DNA of 64,000 nucleotides from NCBI GenBank assembly GCA_029706075.1, contig JAINUG010000136.1, forward strand, positions 464,501-528,500, read 5' to 3'. The position numbers and the translations under genes are program-made. Origin of the DNA: Aldrovandia affinis. Taxonomy: Eukaryota > Chordata > Actinopteri > Notacanthiformes > Halosauridae. The notes beneath the pieces were generated by a model, which had not been told where the DNA came from, did not search any database, and was given only the letters and a program-made list of their open reading frames with translations. Of the stretch, positions 1 through 64,000 are shown in pieces. The stretch's first letter is position 1; every line of letters begins with the position of its first letter.

Positions 1-183
1 AGCACATTAAAATAGGGAAAGAAAAAGAACATTACGGTCTTCATATTTTCATCGAACTGTTCGAATAATATAGATAACGATTTAGAATAATCTCAACACA
101 GAACAGCGTCTCCATATTTTATTCATATTAATTTGTATTCTGAGTGCGTCTAATGAAAAGCGCGTCTTCATCCAGAGAGAAGC

Positions 184-1189
184 ATGCGAGATCCCCGGAT
201 TGACAGGCCCATCGGTGTTTGCAACAAAATCGTTGCCAGTTTCTCCTTTAGCTGGAAGCGCAGGAGAGACTTGGCTGCAGCTCAGAAGAGATTTGGCTGC
301 AGCTCAGAAGGAGCTAAGCCTAACATCAGCTTGTCAGCGAATCTCCTACTAGACGGGGGTCACGAGCAAAAAAAGATACAGAGAGTGCTGCAGCAAGAGA
401 AGGCCATCGCACAGGTTCTGTCTTCAGATAAACAAGCAAGACGCCTCCTCTTGACTTGGCAGGATATCAAAGTCTTGGGAGTCTCTACACAAGGTCCCGG
501 GACCACTCCTTGAGTTCACAGATGCTCTGTCAGCTGAGGCCTGTGTCACAGTTTCTTACGTGAAGCCAGTGTTGCATCTGTTCGAGAATGACATCTTGGC
601 ACCCAAAGACGACAACACAGAGCTCACCAGGTCAGTTAAGAGTGAGATTCTCGACTACCCGAGGGAGAAATATGACGACCCAGCTACCCAGGACTTACTG
701 GATACCGCCTCATCCATAGATCCCAGGTTCAGAACAACATGTGTCCCAGAGAGCAAGATTGAGGAACCGAAAGAGAGAGTTACCACAGAGTGCTCCGTGA
801 ACAGCCCCTATCACAGCCTGATGCAGGATGCCACTCCCACAGATGGAGAAACCCCAGCAGCTAAACGGGAGAAGCGAAACCTCGGAAGGTTCTTCAGGAA
901 GCCAGTCCTAGAAACCGAGACACAGAGAAAGCTGATTGAAGCTGAGCTGTCGGGCTACTCACAGGGAGTAAAGCCTGATAGCGAGACAGATCCACTCACA
1001 TGGTGGAGAGCTAACATGGCTAACTTTCATAGGCTCAGTAACCGTGCGAGGAAGTATATCTGTGTCCCCGCCACAGGCTCGCCTTCGGAGAGAGCATTCA
1101 GTGCGAGTGGTAATGTCATTACGTGTCACAGGGCCTCCCTGAAACCTGAGACTGTAGACAGGCTTGTCCTCCTCTCTTATAACCTCTGA
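184..1189 (+). pseudogene. Broken hAT-family transposase (ZBED1-like)
   Basis: Two open segments in different frames (184-513 and 560-1189) read as the C-terminal half of a hAT transposase of the ZBED1-like kind. The first holds the CNKIVASFSFSWKRR region and the QRVLQQEKAI helix. The second holds an SSIDPRFRTT stretch and ends with the hAT dimerisation domain (YICVPATGSPSERAFSASGN). The frame is lost near 478-513, and a 20-nt segment around 271-310 is duplicated in tandem. No BED finger or complete catalytic core is present, so this is a dead 3' fragment. Family call is by remembered motif similarity. Confidence 0.8.
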
Positions 1190-1872
1190 CCTGTGTCTGG
1201 TGCTGTCATACCAAATTATGGTATAGGTGTTATGTTTGTGGTTTTGCACTAATTTGCACTTGACATTTATTTTTGATTTTTAGAGCCATATGCTCTTTAA
1301 ACTTTTTTGTATTTGATATTTAAGATTTTTCTCATTTGATATTTATTTGTATTTGTATTACATTTTTTATTTGGTATTTAGGATTTTTCTTCTTTGATGT
1401 TTTTATAATTTGATATTTAAGACTATTTTATTTTAAATTGATTAATACAGCAGAGCATAGTTGTTCAATAAACATTCTGGTTTACAATATAAATCAATTT
1501 GGTCTGATTCAGTTTTATAAAGGGCTATTACTTACAAATTCATTTTAGTACAATAAATATTGAGTCATATCGAATAGCGATAATCATCAAAAAGAAATAG
1601 TGATATCAATTTTAGGCCATATCGCCCAGCAAAAATATACATATATCTATTTGTTTTTACAAAATATGAGTGCAACCAGACCCCATAATCTTACCTGCTG
1701 AACCAGCTAAATGTTAGTGTTTTTGAGGGGAGGTTCCTCCTCTCTCTGTGCAGTGGTTTAGATCTGATGAAAATAGGTCTGCACATGCATTTCACTCATT
1801 ATTATTATTAGTAGTTTCTGCAGCTTTATTAATGGTCTTCTAAATTAGATCAATCTCTTCATATTTTTCCAG
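1190..1872. other. AT-rich gap between hAT remnant and micro-exon array
   Basis: AT-rich sequence. Its first part is probably the 3' non-coding end of the hAT element. From about 1660 it resembles the flanks of the micro-exon repeat units (compare 3233-3300 and 6200-6270). No signal-peptide exon or convincing promoter was found, so the start of the downstream gene is not located here. Confidence 0.5.
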
Positions 1873-1899
1873 CTCCACAGCCCTACTGGAAGAGACAAA
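1873..1899 (+). CDS. Micro-exon 1 (27 nt), unit TPQPYWKRQ
   Basis: Acceptor TTTTTCCAG, donor GTAGGC. First member of the array, type A. The leading T comes from the A left by the preceding exon plus CT. Confidence 0.65.
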
Positions 1900-4800
1900 G
1901 TAGGCTTTTCTGATTTTCATTTCCCTCTCGTTTATTGGATCATGGACAATAAATGATAAGATATTAAACCAGTCTTAAAGTCCATAATTATCAAGGATTA
2001 TACACTTTGTTTTCATACAAGATATGCATAAATGCTCACCCTGTTGCATATATCCAGTGTTCTGTGGAAATTCCCTGAATACATAATATACATACTGTAG
2101 GAACAGTAAGTGTGTAACAGATACTCCAGTGTGTTAATGATCTTTACATGTGCAGGGAACGATCTGTAAATATCTCCATTCTGTTTTCCAGCCCAGCGCC
2201 CATATTGGTGGAGACCAAGTACGTTGTTTTCTTTCTCTCTCTCTCTCGCTCTCATTTAATCACTGCAATTATGATATTAACCTTTCAAGGCATCTAGAGA
2301 CCATGAACACATATACTATATTATATGTACATTAAAATGTCTGTGCTTTATAGCTTGTGAGGAATTCTCACCTCAAAGATTTTGGCACAAAAAAAGTGTA
2401 TGACTACAATTATTTTGATAAAAGTTGCCTAACATCAATACTGTTCATACTTAATACATACTGTAGGAACAGTAAGTGTGTAACAGATACTCCAGTGTGT
2501 TAATTATCTCTAAATATGCAGGGAATGATCTGTAAACATCTCCATTCTGTTTTCCAGCCCGGCGTTCATACCGGTGGAGACCAAGTAAGTTTCTCCCTCC
2601 CTCTGTCTCAATTAATCACTGCAATTATGATATTAACCTTTCAAGGCATCTAGAGACCATGAACACATATACTACATTATATGTACATTCAAATGTCTGT
2701 GCTTTATAGCTTGTGAGGAATTCTCACCTCAAAGATTTTTGTACATAATTTTTCTGTATTTGGCACAAGAAAAATCACATTGAATGTATACATACACTGT
2801 ATAGGACTTTAATATTTTAATAAGCTTCATCTCAAGAAACAGAAACTTAATTTATTTATCTAGGTTTCAGCAAGATGGCGCTACAACAGGAGCTCAACAC
2901 GTTTAGATTACTGTATATAATTAACTATCAAGGGCGATATGTGATCTGTGACAACTACAGTAAGCAACTGTGGGAGAGAAACCGGTTTCTGGTTCTTTTT
3001 CAGCACCACAGCCTTACTGGACGATGACAACAAGTAGGTCTTTCTGTGTTTCCCTTATTATGTAACATGCATTAAATATAATTATGCAAACATAGTGACA
3101 GTTCCAGCTGTAAATATCCATTCTGTTTTTCATACCGATGGAGACCAAGTAAGTTTCTCCCTCCCTCTGTCTCAATTAATCACTGCAATTATGATATTAA
3201 ACTTTCAATGCATCTAGAGGAGGATCAAGACGATGTACAGTATACATTTCCTTTTACAAAATATGAGTGCAACCAGATCCCATGTCTTACCTGTTGAACC
3301 CTCTGCTACTTTACCTGAGAGACATATTTATGAGACTCTAGACCAGGGGTGGGCAATCTTACCCTGTGTGGGCCGGTGTGGGGGCAGGCTTTTGTTCCAA
3401 CTGAACAGTGACACACCTGATTCCACTAATAAAAAGCCCTGATTGAAGACTTTGATTTGATTAATCAGCTCAGGTGAGCTACTGCTCGGCTGGAACAAAA
3501 GCCTGCACCCACACCGGCCCACACAGGGTAAGATTGCCCACCCCTGGTCTAGACTCTAAACTCACTCATTATTATTATTAGTTTCTGCAGTAAAGCTTTA
3601 TTAATGGTCTTCTAAATTAGATCAATCTCTTCATATTTTCCAGCTGCAGAGCCCTACTGGAAGAGACAAAGTAGGCTTTTCTCATTTTCATTTCCCTCTC
3701 GTTTATTGGATCACGGACAATATATAAGATATTAAACCAGTCTCAAAGTCCATATTTATCAAGGTTTATACACCTTGTTTTCATACAAAATATCCGAAAT
3801 ATGCATAAATGCTTACAATGTTGCATGCATCCAGTGTGTTGTGGACATTCCCTTGTGTTAGAACAGTGTATGACAGGGGCCTCCCGCGTGGTCTAGCGGT
3901 AAGCGCGGTCGACGCTTGCCACCGCGACCGGGGTTCGATTCCACCGGCTGCACCAGTTTCGGCTCTGGCCGGGAGTGCCACTAGGGGGCGGAAATTGGCT
4001 GTCCAACCCCTGGGGGGAGGGGCAAAAAGCTGAAGGAAAGACTCGCTGCATATATGAGTGGTCGTGCATCGGTGACAGGCTTCGGCCTAGGCGGGCACTG
4101 GCTCGAAGGAGGCAGTGCAGCGCCCGCTACTGGCCAGACTATGGCAGCGAGTTCTCATATGAGGGAGGGATAATTGGCACAAAAAAAGAGAGGGAATTGG
4201 ATACTAAAAAGCAGGGGGAAAAATGGGGAAAACCGGAAAAATTATAAATTAAATAAAATAAAATAAAAACAGTATATGACTACAATTATTTTTATAAAAG
4301 TTGCCCAACAACAATACCGTTCATACTTAATACATACTGTAGGAATAGTAAGTGTGTAACAGATACTCCAGTGTGTTAATTATCTCTAAATATGCAGGGA
4401 ACAATCTGTAAATATCTCCATTCTGTTTTCCAGCCCAGCGCCCATACCGGTGGAGACCAAGTATGTTTCTCCCTCCCTCTGTCTCAATGAATCACTGCAA
4501 TTATGAAATTATTATTATAATTATGAAATTATTAACCTTTCAAGGCATCTAGAGACCATGCACACATATAATATATTATATGTACATTAAACTGTCTGTG
4601 CTTTATAGCTTGTAAGGAATTCTCACCTCAGAAAGATTTTTGTACATCATTTTTCTGTATTTGGCACAAAAAAAAATCACACAGTGTATACATACACTGT
4701 ATAGGACTTTAATATTTTAGTAAGCTTCATCACAATTACTTTCTGCAGTAAAGCTTTATTAATAGTCTTCTAAATTAGATCAATCTCTTCATATTTTCCA

Positions 4801-7800
4801 GCTGCAGAGCCCTACTGGAAGAGACAAAGTAGGCTTTTCTCATTTTCATTTCCCTCTCGTTTATTGGATCACGGACAATATATAAGATATTAAACCAGTC
4901 TCAAAGTCCATATTTATCAAGGTTTATACACCTTGTTTTCATACAAGATATCCGAAATATGCATAAATGCTTACAATGTTGCATGCATCCAGTGTGTTGT
5001 GGACATTCCCTTGTGTTAGAACAGTGTATGACAGGGGCCTCCCGCGTGGTCTAGCGGTAAGCGCGGTCGACGCTTGCCACCGCGACCGGGGTTCGATTCC
5101 ACCGGCTGCACCAGTTTCGGCTCTGGCCGGGAGTGCCACTAGGGGGCGGAAATTGGCTGTCCGACCCCTGGGGGGAGGGACAAAAAGCATAAGGAAAGAC
5201 TCGCTGCATATATGAGTGGTCGTGCATCGGTGACAGGCTTCGGCCTAGGCGGGCACTGGCTCAAAGGAGGCAGTGCAGCGCCCACTACTGGCTGGACTAC
5301 AGCAGCGAGTTCTCATAGGAGGGAGGGATAATTGGCACAAAAAAAGAGAGGGAATTGGATACTAAAAAGCAGGGGGAAAATGGGGAAAAATGGGGAAAAC
5401 CGGAAAAATCATAAATAAAATAAAATAAAAACAGTGTATGACTACAATTATTTTTATAAAAGTTGCCCAACAACAATACCGTTCATACTTAATACATACT
5501 GTAGGAATAGTAAGTGTGTAACAGATACTCCAGTGTGTTAATTATCTCTACATATGCAGGGAACAATCTGTAAATATCTCCATTCTCTGTTTTCCAGCCC
5601 AGCGCCCATACCGGTGGAGACCAAGTACGTTTCTCCCTCCCTCTGTCTCAATGAATCACTGCAATTATGAAATTATTATTATAATTATGAAATTATTAAC
5701 CTTTCAAGGCATCTAGAGACCATGCACACATATAATATATTATATGTACATTAAACTGTCTGTGCTTTATAGCTTGTAAGGAATTCTCACCTCAGAAAGA
5801 TTTTTGTACATCATTTTTCTGTATTTGGCACAAGAAAAATCACACCGAGTGTATACATACACTGTATAGGACTTTAATATTTTAGTAAGCTTCATCACAA
5901 TTACTTTCTGCAGTAAAGCTTTATTAATGGTCTTCTAAATTAGATCAATCTCTTCATATTTGTACAGCTCCACAGCCCTACTGGGGGAATCAAAGTAGGC
6001 TTTTCTGATTTTCACATACAGTCCAGTGTGTTAATGATCTGTAAATATGCAGGGAATGATCTGTAAATATCTCCATTCTGTTTTCCAGCCCAGCGTTCAT
6101 ACCGGTGGAGACCAAGTAAGTTTCTCCCTCCCTCTGTCTCGATGGATCACTGCAATTATGATATTAACTTTTCAATGCATCTAGAGGAGGATCAAGACGA
6201 TGTACAGTATATATTTCCTTTTACAAAATATGAGTGCAACCAGATCCCGTGTCTTACCCGTTGAACCCCCTGGTACTTTACCTGAGAGACATATTTATGA
6301 GACTCTAGACCAGGGGTGGGCAATCTTACCCTGTGTGGGCCGGTGTGGGGGCAGGCTTTTGTTCCAACTGAACAGTTACACACCTGATTCCACTAATACA
6401 AAGCCCTGATTGAAGACTTTGATTAGCTGATTAGTCAAATCAGGTGAGCTACTGCTCGGCTGGAACAAAAGCCTGCACCCACACCGGCCCACACAGGGTA
6501 AGATTGCCCACCCCTGGTCTAGACTCTAAACTCACTCATTATTATTATTATTATTATTAGTTTCTGCAGTAAAGCTTTATTAATGGTCTTCTAAATTAGA
6601 TCAATCTCTTCATATTTTCCAGCTGCAGAGCCCTACTGGAAGAGACAAAGTAGGCTTTTCTCATTTTCATTTCCCTCTCGTTTATTGGATCACGGACAAT
6701 ATATAAGATATTAAACCAGTCTCAAAGTCCATATTTATCAAGGTTTATACACCTTGTTTTCATACAAGATATCCGAAATATGCATAAATGCTTACAATGT
6801 TGCATGCATCCAGTGTGTTGTGGACATTCCCTTGTGTTAGAACAGTGTATGACAGGGGCCTCCCGCGTGGTCTAGCGGTAAACGCGGTCGACGCTTGCCA
6901 CCGCAACCGGGGTTCGATTCCACTGGTTGCACCAGTTTCGGCTCTGGCCGGGAGTGCCACTAGGGGGCGGAAATTGGCTGTCCGACCCCTGGGGGAAGGG
7001 GCAAAAAGCTGAAGGAAAGACTCGCTGCATATATGAGTGGTCGTGCATCGGTGACAGGCTTCGGCCTAGGCGGGCACTGGCTCGAAGGAGGCAGTGCAGC
7101 GCCCGCTACTGGCCAGACTATGGCAGCGAGTTCTCATACGAGGGAGGGATAATTGGCACAAAAAAAGAGAGGGAATTGGATACTAAACAGCAGGGGGGAA
7201 ATGGGGAAAACCGGAAAAATCATAAATAAAATAAAATAAAATAAAAACAGTGTATGACTACAATTATTTTTATAAAAGTTGCCCAACAACAATACCGTTC
7301 ATACGTAATACATACTGTAGGAATAGTAAGTGTGTAACAGATACTCCAGTGTGTTAATTATCTCTACATATGCAGGGAACAATCTGTAAATATCTCCATT
7401 CTGTTTTCCAGCCCAGCGCCCATACCGGTGGAGACCAAGTATGTTTCTCCCTCCCTCTGTCTCAATGAATCACTGCAATTATGAAATGATTATTATAATT
7501 ATGAAATTATTAACCTTTCAAGGCATCTAGAGACCATGCACACATATAATATATTATATGTACATTAAACTGTCTGTGCTTTATAGCTTGTAAGGAATTC
7601 TCACCTCAGAAAGATTTTTGTACATCATTTTTCTGTATTTGGCACAAAAAAAATCACACAGTGTATACATACACTGTATAGGACTTTAATATTTTAGTAA
7701 GCTTCATCACAATTACTTTCTGCAGTAAAGCTTTATTAATAGTCTTCTAAATTAGATCAATCTCTTCATATTTTCCAGCTGCAGAGCCCTACTGGAAGAG

Positions 7801-10800
7801 ACAAAGTAGGCTTTTCTCATTTTCATTTCCCTCTCGTTTATTGGATCACGGACAATATATAAGATATTAAACCAGTCTCAAAGTCCATATTTATCAAGGT
7901 TTATACACCTTGTTTTCATACAAGATATCCGAAATATGCATAAATGCTTACAATGTTGCATGCATCCAGTGTGTTGTGGACATTCCCTTGTGTTAGAACA
8001 GTGTATGACAGGGGCCTCCCGCGTGGTCTAGCGGTAAGCGCGGTCGACGCTTGCCACCGCGACCGGGGTTCGATTCCACCGGCTGCACCAGTTTCGGCTC
8101 TGGCCGGGAGTGCCACTAGGGGGCGGAAATTGGCTGTCCGACCCCTGGGGGGAGGGGCAAAAAGCTGAAGGAAAGACTCGCTGCATATATGAGTGGTCGT
8201 GCATCGGTGACAGGCTTCGGCCTAGGCGGGCACTGGCTCAAAGGAGGCAGTGCAGCGCCCACTACTGGCTGGACTACGGCAGCGGGTTCTCATATGAGGG
8301 AGGGATAATTGGCACAAAAAAGAGGGAATTGGATACTAAAAAGCAGGGGGGGAAAAAATTGGGAAAACCGGAAAAATAATAAATAAAATAAAATAAAATA
8401 AAAAAGGTGTATGACTACAATTATTTTTATAAAAATTGCCCAACAACAATACCGTTCATACTTAATACATACTGTAGGAATAGTAAGTGTGTAACAGATA
8501 CTCCAGTGTGTTAATTATCTCTACATATGCAGGGAACAATCTGTAAATATCTCCATTCTGTTTTCCAGCCCTGCGCCCATATTGGTCCCGGTGGAGACCA
8601 AGTACGTTTCTCCCTCCCTCTCGGTCTGTCTCGATGGATCACTGCAATTATGATATTAACCTTTCAAGGCATCTAGAGACCATGAACACATATACTATAT
8701 TATGTGTACATTAAATTGTCTGTGCTTTATAACTTGTGAGGAATTCTCACTTCAAAAAGAGAATGCAATTGGAATTACACACAAAATAATTATTGTTAAA
8801 CGTCCAGTTTGCGTATACACTGTACAGGAGTGTCAAATTTTAGGAAGCTTCATTTCAAGAAACTTTATTCATCTCTCCCCGTTTGAGCAAGATGGTGTGA
8901 CAACAGTTTAACATGTTTATATTCCTGTGCTCCAGTTGAGCTGTCCTTATCAAGGTTGCTAAGTTTATCTCTGGTCTTATGACAACTACCATAAGCAGCT
9001 GTAGAAATGAGACCTGTGCTGTTTTTTCAGCTGCGGAGCCTTACTGGATGACACCAAGTATGTTTCTCCGGTTCTCCCTTATTATGCAATGTGATTATAC
9101 CAGTGATGTAAACACAATGTGATTATACCAGCGATGTAAACACAATGTGAGAAGTGATGCAAAGGCTAAGTAGTTTCTTCAATTTTATACACAAGCCCAC
9201 CACAACCTTTGAGACGATCTCTGACAAATGTTTTTGTTAATACGAGCGCTCACATGTTAGACCTGATGAAAACTAGTCTCCACCCTGACGCTCTATCGCT
9301 AGGTCTATCTATGCATCTACGGCGTGCGTAATTGTGCAAGTGCCTGACCTGCGCGTTTACTCTTTTCCAGCTGCGCAGCCTTACTGGAACAGGCCAAGTA
9401 GGTTGCTCCGGTTCTCCATTTTAGGAGTCACATTATGATTAGGATCGTGCTCGGCATTTAAGCTTTAACCCTCCGAATCCCGTTTCATCGCCCCGTGTAC
9501 GCCAGGTGTTCCAAAGCCCCGCATTCAGGTGTACGTGGAGGCCGACAGAAGCGAGAGCTTTCAGGTGACGTGCCTCTACCAGCTGGAGCTCGACGGGAGC
9601 CACTTTCAGCTGGACGTGGTGGGCCGTGACACCTACACCGCGAGGAACCCGGGGTGCACGAGCGGCGCGGTGTGTCGCTTCAACGTCACCGCGTCGCCGC
9701 CCGTCTCCTTCACGTGCGTGCACAGAGTGCGCGCCTCTGGGATGGCCGTGGCCCTGACCAGTGACACGTTCACCGCCAGCAGCCAGGGTAAAACAGTGTG
9801 CCTTCATTTCAGTTACTTTGGTCGGCTCGGCAGTGTAGTATAACGGTTAGGTAACTGGGCAACGGTTGCAGATTCGATAGGTGGGGCATTGCCGTGTTAT
9901 TCTTGAACAAGGTACTTAAACCTGTGTTACTTCAGTGAATATCCAGGTGTATAAATGGACTGTATGTAAAAGAAACTTAAAGTCACTTTGGATAACAGCA
10001 TCTGCTAAATGGCTATGATCTCTAACGTATTGTCATTTCAAATTATTGCAACGAAGTTCATACGTATACTGAGATATTGAATTCTAGATCATATTTAGGT
10101 TGATCTCCATGAGCCTGCAGTGTTTTTCAGTGATATTTATTTCCTTCTAGATTCGAAAAAAGATTTAGGGGAAAATAAAGCCTCTTGTTTGATCGCGTAA
10201 CGCCCAGCTATGGCGCAACAAAGTAAATATTAGGAAATGATGTCAATCAAAGCCGCAGTTCGCCGAATATAGTCCTGCTCGTTAATATCAAAGGTTAACA
10301 ACAAGCTCTCTGCATTAGCCTCCCACATCTGGAGTTACCTCACGGCGAAGATACACTGTAATGATGACTATCTTGGTTAGATAAGCAATGGGTAAATAAA
10401 ATGGTACCTTTGGCAGTCACGGGCCAGCTCCGCTTCGGCGTCCTTGTGGAGGGTCAGCCCAAACTCAGGCGGCGTTGTTCCAGTTTTGTTATTTTAAAAA
10501 GTGCCATGGTGATTTCAGTCTTCCCCTCTCTCATAGGAAAACCCGAATTAAATGGCTGCTTGTCGGTTTATGTGTTTGTGTATCCGTGGATCAGCTTTCC
10601 GCCGCGCGGTTTTCATGTGCTTCAAAGTTTGTCTCTCGCCGTGTTCATATCCTGCTTGACTCTCGCGCCACGAGAACCGTGCCCCTCCTGCGCACAGAGC
10701 GTCACCCCTAGTTACTGGTTCCGGGATTAGGCTCCGTAGTGCAAATAAACCTTAAACTAGCATTTCACACACACATTACACAACCCAACCAATACAGCCA

Positions 10801-10847
10801 TAAGGGAATACTCATTTGGATATGTGGGTTCTCATAATAATGAATCC

Positions 10848-10881
<34 letters not shown>

Positions 10882-11459
10882 CCTACACTAGATGTCACCA
10901 TTCACGTGCACACTGGCCCAGGAAATGGACTGTAACCATAGTTACATTATCCTAATTGACAAAACACAATGTAAAAAAAAAAAGGTCAGGCAATGCAAAT
11001 AGCTGATGAACAAACAGTGTAATTCGTCTCCTCTGAAACGTATAAACAATAGGCAATATGACCGTGTATGATGATCAATATTCAGCATTTTAACTATGAC
11101 TCAGATTCAACCTAAAAGGAATGCACTTTGCTCTTTAAGTCACTAATCAAAACGAGTGCTGATTTTTATATTTCTTCCAAAAAAGTAGCTAAACAGTCAC
11201 TATAATTTAGGAGGAAATGTGTACAAATGATAAAAATGTTACACAGGGACATAAGGGTGAAGGGCTCTGCCTCTATAGGTTGACTTGTTTGATCCCCAGT
11301 CTGGGCCTGTTCTGATGCAGACTCCTGTTCTCTCTGTTTCAGACAAGTGCAGTTCCACCGTGTCTCCGATGTACATAGCCTTCTTTGTCATCATCATGCT
11401 AGGCCTTGCCACAATGACCGTAGTGGTTGTGGTGACGATACGGAAGACGAGGCAGAAAG
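1873..11459 (+). CDS. Unrecognised single-pass membrane protein: PYW micro-exon array, Ig-like domain, TM (partial gene)
   Basis: I do not recognise this gene. Sixteen micro-exons (27 nt, with single 30- and 33-nt variants) each sit between a pyrimidine-rich AG acceptor and a GT donor. All begin with two bases of a codon and end with one (phase 1). Each encodes a 9-11 residue unit of consensus T-x-x-P-Y-W/R-x-x-x. The array is followed by an Ig-like exon (9506-9787) and a TM exon (11343-11459), both also phase 1-1, so the frame stays open from 1873 to 11459. The implied protein is extracellular PYW repeats, one Ig-like domain, a helix and a short basic tail. The 5' end and signal peptide are missing and the tail exon is only a candidate. 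The consistent phase across 18 exons is the main evidence that this is a gene; expression is not shown. Confidence 0.7.
2192..2218 (+). CDS. Micro-exon 2 (27 nt), unit TQRPYWWRP
   Basis: Acceptor GTTTTCCAG, donor GTACGT. Type B unit; it keeps the full PYW core, unlike most later type B copies, which read PYRW. Confidence 0.65.
2558..2584 (+). CDS. Micro-exon 3 (27 nt), unit TRRSYRWRP
   Basis: Acceptor GTTTTCCAG, donor GTAAGT. Type B copy in which Pro has become Ser and the core Trp has become Arg. Confidence 0.6.
3004..3033 (+). CDS. Micro-exon 4 (30 nt), unit TPQPYWTMTT
   Basis: Acceptor CTTTTTCAG, donor GTAGGT. Ten-residue variant one codon longer than the norm, still phase 1-1. Confidence 0.6.
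3131..3148 (+). pseudogene. Degenerate type B micro-exon
   Basis: The last 18 nt of a type B exon and a good donor (GTAAGT) remain. About 12 nt covering the acceptor AG and the exon start are deleted relative to other copies, so it should not be spliced in. Confidence 0.55.
3344..3546. mobile_element. hAT-type MITE, copy 1
   Basis: Long terminal inverted repeats beginning CAGGGGTGGGCAATCTTACC. The flanks read CTCTAGAC and GTCTAGAC, a one-mismatch 8-bp target duplication as expected for hAT. No coding capacity. A second copy lies at the equivalent place in the next duplicated block (6311-6516). Confidence 0.75.
3644..3670 (+). CDS. Micro-exon 5 (27 nt), unit TAEPYWKRQ
   Basis: Acceptor TTTTCCAG, donor GTAGGC. 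Type A, identical in sequence to the exons at 4802, 6623 and 7779. Confidence 0.65.
3876..4267 (+). mobile_element. tRNA-derived SINE (family 1), copy 1
   Basis: tRNA-like head with box A (TGGTCTAGCGGTAAGCG) and box B (GGTTCGATTCC), a body containing GCCACTAGGGGGCGG, and an A-rich AAATAA tail. Flanked by a direct repeat, AACAGTGTATGAC on the left with one change on the right. The same site is occupied in all four duplicated units. Confidence 0.85.
4434..4460 (+). CDS. Micro-exon 6 (27 nt), unit TQRPYRWRP
   Basis: Acceptor GTTTTCCAG, donor GTATGT. Type B with the core Trp codon TGG changed to CGG. Confidence 0.62.
4802..4828 (+). CDS. Micro-exon 7 (27 nt), unit TAEPYWKRQ
   Basis: Acceptor TTTTCCAG, donor GTAGGC. 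Type A. Confidence 0.65.
5034..5429 (+). mobile_element. tRNA-derived SINE (family 1), copy 2
   Basis: Same element at the same unit position as copy 1, with flanking AACAGTGTATGAC repeats. It was copied by the block duplication, not inserted independently. Confidence 0.85.
5598..5624 (+). CDS. Micro-exon 8 (27 nt), unit TQRPYRWRP
   Basis: Acceptor GTTTTCCAG, donor GTACGT. Type B. Confidence 0.62.
5968..5994 (+). CDS. Micro-exon 9 (27 nt), unit TPQPYWGNQ
   Basis: Acceptor TTTGTACAG (weaker than its relatives), donor GTAGGC. Type A variant with Gly-Asn replacing Lys-Arg. Confidence 0.6.
6089..6115 (+). CDS. Micro-exon 10 (27 nt), unit TQRSYRWRP
   Basis: Acceptor GTTTTCCAG, donor GTAAGT. Only 94 nt separate it from micro-exon 9, the shortest intron in the array and close to the lower limit for efficient splicing; a deletion probably joined two units here. 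Confidence 0.58.
6311..6516. mobile_element. hAT-type MITE, copy 2
   Basis: Same element and same flanks as 3344-3546. It marks the start of the second large duplicated block. Confidence 0.75.
6623..6649 (+). CDS. Micro-exon 11 (27 nt), unit TAEPYWKRQ
   Basis: Acceptor TTTTCCAG, donor GTAGGC. Type A. Confidence 0.65.
6855..7245 (+). mobile_element. tRNA-derived SINE (family 1), copy 3
   Basis: Same element and flanks as copies 1, 2 and 4, with scattered substitutions (for example AACGCGG in box A and CCGCAACC before box B). Confidence 0.85.
7412..7438 (+). CDS. Micro-exon 12 (27 nt), unit TQRPYRWRP
   Basis: Acceptor GTTTTCCAG, donor GTATGT. Type B. Confidence 0.62.
7779..7805 (+). CDS. Micro-exon 13 (27 nt), unit TAEPYWKRQ
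   Basis: Acceptor TTTTCCAG, donor GTAGGC. Type A. Confidence 0.65.
8011..8404 (+). mobile_element. tRNA-derived SINE (family 1), copy 4
   Basis: Last of the four co-duplicated SINE copies; the right flanking repeat is slightly eroded (GGTGTATGAC). Confidence 0.85.
8569..8601 (+). CDS. Micro-exon 14 (33 nt), unit TLRPYWSRWRP
   Basis: Acceptor GTTTTCCAG, donor GTACGT. Type B copy with six extra bases that restore an intact PYW core while keeping the RWRP end and the frame. Confidence 0.6.
9031..9057 (+). CDS. Micro-exon 15 (27 nt), unit TAEPYWMTP
   Basis: Acceptor TTTTTTCAG, donor GTATGT. It lies outside the recently amplified block and its introns are diverged, so it is likely an older copy. 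Confidence 0.65.
9071..9150. repeat. Short tandem duplication (two copies, about 27 bp)
   Basis: The segment ATGTGATTATACCAGTGATG is repeated once with a single change, in the intron between micro-exons 15 and 16. Confidence 0.6.
9371..9397 (+). CDS. Micro-exon 16 (27 nt), unit TAQPYWNRP
   Basis: Acceptor CTTTTCCAG, donor GTAGGT. Last unit; its closing A joins GT of the next exon to give Ser at the start of the Ig-like domain. Confidence 0.66.
9506..9787 (+). CDS. Ig-like domain exon
   Basis: A 282-nt exon, phase 1-1, acceptor ACGCCAG and donor GTAAAA. It opens VPKPRIQVYVEA and contains FQVTC (B-strand-like Cys) and VSFTCVHRV (F-strand-like Cys), with two further cysteines in NPGC and AVC that could form a second disulfide. 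An N-glycosylation site (NVT) is present. The one-exon, one-domain layout with phase 1 ends is typical of Ig-superfamily surface proteins. GC content is clearly higher than in the flanking array. There is no canonical YxC motif, so the exact Ig class is uncertain. Confidence 0.75.
9831..10012 (+). mobile_element. tRNA-derived SINE (family 2)
   Basis: Head GCAGTGTAGTATAACGGTTA, a degenerate box B (GCAGATTCGATAG), and a 3' domain ending in a diverged copy of the common teleost tail (AGTCACTTTGGATAACAGCA, CTGCTAAATG). Lies in the intron before the TM exon. Confidence 0.75.
10013..11342. other. Intron between Ig-like and TM exons
   Basis: Holds the SINE above at its start and an (AAT)n microsatellite at about 10845-10881. 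Open frames near 10401-10730 have no recognisable features and I do not call them. Confidence 0.5.
11343..11459 (+). CDS. Transmembrane exon of the PYW/Ig gene
   Basis: A 117-nt exon, phase 1-1, acceptor TCTGTTTCAG and donor GTAAGT. It encodes DKCSSTVSP, then a helix of about 24 residues (MYIAFFVIIMLGLATMTVV onward), then the basic stop-transfer run RKTRQK. This fixes the orientation: micro-exons and Ig domain outside, short tail inside. Confidence 0.75.
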
Positions 11460-13249
11460 GTAAGTGCAATTTTTAATGACAGAACAACAGACCACAATAT
11501 TGTGTCCGACCTCTCTCCGAATGAAAATCTGTAGAGTATGAAGTTTATTGATGTAATTAAGAACAGGACTGACTGTTGAGACTTATCTGTTTTTAATTCG
11601 TCTATATATAGCGTAGTTGCACTTAGTTTACATTTAAATGCCTTCCTCAGCATGCAGCGATATAAATACAGAAGGTTTTTACTATCAAAAGGAGAACAAA
11701 CCTTTTACAAGAAAATTCAAACAATTATCACAATAATAAAACATTCAAATAAATCATTTACAATAACATTTACAATGAGTAAATGAAGACCTATTCAATA
11801 ATACAATATTTCAACAATATTTCCTTTTTATAATAAACCCTTGTGAATAGCTCACAAGTGAGAAGAATACAATAAGAACTCTCATAATTAATAACAGAAT
11901 TAATGATATTAAATGAAATAGATAATGAATGAATGGAAAAAGATGGATCAATAAGTAAACAATAACTCACCAATTTGTTTCAAATAAAGTATATAGGCCC
12001 TTAAGTATCTTATTCATCAAGTACTGATAGGAGGTGAACCTATCACACCAATTAACAGTATCACACCAATATATATATATATATAGTGTATAGATCCTTA
12101 CATAGAGACTGCCAGTTCTGTGTTACATGCATTAGATGCACCTACAGAATGATATATATGCTTCTCCACCATGCGTACTTAGACAGGATCTTGAATAGTG
12201 TAAATCTACGCCGACAGTAATTATGCTCTCTGTTATTTCATTGGTGGACACCACGATCCGCGCCACCCAACAGTTCTTATGATTCTTGAAATGTCACTGC
12301 ACGTGTTAGAGGTTCCGCTTTTTCTCTCGCCAGGCTTGTTCGGCGATTCCAAATACAATGGCTACAAAGAAAAGGCTTTGATCTGACCTTTGAGCCGGAG
12401 GAATCCATGGCTGGCTGCCGCCGAATCATCAGCCAGACGCCCACGCCTTGCTGTGATCGAAAATGAGTTTGAATCATGTTGCTGTGCTTGTGCTGCTCTT
12501 TTGAATCGCCTGTAATCATCAGTTGCATTTCCATCGGTGTAAGTCCATGTGTTTTTGTTCCCACTGTCGTGTGACGTGTCCAATGGAAGCACGCACTGTG
12601 CACATTAAACTCAGTGCTCGAACCTACGTTTGGGGAAAATGCGAAATAACTAGTCCAAATGTACCTCAAGGCAAATGTAACCGTTGTAATGGTCACAAAG
12701 CGTACACTGGCCGCACCTCAGATGCATTTAAGAGCAATCTTTCTTTGGTGTATATGGCCAGGTTGTCACTGACGCAGCATGTGGGGGCTTGCTTAAATCG
12801 TGCGACAATGCGCGTGCAATTTGTTTTTGCTCCAATGGAAATTCACTTCAGCTTTTAAAATTAATCAAATCTAAGTAGCTATTTCCAAGGCTTTCGTCTG
12901 TGTTACTGTGAAGCTTGGTAAGATCTTAGGTGAAGGCCTGACGTTTTGATTGTAATTGTGAAGAGTATATCATTCTAAAATAAGTACATCAAAGTTAGAG
13001 TTGTACGCTTTGGTCTGTAGTACGCGGCAAACCTTTTATATGTTTATGAAAATGAAAATGTTCACAAAAACATACATTATATCATTTGAAAAATCAAAAT
13101 CAAAATCAATAAAACATTGAAAGTGATACCATGAGTTACGTGTGTTAAAACTACTTTAATTTGACTCTCTGCAGTCAAAATCCTTCTGCTTTTCTTCATT
13201 AATTGCTTTCAAGGGTGAAGATAATGGCAACCATCTTTCTACTTTCTAG
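11460..13249. other. Intron or 3' region after the TM exon
   Basis: AT-rich, with a short (AT)n at about 12070-12086. Open frames at 12277-12858 overlap on both strands without domain signals. No exon called. Confidence 0.4.
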
Positions 13250-13272
13250 ATCCGTTAAGGCTAAATATATAA
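13250..13272 (+). CDS. Candidate terminal exon (cytoplasmic tail)
   Basis: A good acceptor (TTTCTACTTTCTAG) is followed, in the phase left by the TM exon, by D-P-L-R-L-N-I and a stop. This would give a very short tail. Only the acceptor and phase support it; many short exons could fit by chance. Confidence 0.25.
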
Positions 13273-14058
13273 AAAATAGTTTGCTCCAGTTTGAAAAATA
13301 AAAAATAGATGAAAAGTTAGTGACATCGTCACTAGAGAAGACACAGGCACATGGCTACTTAGAGTAGAAGAGGAGATGTGAATGTTCGATAAGCCTACAC
13401 AACACATACAATGTGTTAACTGAAAATAATGAGGTATGGCTTAAGTCGTGATTGTATATTCAAATAAATACTTCACTACCACCTCCAGCATGTATTTTCA
13501 GACCATTTGAGGGTCACATTTTTTTTGTACCGTATGATATACACATTGTTTTGCTGTAACTCAATACAGTATTATACAAATTAAAAAAGCATAATCACTG
13601 CCAGGGACTTACATTAGGCCATTTGGGAAGAGAAAACAAAATCTGATCTGTTAAAAAAAAAACGAAGAAAAAAAAAAAAAATAGAATAATCAAAGGCTAG
13701 AACTCAAATATTTCTAGCATGCAATTCAAATAGCATTAGCAAAAAACAACACCAGAAAAATACACTCCTTTTCCCATTTCCATCATTCACATGCTCTGTC
13801 ATCTTAACACCACACAGCAAGCTCCTCCTCTCTCCTCTTCCCTCCCTCCCCCAACTCACCTCGGTGTTATCAGTCTTCCTTAAAACCAGCCCCCCCCACC
13901 CACCTCCCCATGTCCCTCCCCTCTCCCTGTGTCCCCTCCCTCTCCACCTCGTCCGGACCGTCGCTCCCTCCCGCTCCCCTTATATCTGTCGCCATCTCGG
14001 TCTCCCTCAGTGGCACTGCTTCCCTCAGAACTGGGGCAGCCTCATTCTCTCCTCCAGG
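13273..14058. promoter_or_regulatory. Intergenic region and putative pcsk1n promoter
   Basis: A-rich sequence to about 13800, then a C/T-rich promoter-like stretch. A TATA-like CCTTATATCT lies near 13978, about 75 nt before the proSAAS ATG, consistent with a short 5' UTR. Transcription start not demonstrated. Confidence 0.35.
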
Positions 14059-14130
14059 ATGACGGGCCCTCTGACCAGCGCAGTCTTTCTGCTGCTCTCC
14101 ATCGCTCTCCTCCGGCCGCTGGAAGCCAAG
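14059..14130 (+). CDS. pcsk1n: pcsk1n coding exon 1 (signal peptide)
   Basis: 24 codons: the ATG starts MTGPLTSAV, followed by a leucine-rich hydrophobic core and LEAK. Donor AAG/GTGAGT, phase 0. This ATG is chosen because the signal peptide starts directly at it. Confidence 0.85.
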
Positions 14131-14829
14131 GTGAGTGGGAGCCGCAACGCAGGGGCGCCTCGGCACACCTTATCCGGCATGCAGACGTATTCAAATCGGG
14201 CTCGTTTAAAGCCAGCCTGCTGTCCAGAGGCAACCCAGGGGGCTGAGCTGTATACACGGCAGTGCAGAGCGCACGGCAGACTTGCTATTAGGTGTGTGTT
14301 CGCTGCCTGGCCGATATTTAACCCACGTGCGACGGATCCTGACAGTATTGATGCATACAAGTGTTATGTGGGATGAGAATGATAGCGAACGAGATGAATT
14401 TGCACACCCGTAAGTGTCAGGAAAGGAAAAATGGTAATACCGATGTAAAGGGTCACTTTTTGTTCAAAGCAGGCTTGATTGATGTTGGGGCGCAGTTGCA
14501 CATGTATATTGCGCAGAGGTGCTGTGAGACGGATTGGAAAGGGAAGGGAGTAGCTGAAATTAATTACCTGTGTGCGCGTGTGTGTCTGTGTGTGCGCAGG
14601 TGCGCGTGTGTGCGCGCGTGTGTGTGCGTTCAAGATGTGGGGCAGTGACAGATGGCGAGAGGGAGAGGGGATACATCAAAAACACAGCTTACACCGTCTT
14701 TTCCTAACAGGGAAGAGAGTGAGGCTCTTAAAAATTAAAAAGCGGATTGAACACCACAGCGGCTAGGCATTGTCACACGCATAGGTGGATCTGGCACTGT
14801 TCCCTGATTTCTTGGCAAAATCACAGTGA

Positions 14830-14871
<42 letters not shown>

Positions 14872-17800
14872 TGGGGGTGTATCCATCAGCATTGCCTGGC
14901 AACGACAGAGAAGGACAGAAACCTGGTTGGGGTGGAGTTTAAGTCAAATGAAATGAACAATGGAATAAAAGAACAGAACATTCGACTTGTGTAAAATGTG
15001 TAAAACCTGTATTGCTCTACCACATGTGACTGATGAAGAAAAACACAGCATAAATTTAGTGATAACGGGAAAAGGTTTAGAACTGGGGGGAAAACATTAG
15101 ATTAGATTAGATTAGACACAGACCTGCATTTCCTGAAAAGCTTTCAACAGTCAGACACTCTTAGCAGCTAAACATACATTTTGAGTAGGGGGTGTATTGG
15201 TTGTCAACGGATCTGTGACAGGCGTGTGACCAGACGGAAAGAGAGTGTGTAACATGAACAGTGCGTCACTGCCCGAGCGTGAGCAAAGAGGACAGAAAAC
15301 GCAATCACTTCCCAAATGTGCAGGGAGAAACTGCCATGTTATTTGTTTCACTCTGTTTTCTCAGTGAGTAAAATTGAAAATGCACAGTACTAACTCACGG
15401 ATGGAAACGGGATGAAATCAGATCTTGTTGAACATTAAGAGTCTGACTCTTTAAGGTGCCAACTTAGTGTGAAAGTGTATCTGTCCAGTGTAACATAGTA
15501 AAGGGTAACTTCACCATTCATTTCATATACAACGTTGTAATATTAGCGGGCATCCACAATGCAAATCTCTTCATTCTTATGTACTACTATCTACTTCAGG
15601 CTAACTAACTCTCATATAAACCCAGGATGCCTGTATTACACCTCTCCTTTCAGTGGATTGCTTGTATCAAATTCAATTTTTAGTAATTTATTTGTCAGGG
15701 GCAATGCAAGTAAACATCGTGTAAAAACATAAAACAGATGCACTGCATACAGGGTTTCTAGCCAGAGCTCATTTGTGACCCCTGTCCCCGGTTAGGCTTT
15801 TGAAGTTTAAAAGATGATCAACACAGATTTGCAAATCACATTGTTGCTACTCGTTTGTCCTTGTGTGTAATTCTGTTTTGCATCCATTTCATCAATGCAC
15901 TGGCCTTTTTTTATTTTAATTTAATCCTGATCAATATATCTTGATCTCCTGATTAACAGGATATATGGAGGATGGGGACAGATAAGGAGGGACTTAATGG
16001 TCAACTCCAAAATTATTCACACCATTGATAAAGACTTGATAAGCCTATAAATGTAGTGCCTATTCTGCACTCATGCATTAGAGATGGGAAGTGACACATG
16101 CTGATGTCAGAGCATGAAAACATGTGTAATAAAATGCACAACTTTTCCATTGTGAAATAGTTTTTCAAAATGCCAACCCACTACACTTTGAGGCAAGCAA
16201 CAACATATTACGATTTTCGGTGATTTTATGCTTGAATATTGGCACGATCACCAGGGATGACCGGGAGCCTGTTGTTACACAATCTTGTCTGTAGAAAATC
16301 TTCTGCAAGAGCAGGGGCGTGGCTAGGGCCTGGATATTGGGCTATAGCCCCGCACCATTTTTCATTAGCTCCGGACCATTTCTAGCAAATTCATTCATTT
16401 TTTTGAGTATATTATTGACTGTGTTTGATGTTGAGCATTACTGATACAACCATGAACACTGCACTACTTTTCACTTTATTTCAACTTTGTTGCAAGTGCT
16501 TAATGTCAATATAAATATAAAAACAATAATTATACATTAGCATTGCATTGCTTACATTCAATGTACGTTTACTACATAGGAAGTAAAATGATCGATTATT
16601 ATCTAGACTAGGTCATGGGCTCAGCCCCGGATATTGTCTCGTCTATGTCTAGTCACGCGCCTGTTCAAGAGAAGTGTGAAGGGTAACTGAGTGAGAATAA
16701 ATGACTTTATCAGGACCGTGCTTACTGCGCGCTCTCATTTTGAGTTTATCTGGATCATGACTGCAATGATATGGCCGGCACTGTGTTCCTCCAGATTCAG
16801 GGCAGAGGAGGTTTAGATCTTGGAATTCCTGGATATATAGCCATCAGTGGCAAGGCGGAGAGATAGCAAGGTTCTGTTTGTTTGAAAGTGGCTTAAACAG
16901 GGCTTAGTGAGCTGTCTGAGCGCTCGGTGTAATGTGCCGTATGACTCACTGTTTCCAGGGACTCTGCAACCAACTCTGTCTCCAGGACATATTCTCTGCT
17001 GCCGAAAGAACATGATTCTTGCCCTCTGTAAATTTGTAAGTGATTAAATCCATTTGAGCTATGGAACTCCCAGGAGGAGGGACTTGAACTCCCTTTACAA
17101 GTGAGAATAAAGCGGGGTGTGTTTTTGTAAATGTGTAAGTTCACTTCATGTCCATGATGGGGGAGTGGGGGGGGGAGATATTGTTTAATACATTCTCATA
17201 ACCCGTGATATTTATTTTATGATCCGCTTGCCTGCTAGCCCATTAGCTGTGGCAGTAGTTGCAGTGAGCTGAGCTTGTTTGCTTTTAAATATAGGTGTGT
17301 GATACAGTTTTACACCTGAATATCACATACTCCTGACTAGCATTTTTAAATGTGGTTGCAGCTAAGTGAAATGGGACTGATGGCTATATGCATTTGTGTT
17401 GCAATGTCAGTTAAGCTTAAATGCATACCATTCATTTAAATGTGCTTTCTAAATTTAAGTACTACTGTATTTTTTACAAATAAATTTGAACTACTGTCTA
17501 GAAAATTCAACTAAAAAGGACGATTACTTATTGCTGGCTCGATTTATCATATGTTTACAGATTTCCTTAGACTATCCTGTCATTCTGTGCGATGATGGTA
17601 AGAGTTCAGTTATTCAGGACCATGGAGAGTTACTGCCGTTCACCTCCAAGTGGGATACTGATGTGGCACTTAATCTCAAAAAGAACCTTTATGAGAGAAA
17701 TTGGTCTCATTTCTCCAATGACTGGAGCACAGATAGCTTAGCACAGTAGGTGGATGCTAGTAAATATGGGTAGCAAGTGGGAGGGAATTTCTTGATACTG

Positions 17801-17887
17801 TCCCATTGTGACAGAAAGCCTGAGGTCAGGCAGAATGCATTGTACCTACACATGTGCACATGTGCACACGTGCACACGTGCACACGT

Positions 17888-17957
<70 letters not shown>

Positions 17958-17999
17958 ACACACACACACATTCACAGATTCACACAAACACCTACACAT

Positions 18000-18038
<39 letters not shown>

Positions 18039-18126
18039 TACATACATACACACATTCACAGATTCACACACACACCTACAAATGTGCACACACACACACA
18101 TACATACATACACACATTCACAGATT

Positions 18127-18180
<54 letters not shown>

Positions 18181-21100
18181 AATCATGTTTTTAACTGATT
18201 TGCATTTGTTTGTTTTTATGTCTGGAGCAGGGCTCCTCTGAAATAGAGACCTTGATCTCAGTAGGACCTTAGAGGTTAAACCTAGTAGAGGTTAAATAAA
18301 ATAAATAAGAATAAACAACAGACATATCACTCAGAATTCATCAGTCAGGAAATGTGACAAAAACTATGGAGTGAAAAAGCAAGAAACCCATTACACCCGA
18401 CCCAGTCCTATACTGGCCAGGTTTACGACTAGCCAACTTAAGGTGTTAGTCGGTTGTCTGTGATTTCTGAATGCGGTGCAAGACACGGGCTTGGCACTAC
18501 AACATTCAAAGAGATCGATAGCTGAGGCAGCACAATCTAATTGACTAGTTAAATATCCCTATGCCATTGTAGTAATTTCATTTAAATTGAATTTGTATAT
18601 ACTCTGCGCATTCGTTGTTACAGGCTTTTCAGTCATTATTACTTTTTCATGTTTTTTGCGATATATTTGAATTTCAAGGACAGTATACAAAAAACGGAAC
18701 CGATTAGATTGGACAATTGATTCCCTGATTTGTTTGTTTATCTGTTGGCTTCTTTCGCATTTGGCTAAATTGTAGTCTTAATTTCCAGGAATTGTCAGTG
18801 CTAACAGTTCATTAACAGTTTGGAGGTTGGAGTGTGGATGGGCAGAGCGTAGGGAAGAGGGGGAGAAATGGGTGCAGTGTAGGGAAGAGGAGGCGAGATG
18901 ATTCCGCATCGCTCGCTAACCAGCAGCCACAGGTGGTTTGGCGTGGACAGCCGTCACCGCCTACGCACGCGCTCATTTGCAACGCGCAGACAGATGCGCG
19001 AGGCGCACACGTCAGAGTGCGTCGGCTCTCTGACTCACGCAGAACGCGAAGGATTCCCACTGCTGCCCCTGGCACGCGCAGGCAACGCGTCACTCCCTGC
19101 TCCATTATTAAACACCCGTCTCCCGGCTAGTACGTGTCCCTCACCCACACAAATCGACCTCGCACCGCAGATGAACCCCGGATAAGCCTTAAGAAAAGCA
19201 GGTTAGGTGAAAGCAGCACTTCTTTCATACTTCTGGCTCATTAAAGCTGCGGTGCGGCGAGCAGAGTGCAAGTCATGTGTGAAGATGTCTCACGCAAAGG
19301 TAGATGTTTGGAACTTATTTAAAAGGAGGAAAAACAAACGGCACGGCTGAAGCAGGAAATCAAATAATCAAATGTGCACAACGACGTGAACTGAGCCGCA
19401 AGTCAAACATCTACTTTATTTACAGCCCTCTAAATGGGGAGTTATGGCTACAATAAAACGGATTAAAAAAAGAGCGAGATGGAGATGCAAATCTGAGATA
19501 GGTGAAAAGGTAATAAATATAAAACTAGCAGTAAATCAATGTGTGGCCTCAGCTCAGTAAAGAACGGAGTCGAGCTGGGTCAAATGAATAATGGGCTTTT
19601 TGGCAGCGTGTCATTATTTTGTTTATTCAGACTGTGCTCCATGTTGGATCTGGACTATGTTTGTTCATTAAATACAGCAGCGGGCTGTATCCCTCATCCA
19701 CCATGCGGGAAACTTAATTACGATGAAAAAAGGTAATTCTGGGATTAGATTGAAAGATTGGCATCCAGATATCCGTTTGTGTCCTGGGCCACTCCCGTTC
19801 ATGCCTCCACACTCCCTCTCGCCCACCCCTCTCACTGCTCAATGCTGCTCCCTTTTTCTCTTATCAGGGGTGTGCACCTTGCTTTTTAAAATAATGTTTT
19901 AAATTGGTATAATCTTCCAGTCATCACTCTGCTCTTCTCAGATTTTCCCCCTTTTCATTTTCCCCCTTTTCATTCTCCCCCCTGCCCCTGCATCCCATCA
20001 GTCATCATCTCGTCAGACCCTTGTGTCCTCAAATGTCTCTTTCACCTTTCGCCTTCAATGCATCCCTCGTTCATTCGACAAAAGCCAGCTGGGCGCCAAG
20101 TTCCGAGGCATAAATATTCACAGGCCATTGAGATCGTGCCCTACCATCGCAGTCATACATATCCAAACAGTCCTGTTCCCTTTGAGTCATCAATCCAACG
20201 AGACAGCAGGTGTACACCCCCTTTTGTGGCACCCTGGAGGTGATTTTAGCTCGCAGCGCTCAGATCTTTCATCTTAAATATAAATCTCTGCTTCTGTAGA
20301 GACTGCAGTGCATTTCGCTTGCTTCATGGGGTGTCCATTTTTCAATTTTGCCCCACTGATGGTAACTGTCCCGAGTCTTTCAGTAAGGGTTCATTCTAAA
20401 AGCTCACAGATTGCTGCTCAGTAGAGGTTGTGTTATACTGAGAAGGGTGTTTGATGGGTAGGTGGATGACTCAGTGTGTGTGTATGGGGGGGGCGTGGAT
20501 TTGTGCCTAAATATTGTGGTGGTGTGGCGGTGAGGAGTGTAATTGTGAGTGTGTGTGCGTGTGTGTGCGTGTGTGTATGTGTGGTGTATGTGTGTGTGTG
20601 TGAGACTTCCTTTCAAGTTTATTTGGTGCATGTGTATAGGGATATGATTAGTAACCGGATGAGCAGCAGGGCTGGAGGTGGGTGAGAGCAACTGCACAGT
20701 GTTCTGTGGTGTAAATCTCTCACCTCTGACTCACATCCCACTAAAGAGAGAACATGAGGGGAACAGAGGAGAGGGGAGGACATTTGGGGAAAGAGAGGAG
20801 GGGAGAGGAATGAAGATGAGGACTCATCTATTATGAATACTGCCTTTCATGAATTAAAAAGAGGTCCTACGACAAATTACCCTCCTGACTCAAGGCACCT
20901 TTCTCTCACACCCAATCTATCGAGCCTTCAAATTATAACCTTGTCTGAATATATTTCTATTTTCCCAGACAACACGGTCATTTTGCACTAAGAAAATATT
21001 GTCTTTCAACTTCACAAGCAAAAAAGTAATGTGAGGAAAATAAAGTCCTGGGTGTAATCTGAATGAAATGTTGGATCTTATTACCGTGATGTATTCGGGC

Positions 21101-24100
21101 TTTACAGAAAAAGCAAATAGATCTATACAAGCACACATAATTGTGAACTTGAATTAACTGAATGTAAAATAAATGTAACTGCTGCTGGGAAGACAAAAAA
21201 AGATCTCAGAGAGCCCAGTAACACCTGACCCAAGGCAATTACATTAGTGGGCTTCTGCTACACTGGTAAACAATTACAATGTTTCACAATTTTTCAGTGG
21301 AACCAAATGACTGCACATAATGATAATGCCTTTAGTAAAGTGAAAAATAAGTGCAGGGCCCCCAGGTGGCGCAACGGTAAAGGCACTCACCCGGAGTGCA
21401 ATTTGCCCACTTCGGCCGGGGTTCGATTCCCCCAGCTGTACCAGTCCAACTCTGGCCGGGAGTACCGCTAGTGGGCGCCAATTGGCTGTCTGCCCCAGGG
21501 AGGGAGGAGGGAAGCCGGCATGAGCTCGCTGCAGAAACCTTCTCTGGCTGTATCGGAATCACGTCGGCGATTAATGGGTTCCATCTCGGAGGAGGCAGTT
21601 CGTCATTCCTGCCACTACCAGTATCAGAATAGGCCAGCAGCGGGCTTGTGGGGGAGGGGGGGTAGTTATAGAATAATAAATGGCCACCAAATTGGGAGAA
21701 AAATGGGGAGAAAAATGATATATATATACTTTTTAAAAGTGCAAAATATCTCCTCATTATCAATGATGCAGTGCCTTAGATTGATCTGAACCATGTCTGT
21801 CCCTCCCCCATCTCTGGGCATAGATTATCAGGCCCACTGCAACCTGCTGCAGATTGACACATTCTCACTTAAATGTGATTCATCTCCAGGCTGCATTCAA
21901 GTTAATTGACATCTTCAGCCAAGTAGAAGGGTTCAGTTTTTTGGGTGAATTTCCACTGTTCTTTCTGTCAGGCAATATAAAAGGCTATGCGACATGGGGC
22001 CACTTTACTTCTGCCTAGTAACCATAGCAGAAAACCAGGGTCATGAACAGCCAATCAAATGAGAGTGAGAGGTACTGTAAAAAATATCTTTTTAAAAGAT
22101 GGTGGTAAAACTAGCGGTATAGTTCAGTCAGGCAAATAGCTGCTTTCTGAGTCCAATGTCCTCTTAGTTTCATTAAAGTGTGGAGTATTTTAACTTTGAG
22201 TAAGCATCTGATTTTCTATGTGAAATATGCGTTCACAGCTACATTCATGAATATGCAATTTTGCCATTTCTGACTAAACTCAATGAACACCATTCGGTTT
22301 ATCCAGTGTGGCTATCAGATAACAGGTTAACAGTATAAATACTGGCTGTGGGGCCTAGAAAGATTGTGGTCTGTAATAATCAATGGCCATAGCTTTTAGT
22401 GAACACCTGTTTTAACATATGTTTCTCCCAAGCTTGGGCACACATTTTAGATGATTAATTTCAGGACAGGTAAATGTTTAATATAGTTAACAACCTAACA
22501 GCAGATGTTTCTCTAAGAATAAATATTTACTTTTCTGCTTTTTGGACTGGTAGATTGTTTGCCATCCTGTAATGGAAATCTAGCACCTCTTAATCTCTCT
22601 GCTGATTGGCTGAACTTGGTGGCGGGCCTACACCAGTGGGGTCTGACCTCATTCGATGGAAAACTGTTGAGTCACACGTCCCTCAGGCATCAATAAGCAC
22701 GTTTGCGTCATGCGCAAAAAATAACGACCCTGGTCTTTAAGGACTGTGAACTCATGATAATTGGAGAACTCTTTGTTGCTGAAGAGTGCAGCCCAGGTTG
22801 CTAGGATATAAGGAACAATACTGTGTATGTTGTGTTTACAATCTGAGCTGTGGCAGAGACCATTTCCACTTGGAGGTACAACTTGAAGAGGGTCCCTGTC
22901 TGTACCATAGGGTATCCAACACGACCCGACAATCCAGCTCACTTGATTCAATGTGAACATTGAGTGGCTGCCTGTGTGACCCTGGCTGTTAATTTGGCAG
23001 TAATGAGCCTATTGGAGATGAATGGCTGAAGTCCCACATGTTAATGTTATTGTTAAGATAGCAATGGGTGTTTTATCCATCCATCCATCCATCCATTGAA
23101 TTCCTGGTCAGGGTCGGGGGGCTGGAGCCTATCCCAGCATGCGTTCCGGGCGAGAGGCAGGAATACACCCTGGACACACATCCATGATTTTATTGAACTG
23201 TAAATTGGCCACACAATGATTTTTTTCTTACTGTGATTGAACAAAATAGAACCAAAAGAATCTTTGGTAATTAGACTCTTAATATTCAGTCACTGGTCCC
23301 TCTCGCTAGGCAATGAGGATTCTTAGAGTGGGAAAGGTTACAGTGGTGGATACACTTCAAAAACAAGTGCAAATGCTCTCTCATTCGGATAACTGCAGTC
23401 TGAAGTTGCCGCTGCCCCATTTTAATTAACCCCGCTCTCAAGTGATGAGCAGTGTCACAGCAATTAACCCCAACCTTAATCGAAGGCACTTTTCTGCTGA
23501 GCCTTTTTGTACCAGAATCTGCAGAATATTCCTGATGCCAAAGGTACACTTGTATCCTGTGGCAGCCGAGCCATCACCCTAAACCTTTTCACACAGATGG
23601 CTACGTTTCACTTTTAAAGCCATTACTGTGTATATTGCTCAGTGGTTTATACACGAAATAAATTTTCGTATTCCCTTGAATAACCGATCGCTCTGTCTGC
23701 GTTCCTCTTAGCCGTTCTCTGGTCCTCGAGCCTCGGCTGCGGTCCTTCGCCTCCGTCGAGAGCTCCGCGATTCGCTGCCCTACGAGGCCCAGATGATGTC
23801 ATACCCACCAGCAGCCAGTGTGGAGGGGAGGGGCAACGAGCTCTACTACCAGCCGGAAGGATGGAGAGGGCAGGGCATGGGGCAGGCCCTGCAGCGACTG
23901 GTGGAAGACGACCGCAGGAGGGACCAGGAGGCGGCTTACCTCACCGGCTTGCTCCGCCTCCTGAACGACGGCGACGGCAACGCCCAGAGGGCGGCGAAGC
24001 CAGAGGACGACGAGGACGAGGAAGAGGAGGAGGGGCGGCCTAGGGATTTCGGGGGGTCCTACCCACCCGATTACGACGAGACGGACCAGGGCATCAGCAT

Positions 24101-26308
24101 GGCCAAACCCCAGGCCGCATGGCAGGGCCTCCTGGACCCGCAGCTCACGCAGGCTCTGCTCAATCGCTACAGGCAGGAGAGACTGCTGCAAGCCAGACTC
24201 AGCAGCAACAGGCTGCAGGACACCCGGGGAGAGCCTGGGGCCGACGAGAGGGAGGAGGAGGTACTGAGGTGAGAGGAGGAAGACCCAAAGCAGCAATCTT
24301 GCAGGGTGGCAGTGTAGTATAATGGTCAGGGAGCTGGGCTTGTAACTCAAGAGCTTGCAGGTTCGATTCCCAAGTGGGACACTGCTGTTGTGCCCTCGGG
24401 CAAGGTACTTACCCTGAATTGCATCAGTAAAAATCCAGCTGTATAAATGGATTGCATGTAAAAGAAATATAAGAGCATCTGCTAAATGCCTAAATGTAAT
24501 GAAACAAGGAAATCTATTAATTTAACAAGCAGAGCCTTTACACAGGGCATTGGTAGATAAAGATGGGCAAGTACTGTGCAACGTTCTTGCCATTGGATTC
24601 TACATTAAATGGACCGTGAGACTAGTCCATCATGCTGGTCGTTCTCTGCACAGCAGTGGGAGGTGTTTTCAGTGTTCATTTATAACAGAACCCAAAGCCC
24701 AGGAGCCAGCTTGCAGCGCGGGGCACAATCTGTCTCAGCCCAATCTTAATGTCTGGTCAGGCCTGGCTGAATCTAACATGATGAGATTTCAGAAGGCACA
24801 AGTGGGTAGGCTGCCAAGCAACCGAAATGTAAGTCACAGTCAAATGCCACAACAACATGGCCATCTTAATAACACAGACTGTAAGAGTAGTCACAGTCCA
24901 ATAAATAATTAAGATAATGTGAAAAGCAACAACAGATACAATTGCTGGGTAATATGGGCCCGGCTACATCAATGACACTGGCATCGTTGAACACTGATGA
25001 TAGTCATGATAGCAAAACAACTGACTAAAGATAGAGATTGAAACAAAACGTTTACCAGGCTTAAGGACCAGTGGTTCCACGTTGTTGTGTTAATTACTTT
25101 TTAAAATCCAGTGCTTAATTTGTAAAATAAGAGATGCCGGGGACAACCACCCCCCCCCAAACCACACACCCCCGGAGGAAAAAGGGTAAACTTTTCCTAC
25201 CTCTGTGTCGCTGCATTTCTGCATTTCTGCATTTCTGCATTCTATTTACATTTGTAATGTTCACTGGACGTAACGTTGTTTAATACCAGTTTAAAACGCG
25301 ACGCATTGTTGTCGCACTTTAGATATTTATAAGCTCTGATTCTGAGTAAGACATTTGCTGGGGCGCAAAATCGGATTCTTGGCATTTAATCTATCTAAAT
25401 CAGTGGTCTCAAACTCAGTGCCATGCAGGGCCATGTGTATGCTGGTTTTTACTGCAGCCTCCGCTTTTGATTAGATAATTAGTTCCATTATTTGCTAAAT
25501 TATCATGTTGGCTTGTACATAATGTATATAAAGTGAAATTAAATATTTTTGTTATCTAAATAATAATTGTTGAGTATATTCTGTGCATGCATATGGCTAA
25601 ATGAGTAGTTGAGCCAATTAAGGCAGCAGTAATTGGTTGGAATGAAAACCTGCATACACATGGCCCTTTGTGGCACTGAGTTTGAGACCACTGATCTAAA
25701 TTAAGCACTGCTTTAATGCCAACAGGTCATTGTACTAGATAAGGCCAGATTGTACATGACTGTTGGGGGGTCTAGGCCTGGATTCTCTTTTGCTAATCGT
25801 TCTGTGACAATGTATTTGTAAAAAGTGCTACACAACTGCATGGATTTTATTTGTATAGTGACCTCCTGTTGTATTGTAAAAAACGCATATTTGAAAAATG
25901 CATATTTCCCTTTTTTCCCCATTCAGGTACCTTGTTGGACGCGTACTGTCCAACCTAGCGTCTGACTCCCCCCAGAGCCCCCCCGCCCGCCTGGCAAAGC
26001 GGGACCTGGGGGCTGTGGTTGGAGGGGTGGCGGGGGGAAGGGCGCTGAAGAGATCTCGCCGCTCCCTGGATTCCACCCCGCTCCCCTCCTCCCCCAAATA
26101 CGAGCCCTCGCTGCTGAGGGTGAAGAGGCTGGAGGACGAGGAAGACAAGATGGCCGCCGCGGCGCATAATCAGCCCCGCGCGGGGCTGCAGAGGATGAAA
26201 CGCATTGACAGCGACACGCAGCAGGAGAAACACAGTCGCAAGAGGCGGGCCATGACCTATGACCCCAACCTGCTGGCTCAGCGCATCCTACAGTACCTTC
26301 CGCAATAG
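14059..26308 (+). CDS. pcsk1n: proSAAS, PC1/3 inhibitor precursor (gene span, three coding exons)
   Basis: Coding exons 14059-14130, 23712-24268 and 25927-26308 join in phases 0 and 2 to give 336 residues. proSAAS is a granin-like secretory precursor of neuroendocrine cells that inhibits and chaperones the convertase PC1/3. Signal peptide about 1-24 (SAVFLLLSIALL core). A furin-type site RLRR is at 37-40. The acidic middle (about 100-110) is followed by LLDPQLTQALLNRYRQERLL and by YLVGRVLSNL, equivalent to the mammalian RYLLGRIL helix. The inhibitory LLRVKR is at 272-277. It is longer than the human protein (260 residues) because of extra sequence after the inhibitor motif, with further basic sites and an unusual C-terminal peptide. 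Identification rests on order of motifs and on position beside hdac6. Confidence 0.9.
14832..14867. repeat. (GA)n microsatellite
   Basis: Pure GA run followed by a G-rich stretch, in pcsk1n intron 1. Confidence 0.9.
16312..16663. mobile_element. hAT-type MITE
   Basis: Ends are imperfect inverted repeats (CAGGGGCGTGGCTAG against CTAGTCACGCGCCTG). Flanking 8-mers are TGCAAGAG and TTCAAGAG, one mismatch, as expected for an 8-bp hAT duplication. No coding sequence. Confidence 0.65.
17847..18181. repeat. (CA)n compound microsatellite
   Basis: About 335 bp of CA repeat with GTGCACAC, CATACATA and CACATTCACAGATT interruptions, the last repeated three times. Apparent long Thr-His or Cys-Val reading frames are artefacts of the repeat. 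Confidence 0.95.
18182..21355. other. pcsk1n intron 1, middle part
   Basis: Mostly non-repetitive. A CpG-richer segment at about 18840-19160 (CACGCGCTC, ACGCGCAGAC, GATGCGCGAGGCGC) stands out from the AT-rich flanks and could be an enhancer or alternative promoter. GT-rich sequence at about 20540-20600. No exon identified. Confidence 0.4.
21356..21736 (+). mobile_element. tRNA-derived SINE (family 1 relative)
   Basis: Head GGTGGCGCAACGGTAAAGGC (box A) and GGGGTTCGATTCC (box B); body CTGGCCGGGAGTACCGCTAG and AATTGGCTGTCTGCCCCAGG, shared with the SINEs of the micro-exon array. Flanked by AAGTGCA direct repeats. Confidence 0.85.
21737..23711. other. pcsk1n intron 1, distal part
   Basis: Non-coding. 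Contains an interspersed-repeat fragment with an (ATCC)n run at 23073-23180. No other repeat or exon recognised. Confidence 0.45.
23073..23180. repeat. Interspersed repeat fragment next to (ATCC)n
   Basis: An ATCC run followed by CCTGGTCAGGGTCGGGGGGC, GGAGCCTATCCCAGCATGCG and ATACACCCTGGACAC, a sequence met very often in fish genomes. The exact family (LINE 3' end or SINE) is not certain from the sequence. Confidence 0.5.
23712..24268 (+). CDS. pcsk1n: pcsk1n coding exon 2
   Basis: Acceptor CTCTTAG; donor CTGAG/GTGAGA, phase 2. Encodes residues 25 to about 210: the RLRR site releasing the N-terminal SAAS-like region, a glutamine/arginine-rich helix (QALQRLVEDDRRRDQEAAYL), an acidic EDDEDEEEEE run, a DYDET motif and the helix LLNRYRQERLLQARL. 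Confidence 0.88.
24305..24505 (+). mobile_element. tRNA-derived SINE (family 2)
   Basis: GGCAGTGTAGTATAATGGTC head, box B GCAGGTTCGATTCCC, GGGCAAGGTACTTACCCTGA body and a GAGCATCTGCTAAATGCC tail. It sits 37 bp after the donor of pcsk1n exon 2. Confidence 0.85.
24506..25926. other. pcsk1n intron 2
   Basis: Contains the SINE at its start, a short (GCATTTCT)n run near 25212-25240 and the hAT MITE at 25401-25693. Otherwise nothing recognised. Confidence 0.5.
25401..25693. mobile_element. hAT-type MITE with perfect 8-bp target duplication
   Basis: Terminal inverted repeats CAGTGGTCTCAAACTCAGTG, extended into long palindromic arms; both flanks are ATCTAAAT. No coding sequence. Good ends suggest a relatively recent insertion. 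Confidence 0.85.
25927..26308 (+). CDS. pcsk1n: pcsk1n coding exon 3 (C-terminal region with PC1/3 inhibitor motif)
   Basis: Acceptor CCCATTCAG. Encodes YLVGRVLSNL, then basic processing sites AKR (233-235), KRSRR (251-255), RVKR (274-277), RMKR (299-302) and RKRR (314-317), ending QRILQYLPQ and TAG. LLRVKR matches the conserved inhibitory segment. The last 19 residues, after RKRR, would be released as a discrete peptide. Confidence 0.9.
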
Positions 26309-29300
26309 GGAGGAGGGGGAGAGGGGGAGAGAGACGTGGCTACATCAACTGCACATGCCTACACGCTGCACACGGACACCCACACAACACAAAACAACAA
26401 TATCCGCTTGCAAGGAAATAGTCAAAGCTGTCTGCTCCAGAGAGAATTTTCTTTCAAAACAAACAAACAAAAAATATCCAGAAAATATCCAGTCTAGGCT
26501 AAAAAAAAAAATCAGTTACTCTGCTTCAATATAACTGCAAAGCTGCTAAATATGTTCGGAGAATTGTTATTTTTACGGGGGAGCTGAGTGATGGTTTTGA
26601 AAAATGCTCCCCTTGGGGTTATTGCATTTTTGAGTCAGTCTGTGCGCTTTTCAAATTCTTTTCGAGTCCTTCCTTGATCAGTAAGCAGTCATGCATTTAG
26701 AAAAAGGAACACTAAACAAACACTGAACACTTTTATTTTCCTTTCTTTTCTGGCCTTATAGCATTCTGGAGCCAAAAGGAAGCAAAGGGGCAGAGTCTAC
26801 TCTCCAGTGAGAGCAGAGACCATCACCAGCCCTCTGCCCTCTTTCCTTCCCCAAACCTGATTGAAATCACGTCAAATTAGCCTCACCGCCAAATTTACTG
26901 TAAATGAGCACGATTTTGTACAATCTTCATTGAGTCTTTGCAACCGTTTTCATTTGTGCTCCAGAATGCTGTGAAGGCACACTGTTATGTTTCCACATAC
27001 AAAGGTGTGTGAAACTGGTGTTTTAAACTGGAGTCAGTAAACAGTCTTGACCACACTCAGCTGTGGAAATTGGACCACCTGCTCAGTGAGGCCCTTTGTG
27101 TGAAGCCATAATTGGATTTTGGCCCATCCATTGTTACATTTAAATGTCTAAATATTTTGTCTACATGTGGATGCTCATTGGCTGCAGCCTGAAGGGGGGT
27201 GGGGGACATTCCCATGGCAACTTGAGTAACAAATGCTTGGCATTTTTGTAGTTTATTTGAACACCGCTTGGCACAGAATTTACATACGGTATGGCACATC
27301 TAACGAATATCTTTCGGCGCTGCCCACACCAGCCCTGATCCAGGATGTTGCAGGACATGCATAAGAATACATAATGACGAGAACAGGACAACAGGCCATT
27401 TGTTCATCTCGATTAATTTATTCTTATTTAGGTCAAGCCACTCTGTGGCACTCTTAGAAATTGCAATTTGTCGGTAGCGTCACCCAGGGAGGGAGGGATT
27501 CTGTCTGCCGGGAACATAATAAATGATAAGACATATCAGTGATGTTGTTTCACGTGTTAATAAGGGTTACCAACATTTCTGTCGGCAGATGTATTGATCT
27601 TACAGAACACACGTAGAAGATAATGACCTCCCCTCCTTTGCCTCCACTGAACACCATCGCCAAAGTAGAACACGTCTGCTCTTCAGTCACACGCGCACCC
27701 GTGTACAGTCAACGGCCGGGGAAAACGCACGCTTCGTAAAAACGAGCTCCAACGGGTGCACCGCCAGTAATACAAAACACACAGTGTACTGTACGCATCA
27801 CCACCGGACCCAGGGAAGATGTTCATAAATACTTTATTAGAACGGCACATATGTTGAGCACGAATAACTGTTACAGCAGGAGAACATTGTAAAGAGCAGG
27901 GAGAGGTCCACCTAGTCACCACACCGAGACGAATGATGAATCCGTATTTTACGAAACAACTGAGTGACTGACTCACAGAGTAACATGTCCATTAAACAGA
28001 AGGGAACCAACTTGACTCCCAAGGCTGCTAGCTCTTATGCACACACCCCGCAAAACACAGGCTTACAGGAACATTGAAAATCGCATCTCAAATTGCTACC
28101 TTGGTCTTCTTTTCAGCAATAGTGTTTATTTCCTTTCTGCTTCGCCAGTGGCTTGAGCAAATTGCCAATGTAAAACCTATTCTGGATCATACGGCTTCAC
28201 TTGTCCTCCCTTAATATATATTTTTTGCTCATGTTTTATTCTGTGACTTTGTCTGTGGGTGGTGGTGGTGGTGGGGGGCAGTGGTTCCAATTATTGTAGC
28301 TTTTTTCAATATTTGTGCAGGCTGAGATCTTGTACAAAAATACATTTGCTCACTGAACTTTTCGCAGACTGGATCACAGTATAATTATAATAAATTTCTA
28401 TGTGAAAATGTGTGACAAATGTGTTTCCTGTTGCTGTTCCAAGACCCAATTTGCTTCATATATTGCTGACAAATACTTGTGTTCAATTATTGCTGTTTTT
28501 CATTGATGTGAAATAAATTCCCTCGAACTGCAAGCATGCTTAGAACAAGAAGTCATGCTATAATCACACAAAATACAAGAAATAAATCTTGGATTTGAGA
28601 TGTAATGTTTTTGCCTGTTTTAATGGCTACTTTGCCAACATATCTTATAATTATACAGTATCTATATATACAACGTGGCCATCTGAAACATCCTTTGTCT
28701 CTATTTTCTCTGTGTAAAATGTACATTTAGAACAGTTTTTAGTTGACTTCCAGCAGTAAAAACAAATGGAATAGCGTTTTTAGCAAGTCAACCAATTTCA
28801 CTTCAAAGCCTGATACATTTACGATAATGGGAAACAGCTTATGTTGGCAGAAAAAAGTAATTGTCAACTATTTCCCTGAAGTAAATCTCATGTAACCCTT
28901 CTTGATCACGTTTGCAGTAGGGAACGTGATGCCCTCTTACCGGATTAAATAGTAGTCAAGACTGGCTGCTTCTTAGTTCTGGCACCATGACTACACCATT
29001 TATATTTTTATATTTTTATCATTATATCATTATTGCCACCCATCCCACATTCTGGAGCTTTATCTTTAATGATATTAACACAAACACAACACCTTAAAAA
29101 TACCAAGGCAGTAACAAGACGTCATGCAATTAAAAACCATCGATTATTGATCATAATAAAAGCAAAGTTCAAAAACTACATTTACAAAAACATATTGAAC
29201 ATAGCAACAGGTGATACGACAAGAGACCGACAGCAGCTGGTGGCCTTTGAAAGTAATTCACAGTAATTCAGTATTTTTGAATTCCCCCAAAAAAATGATG

Positions 29301-30494
29301 AAAGGATAGTTAAATAACCGAAAGTCACAGAGACGCATTTCTGCTCCCAGCAGTCAAAGATAGTAGGAAATTAAATGGTGACAGACAGAATCTACTGACC
29401 CTAAATGCAGGTAAAAAATAAGGAAACACCATCCTTGGAAAAAGAGGGACAGGGGAGATATTTGCTGCTTTTATTGACGTTTGAATTGCTTTGTTGTTTG
29501 TTTTTATGGTCTCATCATTGCGGGCTGACATCAGGTGTAAAATGGAATCCACAAATCCCCCACCTACTGGCACTGCTGACAACAAGACCGCTGCTCCTGA
29601 ATGGCACTCTGTCCTTTCCACTTTCTCCCACTCTCTAACTACCACTTTGACACCACATGACAGAATGTCAAATGCAGGAAAAACATCCCTGTCTCTCATC
29701 GCAGGGGGGGAAGAAACGGGGATGCTGTTGCCAGGTGACCGTGTATTATGTAACCTGAATCTTGCTTGGAGATGATGTAATGCTGAGAGGGGGAGCAAAC
29801 TTTTTTTCTTTTTTTTTTTTCTTCCTTGTTTTCTTTTCTATACTAAGAGAGAACGATGATGTCATCAGATCACCGCCATCTAAAAGAGAGACAGGGATTG
29901 GATATAAGGAAGGGAACGAGGTGCAGCAGAGTTGTGAGGGAGAAATAGAACAGGGGGGAATGCAATGAGACAGAGGGGGGGAAAATGGAGACAAAGGAAG
30001 AAATAATTCAACAATAAGTAAACGATTTAGTTAGAAGAACACCTTATAAAAGAACATGAACAGAAGACCATGAGAAACGGTGACCATAAGGGTGATCTAC
30101 CTCTCAACGCTGGTTACCAAGTAAAAGCCTCACCCAGCCCTTGAATGTCATCGTGAAAAATGTCAACCGACATTCTCATAACCAGATATTTCACACTGGA
30201 CTAGCACAGTCAAACTGAACAAAGTTAGTAGCAATACACAATATGATATTGCTCATGTACAAATATATGTTCAGGCTTGTAGCATGGGAGTGGTCGGCCC
30301 TCCGGAACCAAGGACAGCTCCCCAGGAGCCAAAGTGGGGCAGCTGTCCGGTGCTGAACCAGGGAGACGGCTGTGTTCAATCCGTCTGTCAGGCAGCAGTC
30401 CCACATTCGGTAATCAGGATGTGCTGCCTTAAGGCACAGGCACACACAGCCTCTACATGAACTCTATGCACCAGGCAATGCATTCTCCCCTTCT
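26309..30494. other. pcsk1n 3' UTR and downstream intergenic region
   Basis: Possible polyadenylation signals (AATAAA) occur near 27517, 28389 and 28508; the actual end is not determined. A T-rich run lies at about 29800-29840. Open frames at 27683-27976 and 29325-29798 show no protein features. No gene called. Confidence 0.45.
30339..30357 (-). promoter_or_regulatory. RE1/NRSE-like sequence with compressed spacing
   Basis: On the minus strand it reads TTCAGCACC directly followed by GGACAGC. Both halves match the REST/NRSF site, but the usual two bases between them are missing. Lies between two genes of neural type. Binding is uncertain because of the spacing. Confidence 0.3.
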
Positions 30495-30665
30495 CCTCTC
30501 TCTCTCTCTCTCTCTTTCTCTCTCCCCCTCTCTCTCTCCCTCCCCCCTTCTCTCTGTCTTTCTGCCCCCTCCCCCTCTCTCCTCCCCCCCCTGCCCCCCT
30601 CCATTTCTCTCTCTCTCTCCCTCCTCCTCTCTCTTGCTCTCTATCTCTATCTCTTTCTCCCCTCC
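30495..30665. repeat. (TC)n / C-rich low-complexity tract
   Basis: Pyrimidine-rich run of CT, CCCCCT and CTCT units, about 170 bp. Confidence 0.9.
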
Positions 30666-32035
30666 CCCATTTTCCTCAGTTTGATTTGTCTCACTCATGG
30701 GGACATGTCCACGCCCCTTCCCCAGCATTTCTGTCCAAATAAACAGGATGTAAATATGTAAGTATTGGTGAGCATTAAACTGATGTTTCTCTCCTAAAGC
30801 TGTGCATGAATAGAAAACACTCTACAGATATTGAATATTGAAATCTTGGGACAAGAAGATCAAAAATGATGTGCGTTAAGCCAATATCATCGTTGTTTAA
30901 CAGAATTGTGGACCCAGAAGAGACAGCACTGTAGATGGCACACATTATATTACAACTAATAAATGAATTTAAAAAATAAAAAAATAAAAAAATTTAAACA
31001 TGAGAAATGTCTACAAATATTTATGAAAAAAATATTTTGTGAATCATTTAACTAATGGCACAATTACTTAACTTTGCACAATTTATACAACTTATATCAT
31101 CGTTGGGAAATACCTATGTTTTCATTGGCTTTCTGGAGATTTACCTCTGTTGCATTCACATGCCACTCAAACTCATAAATGTTCAAATTCAGAAATATTT
31201 ATCACTTTGGCACTATGATTTCAACTGTGATTATATATTTTTTTTACTACAGAGCTCCTTTTCATATTCCCCATTGAGTAAAAATGTAGCTTGCTGCCAT
31301 AGCCCCAGTATTCTGTCAAGCACAGGCTGTGTACAAAAATATATAATGATGAGTCAAAAGGTGAAAGGAACGATGATGACATAAGAACTCGGCGGCTGTG
31401 AGCGACCAATCAGAGCTCTAGCGTCTGAGCTGCTGTCACACAGACTCATCGTCCTCGTTGCAGCTTGTGTGCGTGAGCCTCTCGCCCCTTCACACTGCAT
31501 CGCGTCATATTTTCACACATTTAATCAGGCCACACTCATTAAACATTTATTAACATTTATTAACATTAACATTAAATTAACTTGATTGCACTGGTCGATC
31601 TGCCGAATGTGTTTTGAGGAGAAAAAACTATCTTCGGTATTATATTGATATTATATGTTATTTTATTTATTATAATTATTGGTATCAAATTATTTCATTT
31701 CTGAAATAAACATACTGGAAAAGACTATTCAATTTACGGGAAACCATCTCTTAATATTGTTATCATAAAAGATTTTTCCCATTTATCTTGTGAGTGATAA
31801 TAATGTGCATCTGGGCCCGTACATATGAAGCACCTCAGAGCAAGAGTTGATCTAGGATCAGTTTAGCCTTTTAGCTCATAATGGGTAAGATAAGGATATG
31901 GACAGGAGAAACCTGATCCTAGATCTGTTCTCCATATTAGAGCAGGGCAGTGCTGTGAGAAAGTGTTGCACCATGTGCACCAACCCTTTACTGCATGTAC
32001 TGTATAATATATCCTTAATTCATATTACATTAATG
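30666..32035. other. Intergenic region
   Basis: AT-rich non-coding DNA with no exon, SINE or transposon recognised. Confidence 0.4.
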
Positions 32036-32109
32036 GAGAGGGTTTTTCCAATAATCACTCAGTCCACTTTGACCAAAGTGGACTGAGTGAGTTTTGGAAA
32101 AACACTCTT
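32036..32109. repeat. Near-perfect hairpin (inverted repeat)
   Basis: Arms of about 33 nt meeting at a 4-nt loop; core CAGTCCACTTT, GACC, AAAGTGGACTG. It directly precedes a 5'-truncated SINE. Confidence 0.75.
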
Positions 32110-32133
32110 CAGATATACTCCCTTTGCTTTTTT

Positions 32134-32402
32134 CGGCGATTGGCTGTCCGCCCCAGGGAGGGGGGAGGGAAGCCATCAGGAAGTTCGCTGCACACAGTCG
32201 GAGAACCGGAGTTACAGCCTGGCTAGTGCTGTCTCGGAGGAGACGATACTTCGCCTTTGTCACTGCCGGTCACTGGGCTACAGCAGCAAACTCACAACAC
32301 GAGGGGGGGATTGACATGAAAAATAGAGGGTGTAATTGGCTACTAAATTTGGAGAAAATGGGATAAAATCACAAATTCAAAAAAAAAAAAAAAAAAAAAA
32401 GT
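32134..32402 (+). mobile_element. 5'-truncated SINE (family 1 body) with poly(A)
   Basis: Starts inside the body at GATTGGCTGTCCGCCCCAGG, continues through the GTAATTGGCTACTAAAT segment seen in the SINE at 52050, and ends in an A run. The tRNA head is missing. Confidence 0.75.
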
Positions 32403-32978
32403 GTGCAGTGGTGCCCGCTGAGAGAGGGGGGGAAGATAGGAAGACCTCACCTGCCTCCCTGACAGACAGCTCTGACCGGTCCTACGCTGATAACAGAAAC
32501 CCAGTCACTGGAACAAGGGAGAATGAGTGACAGGTTAGTGACGCTTTGCAGCAAAAAGACATCGCTTCAGCCTCAGTGGATATCCGCCATGTGAACGTTT
32601 TCTTTGCCCGTGCTCTCAAACTGTACTAGAAATGTCATAGAAATGTAATCCACTGCTGTAATTGATCAATTAAGTGCTGAGTAACAATGAAAACCAGCAG
32701 CACCCTGCAGCTCCCCAGGACCAGGGCTGGCCACCGCTGTAAAAGTGCAAGTCTAAGCAGGACAGAGCCAGAAATGATTACCAGTGAAAGTTTAAAATAG
32801 CACCCGGTGGGTCTGTGAGATATTAAAATTCAGGGAAGGTGTTGAGCTCTATCAAGGATTCATAAATCAGTAACTTGAATATTTCTGATACGCCCCCAAC
32901 TGAACCCTTTTTCCCCATGTGTATGCTATGGAGAGCTGTTGAGTTATTGTTGTTGAGCTGAGCAGGGACACGCCTGTG
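32403..32978. other. Intergenic region
   Basis: Non-coding. A CAGGGCTGGCCACCGCTG segment near 32724 resembles a hAT terminus, but no partner end was found. Confidence 0.35.
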
Positions 32979-33575
32979 TGGGGGTGTGGCTCAGTGTGAT
33001 AGGAGGGTAAGGTGTTGTGGGTGTGGTGGGTGTGGCTCAGTGTGATAGGAGGGTAAGGTGTTGGGGGTGTGGCTCAGTGTGATAGGAGGGTAAGGAGTTA
33101 GGGGTGTGGCTCAGTGTGATAGGAGGGTAAGGTGTTGGGGGTGTGGCTCAGTGTGATAGGAGGTAAGGTGTTGTGGGTGGGTGTGGCTCAGTGTGATAGG
33201 AGGGTAAGGTGTTGTGGGTGTGGCTCAGTGTGATAGGAGGGTAAGGTGTTGTGGGTGTGGCTCAGTGTGATAGGAGGGTAAGGTGTTGGGGGTGTGGCTC
33301 AGTGTGATAGGAGGGTAAGGTGTTGGGGGTGTGGCTCAGTGTGATAGGAGGGTAAGGTGTTGGGGGTGTGGCTCAGTGTGATAGGAGGGTAAGGTGTTGG
33401 GGTGTGGCTCAGTGTGATAGGAGGGTAAGGTGTTGGGGGTGTGGCTCAGTGTGATAGGAGGGTAAGGTGTGATAGGAGGGTAAGGTGTTGGGGGTGTGGC
33501 TCAGTGTGATAGGAGGGTAAGGTGTTGTGGGTGTGGCTCAGTGTGATAGGAGGGTAAGGTGTTGTGGGTGTGGCT
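32979..33575. repeat. Minisatellite, about 36-bp unit, roughly 16 copies
   Basis: Unit contains GGGTGTGGCTCAGTGTGATA followed by GGAGGGTAAGGTGTTG. The array ends a few bases before the splice donor of the LHFPL exon at 33581, and the donor flank (GGGTGTGGCTC) is itself the start of a repeat unit. Confidence 0.95.
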
Positions 33576-33580
33576 CTTAC

Positions 33581-33808
33581 CATCCTTGCCGTCCTCAGGC
33601 AGCAGGGCGTCCTGCCGGTTGCCCAGCACGAATGCCAGCGTGGCCAGGATGGCAGCGTCCAGCACCCCCAGTATGGCGAGCACAAAGGCCCAGTGCACAG
33701 AGCAGTTTCCTGGGGAGAAGCTGGTCACGGCCTCCCCGCACAGCGCCCGCATCTCCGCACACTCCCAGGAGTCTGGGAACAGCACACAGGCCAGGGCTAG
33801 ACAGAACC
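33581..33808 (-). CDS. LHFPL-type gene, coding exon 2
   Basis: Acceptor CTCTCTCAG after a very long TC tract; donor GGATG/GTAAGA, phase 1. Encodes the second half of TM3, extracellular loop 2 with its conserved Cys residues, TM4 and VLGNRQDALLPEDGKD. If the donor is not used, the frame continues 25 codons into the minisatellite and stops at 33501. Confidence 0.85.
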
Positions 33809-35148
33809 CTGAGAGAGGGAGGGAGGGAGGGAGGGAAAGAGAGAGAGAGAGAGAGAAGAGAGAGAAAGGGGGAAAGGGAGAGGGAGAGAGAGAGAGAGAG
33901 AGAGGGGAAGGGAAAAAGAGAGAGATAGAGAGAGAGCGATAGGGAGGGAAAGAGAGAGAGATAGAGAGGGAAAGGGTGAGAGATGGGATGGGGTGAGCAG
34001 AGAATTTAGGTATATCCCAACATATGGGGTAATCTCTGGACTCAAGGCATATTCTAATGCTCATATTTTAAATCCAAACACAATCCTTTTATATCTGCAT
34101 ATCTATTTACAACTCCTCCCACCTAGCACACCTGTATGCTGACACACACCTGTTGTCTGCGCTGACATTTAAATACCAATTAGGTTTAAATACCAAATTC
34201 AGACACTCAAACCTATTTGCTACTCATGTTAAACAAGCACCACCCACAGGCTTTACACCCTGTCTCTGCATTGTTACCCCTATCCACAGCTTTTAGAATG
34301 CTCACTCACCAACAGATCCACATCACTAACATCCTGACAGACAAACACCTCACTACTTCATTCCCTTACGGGATGATCCAATTACTGCCTCACCACCCTA
34401 CCCTCTCACCCCTCACTACCCACCCCCTCACCCCCTCACCATCCACCCCAACACCCCTCACTACCCACCCCACCCCCTATCCCTCCCTACTGAACCCTTC
34501 ACCAACCCACCCCCTCACCACCCATCCCAACACCCCCTTGCTACCCAACCCACCCCCTATCCCCCACTACTGAACCCTTCACCAACCCCATCGCCCCACC
34601 CCAACACCCCCACCCCCTCACTACCCAACGCATCACCAACCCACTCCCTCCGACCCTCACCCCTTAACCCCCTCACTACCCAACCCCACATGAACCCACC
34701 CCCACCCCCCCCTTCCACACAGCCCCTCACCAGCCGTGAGCTGCAGCCAGGCGCAGATCTTGTAGACGGTGGCGGCGTTGCAGAAGCGGAAGAGGCAGAG
34801 GCAGCCCACACTGGCCCACACCATCGCCAGGGAGACGCACACGAGCACGGCGGGCGACTGGAAGGCGGGCAGCGGGGTGAGCGTGCGCAGGGACCCCCGG
34901 CACTCCGGCACGGGCCACTCAGACTCCAGGCACACCTGGAACAGGCCCAGCGTGCCGGACTGGGGGGCCGGCGTCCCGCCCTGGTAGTGCAGCTCGCGGG
35001 TGCCCACCCAGGACGGCTGGATGAGGATCACCACCTCGATGACGGAGAAGCAGAGCGTGCAGACGGCCCACAGGGCCCCCACCGCCCGCGCGCTGCGCAC
35101 AAACTCCGTCTGGTACAGGCGAGCCACCTCCACCGTGTGGGGCTGCAT
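33581..35148 (-). CDS. LHFPL3/4/5-type tetraspan membrane protein (gene span, 3' end incomplete)
   Basis: Two coding exons (34731-35148 and 33581-33808) join in phase 1 to give 215 residues. Family hallmarks, in order: VARLYQTEFVRSARAVGALW, TM1 (FSVIEVVILI), IQPSWVG, GLFQVC, CRGS, TM2, FCNAATVYKICAWLQL leading into TM3, LFPDSWE, NCSVHWAFVLAILGVLDAAI (TM4) and AFVLGNRQDALL. These match the LHFPL3/4/5 branch: LHFPL5 belongs to hair-cell mechanotransduction and LHFPL4 to GABA-A receptor synapses. The sequence is too diverged to choose among them by eye. The second exon ends at a donor, so a short final exon is expected but was not found. It lies between pcsk1n and hdac6. Confidence 0.85.
33809..34730 (-). 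other. LHFPL-type gene intron, largely low-complexity
   Basis: In transcript sense the intron begins with G-rich tracts (plus strand CACCCC and CCCACC repeats, about 34370-34720) and ends with a TC tract of about 170 nt (plus strand GA, 33812-33980). About 300 nt between them is ordinary sequence. Confidence 0.8.
34731..35148 (-). CDS. LHFPL-type gene, coding exon 1
   Basis: The ATG at 35148 (reading MQPHTVEVARLYQTEF) is chosen because LHFPL3/4/5 proteins begin about this distance before the conserved RSARAVGALW segment. Upstream in-frame sequence is proline-rich and unlike the family. 139 codons plus one base; donor GCTG/GTGAGG. Confidence 0.85.
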
Positions 35149-35976
35149 GGCAACCCGGCCCTCCAGCGGGGCGGCGGGTGGGGGGGGGCGTCTGAGAGAC
35201 GGGACGACAGCGCAGGACAAGAGAGGGACGGACACTGAGTCACCGCAGGTAGGAGCAAAGCGTAGTAAAACACTGTGGTGGCAGCACAGAGGAGAGGACC
35301 GCAGCAGGGAATTCAGCAGGCCCACTGTTATGATCTGCTTGACGTAAGGAGCGCGTTTAATAGACATGTTACTACTCATTCATTACGACCTGTTGAGGCA
35401 CATAATAAGCAGATAGTAAGCAGGTAGTACATTCTGAGAGAATTTTTAAAAACAATGAAGTTAAACACTATTTCATTTCAACATTCGATGTTTATTTCCT
35501 GTTTATTAGCTGCTCATCATCAGCTGTTTGCTTGCTTGCTTAATTAACAGGTACCAATGTATCTATCAGCTGCTTTAACAGTATAAACAGGCCCTGGGAG
35601 TGAGTGACTGAGAACAGATAACAGAACAGACCCGAAAGACAGAACTGAGGAACAAAGATGCATAAGCATATCTCACTTAATCAGCAGATCACATCATGGA
35701 TTTAGCATAACATGACAGCATGAACACCAGCGACGATGATGCTCGCACACAGCAACAGACTACTGCCGACGGATCGGGAGAGGAGGGCAGGCGCTCAATC
35801 TGGTCTGGTCAGGAAGCACACATAAAAGACCAATGCACAGCATGCTCTGGAACCCGCGCGGAACATGAATGAGTTGAGAAGGATGGGTGACGGAACCGTG
35901 GAGAGAATCACCTCTGCTGGTCCGCGCCTCTGTCCTGCGCCTCTGTCCTGCCTGCTGGAGTCCGGGAGCAGATTCG

Positions 35977-36048
<72 letters not shown>

Positions 36049-36245
36049 CGCAAATGGGCTCGGGAATGAATGAGGGAACGGAAGAGAAAAACAAAGAATA
36101 AAAGGAGGAGGACGTCACCTCTTTCACCGCCCCTCCGCTCCCCCTCGAGGGAATTAGCGTGGCCGTCCCCGCTGCCACATCTGCAGGCCCAAAATCATAC
36201 ACACACGGCAGAGAGGATCTCTGGTCACATGTGAGGAGAACGCAG

Positions 36246-36281
<36 letters not shown>

Positions 36282-36489
36282 GAAGAGAGAGGGGAGGAGG
36301 AGAGAGAGGGGGATAGCGGGAACGAGAAAGCGTCGCTCGTCTACTTGGGGGAGGGTCTTCCGACAGGCATTTCTGCAGAGCCGTGCGATGATGCAGAATG
36401 TAAAACAGAACGATCACAGGGAATGGAGGGGGGAGGGAGAAAGAAGGGGAGGAGGAGGAGGGGGGGGGCTGCATTTCATAGCTCGGCCA
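35149..36489 (-). promoter_or_regulatory. 5' region of the LHFPL-type gene with GA tracts
   Basis: Probable 5' UTR and upstream DNA. Contains (GA)n at about 35984-36047 and 36249-36279 and a G/A-rich stretch at 36290-36470. No upstream coding exon recognised; transcription start unknown. Confidence 0.35.
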
Positions 36490-37075
36490 TGTGACAGAGA
36501 GGGAAAAAAGAGAGAAATGACCAGGAGCGATACAAATGGGGGGCTATAATTCAGGCTGCCCCTGAAGACTCCGGGATGGAGAGAGACGCATATTGAAAGG
36601 AAAGGGAGGGAGGGCCAGGAAAGAGGGGGTTGATGGATTGATACCGCAGGCGTAAATCAGCGATGTATCGCTGCGCATTTAAAACAGCAGCCTCCGAGCG
36701 GCCACGGTGCGGACTGTGCAAACCAGCCGTTATTTATCCCCTCGGAATCTAAATTTACACACGAAACCATTTTAACCCTGGAATTTAATACAAGGAATGG
36801 ATACCAAACAATTTGTAACGTTCCGGGTGTGACGTGATTTCAAAGGGTCTCAATCATTTGAAAGTTAATATAAATATTTCTGAAATAACACTGCCCATTT
36901 GCAAACAGATTTGCAGCTAATTTGGGGTGAGAAATGGCGCCTATGCCCGTTAAGATGTTCCGTAGCTGTACAATAGACGGGGGTCCCACTCGAACAGGAG
37001 CGAGGGGGGGGGTTGTTAATCTATTATTTTATAGGTGGCTGTTTTTCGACAAAACCTCTCCCATTAGATCTGAGC
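36490..37075. other. Upstream region, no gene seen
   Basis: Moderately GC-rich non-coding sequence between the GA tracts and the CpG-dense segment. No repeats or exons recognised. Confidence 0.35.
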
Positions 37076-37335
37076 GTCCGGAGGGCACACGCTGATCCTC
37101 CTCGTTTAGCGGCCGGCGAACTCAGCTGAACCGCGGACGCGTGGCGTTAGTATTCAGCGCGCGAGCGCGGTAATCAAGGCTGCCGCGTGAGGCCCTGAGC
37201 TTGTTATTTGTGATGCGCTGTCCACAATAGAGCCGCGCGGGGGAACGGAACACACGGCTGAATGGAGACTGAGTCAGCTGAGTGAGTGACGCGCGCGCGG
37301 CGCGCGCTAAAGCCTCTCGCGCCGTCTCGCGCATT
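37076..37335. promoter_or_regulatory. CpG-dense segment, candidate promoter or enhancer
   Basis: Very CpG-dense (GCGCGCGAGCGCGG, ACGCGCGCGCGGCGCGCGCT) with a TGAGTCAGC AP-1/MARE-type site near 37270. About 2 kb upstream of the LHFPL-type start codon, so it may be that gene's promoter. Confidence 0.45.
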
Positions 37336-38180
37336 AAGGGTCTCAGACCCCAAATGAACGGCTGGTCTCTACAGCAGGGCTTTGGTGATGTATCACTCGG
37401 CTCGGGAAACCATTAAAACCAAATGGTGCCTGATGCAGCCGAAAGCTCTCCGGTGGTTAGTCTGCTCCGGTCTCGGCCTTGTCCCTAATTGATTAAAAGC
37501 AATGGCAGCAGATAGAACACCATTGGCTCTTAATGCAAAATAAAAGAAGAAATAAAATGGATGGTCTGATTGCCAGAGGACAAATATGGAAGAGAAAATA
37601 AATGAGAGAATTGGACTGGATATACGCCGGGCCTGCTATTCACCCAAAGCCACAAGCCTGAAGACAAATGCAACGCGGGTGAGACAATCACAACACTTCC
37701 CCTTCCAAGAATTTCTCACCACTTAAATAAAGCGAGGCACAGAACAGAAGCTCCAGTAAACAGCCATACGGAGTGTTTCACACGTTCAACTGATAATCCA
37801 AATAAACGGCCATTGCTTGCCGGTGGAGGTGGGAGTGTGATGTAGAAACGTTGAATGTCGGCTGAGGGTTATACAACCATCAGCATCTCATGCAGCAGAA
37901 GTACTTTAAAATATTTATTTGAGACAGGACTTTAATTGTGTTGTGCTGTGCTGTCACACATTTTGGTGACTGTTCCGTCCTGCATTGTCCTCTCCTGAAC
38001 GCAGACGATAAGGCAGCCAGTCAGAACATCGGGCGGGACACAGTGTTCAGCCTTTCCTGAGGAATCCTGGTGGGTTTTTTCCCCCCCACTGACGATTATT
38101 TCCATTGCCACTGAATATGAATAAAACTGCCAATTACAGCCAATCAGTGAGAGAGTGAAGGCCAGGTTTTCCATCTGCTG

Positions 38181-38392
38181 CATTGGCTCCCAAACCTTTT
38201 ACACCCACGACCCACTTAATGAGCGATTACATTCTCTCTGACCCACCCTATTAAAATGTAGCCTATGGAATAAAATGAGTCTTGCATACATTTGAGGTGT
38301 AAAGTGCATGTACACCTAGAATGCATGCAAGAGGTTAATGTGCAGTGTATTATACACCCTCTCCTGCCCATGACCCTCTAGTCTGAGAACCC
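38181..38392. mobile_element. Possible hAT-type MITE remnant
   Basis: The right end, read in reverse, is CAGGGGTTCTCAGACTAG, a common hAT MITE terminus. The left end (CATTGGCTCCCAAACC) is a weak inverted match. No clear target duplication. Confidence 0.35.
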
Positions 38393-38979
38393 CTGCTGTA
38401 CTGAAGAGTACACTCCCTGACGCTGTTGGTGTTACACTGGGGTGTAGCATGTAGTCATTTGTGGTCTTTCATTTTCAGATGATAATAACAATAATAATAA
38501 TTTTATTTATAAAGCAGTTTTCATACATGCCGCCCATCTGACTGAACTCGCCATTGGCTGGGCTTTACCTGGCATAGAAAAGTTACTGAAACTTTGTACA
38601 GACAGCCTTGTTTCTGTGAACACCTGTTCAGGTATTAAAGGTCAAAATGCAGGTAGAAGTAATAACAGGCAGGTAAAGTCCTCAAAAATCCAGATAAAAT
38701 GTTTAAAAAAATCTGTTTAATTCTGTTAAATCAATTTGTCTTTTCTCCCATAGTTTGGAATAACTATAGCCGTCCCATCACTGTAACGTACTCCGTTGGT
38801 GGTGTAGGACACACGCCAGCACGCGTGCCCTCCCAAGCACGCGCAGGCAAGTGCTGCTTCTTTTCCCTCTGCGATCTGCTGAGCCTGCGCTGGGCGGTGA
38901 GGTTACTGTGCTGGAGGACTGCGCAGCTGACACAGCTGGCACATGCAGACCACAGGCACCTGACTGGTGAGGGGAGTCC

Positions 38980-39239
38980 AGGGTGACCACATTCAAACAG
39001 TCCAAATGCAGGACAAGGAGGGTGGAGTCGCAGGATATTGCGGGATGGGAATATAAGGAATATAAAAACAACAAAGTGGGGGCAGGGGGATGTAATATCA
39101 GTATTGTATACCCAAAAAGGTTTGCATTTCATTTAAAATGTGTCAAAATAACAAAGCGAGAGAAATCTGAAGGGGGTTTATATCTGATATCGTGCCATTT
39201 TATTCAAATGCGGCACAATGTGGGATATGTGGTCACCCT
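38980..39239. mobile_element. MITE with 13-bp inverted ends
   Basis: AGGGTGACCACAT at the left and its exact reverse complement at the right, 260 bp overall. No coding sequence; superfamily not assigned. Confidence 0.55.
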
Positions 39240-39654
39240 AGTGGAGTAGCCATCAAGCGGGAGATAATAGCGATTGGTGAATGAGGTTTCACGACAATAC
39301 AAGTGGGTGGAGCTACAATTAGCTGTCAATCACTGACTTGTTTCAACAATTCAAAAGGTTTTGCTCTTTGCAACAAATCCACAATGATTGGTTCAACTGC
39401 TACTGGTAACATATAGTAGCTCTACCTAATTTTGGGCGTCTTGACACCTTATCACTAGGAGACACCCTGCCGACCGCCACCCTCCCTTCCAGGGCAGCAC
39501 CATCGCCGTCAGCACAAGGCACAATCAGGTTTCGACCCAAACCAAAGGGTGCATCGTTGTAGCCGAATTGGCCGGAGCTTGACTAACACATTCGAAAATT
39601 GTGTTCAAGAGGGTTTCAAATTCTATCCTCCCCATTAGAGTATATATTTTACTT

Positions 39655-39905
39655 AGCAGTGTAGTATAATGGTAATGATAACTTGGCTTGTAACTGGTTT
39701 GAAGTTTGTAACCAGTTTGCAGGTTCGATCCCCAGGAGGGGCATTGCTGTTGTACCCTTGAGCAAGGTACTTAACCTGAATTTATTCGGTAAATATCCAG
39801 CTGTATAAACGGTATAGCTACACAGCATAAAGTATAAATACACAGTATAAATGTAAACTGTGCAAGTCGTTCTGGATAACAGCGTCTGCTAAATGCCTAA
39901 AAACA
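39655..39905 (+). mobile_element. tRNA-derived SINE (family 2)
   Basis: GCAGTGTAGTATAATGGTAA head, box B GCAGGTTCGATCCCC, GAGCAAGGTACTTAACCTGA body, TTCTGGATAACAGCGTCTGC tail. A short internal duplication follows box A. Confidence 0.85.
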
Positions 39906-41180
39906 AAAATAAATAAATGAAAAAATCATAATTGCACTAACAAGTATCTCAGTTGGCCACCCAGGAGCTCTCTCTAAAACCACGACCCATGATGCCAGCG
40001 TAAAGACACCTCCCAGCCCAGTGCGTAACTCTGAAAGCTCTCAGGTGGGAGAGTCCTGGATCACGCAGACACACGGGTGCCTGGGAAACCTTCATTATGG
40101 CAAAGGAAACACACAAACCAGGACCAGTCTTGTGTCCAGTTATATTGACGTACAGCACCAAAGTCTAAAACCAAAATGGCACGTGGGGAAAACAGCTATG
40201 ATATAGGCATACAAAAGATTTCTCAGGGAATAACGAACCATAAATTACTGTGATTGGCGTAATATAAAATAGCGATATCATATCAAATAGACATAGTCAA
40301 AATGCATCAAGCCCGTGGACAAAAGAAGAGTGTGTAAATACCAATAATAACAGTAATAGTCCTACAGATAACAAATGATTAAGAAGTAAAAGTTTACAAA
40401 AGGTAATATTGCACTGTATTGCTCGGAAGTCATTACTGAAGTGAGGCATTAAAGCAGACTGTCTGTGCTCGGGCAGACTTCGAGGTTCAGGGTGACCGGG
40501 GTGTAAAGTGGAGGCTTTCCAGCCATTTAGCAGTACAGCACCTGCTGCTGTGTTGGTGAGGTCGGGAAGGGCTTCACCTTACACCCGGGTTTCACATACT
40601 AACATCGCATGCGTCGAACATGCACAAATAGACAGATTATTCCAAGTAATGACTTTGATTAAAAAGTACTCTCTGCTGCTGGTGATTAAACAGGACCCAG
40701 AGCTTATAAGCTGCTTCTTCATTTAAAAATGATCTGCATGAATCTGAAAGGATGGAAAAACAGCCGCCTGCAACAGAGAATGGTGATGCTTTCAAACTGA
40801 AGCTACAGTTGTGGTACAACAACCAAAAAAAATAAAATAACTTCAGTTTTGGCAAAGCATCCACCATTCTAAGAGGAACTGGAATTTTCAACCACAAATA
40901 AAAAAATTAAAACAAATATAAACCATGAAAATAATACTAATAATAATACTAATAATAATAGTGAGGAGGAGGGGTGAAGGCACTGCTGTGACTACAGGAA
41001 GGGCTGCTGCTGCTCTTTGAGCTCTTCATTTTGCTGGATTCATTTTTTAAGCAAAGTCCGTCCATCTCTCCCTCCCTCACTCACTAAATCCAGCCATTCA
41101 TTCAAGCTGTCCGCACAAATCTTCCCTTCTTTCTCTCAGTCTCTCTCACACTGAGCTCGTCTCAGCAGCTCTGGGCAGGA
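39906..41180. other. hdac6 downstream region / 3' UTR
   Basis: The minus-strand hdac6 3' UTR must start below 41181. No clear AATAAA (plus strand TTTATT) was found in the first kilobase. AAT-type repeats at about 40928-40962. No gene called. Confidence 0.4.
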
Positions 41181-42224
41181 CTAGTCGGGAAGGTCTTCTC
41201 CAAACTTGAGACGGTGAGCAGCGTTTCGGGCTCCATACAGCACCTGGAGAGAGGGAGAGAAGGGGGTGAGAAAACAGAGAGAGAGGGCGAGAGGGGGAGA
41301 GAGAGAGAGAGAGAGAGAAAGAGGAAGAGAGGGGGGAGAGAGAGGGAGGGAGAGGGGGATGGAGAGGGAGACAGAGAGAGAGAGCAATAGAGAGGGAGAG
41401 AGAATGAGAGGGAAAGGGAGAGAGAGAGAGAGAGAGAGAGAGAAGAGAGGGGGAAGGGAGAGAGAGAGAGAGGGGGAGAGTGGGAAGGGAGAGAGAGAGG
41501 GAAAGAGAGGGGGAAGGGAGAGAGAGAGGGAGAGTGAGAGTGAGAGATAAGGAGAGGGAATGAGAGAGAGGTGGGATGGGGGAGCAGCAGGGGAATTGGC
41601 ATTTACTAACAGAGAGAGAGAGAAAGAGAGGCATGGAGGGAGAGAGAGAGAGAGAGAGAGGGACAGCGAGAGACAGAGAGAGAACATTAGGGCACACAGC
41701 CTCACTTGCTGCAGGCTGGCCGTTACCTTGTTGTGGACGTAGGCCTCGCAGGTGTAGCACCACACAGACAGATCAGAGAAGCTGAGGACCAGAGGGTGTT
41801 CCGAAACCAAGCCATGAGTCACCATGTGCTGATTCACATACCGGCCACAGAACACCTGATACACACAGGTAGAGGGGTGCATAGACTGAATTATATATCA
41901 TAAAATATATATATATATATAAATTATATTCCATTACGTTTCTTGAATACGTTTGAGAATGACCACTGTATCCCCATATTTGTCTACAGTTATATATTCA
42001 CACACCACAGAACTGAATATTTCCATCCCTTGTAAGCTTTGAACATTTAAGCTGAACTCCGTGTTCTAACCCAGTACCTTGTAGCAGCTGAGACAGATCC
42101 AGTTCTCCGCCTCCGAGCCACAGTCCTCACAGGGCAGGAACACGTCTACGCCCCCAGCAGGCAAAGGCCCGACGGCCTCCAGGTGAGGGCACCATGGCAA
42201 GGGTTCCACCATAAACATTTTCCC
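41181..42224 (-). CDS. hdac6: hdac6 C-terminal ubiquitin-binding zinc finger (ZnF-UBP/BUZ)
   Basis: Three exons (42078-42224, 41727-41855, 41181-41243). Cys/His zinc ligands appear in [54 protein letters not shown] and YVHN. This finger binds the free C-terminal GlyGly of unanchored ubiquitin chains. The protein ends KFGEDLPD, then TAG at 41181-41183. Confidence 0.93.
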
Positions 42225-45123
42225 CTGGAAACATGGACGCAACGCATAAAGTTCCCACCTATCCCAATGAGAGCCAAAACAGGCCAACAATAATGTCTTC
42301 ATGTTGGATATATACATATATATATAACCTGCACCTGCCAATGGCACACATAACATTAACTTGGAGCTATGAACTTGAAGCCAATTACAGACTAGCTGTG
42401 AAGACCTGGTCCCCCACTATCAAGTTTTCCCAAGAAGGGAGCAAGGGTAGAACAAGGGTAGTTCATTTGAAGCAACAATAAAGAGTAAAAAGCACCTCGT
42501 CCACATTCTGGCCTCCACAGAAGAGCTCAAAGACAGGCTGATCCTTTTTTGACCAACCAGACGCCTCGTCCAGCACCACTGTCTCCTGTTCTCCCACCGG
42601 GGCGGCGCTGGGAGCCGGCTCAGGGTTCGACTGGAGAGACAAAACAATAAAACAAATGTGTCCCATTTCACAACCTGTTCCCCGAATCGTAAAGTGGCCT
42701 TTCACTCTGCCCCACCTGTGCCCCTGACTCGTCGTGATGCGAGCTGAGCGGCTTGCCCTCTTCCACCTCCCGCTGTGACCGGGGCGACGGCAACATTTCG
42801 TCGACCCCTGCAGGACTCTGTTGAGGGACGGGCTTCACCTTGGGCCTAGCCCCTCCCACAGGCACTGAGGCAGGACTGGGGTTGGCTGAGGCTGACTGGT
42901 CCAAGTCCAGAGAGAGCAGCCCCTGTGTGATGTCCTGTAGCCCGTTGTCCTCCGGACTGACAGGGGGCAGTGCAGGCACTGCTACTACCTCCGGCGGAGG
43001 GGTCACAGGAGGCGATTCCTGTCCAGGACTTTTGGCTGGGGTTCCCTTTCTTGGTGACTTTTTGCCCTTGCCTCCTGGGGTGCGTTTGCCTCTCGCATTG
43101 GGGGAAGGCAGAGACGAGCGCAGAGACTGAGGAACTGTGCAGAAAGGACAAACAAGACCCCGGTGAATCTCTCTCTCTCTCTGACCGACTCTGTCCCTCT
43201 TCACACCCACAACAATGCATCATTACTACTTCTCTGTACAAATAATACTACCTTTTAATCCGCGTAATGAATAACCACAACTCTACAAACTTCACAAACA
43301 GATAGTAATTCAACAGCATAATATATATAAAAGTGTAAGTTATTGTATGTGCCATTTGCAAATACTGGCTCAATTCCCGGGCTGTGCTGACACAGACACT
43401 CACTTTGTATTCTCAGGGAGCTCCAGTAGGGGGCGTGCGTACGCAGGACACAATTGATGGTGATGGCTGCCTTTGGATGAGGGGGTGGCAGGGCCGGCAG
43501 CATGGGGGGTGGATCTCCCAGCAGCACACTGGTGCACATGCACATGGACTCGGAAATTGACGTCAGGTTATAACCTCCCTGTGCACAGACACAGAGAGAT
43601 CAGAGTCAGGTTATAACCTCCCTGTGCACAGACACAGAGACATCAGATCCTTTACTTTGTCAGTTCGCTGTATAAATAAAACAGCTAAAATCCATTTTGT
43701 TTCTTGGATGTAGATGGAAGTTGCCTGTGAGCGCTGGTCTGAAGTCAGTTTTGTGTTTTTCTCCCTAATGGTTAAGGTTAGGGTTTGGGTAGTTAGCTGG
43801 TCCTGTATCAGTGCTGTTTGCTACTACAACTGACCTCCAGAATGAGCAGCACTCTGCCCCCAGCCAGACTCATCAGCAAGTGGGTCAGCTGGGCGTAACA
43901 CTCCGGAGTCACCTGGTACCCCCCCAACGGGTCACCTCGAGCTGCGTCGAACCCTGCAGACACCAGCACCAGCTCAGGGTCAAACTGGGGGGGTGGGAGT
44001 GACAGAAAGAGAGTCCCAATTAATACACACAGCGACGTCCGAAAGGGCCAGAGCCCAAGGAGAAGAAGGTTAATGCTGTCCACACAAATACGACAAACTG
44101 AAGCTCAAGTTGAGCAAATCAAAATGGCACAAAAATCTGAATGAACAGGACGGTGCTGTGTGACTGTCATGTGGAGTGGCCGCGATCCGTCGGCATACCT
44201 GTCTGGCGATCGGCATGACGACCGTGTGGAAGGCTGCCAGGTACTCAGAGTCGCCCATCCTGCCGACGCTCCAGGGGATGTTGACGTTGAAGCCCCGCCC
44301 CTTGCCCCGCCCCACCCTGTCATAGTCCCCATCCTCCGAGTACGGGAAGAAGTGGCCGTCGTCATAGCGATGGAGTGAGATGTACAGCACACTGAGAGAG
44401 GTGGAACAAAACGGAGGAAAGGGGATCAGAGAAACGGTGTGCCTTCAATTTCCTTACGTAGTCTGTCTTTAAAAAAGGGTGTAATACTACAAGGCCACTG
44501 ATAAGAAATCGCCATTAGAGTTTAGGCTAAAGCCGTGCAAAATTCATATAAAGGTTTCACTACAAAGTCCTTTTCAAGAGGAAATATATCCCAGAGCCCA
44601 ATGAGAGACAGTTACCATGGTTACAGCAACGGACACAGAACACAATGGGCATTGGCCACTGACTCACTGCACACGTCTATGGGGTCGTGACCCCTGGAGG
44701 ATCTGAATGGCGCTCGGCCCTGTGCTCTGGTACCTGTCGTCATCCTCGAACATGTGCTGGGTGCCGTTGCCATGGTGCACGTCCCAGTCCAGGATGAGGA
44801 CCCGGAGAGGCGTCTTGGTGAGGCCCTGGGCGTAGCGCGCTGTCAGGGCCGCCGTGTTGAAGAAGCAGAACCCGCAGGCGGCGTCCTTCTCTGCGTGGTG
44901 ACCAGGGGGCCGCACGATGGCCACCGCGTTCCTCACCTGCTCAGCACACGGACACACACATGAGCACACACGAGCACACACACACACACACGAGCACACA
45001 CAGTCACACACACATGAGCACACACAGACACACACACGAGCACACGCACACACACACACACACACACACGAGCACACGCACACACACATGAGCACACACA
45101 CACACACACATGAGCACACACAT

Positions 45124-45158
<35 letters not shown>

Positions 45159-48100
45159 ACACACACATGAGCACGCACACACACATGAGCACACACGAGC
45201 ACACACACACGCACACACACATGACCACACACGAGCACACACACACGCACACACACATGAGCACACACGCACACACACGACACACACACGTACACACACA
45301 TGAGCACACACGCATACACACATACGCACACACACGCACACACACACACATGAGCACACACATGAGCACACACACACACATACGCACGCATGTACACACA
45401 CATGAGCACACACGTACACACACACATACGCACGTACACACACACGAGCACACACATGAGCACACACACCACACGCACACACACCACACGCACGAGCACA
45501 CACACACGAAGGAACGAACAAACACACACACACAAACACACACGCGCACACACACACGAACGAACACACAAACAGGCAAACACACACACCCACCCACCCA
45601 CACACACACAAGCATGAACCACTACTAGAGTAAATCTGCACAGCCAATAATGATCAGAGTGCCTGTGGAATCAGTGAGTGTCAGTGTGTGTCCCATTAGC
45701 ACAAGGTAGAGTCTGAGTGTCTGATCTTCAGGAAGCAGTAAGGCATCAGTACGAGTGCCTGTCCAGTCGGTGTCAGCGCTTGTCATGTTAGCACCAGGTA
45801 GTGAGTGTCCGGCTCCTCACGAAGGCGTAAGGCTGATCACTACCTGTCCAATCACTAGTGTATTTTATTAGACCCTGTCCAGCCTGCCAGGAGAACAGGA
45901 GTACCTGCCCAATGAATGCAATGCACCTGTCAGACTAATAAAGAGGTGAGTGGAACTGCTCCACAGAGTGCCTCCCTAATCAGCAGAGTGAAGAGCGTGA
46001 ACGTCTGTCCAGCCAGCGGGGAGTCGAGTCCGGGTACCTGTCCAGCCACCACAGCTTGTGCTGCGTTAAAGCAAGCCCCGGCAGCCAGGAGGGCGCTCCC
46101 GTAGCTTTCTGGGCTGATGTAGATGGAGTTGTACTCCTCTCCCGCCTTGTGTAAGTCGCGTGGCTTCATGCCCTCCGTCGCCTTGATCTTGGCAATGTGC
46201 TCCAGGCTAAACACATTGAGAAGAAATGAACGGTGAAGGCCGAAACCAAAGACAAAGGCAAGCTCTCTTTAGCAGCAGAGAAATCTTCCATAAAAAGGAC
46301 AAAATGAAGGATTTCTCGGTGACGTCGCGGCACAGCGTCCAGAGCAGGACGATGTAACGTTTACATCACACTTACATTACATTTTAAGCATTTAGCAGAC
46401 GCTCTTATCCAGAGCGACTTACAAGACGTGCATAAATACATGGCAGGAACAATCGCAGATCGCGCAAGAGATCAGTGCAGTGACACAGCGATAGACATCT
46501 TCGCAGGCAGCTGCGTACCATACCCGTAACACTGGGAGGGAAAAGGTTAGTAATTTAAAGTGGTTCTCTGTGGCTCAGTTGGTAGAGCACAGCATTGGCA
46601 ACAGTTAGGTTGTGGGTTCAATCGCCACTGGGGCCACATATACTGAAAATGTATGAATTCACTACTGTAAGTCGCTTTGGATAAAAGCGTCTGCTAAATG
46701 GTGTATATATTAAAGTTGGTTTGAGACTGAGGTCATCTAGAATGTCAGAATCCAGGCAACAGCACCTGTGACACATGGCCAGCTCCTCCTCTGTGGCCAG
46801 GCGAGCCGGTATCCGCTGACATCTGGAGACAAGGCCCAAGTCCTCGTGCCGGTTGAAGATTCGTGAAATTCTCTGCGGGAGTTCCGGGTGATAGCTGCAG
46901 ACATTCACACAAACACACGCAAAGACTCAGTCAGAACAAAGAACTAATATTGTTCAACATGGTTACTATTTGAAAAAAGCAGAATAGTTATTCAAAATAA
47001 GCAGTGTTGTAATGCAACTGTGTGTTCTGCTATCGGGTGGCAGTGTAGCATAACGGTTAGGGAACAGGGCTTGAAACGCAAAGTTTGCAGGTTCGATTCC
47101 CTGGTGGGGCACTGTGCCACTGTACCATTGAGCAAAGGTACTTAGGCTGAACTGTTTCAGTGAATATCCAGCCGTGTAAACAGATAGTATATAAATCAAT
47201 GTAAACTGTAAGCAGAATAGTTATTCAGTCACTCTGGACACAGGTGTCAGCTAAATGCCTGTATTGTACTGCTTTTCATTCCTACAAAGGGAGATAAGAT
47301 CATTTGGGAATGTTTACCCAATGAGCCTATGTTAGTATACTGGAGCATAGGTCAAACATGGATCACAGGTCAAATCAACACACACACACATAAGTTTGCT
47401 GTGCGTGTGTATTGTGTGTGTGCATGTGTAGAAATGCTACCGCACTGCATTTTTACGAAATAGCAATGGAGAAGTGGGCAGGGGGAGGGGGCTGTTGTTG
47501 CGTGCGTGTCTTTATGAAGGCTGAAGTGGAATTGAGGATCCTCAAGACAAGCCTGTCGAATGAGGGCAATCAGTTTGTGCCTTGACACAAGGGTTTCCGT
47601 CTTACACAATGGCATCGCAATGTTCTGCCTTTCAGCCGATTTCACAGAGCCACTGAGCGGAAGCCTAGGAGGCATTCATCAGTTGTCCAGTGTTGGCCAG
47701 CGGTAATGTTGTTTAGGCGCACAGACCTAGATCACAACTCCTACACAGAGCGGAGCCCAATCTGTCATTTTCCATCATTAAAATGCACTAAAATCGTTTA
47801 TTTTCCCTTAAACCTTTCTTTGGTCAAATAAAAAATGATTCAACTCTGGATGTTAAAAATCAAAACATGACCGTAGACGTGTGTATTTTGGCATCAAAGC
47901 CAAAGCATCCGTTTAGTTAGGAGAGAGGCGGGTGCACAGTGCAGGCTGCCTCCACGTTCAAATCTTAGCATAGAGAGAGAGAATGTTCTTTCTTGCCATG
48001 GTACACAAAGTAATTGGAATTTGTCTTTTCGTATATCTCTCCAAAGAGGTCCGAGCGCAGGGTCAGCCATAGTACGACGCCCCTGGAGCAGTTTAGGGGT

Positions 48101-49406
48101 TCAGTGCCTTGCTCAAGGGCACTTCGGCAGCGCCCCAGGAAGAGAACTAGCATTCCTCTGGTTTCCAGTTCATTGTTTTTTTTACATTTGGCCTTCCTGG
48201 GATTCTAACCAGCTTCCCAGCCCGCGTCACTAACCACTGAGCCACTGCCGCCCCTTTGCACTAAGAGCCAGCCAAACCATCTCTTCATTCAGCCCATTAA
48301 AAACCAGTACAGTCACAAGTGACGATCGATGTAAATAATTCAAGGTGACTTTACGATCATCCTAATGAAACGAGACCGGAGGAGGAACGTGAGCTTGCAC
48401 GTTCAGTGGTCCCCTGTGCACGGTCAGAAATATCGGCGCGCGGATATCGTTTAGACATCGCGCAAATGTAATGGCGGTAGGCCCTGCTGCGGGTTCCAAA
48501 CCGCAGCCCTGGCCGGCCGACCCAAGGCGCACGATTAGACAGAGGCATTTACACTCAATGATTCTCCAGGGCTGACGTCCGCACAAACATAAAGCGTTTG
48601 TTAGCGGTTGAAATCTCACGGGCTAACGGCACCATCCGCACAAACATAAAGCGTTTGTGGCAGATTTAGGGGCCGGAGGAAAGAAGATGGCCGCTTAGGA
48701 GATGTCCCCCTCGGGGCGGTGGCCTGTCGCTCACGCACCTATCCCACAGGTTGTGGTGTTCCATCATCCTCTGGTCATACACCAGCCCTGTGATCTGGGC
48801 GGGTCTCTCCTCCCAAGCCACACGGGGGCTGTCCTTCACCGCCAGGGTCACTGGGTCGCCCTCCGTGAGCGGGCCGCCCTCTACAGGAAACACATTCAGC
48901 CAAGCAGACACAGAGACAGTGAGAAACACACAGGCACACGTTCAAATCAACACATGCCCTTAACTTTGACTTGAATACAAATGCAAAGTGTTGGATTTTT
49001 CTTCTTCACAAACACACAGTTTGGCGAGTTGATTTAGGTGACTGCTGAACTGCCAAAATGTGTTGGTGAAGATAAAACTGATGCTTGTGTTTAAAATGAG
49101 GTCAAAATGAAGAACAAGTGTTGATTGAGTACAGTGCACAGTCGCATTCTGTATGACTTGTTAGGATGCATTGCTCTGAACTGGGGTCAGCTATGCAGAC
49201 TGGCCGTAAACCGGAGGGAAAGTGGGTGCGATCTTTCTTTCAACACTCACCCAGTATCTGCAGGCTGGTCCAGAAGGGGTAAAGGGCTGAGATAGTCTGG
49301 GATATTGACTTCAGAGCACTGCAACACAGACAGATATATATAGACAAACAAAATACAGAGATCAATAGACGCAGATAACCACACAAAGAAAAATGACACA
49401 CACTCA

Positions 49407-49442
<36 letters not shown>

Positions 49443-52400
49443 AACATCCAGACAAAGATAGCACCAAATACAGATAAGAGAGACCCAGGTACAAGTCGGG
49501 TAAAATACACCCATAAACAGAAATATAACACAAAGACATCCAAGACCATAATCGCACAGGAAAGAACGATGCAAACAAGACACACATAAGCAGATGGTTA
49601 ATCTTGCAGATCAAAAGATGTAAAATGTCAGCAATAAACACCAAAAACACTGCACGAAGCTGCACAAACGACACTTCTGGGAACTCCCCCCCCAGGACCC
49701 TGCTCCCATGCCCCCTGCCCTCTCACCTCTCACAGGGGGCCCCTGGGTGCTCCAGGGGGGGGCAGGAGTCCCCCAGCAGTGACCTCAAACAGGCGCACAC
49801 ACCGTCAGCAGTCGACTGCAGATTATATCCTCCCTGAGGGGCGAGGCATCAACATGTTGACGACGACAAGAACATAATGAAGGGACAAGGTTCCTGATAA
49901 CTGAAAAATCCCATCTGCCTCCCCCCCCCCAATGACAGACAGGATTCAAAAGCAACCGTCCCCATGGAATGGAATGCCCCCCACTATGTTTGTAAGATCA
50001 AAAACTGGAATTTCAGAACGTTAGCAGCAAAAGATCAAGCTACATAAAATAACTTCTTCAACTTTTCTGCGAGTTTAGAAAATAGGCTAGTCACTTATAT
50101 CTCTTCATCATTTCGTTCTAAAAATAAACGCGTAGGCTCTGAAAAATAGCGGCGTTTAATAGATGCGGAAAAGCTATTTTCTAGGGCTCCCAAGTGGCTC
50201 AATTAGCAGAGGTTGGGCCAAACTTCCAGGTGCAAGCGTTGGCTATATCATTAGTGAAATATCCCCAGGAGTGTGAAGATGGTTTGGGGGTGGCGATACA
50301 ATTGGTCCCACCAGGGGTAGGGTTTAAGCCGGCCAGAGCTAGTTCTTCAGCCGGATGTCCACATGGGAGCCCCCTGTTGCCTTTTTTTGTTTTAAAAAGG
50401 CACCTTATTTCACTGTATGTAGCGTGCAGCTTGGCACATTTTAGTTTGGTGCATCACCTGCCTGGGAACTGCTGGATAGGACAGTGTGCAGATATGTAGA
50501 TATATTAGACTCTGGCTACACTGCACACTGTAGCGCTTTCTGTAATAATAAATGACAGTCTGCAACATATTTTATGCAGCGTCCAACTAACATATGGCAT
50601 GCATTTATTTCCCGTCCCGAGCTTCCAAAAATTCAGTAATTTGTGGACAATTGTCGACATAAATCCTACTAACAAATCGAGACAACTGGCGATTTACGGC
50701 TAATTAAGTCTGCCTGCGGTTATCGGGAAATCAATTTGTCTACGAAGAGCCGCCTGATGGTCTTTCATCAGCTGCTGTACGGAGGAGGGAAGGCTGCAGA
50801 GAATCTCTCTCACCTCCAGAGCCAGAACCAGCCTGCCCTGGGCCACGCCCTGCAGCAGGTGGGTCAGCAGAGAGAAGCACCGGGGACTGGCAGACATCTC
50901 CCCCTGGAACCAATGAGCAAACAGTCAATCAATCAATCAACCAACCAACCAACCAATCAGAACACACATACGCACGCAAAAAACACACAAAAAACACACA
51001 CACAAACAGACATACACACAAAACACACACACACACACACAGGAAAAACATAGATATATACCTCCAACCACACGCATGCTGCATGAATACAATCGCACTA
51101 ACTGCAGTCACAAATGGCATTGAGTAGACTAGTTCATTTTATGCTTAAGCTGCCTGGGTATGTAGCAGGACACCATTGCAAATAACACTTATTTATGCTC
51201 ACAAACACAGGTCCTTTTTCTCCAGCCATCGGCGGAACTCTACGGGATTCAGTTCAAAGATTAGGCGAGGAGCAGCTGACGGCACTCACCTTGGGATCCC
51301 CATCCACGGAGTCAAAGCCTGCTGCCACAAGCACCAGCTGGGGCTGAAACTGTGCGGACAACGCAAACGCAAACACGTTACCGACCGGCTATAATCACAC
51401 TGAGCGCTTCAGGCATTAACAAACGAGATGGAGCGACACACGATGTTAAACAGCTTGACAGTTTACAGTTGAAACAGTGTGGCTGCAGTGCACGTGACTC
51501 TGCCGGGTTTGGATCCAACGGTACCGTACCTCACAGGCCACTGGCAAGAGGAGCTGCTGGAAGGCAGAAACATAATCTCCATCTTTCATCGCAATCTGCA
51601 GGAGAGAGAGGGGCACGTGTGAACTCAACTCAACTCAACTGTAGCTCGTTCAGTATGCAGCATTAAAGAACTGAAGGTCATTTTGTGACATTTTCCAAGT
51701 AAGCGCTATATTCATGTGATTCTCCATCTCTGACCCACTGCTTACTTCCCACGCACCTACGGATATTCTGTGTGATAGGAGGTCCCAAGCCCATTGCAGT
51801 GAGCCAAGTTAAGGTTGTGTGCTTGGTCAGTCCAATAAAACACCTTCCCTAGATGTGGTTTTAAAATATTGTGGCGGGGGGGGCACCATGCCAGGTGGTG
51901 AGAGGATGGAAAAAATAACAAGGGGTGTTCCAACAGGCCTGGGGCCATTTTATTCCCCCTGATCAGGGCAGATAAAACCAAATAAAATGAAAAACAGGAA
52001 ACAACGTCAAACTAATGCTACAATGCAGAGGGTAAAAACGAAAGAAATGGGGCTGGCGGATGGCCCAGCGGTCTAGTGCACCGCGCTTTGAGCGGTGTGC
52101 GCTGCCCGTCAGAGACGCGGATCGAAACCAGCGTTTCTACCAGACCGGCCCTGGTCGTCCAGCCCGATCGGAGGCGGCATTTGGCTGTCCGCCTCCGGGA
52201 GGGAGAGCCGGCACGAGTCCGCCGAGGAGAAGGTTAATGGAGTCCGTGGAAGATCTCCGTCTCGAAAGAAGGCGGGGAAATAGGTCCAGGAATACGAATC
52301 TCGTTCCCGGAGGACGGGCGGCGGACTCGTGAGGGTGGGGAATTGAAAATAAGGGTATAATTGGCTACTAAATTGGGAGAAAAACGGGGGGAAAATCAGA

Positions 52401-55400
52401 AAAAATAAAAATAAAAATAAAAAAAAACGAAAGAAATGACATCACTTCCTCCATGTCCCAAAAAGGTCTCCCCAGGTATGGCAGGCGGGGCTTTTATAAA
52501 AGGCCTAATGAAGGCAATGGGCAACACCTGAGCTGATTACTGATCAGCCTCAGGTGAGCATGCCTGTGAGTGAGGCTGCTGCTCTCCAAGGTCCTGTAGG
52601 CTCCCAGGCTGTGGGAGGGAACAGCACCTGAGAGTAGCCAAAGAGGAGGAGCAGCCCTCTCCCATCCTCCCTCCACCCCTCCCAGAGGAGCAGCCCTCTC
52701 CCATCCTCCCTCCACCCCTCCCAGAGGAGGAGCAGCCCTCTCCACTCCTCCCTCAACCCCTCCCAGAGGAGGAGCAGCCCTCTCCGCTCCTCCCTCCACC
52801 CCTCCCAGAGGAGCAGCCCTCTCCACATCTCCCTCAAGCCCTCCCAGAGGAGGAGCAGCCCTCTCCACTCCTCCCTCCACCCCTCCCAGTGTCACAAATA
52901 TCCATTGACCTTTTTCCACAGAACTGAAGACAAACGAATGCAAAGTGGAAAAGGGTTTGCAGTGTGAGAAAGTCATCTGAAGGGTTAACAAGCACAGGAC
53001 AGATCAGACAGACAGACAGACAGACAGACAGAGAGACAGACAGACAGACAGACAGACAGTGATTTGACTCGGCCGGTACCTTGTTCCACGGCAGGTTGAT
53101 ATTGTAGCCCTCCCCGTGCCCCGTGCCCACTGCACTGCTGTCCGACTCGGGGAGATGGGGCCAGAAAGAGCCCCCTTCATATCTGTGCACTGAGAAGTAC
53201 AGCACGCTGTCGGGACAGAGGAGACGCCAATCACACAGAGCTCCACCCCTCCAGCGGCAGTGCTACGATAATCATGCTTATACATAAATATGCTATTATT
53301 CGGACAATATTTTATGAGCTGCTTCCCAGGTCTGAATTGTAGAAGGATGGGCTTTATTAACGCATGCAACGTTCAGACAAAACAAGGTTTTTAAAGAACT
53401 TTTGTACGTTAAAACGTAGTTATATATTGTTTTAATAAATATCTATGGTTGTTCTCATTATCTAATTTACAATTGCTCATTTTGTTTCATCAGTTGCTAT
53501 TTTTCTGTACATTTTCCTAACATGTTTGTGCATCTATTTTGTTTTGTTTGCTTTTACTTTTTGATACATACTTTTTCTTTTTTCTGTAGTTTATTGGGGA
53601 CAGATGTTGGATATTAGCCTTTGGCTGTAAACACTTAATGCAATGCATCTGATGCTTTTTTTTTTTTTTACATCGCAAAAATGCTTTTTGCTGTGCCCTT
53701 AACAAATAAACAAAGGAACAGAGAAATGAAAAAGGCACATCCAGAGGAGGGCTCAAGGCCCGCTCCAGCTGCTCATTTTCCCAATAGAGGCGCAGAGACA
53801 CCATACCTGGGATCCTCCTGAAATATGTGCTGGGTGCCCTGGCCATGATGCACATCCCAGTCCACGATCAAAACCCTGCAACACACAACCACACTCACCC
53901 GTCAGGCTGAACGAGGGCACGGCTCATCCAGAGCCACCTACGCTTCTTCACACACGATCAATTTATGGATATTTGCTGAAGCAATTCAGGTTAAGTACCT
54001 TGCTCAAGGGTACAATGGCAATGGAACCTCTTGAGCTACAAGCTCAGTAGGCTGACCATTACACTACACTGTATACTGAAGAAATATACGGTGCCCCTGT
54101 AAAGTCTACACCCTGTTACAGAAATTTTGAGCATTTTTTTCTCCGCTTGGAAGTTGCAGGGTGGAAATGTGGAAATAAAAGTGAAAAAAAAAAAAGAAGT
54201 CTGATTTAATGTTTTCATTTCAGGCTGTAAGGCAAGAGAAGGTGAAATATGTTGAGCTGGGGTGTAGACTTTAAAGGGGCGCTGTAAGCTGTGAGAGTCA
54301 CTGCGGATGCGGGCGCCTGCCGAGCACACAGACGACATAAAAACATGATGGCCGTGTCTTCCTCCTCCCCACACGCCCTTCCTGCTGCCCTCAGTGCCCT
54401 GTCCGTCTGGCTCAGTGGAGACCCGTGTGAATGCGCCGGTCGGGTGACCGTGTGCAGCGCGCCCGTTGCTCTCACCTCTCCACGCCGTGCCGCCTCTGGG
54501 CGTGGCGAGCCGCGATGGCCAGGTTGTTGAACATGCAGTAGCCGTTCATCTTGTCTGCGTACGCGTGGTGCCCTGGGGGCCTGGGAACACAGAGGAAGTC
54601 GTTACAAAGAGCGAAGCGCTCCCAAAACACAGAGACAGAGAGCGACAGCGTCAGGGGAAGCAGGAGAATTATTGTCTGCTTTTAATTTGTAATTAATGAG
54701 TAAAAAGCTTTAGCGTTGTTGTTTCCCCTCCCCCATTTTGATTCCATGAAGTAAGAAAGTAGGATTAAAATGGTCAGGGACCAGGAGGAACTGAGGAAGG
54801 ACAATTATACTAATGAAAGAAAGAAGGAAAACAACAGGGTGCCTGTGCACAGTTAGTGCTTGGCCCACTAAAAGGGCACAGATTAACACTGTGAACACTG
54901 GGGATATACAGTAATGTAGCCTGTCGTCGATTACAGCCCAGTGCTCTGAAAACAGATGGCCTGGAGGCCTTTTACGACAGACAAAGAAAAATACACACCG
55001 GCATACCCCAAACCACAGTATCAGCTCATATCATACATACGCCCCCAAAACCCTTCCCCCCTCCATGACTCCTTGTATAAGTTACCTAGCAACAGAGAAT
55101 CCATTTCTCAGCTCTGAGGTCATCACTTTGTCAACAAGCTGCAGGACGGACCCGGCTGCCAGAGTGGCGGACAGGAAGGACTCCTGCAGGGACAGACGTG
55201 TAGTGAGTCGCCACAAACACCTACACTTACGCATCATCGGCGTGACTCTCGCCGCACAACGCTCATATTTACATCACAGTTTTAGAAGCAACCACTGTTA
55301 TTGCTATTATTGTTATTATTATTATGATTACTATCATCCCATGGCCGATCACATATGGGGATGCACAAACAGCTCAGAGAATAATAAAAATACATAATAA

Positions 55401-58400
55401 TAAATATGAAATGAACTCACAGGATGGAGGTAGATGGAGTCGTACGTGTCAGAGAGGGACTTGAGCTCACTCTCGGCCATGTTCTGCGTGGACCTCATCA
55501 GCTCCAGGTACTCCTTCCTGCGGGCACAAGGAACCGTAACCTCATCCCGCACGCATGTACACCGGGCACTCACAACGACGACGCGTTTAAAACAGAAACT
55601 GTGTCGCGCACGTAGCGAGCACACACGAAAACGCCACTGCAATATGTGAAATGTAAAATGCGATAACGTGCTTGCTTAAAATGTCTTACGTGTGAACCAG
55701 GAGGAGCTCGTCTTCGGTTGCAGCTCGGGCCTGTGGACAAGGACAGTTGACATTATCGTAGAAAGAAGAAAGAGCCTAACCCTGACAAATCGAGTGAAGA
55801 CGGAGTTAAAAGACAAAGAGGTGACACTAGCAGGTTTGAAAGAAATCTCTGACATTACTCATTGGAGCTCATCGGTCCACGCCCGTCATGGGACTGGGAG
55901 TGGCTCTGTTTGTCCCTTACCTCGACCCGTACACAGCGGGAGAGAAGATCCTCTTTCTCCACCGTCTCCATTATGGTGGTCACTCTTTCCGGGCATTCTG
56001 GATGGCTGCAGGATAAGGCACACCACATGCTTCAGACACAGCAATTCCTCATTTTCAGATGCTCACAGATTTTAGGACCTGAATTATTCTGGGATGGACA
56101 AGGCTGGTAACACTGTGGGATTTTATCCGCACTATCCATTCTACTCATTAGATTCACTTGGGTTTTGTCACAAAAAGCCTTCTATGGAGTAGTTTAAGCA
56201 ACTGATACATTCTTCAATAATGAATAATTAAATTGTTATAGTTATATATAATTATAGAGATACATGTGCACTTTACTGTCTATAATGTTCACAGAGGTCT
56301 GCCAATGAAAGACAATATATACAGTACTTCAACTTCAATGAAAGAAATGCGAAATCACTTTGAGAAACATAATCACTCGGGCTGTAGCGATTAGCATGTT
56401 CATTGGAGCAGTTAATCCACAGATCCGTTTGTTAAAAGAACACATTTTGGAAGACATTTATCAAGTTCATTACTGTGCATATTAAACACGTACGCATAAT
56501 TAGTTCACCATAGAGCAATATAGAGAACAAATAAACTATTTTTTTTAATAACAAAATCATAAACATCCAGTGATAAGGTTGTCATTTGAGCAACAGCACC
56601 ACAGTGTACAGGAACTTACACGTTGACAGGAACAAGTCCACCTGCCTGCATTGTAAGCAGAGCTTAATTTCATATAGTGGCAGTGTAACAAGTTTGAACA
56701 ACCGTTTACAGGTTAAGCACTTGCTTAAAAGTATCGGAAAAGTATTTGAATTTACAGAAACTGTACATTACTATAGAAATAGCTCCATACTGTCTAGGAC
56801 ATGACGAGCCTAGAATACGTCATTATGTATTCTTATGTTATGTTTGACTTTGAAGGCATCTATTTTATCCAGGCCTGTTTTATCCAGTCTTAAACATTAA
56901 CAGTAATGTGAGGCACAAGAACCATTGGTAGTCCCTGAACAACAACCCAGGTTAACTATTTTCAACTGGAAAAAATGCACTTTCAAAGTAAAATGCACAA
57001 CATGCACAGGGACTGCAGGGGGAGGACTGAGAGCCAGTGGAGGCAGCAGAAAAGGGCAAACAACAACCCAGGTTAACTATTTTCAACTGGAAAAAATGCA
57101 CTTTCAAAGTACATCTAAATATGTCTCTGCGACTGGCATCAGGTTAATGGTTTATGTAACGTGTGAGCTGAGTCATACATGTCAAATGGAAATATATCTG
57201 CTTACTTCTTACCAAGAGCATGCAGGCACCAAGGTGTACATTTATAGAATATAAAGGAACATACTCCTTTTAACATAAATTAATGGAGAGGTGGGTTTGA
57301 GGAAAGACAATGGAAGCAGGCATCATAGCATGGGTCAGTTAGGGTCAGTTAGGGTGCAAACAAAAATGCACCCTAGAGAGCGATTGGCAGACAGCTTAAG
57401 CTTTAAGGTGGTCACCTGGCATCCCAGAGGCAATGGTGGTGAGTGAAGGCGTCTGAGAAAACCAGGCCTGTCCCCATGGCTTTTGACTTGCTGCGCAGGT
57501 CCTGCACACACACACACACACACGCAGTAAGACACTAAACATTCACCAACAACACATCGTGTGATGCCATTATACTTTTTAGTCACACGGAACTGGTAAT
57601 GAAACTGGCGTGAATTAAAAACGGCAAAGCATTCATTTTCACATGCAGTGCCACGAGGGCACGCGAGTCTGCCGCATTTCTGCATTGTGAATGTCCACAC
57701 TGGATGCTTCTAATCTCGTCACAGAGAGTATTAACCTATGACCTTTAAAGGAGTTTGAAACACAGCAGGGGGGAAACACACTATTTCTATTTTTAGAGTA
57801 GAAACCACTGGCCACCTGTGTTAACAAATGGCAGGCAATGCATTGCTCCATAGACAGACACAGCTCCGTCACCCTGGATAACTCTGTCAAACAGGCACTC
57901 ACACTACAAATGACAGTTTTCCTTTAAAATCTCATTGGCCTACATTCATATTAAAATGATTTTGATTTTTTTTTTCATTTTGATTGGGATGGCAATACGG
58001 GTTAAATACTGCATCAGTCACAAGATTCCTGATTCACTAATGGAAGCAAATGGTTTAAAAAAATTAATGAATTAAAAATAAAGAAATAATAATATACAAA
58101 CATGAAATAATCAAATATCCCAATGTCTGCCCACCCCTCCACCATCAACCACATACATAACTGGTTCTGTGTGGCTCAGTAGGTAGAGCATGGTGTTGGC
58201 AACGCTTAGGTTGTGGGTTCATTTCCCAATGGGACCACATATACTGAAAAATGTATGCATTCATTACTGTAAGTCGCTTTGGATAAAAGCGTCAGCTAAA
58301 TGGCATATATTTGATTATATATTAGCTCTCCCTCCAGGGAGAGTAATCACAGTTTCAGGAATGTGGTGAGTACCGTGTCACATTTGTAAAACCAGATGCA

Positions 58401-60712
58401 GCGTTATCACTGTCTCTCGCTGATCAGTGAGCGCAGGTTTGCCTGCGTAAGTAACTCTGTGCTCTGAGCCCGTGCTGACGGAGCCTTTAGTGTATCAGTC
58501 ACAGTGGTCAGGCAGCCGTAGTTCAACACCTTTTTAGAGCCTGACAGCTCTCTGTTGAGCTTGAGACACACAGTCTGAAATATGTACGGTGTGAATACTG
58601 TAACGTTCTGATGTGTCATTTCCTGGTGCATTCGTCCGTTTCCCTGGAAACTGGATAATATCATATTCTTTATTTTCTTCTTATACCACGACTTGGTTAA
58701 ATACTCTATTCTGACCGGTTGAGAGGGTGTTGTTTATTTTCCCTAAACTGCACGGAGAAACATAATAACACGGGACTAGGAAGAAGTTCCAGCGAAAGTG
58801 GCCTCATCACGGTTTCAAATCAATGCACAATCAACACAATGAAGTCTGTTCAACATTGTATTTCAATTGAACATTCGATTACAACAGTCTTGTTTCATTG
58901 AATTTGAGCGTTTACTTGTTTTTGTCGCAAGTAGCCGTGGTACAGCGGGTATAAAAAGTATTCACACCCTCTGACTTCCTCAACATTTTATTTTGTTACA
59001 ACAAGGAATCAAAATTCTCTGCTTCAGGGACTGGAAACTGGGTGGATACAGCAAGATAGAGACAAATCTTGGAGGAAAATCTGCTGCAGTCTGCAAGAGA
59101 CCTGGGACTTGGGAGATTTATATTCCAGCAGGACAATAACCCATAGCATACAGGAAAAGCCACATTGGAGTGGTTTAAAAACTAAAATAATCTATGTCCT
59201 GGAGTGGCCCAGTCAAAGTCCAGACCTCAATCCCTTTGAGAATCAGTGGAAAGATTTGAAAACTGCTGTTCACCATTTTTTTTTGAAGAATGGGTGAAAA
59301 TTGCAGTGTCCAGATGTGCAAAGTTGATAGAGACTTACCCAAATAAACTCACAGCTATGATTGCAAATGAAGGTGCTTCTACCAGGTATTAAATCAAGGG
59401 GGTGAATACTTATGGAGTCAATTATTGTCTGTTTTTAATTTATAATTAATTAGTAAAAAGCTTTAGAGTTGTTGTTTCCCTCCCCCATTTTGATTCCATG
59501 AGGTAAGAAAATATGAAAAATGCCAAAGGGGGTGAATACTTTTTATACCCAGTGTATAAGCAGAATAAACCAATGAATTGTGCAATTGTATGAAAATATA
59601 TATATTTTTCCATCTATACAGATAGACTAAGTAAAAACTTATTTTAGACCGCGTGGGATGCAATTATAACAAATCAGTCACAATTTCACCCAATATGTTT
59701 CTGCACAGGAAGTCAAGAAAAATGCAAAAGTCAGTACCAGGTTTTTGAGCTGGTTGGTCATCTCCTCTTCTCCTTTGCTTCTGTCCATCTTCCCCTTCTT
59801 CCGGGTCTCCTGTAGGTTAGGCTTCTTGCCCGTGGGCTTGCTGGCTTTCTTCTGGGATAACGAGTTGGAGACAGGCGTCAATACATTTAAAACAGCCAAA
59901 CTTAACTATATACAGCATTTTAAAAATAGGAAAAACAGACTGAAACACCACTATCCAAACAAAAAGTGCCACCACTATCCAAAATTGACCAAAAGAATCA
60001 GTGACAAAAAAAGTTAAAAAAAAATAAAAAAAACAATAATAAAAAAATAAAAAAAATGTGCAAAAATTAAGATTCATACCTTAAAACTGCCTACACCTTT
60101 GATTTGTCTCAAGTAAAGCGCCTGCCTGACTCCCTGCCTGCCTGTAGCTCCACTACCAACCGTTACTCTTACACCACGGAGCTGGGGATGCACACAGACG
60201 CTCAGGGACCCGTTCTCCTCACACAAACATTAAATGTTAAACATTAAACCTCTTAGACATGAAACCCAGAGTGCAAAGGTCCACGCACTCAATGGCAGGA
60301 ACACAAGGAGCTGTTACTGATACTCAGCCGGTGCCTGCTTGCTGTATCCTGTCGCCAATGAGCCTGCATGAGGCAGGCTGTTCCACCTGACAAAAATGAT
60401 GTGTTGTTTCTTTCCCCTTTACTGGTAGATCATCAATAAAGCTAAGCTGGGATTCAACTTGCCCCTCCGGCATTGGGACCGGAGCCTTTAAATCCTTTTC
60501 TACATGAATCGCAAAGCAGAGGTAAAATATTAAAGATTAAAAAAGTGGTTTTTTTCCCCCCCACTAAGATAATGAGCAACCAAAATATTTTCATGTCACT
60601 GTACCTCTGACCAGGTGAACTGCCTTACCTTTGAGGTGGGGTCTGGAGACCTGGGCGAGCGGGCGGAGCCCCTCAGCACCCTTGACCCTGGGGGGTCAGA
60701 TGCGGGATCCAT
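41181..60712 (-). CDS. hdac6: Histone deacetylase 6, complete coding region (27 coding exons)
   Basis: Cytoplasmic class IIb deacetylase acting on tubulin, cortactin and other proteins and linking ubiquitinated aggregates to dynein. Coding exons, in transcript order: 60629-60712, 59738-59851, 57416-57501, 55921-56005, 55690-55730, 55421-55517, 55086-55183, 54476-54580, 53807-53875, 53080-53206, 51530-51595, 51290-51349, 50814-50903, 49727-49833, 49251-49318, 48739-48880, 46766-46894, 46038-46206, 44734-44936, 44199-44391, 43835-43984, 43404-43578, 42716-43134, 42496-42630, 42078-42224, 41727-41855, 41181-41243. All junctions keep frame: 3351 nt, 1116 residues, against 1215 in human. Order: basic N-terminus, deacetylase domain 1 (about 75-410), deacetylase domain 2 (465-800), Ser/Pro-rich linker, ZnF-UBP (1010-1100). 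The start is [12 protein letters not shown]. The human tetradecapeptide repeat block is not seen. Confidence 0.95.
41258..41700. repeat. GA-rich low-complexity tract in the last hdac6 intron
   Basis: About 440 bp of (GA)n with GGGA interruptions; in transcript sense it is the CT-rich tract leading to the final exon's acceptor. Long Leu/Ser frames here are artefacts. Confidence 0.92.
42716..43134 (-). CDS. hdac6: hdac6 Ser/Pro-rich linker exon
   Basis: Largest coding exon (419 nt), begins in phase 1 and ends in phase 0. Encodes low-complexity, probably disordered sequence with a basic cluster ([17 protein letters not shown]) and proline-rich runs. It takes the place of the SE14 repeat linker of mammalian HDAC6 but shows no tetradecapeptide repeats. 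Confidence 0.88.
43404..48880 (-). CDS. hdac6: hdac6 catalytic domain 2
   Basis: Spans the exons at 48739-48880 through 43404-43578, opening at [18 protein letters not shown]. Active-site elements: [52 protein letters not shown] and [11 protein letters not shown]. Leu replaces the domain-1 Lys in GDPLGG, as expected for the broad tubulin-deacetylating domain. All residues needed for catalysis are seen. Confidence 0.94.
43560..43645 (-). repeat. 43-bp tandem duplication of an hdac6 exon/intron boundary
   Basis: The sequence around the acceptor of exon 43404-43578 (GGAGGTTATAACCTGAC preceded by CTGTGCACAG) occurs twice, 43 bp apart. The proximal copy keeps the reading frame and is taken as the real exon start. 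Confidence 0.85.
44940..45612. repeat. CA-rich minisatellite in hdac6 intron 19
   Basis: About 670 bp of ACACAC with ACATGAGCACACAC and ACGAGCACACAC units. In transcript sense it is a GT tract ending almost at the acceptor of the exon at 44936. Confidence 0.95.
45613..46037. other. hdac6 intron 19, non-repetitive part
   Basis: Diverged copies of a short phrase (AGTGCCTGTG, GAGTGTCTGATCTTCAGG, GAGTGCCTGTCC) suggest an old tandem array. Nothing else seen. Confidence 0.4.
46367..46425 (-). mobile_element. SINE tail fragment (family 2/3)
   Basis: Minus-strand copy of the common tail (CTTGTAAGTCGCTCTGGATA, AGAGCGTCTGCTAAATGC) without a recognisable head. Confidence 0.75.
46558..46712 (+). mobile_element. 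tRNA-derived SINE (family 3)
   Basis: Head CTGTGGCTCAGTTGGTAGAG (box A), GTGGGTTCAATCGCC (box B), then ACATATACTGAAAATGTATG and the tail GTAAGTCGCTTTGGATAAAA. A close relative lies at 58155-58312. Confidence 0.88.
47035..47265 (+). mobile_element. tRNA-derived SINE (family 2)
   Basis: GGCAGTGTAGCATAACGGTT head, GCAGGTTCGATTCCCTGG box B, GGTACTTAGGCTGAACTG body and a diverged CTAAATGCC tail. Confidence 0.82.
47266..48738. other. hdac6 intron 17 (rest)
   Basis: Contains a short CA run near 47381-47420, a minus-strand SINE at 48090-48257 and a two-copy repeat of CCGCACAAACATAAAGCGTT at about 48578-48657. No other feature. Confidence 0.45.
48090..48257 (-). mobile_element. tRNA-derived SINE, minus strand
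   Basis: In reverse it starts GGGGCGGCAGTGGCTCAGTG (box A) and continues through TAGTGACGCGGGCTGGGAAG to CCTTGAGCAAGGCAC, the pattern of common fish tRNA-derived SINEs. Confidence 0.7.
49406..49441. repeat. (CA)n microsatellite
   Basis: Short CA run in the hdac6 intron between exons 49251-49318 and 49727-49833. Confidence 0.85.
49727..57501 (-). CDS. hdac6: hdac6 catalytic domain 1 (exons from GTGLVFSD to GGYNL)
   Basis: Spans the exons at 57416-57501 through 49727-49833. Visible active-site elements are PPGHHA (tandem His), [12 protein letters not shown] (Zn ligands Asp and His), VAAGFDS (Zn ligand Asp) and GGYNL (catalytic Tyr). The segment GDPKGEM keeps the Lys known in this family to restrict domain 1 to substrates with a free C-terminal acetyl-lysine. 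The domain therefore looks active and of normal specificity. Confidence 0.93.
50184..50400 (+). mobile_element. Diverged tRNA-derived SINE remnant
   Basis: GGGCTCCCAAGTGGCTCAAT resembles a SINE head, followed by GGGTTTAAGCCGGCCAGAGC; eroded and with no clear tail. Confidence 0.4.
50926..51046. repeat. AATC / CA low-complexity tract
   Basis: CAATCAATCAACCAACC followed by A-rich CA repeats, starting 23 bp from the acceptor side of the hdac6 exon 50814-50903. Confidence 0.8.
52050..52424 (+). mobile_element. tRNA-derived SINE (family 1 relative) with target duplication
   Basis: Head ATGGCCCAGCGGTCTAGTGC, box B GCGGATCGAAACC, body TTTGGCTGTCCGCCTCCGGG, end GTATAATTGGCTACTAAATT plus A-rich tail. 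Flanks share AAACGAAAGAAATG. It lies in the hdac6 intron between exons 51530-51595 and 53080-53206. Confidence 0.88.
52640..52890. repeat. Minisatellite, about 40-bp unit, six copies
   Basis: Units of CCCTCCCAGAGGAGGAGCAG and CCCTCTCCACTCCTCCCTCC with 3-bp length variants. The open frame across it on the minus strand ([10 protein letters not shown] type) is a repeat artefact. Confidence 0.92.
53006..53060. repeat. (GACA)n microsatellite beside an hdac6 donor
   Basis: About 13 GACA units with one GAGA interruption, about 20 bp inside the intron from the donor of exon 53080-53206. Confidence 0.92.
53208..53806. other. hdac6 intron between exons 53807-53875 and 53080-53206
   Basis: AT-rich; no mobile element or exon recognised. 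Confidence 0.5.
53962..54076 (-). mobile_element. SINE fragment (family 2), minus strand
   Basis: Reverse complement reads CAGTGTAGTGTAATGGTCAG, GAGCTTGTAGCTCAAGAGG and CCCTTGAGCAAGGTACTTAA; the tail is truncated. Confidence 0.78.
54089..54284. mobile_element. Tc1/mariner-type MITE
   Basis: Inverted ends GCCCCTGTAAAGTCTACACC and GGTGTAGACTTTAAAGGGGC, with a TA dinucleotide at both sides. 196 bp, non-coding. Confidence 0.78.
54665..54768 (+). mobile_element. Fragment of the Tc1-like element 3' end
   Basis: Matches the segment at 59416-59515 of the larger Tc1-like copy (ATTATTGTCTGCTTTTAATT, GTTTCCCCTCCCCCATTTTG) but lacks inverted ends. Confidence 0.7.
56006..57415. other. hdac6 intron with a direct repeat
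   Basis: Two near-identical copies of a segment of about 55 bp (AGGTTAACTATTTTCAACTG onward) lie at about 56942 and 57060, 120 bp apart. Otherwise AT-rich and featureless. Confidence 0.55.
57502..57524. repeat. (CA)n microsatellite at an hdac6 acceptor
   Basis: In transcript sense a GT run ending directly in the GTGTGCAG acceptor of exon 57416-57501. Confidence 0.85.
58155..58312 (+). mobile_element. tRNA-derived SINE (family 3)
   Basis: CTGTGTGGCTCAGTAGGTAG head, GTGGGTTCATTTCCC box B, GTAAGTCGCTTTGGATAAAA tail. Same family as 46558-46712. Confidence 0.88.
58943..59544 (+). mobile_element. Tc1/mariner element, internally deleted
   Basis: Inverted ends CAGCGGGTATAAAAAGTATT and AATACTTTTTATACCCAGTG, each bordered by TA. 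The inside holds a decayed C-terminal transposase piece: FQQDN-like sequence near 59127, then [20 protein letters not shown] containing the third catalytic residue region. The N-terminal half is gone; not functional. Confidence 0.88.
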
Positions 60713-60812
60713 ATTGGGACGAACCTTCCTGCACAACTACAGACCCTGCAGGGAGTTACAAAGAGAAACTAAGCATGACAACATCTCAAGTTCTATTCCA
60801 TCATTTGTTCAT

Positions 60813-61040
60813 AGCAGTGTAGTGTAGCGGTTAGGGAACTGGGGTTTTTAACTCAGAGGTTGCAGGTTTGATTCCCAGGTGGGGCACTGCCATTGTACCC
60901 TTAAGCAAGGTACTTAACCTAAATTGCTTCAGTAAAATATCCAGCTGTATAAGTTGAGTGTATGTAAAGAAAAACATAAAACTGTAAGTCACTCTGGATA
61001 AGAGCGTCTGCTAAATGCCTAAAATGTAAATGTCTAAATG
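60813..61040 (+). mobile_element. tRNA-derived SINE (family 2)
   Basis: GCAGTGTAGTGTAGCGGTTA head, GCAGGTTTGATTCCCAGG box B, AAGCAAGGTACTTAACCTAA body, GTAAGTCACTCTGGATAAGA tail. It lies about 70 bp upstream of the hdac6 start-codon exon. Confidence 0.88.
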
Positions 61041-63157
61041 TTGTCATCACGTTGTATTTAAGCATAATGTTGATGAAAGCAGTAAGAAAGCAGTGAAGCT
61101 GATGCTATAACGCAGAACACATAAAGAAAGAGGCCTTTCCTCTAGAAGTCTTTTAACAATACTGTCTTTGTTGAAGACAAACGCATCACTTCACAAGATA
61201 ACAAATGCAGTTTGTTGCCCTTTTAACAATTGAACCTGAACACGTTCACTTTCATGCTACACCACTCTGAAACATTAAAACTGCGCAGCATTAACATTAC
61301 ACCTGCCTGTATGTGTTAGTTGTGTTGGTTCGACTGCTTCAACTTGGATCCTGGTGCAGTTATTTCACTGTCAGGTTTCACATAAAGTCCCAAACAACAT
61401 TTTTTTTAAGAGGGTCGGTTCATCATACCAAGGTGTTTCACGCTAAGTGTATCCATTGTGTAGTTTATACATTTTACAAGATGTTATGAGGACAATTCAC
61501 TAAAGGCTTTTTGGCCCCACAAGTTCAGAACGGATTTCTCATTACACTGTGACCTGGGGAAGGTTAGCCAACGACGACAAAATCATCCTGGACTAAATTT
61601 GAACATGTCAAGTGCAGTGTCTACACCTGACAACACAGTTGACACTGCACGTGACATGTTCAGATTCAGCCCTCGATGATTTTGTCATCGTTGGTTTTCC
61701 CAGGTCACAGTGTAATGACAACAACTGCTGATTCATAATCACCAGGCCTGAAGATAATCTGGTCTGCGGCTCCGGTCCAGCCCAAGCACGTCTTGGCACA
61801 GCAGGAGGTGCAATGGTTAAAACATGGACTCTGGACCTGTAGGGTCGTTAATCACACAGACACCACCCTTTTATCTTCTGTCCAAAAACTAAAAAGCGAC
61901 ATCAAAAAACAAGCTAACAGAACACAATATAAAAAAATCTGGATCAAATTTGATCCATTCTCCGCAATATAAAACCACACAAGACCAATAAGACCACGCA
62001 ATATAAGAATATAACACCGGTCTGCAATGGAGTCTGCAAAAGACCATACAAAAGAATGAACAAAACTCCCCGTTCCTTAGTGAACTGGCAACTAGGCAAC
62101 AAAGAAAATCTGACTGTTTAATCTAATCAATGCACTTCAATGTTTTCCACTGTCCTCCGGTCTTCATCATGCAGTGCAATCTGACATTTCCACTCAGCAG
62201 TTTTACTGAGCAGCCGTTTGCAATCAATACCTTTTTTCAACAAGGACTCTATCCTTGTCTATCCTAACTAGAGATGTGATCCACCATGTTCAGAACGCTG
62301 TCGCAGGAGCTACTTTCTGTCATTACAAGCACAATTACACTTTATTGTGTATTTACTTTATTTATAAAAACAGGGTATGCAGACATATTCATGTTGACAG
62401 CAGGACACGTCACTGAAAATAAAAGAAAGAGAACCATCACTTCCTTGTTGAGCAGCTGAAAGGTCTTCCCTGTCTAAGAAGTACTGAAAACGTCTCATTT
62501 GCATTCTAAATATTAAATAATATTTGCCATGACTGCTTAATTGAAGCAGTCATGGCCTTTTCCGTTTCAAACTAACGATATACTGCGTTCTTATCAGGTT
62601 GTTTCATATCAAAATACATAACTGTTAGAAGACTTGGGTGTCATAATAAAACCCTATACGCATATGCCTAACATTTACAAAAGACAGACACTATCTTCAC
62701 AACATTCCGCCGATGCTTATATATTTTGCCTTTAATCGTTTATTTATTCAAAAGTAGATTAGACATTTGACAAATGAGCCATTGGCTTGACGTTACTAGC
62801 TGTCTAGCTAGCCAACGCCGACTTTTGAAATTATCGCTAGATAGTTTAGCTCGCAAGCAATCTAGCTAGCTAACTATTTAATCTCAGCAAATAATAGCAC
62901 GGACGAAAGCAATAACCGGCGATACAGAATAATAGGTACATGCCATTTTTTTGGTAACTGATTCCGCGCTCACTAGCTAGCTAGCTAGTTTAGCTAGCTA
63001 ATAATATGCTTGTATTCTGCCGGCTTCAAACAAAGTAATCGTGATCAGTTTGCAAGTCTTTCAACTCGCCGAAAATGGGACATTTCATATGTGGCTATCG
63101 CCACTGAGTAATATAACACATACTGTATATTTAAGTGATTGTGTGATATGGACTTAC
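61041..63157. other. hdac6 intron 1 (rest)
   Basis: Contains the palindrome at 61541-61716 and a CTAG-rich stretch at about 62800-63003 (runs of TAGCTAGCTAGC). No coding exon. Confidence 0.5.
61541..61716. mobile_element. Foldback element / MITE
   Basis: Ends ATTACACTGTGACCTGGG and its reverse complement, with arms that continue pairing through ACAAAATCATC and AGTGCAGTGTCTACACCTGA, so nearly the whole 176 bp folds on itself. No coding sequence; superfamily not assigned. Confidence 0.65.
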
Positions 63158-63230
63158 TTTTGGACGTTACAGCCTCCTCAGCGCTAAAATGATGAATATA
63201 TACACGCCCCTGTCCCAGCTTGGGCGCAAA
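63158..63230 (-). promoter_or_regulatory. hdac6: hdac6 non-coding first exon and core promoter
   Basis: A consensus donor (AAAA/GTAAGTCC, minus strand) ends a probable 5' UTR exon at 63158. It pairs with the acceptor at 60746 before the start-codon exon (60629-60745). The upper end of the exon is not defined. Confidence 0.55.
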
Positions 63231-63234
63231 ACGA

Positions 63235-63242
63235 TGACGTCA
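63235..63242. promoter_or_regulatory. CRE (TGACGTCA) in the hdac6 promoter
   Basis: Perfect palindromic CREB/ATF site about 80 bp upstream of the first-exon donor, in a locally GC-richer stretch. Confidence 0.5.
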
Positions 63243-64000
63243 GGTTGACAGCAGTTAGAAGGCGAGCAGGCTGGATTCCTTCAATGCGTGACTTTATCGT
63301 CCAATTTTACCATCTGAGGTCGCTGTAATAAAACAAATAACGTTACTATGAGAACCACCTCGGTTTGATGTGTACTGTACACGATGTCACGTAGTCAAAT
63401 ATTTTTTCGGAAAGGGGATGCGGGAGGGAGAGAGAGAGACTCCCAATGCCACGGTACAATGTTCACCCTGATTTAAACGTACTTTTACATCCCTAGTAAT
63501 GCATCTGCTTGTGCTAGAGTTAATTGGTTCATTTAAAATAAAAGGCTAATACCAGTGAGCGGCTGGCACAGTGTCCTACTTGGAATGAAGAGTCTGAATA
63601 GAAATGCTTGTCAATAAAAAAACAGTTTATAGCAGTAAGAAATATTTGCTTATGCCGGTTACACAAGCAGATATTGTTGTGTAATATATGTATTGATTTT
63701 ATTCTACTTGCCACATTCCTTTGCTAGACAACTAGGGCATGGTTTTCGAGGTTGATGTAAACTATTACATTGTTATAAAGTATAGCTCTTATCATTGCTC
63801 ATATGGTATAACTTGGGAACTATGAGAGTTTTTCCAGTAATGCGTACAGGCCCATATGACTGTGTACCTATTGCTGCTGCATAGTTCATGTTTTACTGTA
63901 ACCCATTGTGTTACTTACTATTGTCATTTACTATTGTATTACTATTGGACATGACCTTATTGTCTCTACACTTGCTACATTATGCGTTGGTGGCCCTGTA
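63243..64000. other. Region upstream of hdac6
   Basis: A short GA run near 63426-63440, then AT-rich sequence. No gene or repeat recognised to the end of the window. Confidence 0.45.

Follow-up and report, generated by a model that had tools for sequence, protein, structure and literature searches.

Gene model and predicted product

Between a PET/LIM gene and the proSAAS gene, the genome of Aldrovandia affinis carries a candidate gene whose 26 exons, spliced in silico, give an uninterrupted reading frame of 1110 nt (ATG through stop) for 369 aa, with all junctions in phase 1. The exons follow the order leader, Tyr/Asp-rich exon of 30 nt, 21 short cassettes, Ig-like exon, transmembrane (TM) exon and terminal exon. 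Sixteen cassettes and the last three exons lie in the window (the whole stretch analysed, 64,000 nt of contig JAINUG010000136.1), while the leader, the Tyr/Asp-rich micro-exon and five further cassettes are located upstream of it in the same genome. These five were sought with lengths divisible by three, and their frame is no independent test. A 42-nt exon at -4458 was discarded, as it would put a stop after the leader. The sequence gives good support to a multi-micro-exon gene with a type I membrane protein as its predicted product, and a search of the 1.22-Gb genome turned up no second copy.

The cassette scan accepted any exon length from 24 to 42 nt, and the joins were then verified separately. 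All 16 window cassettes (1873-9397) are bounded by AG and GT, phase 1-1, stop-free and multiples of three in length: 27 nt in 14 of 16, 30 nt at 3004-3033 and 33 nt at 8569-8601. Each joins in frame onto 9506-9787 and then 11343-11459. The features below were established by scan and join check, unless indicated otherwise.

1873-1899, plus strand: cassette, A type, TPQPYWKRQ
2192-2218, plus strand: cassette, B type, TQRPYWWRP
2558-2584, plus strand: cassette, B type, TRRSYRWRP
3004-3033, plus strand: cassette, C type, 30 nt, TPQPYWTMTT
3644-3670, plus strand: cassette, A type, TAEPYWKRQ
4434-4460, plus strand: cassette, B type, TQRPYRWRP
4802-4828, plus strand: cassette, A type, TAEPYWKRQ
5598-5624, plus strand: cassette, B type, TQRPYRWRP
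5968-5994, plus strand: cassette, A type, TPQPYWGNQ
6089-6115, plus strand: cassette, B type, TQRSYRWRP
6623-6649, plus strand: cassette, A type, TAEPYWKRQ
7412-7438, plus strand: cassette, B type, TQRPYRWRP
7779-7805, plus strand: cassette, A type, TAEPYWKRQ
8569-8601, plus strand: cassette, B type, 33 nt, 6 nt longer in frame than its B relatives, TLRPYWSRWRP (also alignment)
9031-9057, plus strand: cassette, C type, TAEPYWMTP
9371-9397, plus strand: cassette, C-like, TAQPYWNRP
9506-9787, plus strand: exon, candidate single Ig-like domain (from Cys spacing only), 282 nt, phase 1-1 (join check)
11343-11459, plus strand: transmembrane exon, 117 nt, phase 1-1 (join check)
12334-12386, plus strand: candidate terminal exon, GLFGDSKYNGYKEKALI then stop (fits the gene model)

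The first-pass annotation had described 16 phase 1-1 cassettes of 27-33 nt, each with its own acceptor and donor, leading in frame into an Ig-like and a TM exon, and all were recovered in place. Its count of 16 is right for the window, but the gene model has 21, and a dead copy (3129-3155) had been overlooked as well. Over the whole array the cassettes are mostly 27 nt (range 24-33 nt, 8-11 residues; 24 nt in 1 of 21). Together with the 30-nt Tyr/Asp exon they would form a micro-exon array in the descriptive sense, a long series of consecutive in-phase exons that each measure roughly 30 nt at most, the 33-nt cassette being the one exception in size.

The 21 cassettes encode 15 distinct peptides, with T-x-x-P-Y-W or T-x-x-P-Y-R-W as the prevailing motif. 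Position 1 is Thr in 20 of 21 and Ser in one; Pro stands three residues further in 18 of 21 and is replaced by Ser in three. Related cassettes differ in length in frame, by 6 nt at 8569 and by 3 nt each between 3004 and 9031 and between 9031 and -2275. Longer B exons starting at an AG further upstream contained an in-frame stop and were discarded.

Jointly the cassettes would form an arm of 193 aa with 37 K+R, 8 D+E, 41 W+Y+F, 33 P and 32 S+T, a pI of 11.4 and a charge of about +28 at pH 7. A precursor of cationic Trp/Arg/Pro-rich peptides would suit these values, as it would the seven R-x-x-R and six dibasic sites of the arm; cut at basic sites, the arm would release peptides active in host defence or heparin binding, and the Ig-TM part would be the anchor. 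We consider such a precursor quite improbable: the arm has no furin-type R-x-[KR]-R site, the three most upstream cassettes have just one basic residue among them, and it is the Pro at +3 that is kept (18/21) whereas basic residues vary.

The Cys pair and the phase-1 exon are only suggestive of an Ig domain. Pfam at E<=10 returned no family for the Ig-like exon plus TM or for the whole 369 aa, so that ‘Ig-like’ denotes a reading; a Pfam search with the short join gave one sub-threshold match on the TM segment (MaAIMP_sms, E 0.1). AlphaFold2, run on the Ig-like exon alone as a single sequence, gave a pLDDT of 38.6, too low to be informative, and tblastn of this exon against phage sequences gave no match. 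Sequence searches of the PDB matched the Ig-like exon to PilE (E 0.64), the repeats to Siglec-8 (E 0.049; three sequences) and PRDM9 (E 0.1), and the tip to VirB9 (E 1.9, 0.75 and 1.6), all taken as chance; the short join had no PDB match. ITIM-bearing tail exons were sought in 11460-14100, and none was convincing.

Duplication history and comparison with chance

Alignment within the locus establishes, at the level of sequence, that an A-B(-C) unit was duplicated in nested fashion as the array expanded. The 16 window cassettes are hence to be read as not independent, most being nested segmental duplicates. A further duplicated pair, 3577-4848 and 4735-6014 (96.3%), overlaps the blocks listed here.

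3108-5800, plus strand: segmental duplication block, copy 1, 95.1% to 6061-8760
6061-8760, plus strand: segmental duplication block, copy 2, 95.1% to 3108-5800
3129-3155 (limits approximate), plus strand: dead copy of B type, with deletion of the acceptor and the initial codons (alignment)

Among copies recognised by their flanks, acceptor, donor and frame are preserved, without stops, in 7 of 7 A and 8 of 9 B, the ninth B being the dead relic. Recent copying explains why four A cassettes have one peptide in common and three B cassettes another. Repeated DNA carrying SINE-like and palindromic inserts makes up a large part of the array.

Tandem repeats of this kind could by themselves multiply splice-like motifs, and the locus might then hold no gene at all. 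We regard this as extremely improbable in view of scans controlled by the minus strand and of the 1110-nt open reading with leader and TM. A motif-free scan of 104 kb on both strands for stop-free phase-1-1 exons of 21-45 nt, with the site scores of the upstream Tyr/Asp exon as thresholds (this exon thus passes by construction), gave 10 plus-strand matches, nine of them exons of this gene, and none on the minus strand. With laxer sites there were 25 in the gene region (counted without individual inspection), six elsewhere on the plus strand and one on the minus strand; with T..P.{1,2}W added, all 18 plus-strand matches fell within the array, against one minus-strand match. In the 1.22-Gb genome, the pattern of acceptor, motif and donor matched 42 times, 12 of them within 12.7 kb here and the other 30 scattered singly, compared with three matches for the reversed pattern. 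Without splice sites it occurred at no fewer than 62+50 places (reversed control, at least 9+22). Thirty loci are among the matches listed for this pattern, and in the 21 that remain after leaving out nine minus-strand loci, AG immediately precedes the motif in 9/9 array loci and 0/12 others.

Also against chance, cassettes with unlike flanks have frame and motif in common. In eight such cassettes Thr/Ser occupies position 1, Pro position 4 and Trp position 6 or 7, with varying third bases in the first and fourth codons, a comparison that is partly circular since three of the eight were found via that motif.

Selection and splice-site strength

In homologous duplicate blocks exons differ at 30 of 375 positions (8.0%) and introns at 251 of 4667 (5.4%), i.e., exons are faster (p=0.045, two-sided; p-values are rough, as the eight block pairs overlap partly). 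Splice flanks (7/126) and pyrimidine tracts (13/278) of the same blocks are no slower than introns. An early count that had suggested slower evolution of splice flanks was dropped, the flanks being partly non-homologous and the effect absent in homologous blocks. Exon versus intron divergence of these blocks thus gives no sign of purifying selection on recent cassette copies.

Donor scores, computed from crude base frequencies like all splice scores here, are 1.5-3.1 in 14 of 16 window cassettes and -0.3 and -1.2 in two upstream ones, against 8.7 for the TM exon. Low donors also occur in the Ig-like (1.6), leader (3.2) and Tyr/Asp (2.6) exons, and donor weakness is therefore not particular to cassettes; the acceptor of the Ig-like exon is weak as well (1.3). 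The usual last base of an exon is G. In 20 of 21 cassettes it is A, as the junction Thr requires, so that peptide and splice site are visibly at odds.

From this divergence, the weak donors, the copy already dead at 3129-3155 and the identical peptides of four A and three B cassettes, one may argue that segmental duplication simply carried the recent copies along: the gene would be real, but use would be confined to a few old cassettes, possibly those nearest the leader and the Ig-like exon, and the others would be skipped and drift neutrally. We hold this to be somewhat unlikely, though to be taken seriously, as 15 of the 16 flank-defined copies are intact. A rough estimate under neutrality predicts 1.94 disabling events among the A copies, and the chance of seeing none would be 0.14, which by itself is not significant. 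For B the estimate is 6.99 when the relic is included (probability of one event or none, 0.0074), on a tree inflated by poor relic alignment, and about 3.5 without the relic (tree length 0.391). The latter gives 5.5 for A+B and a P of at most one of about 0.03, by hand arithmetic with an assumed indel rate. Intactness is thus only moderate evidence against drift.

Proposed architecture and relation to known proteins

We think it reasonably probable that this gene, found once, encodes a type I membrane protein with a membrane-distal arm, tunable in length, made of 21 in-phase micro-exon cassettes that are spliced in. The protein would consist of signal peptide, Tyr/Asp-rich tip, the products of the 21 cassettes, Ig-like exon, TM segment and short tail. 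Splicing would include the cassettes. Given that all junctions share phase 1-1 and that the majority of donors score low, inclusion would probably vary; arm length would be set by splicing and, in the course of generations, through unequal crossing-over. Going further, Ser/Thr at cassette starts, mostly with Pro at +3, may be O-glycosylated and the tip tyrosines sulfated. The resulting arm, basic, aromatic and glycosylated, would serve adhesion or recognition at a distance from the membrane. The first-pass annotation spoke of extracellular stalks; the cassettes precede the Ig-like exon and would therefore make up a membrane-distal arm, which renders a stalk below the Ig-like part doubtful. As it had also proposed, cassettes can be skipped or included without frame change: any subset keeps frame, and a large set of isoforms is possible on sequence grounds. 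Lengths divisible by three do not require mutually exclusive choice of the Dscam type. A bolder version, in which cells or individuals choose subsets of the 21 extracellular exons and thereby set reach and multivalency of a tip with sulfotyrosine and O-glycans, appears unlikely to us.

The same annotation knew of no family with this layout, which is only partly right: membrane proteins of Ig type with tiny exons in a row are already known from chicken BG, where the row is cytoplasmic. BG genes of one haplotype have 13-36 such exons each, 21 nt long and in some cases 24 nt; those of BG1 are reported to expand and contract, and alternative splicing is mentioned (PMC4046983). BG (butyrophilin family) and the fish gene have in common a long constant-frame row of tiny exons in a membrane protein, which is of Ig type in BG and has an exon read as Ig-like in the fish. 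The BG row, however, is a cytoplasmic heptad tail after the TM exon, whereas the fish array lies between leader and Ig-like exon and is extracellular; BG units are 21/24 nt (7-8 residues), those of the fish mostly 27 nt (24-33), and BG is a multigene family, unlike the single fish gene with its Pro/aromatic/basic repeats. The Ig domain of BG is of the V type seen in butyrophilins; for the fish exon, the Pfam searches gave no family and the single-sequence model a pLDDT of 38.6.

PSGL-1 (SELPLG) has an acidic N-terminal tip with potentially sulfated Tyr, followed by an O-glycosylated Thr, repeats of about ten residues in variable number, TM and tail; of 14 mammals, 12 have a T[D/E]PP[D/E] motif and two lack it (PMC2174952). 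The fish tip SGWYDYDYSA, directly after the leader, is likewise acidic with potentially sulfated Tyr, and a tip Tyr stands six residues ahead of Thr-Glu-Pro, the Tyr-51/Thr-57 spacing of PSGL-1. Fish TTEPNW has only T-E-P of the motif. The repeats of the fish arm are basic, each forms its own exon and most contain a single Thr, whereas those of PSGL-1 are mucin-like; by composition alone, 37 K+R beside 32 S+T in 193 aa do not make a mucin-like arm. PSGL-1 is not known to have an Ig domain. The resemblance is likely convergence.

In LAR-type phosphatase PTPRD, the extracellular micro-exons meA and meB (9 and 4 residues) lie at Ig domains, and their alternative splicing alters partner binding (PMC12598525). 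These mini-exons occupy two sites, inside or between Ig domains, in contrast to the tandem array of the fish. In CD45 (variable exons), titin PEVK, elastin and collagen, in-phase exon rows, some alternatively spliced, set the length of repetitive segments; these are other proteins with other sequences, and only the layout resembles the fish array. A broader search of the open-licence PMC literature gave mostly Dscam and LAR-RPTP papers; no teleost micro-exon or catfish CD45 papers were found there with limited wording, which does not imply absence in print.

The outer arm appears to be built mostly of interchangeable exons of about nine residues, and splicing or repeat gain and loss could in principle change its length. 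If spliced as read, the array would parallel the chicken BG exon rows, but in a single gene and on the extracellular, membrane-distal side, with the duplication history still legible in introns. It would then be a test case for spliceosome recognition of micro-exon rows with weak donors, and would allow testing of exon-number variation among individuals and of the regulation of ectodomain length.

Gene model and predicted product

The multi-micro-exon gene structure at this locus is real and unusual. All 16 cassettes (micro-exons coding for Pro/Tyr/Trp-type peptides) that the first-pass annotation had placed at 1873..9397 were recovered in a scan permitting all lengths from 24 to 42 nt, each with an AG acceptor, a GT donor and no in-frame stop. 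Fourteen are 27 nt long, one 30 nt and one 33 nt, every one divisible by three, and the exon joins bore out the proposed phase 1-1 throughout. We took in 40 kb of upstream sequence (104 kb with the window) from the genome assembly (1.22 Gb, 2576 contigs), and scanning it revealed five more cassettes, sought only at lengths divisible by three, so that their frame is no independent test. Scanning the 104 kb for leaders yielded three plus-strand candidates and one minus-strand candidate; within -15300..1873 the leader exon of the model is the sole one. Joined, 26 exons comprise 1110 nt and 369 residues, uninterrupted from Met to stop, and span 17,099 bp from ATG to stop.

Exons of the gene model (contig position = 464500 + window coordinate; coordinates below 1 lie upstream of the window)
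-4712..-4664, +, leader exon, reads MQCLSFILMFSLWSAT (leader scan and exon join)
-4266..-4237, +, Tyr/Asp exon, 30 nt, SGWYDYDYSA (spotted by eye)
-3247..-3218, +, cassette TTEPNWAAAS (upstream scan)
-2703..-2674, +, cassette SQRPHPWEGA (upstream scan)
-2275..-2252, +, cassette TPQPDWMT (upstream scan)
-1738..-1712, +, cassette TAQPFWGRQ (upstream scan)
-1615..-1589, +, cassette TQRSYRWRP (upstream scan)
1873, 2192, 2558, 3004, 3644, 4434, 4802, 5598, 5968, 6089, 6623, 7412, 7779, 8569, 9031, 9371, +, cassette starts (exon scan)
9506-9787, +, Ig-like exon
11343-11459, +, TM exon
12334-12386, +, candidate terminal exon, best found (acceptor score 5.7)

The product is a predicted type I membrane protein, in the order signal peptide, Tyr/Asp tip, 193-residue arm, Ig-like exon, TM and a tail of ~25 residues, in which no ITIM was seen by reading. 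The in-frame run claimed earlier holds from 9371 through 9506-9787 into 11343-11459, with a clear TM, but the Ig identity is tentative: Pfam gave no family for this exon and single-sequence fold prediction failed, although the exon has the look of one Ig domain. Lying ahead of the Ig-like exon, the cassettes would form a membrane-distal arm and not a stalk beneath it. The arm is basic (37 K+R, 8 D+E, pI 11.4) and rich in aromatic residues and Pro (41 W+Y+F, 33 prolines). Cassettes begin with Thr (20/21) or Ser (1/21), and 18/21 have Pro at +3; a Pro in that position makes Thr a preferred site for O-GalNAc.

Chance matches and copy number

A motif-free scan for stop-free phase-1-1 exons of 21-45 nt, with splice sites scoring at least as high as those of the Tyr/Asp exon (which passes by construction), returned ten plus-strand matches in the 104 kb, nine of them exons of the gene model, and none on the minus strand. 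Under laxer splice thresholds 25 lay in the gene region, six elsewhere on the plus strand and one on the minus strand. With the motif T..P.{1,2}W, all 18 plus-strand matches were cassettes, against one minus-strand match; the Ser-for-Pro cassettes at -1615, 2558 and 6089 escape this motif. Genome-wide, acceptor, motif and donor together matched 42 times, 12 of them at the array locus inside 12.7 kb and the other 30 unclustered (four being double listings of one place); the reversed-pattern control matched three times. The Ig-like exon was found once by both DNA and protein search (protein runner-up E 0.92, with an internal stop), and hence no second gene copy or retrocopy bearing it was found among the best candidates scored.

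Duplication and divergence of the cassettes

By their flanks the cassettes fall into types A, B and C, read 5' to 3' as A B C, A B, (hAT remnant), A B B C b, A B, A B, A B, A B, A B C, C-like, the calls for -3247 and -2703 being by short likeness only. In the dead B-type copy b, near 3129-3155, the acceptor and the first codons are gone.

Duplicated segments and inserts
3108-5800 vs 6061-8760, +, duplicated blocks, 95.1% identity
3577-4848 vs 4735-6014, nested duplication, 96.3% identity
6556-7614 vs 7712-8760, nested duplication, 93.0% identity
About 3880-4240, 5040-5400, 6850-7210 and 8010-8370, SINE-like insert, four copies in A-B introns (by reading)
3333-3557 and 6300-6527, near-palindromic element in duplicated introns, inverted copies 81-83% alike
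1-1200, hAT transposase remnant, Dimer_Tnp_hAT (Pfam) in 455-1186

Each large block holds a nested duplication of ~1.1-1.2 kb, with which the SINE-like insert travelled; ARAGORN called no tRNA at its four copies. A related stretch lies at 21407-21507. Since the blocks are duplicated, many of the 16 window cassettes are recent copies and not independent witnesses. The near-palindromic hairpins could affect exon skipping. The hAT remnant sits in the intron dividing the upstream from the window part of the array, and a further hAT piece likely lies immediately upstream of the window.

In eight pairs of homologous blocks, differences number 30/375 sites for exons vs 251/4667 for introns. Any trend is towards faster exons (p = 0.045), and neither splice flanks (7/126) nor pyrimidine tracts (13/278) are slower than introns. 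These counts argue against purifying selection acting on recent copies and would be compatible with drift or diversification. They are also in line with an alternative in which the gene is real but uses only a few old cassettes, the recent ones being carried by segmental duplication, skipped and drifting neutrally; we consider this the less likely reading, against which stand the intactness of 15/16 flank-recognised copies and, with reduced weight, rough neutral estimates of disabling events. For A type 1.94 events are expected (P of none 0.14); for B type with the relic 6.99 (P of at most one 0.0074), a figure inflated by poor relic alignment; without the relic branch 5.5 for A and B together (P of at most one about 0.03, indel rate assumed). 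Length differences of 3 or 6 nt occur between related cassettes. Eight cassettes of unlike type retain Thr/Ser, Pro and Trp despite altered third bases, although that motif had served to find three of the eight. We read the array as truly coding, with recent copies little constrained in sequence.

Genomic setting, known systems and proposed working

The array gene is flanked upstream by a same-strand PET + LIM domain gene, which we take to be Prickle-type, and downstream by proSAAS (PF07259), whose start, judged by reading, lies near 14059 and resembles a signal peptide. The proSAAS, LHFPL-type and HDAC gene set resembles human Xp11.23.

Neighbouring genes
About -26100 to -15300, +, PET + LIM domain gene (Pfam domains)
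14059-26305, +, proSAAS (Pfam on 23712-24269 and 25895-26305)
34660-35379, -, LHFPL-type gene (Pfam)
44073-44960, -, HDAC gene (Pfam)

Four UnaL2 LINE 3' elements (RF00436; 46654-46707, 58256-58309, 60971-61024, 46382-46436) occur in the window; the family takes its name from eel, a hint at the lineage of the host fish. One starts 17 bases past the only tRNA that ARAGORN calls in the window (tRNA-Ala, 58163-58238), which gives the stretch 58163-58309 the arrangement of a tRNA-derived SINE rather than of a functional tRNA gene.

The first-pass annotation knew of no family with this layout; we do not file the gene as a member of the chicken BG, PSGL-1 or PTPRD systems, yet the BG tiny-exon row is the nearest known layout. 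BG genes, which encode an Ig-type membrane protein, have 13-36 exons of 21 (or 24) nt that vary in number and undergo alternative splicing (PMC4046983); that row is cytoplasmic and thought helical, whereas the fish cassettes would be membrane-distal. With PSGL-1 the fish gene shares an acidic Tyr tip, then Thr, then repeats (PMC2174952), but differs in lacking the full PSGL-1 motif and mucin composition and in having an Ig-like exon. In PTPRD, binding can be determined by extracellular mini-exons as short as 4-9 residues (PMC12598525).

In the working that we propose, the cassettes would be spliced into the transcript with variable inclusion, given that every subset stays in frame and that the donors are mostly weak, though the leader, Tyr/Asp and Ig-like exons also have low-scoring donors. 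Cassette number may change by unequal crossing-over. The arm would bear O-glycans and the tip sulfotyrosines. On paper, 21 skippable cassettes give about two million combinations; with only 15 distinct peptides, length would vary more than sequence, in a protein that may serve in adhesion or recognition.
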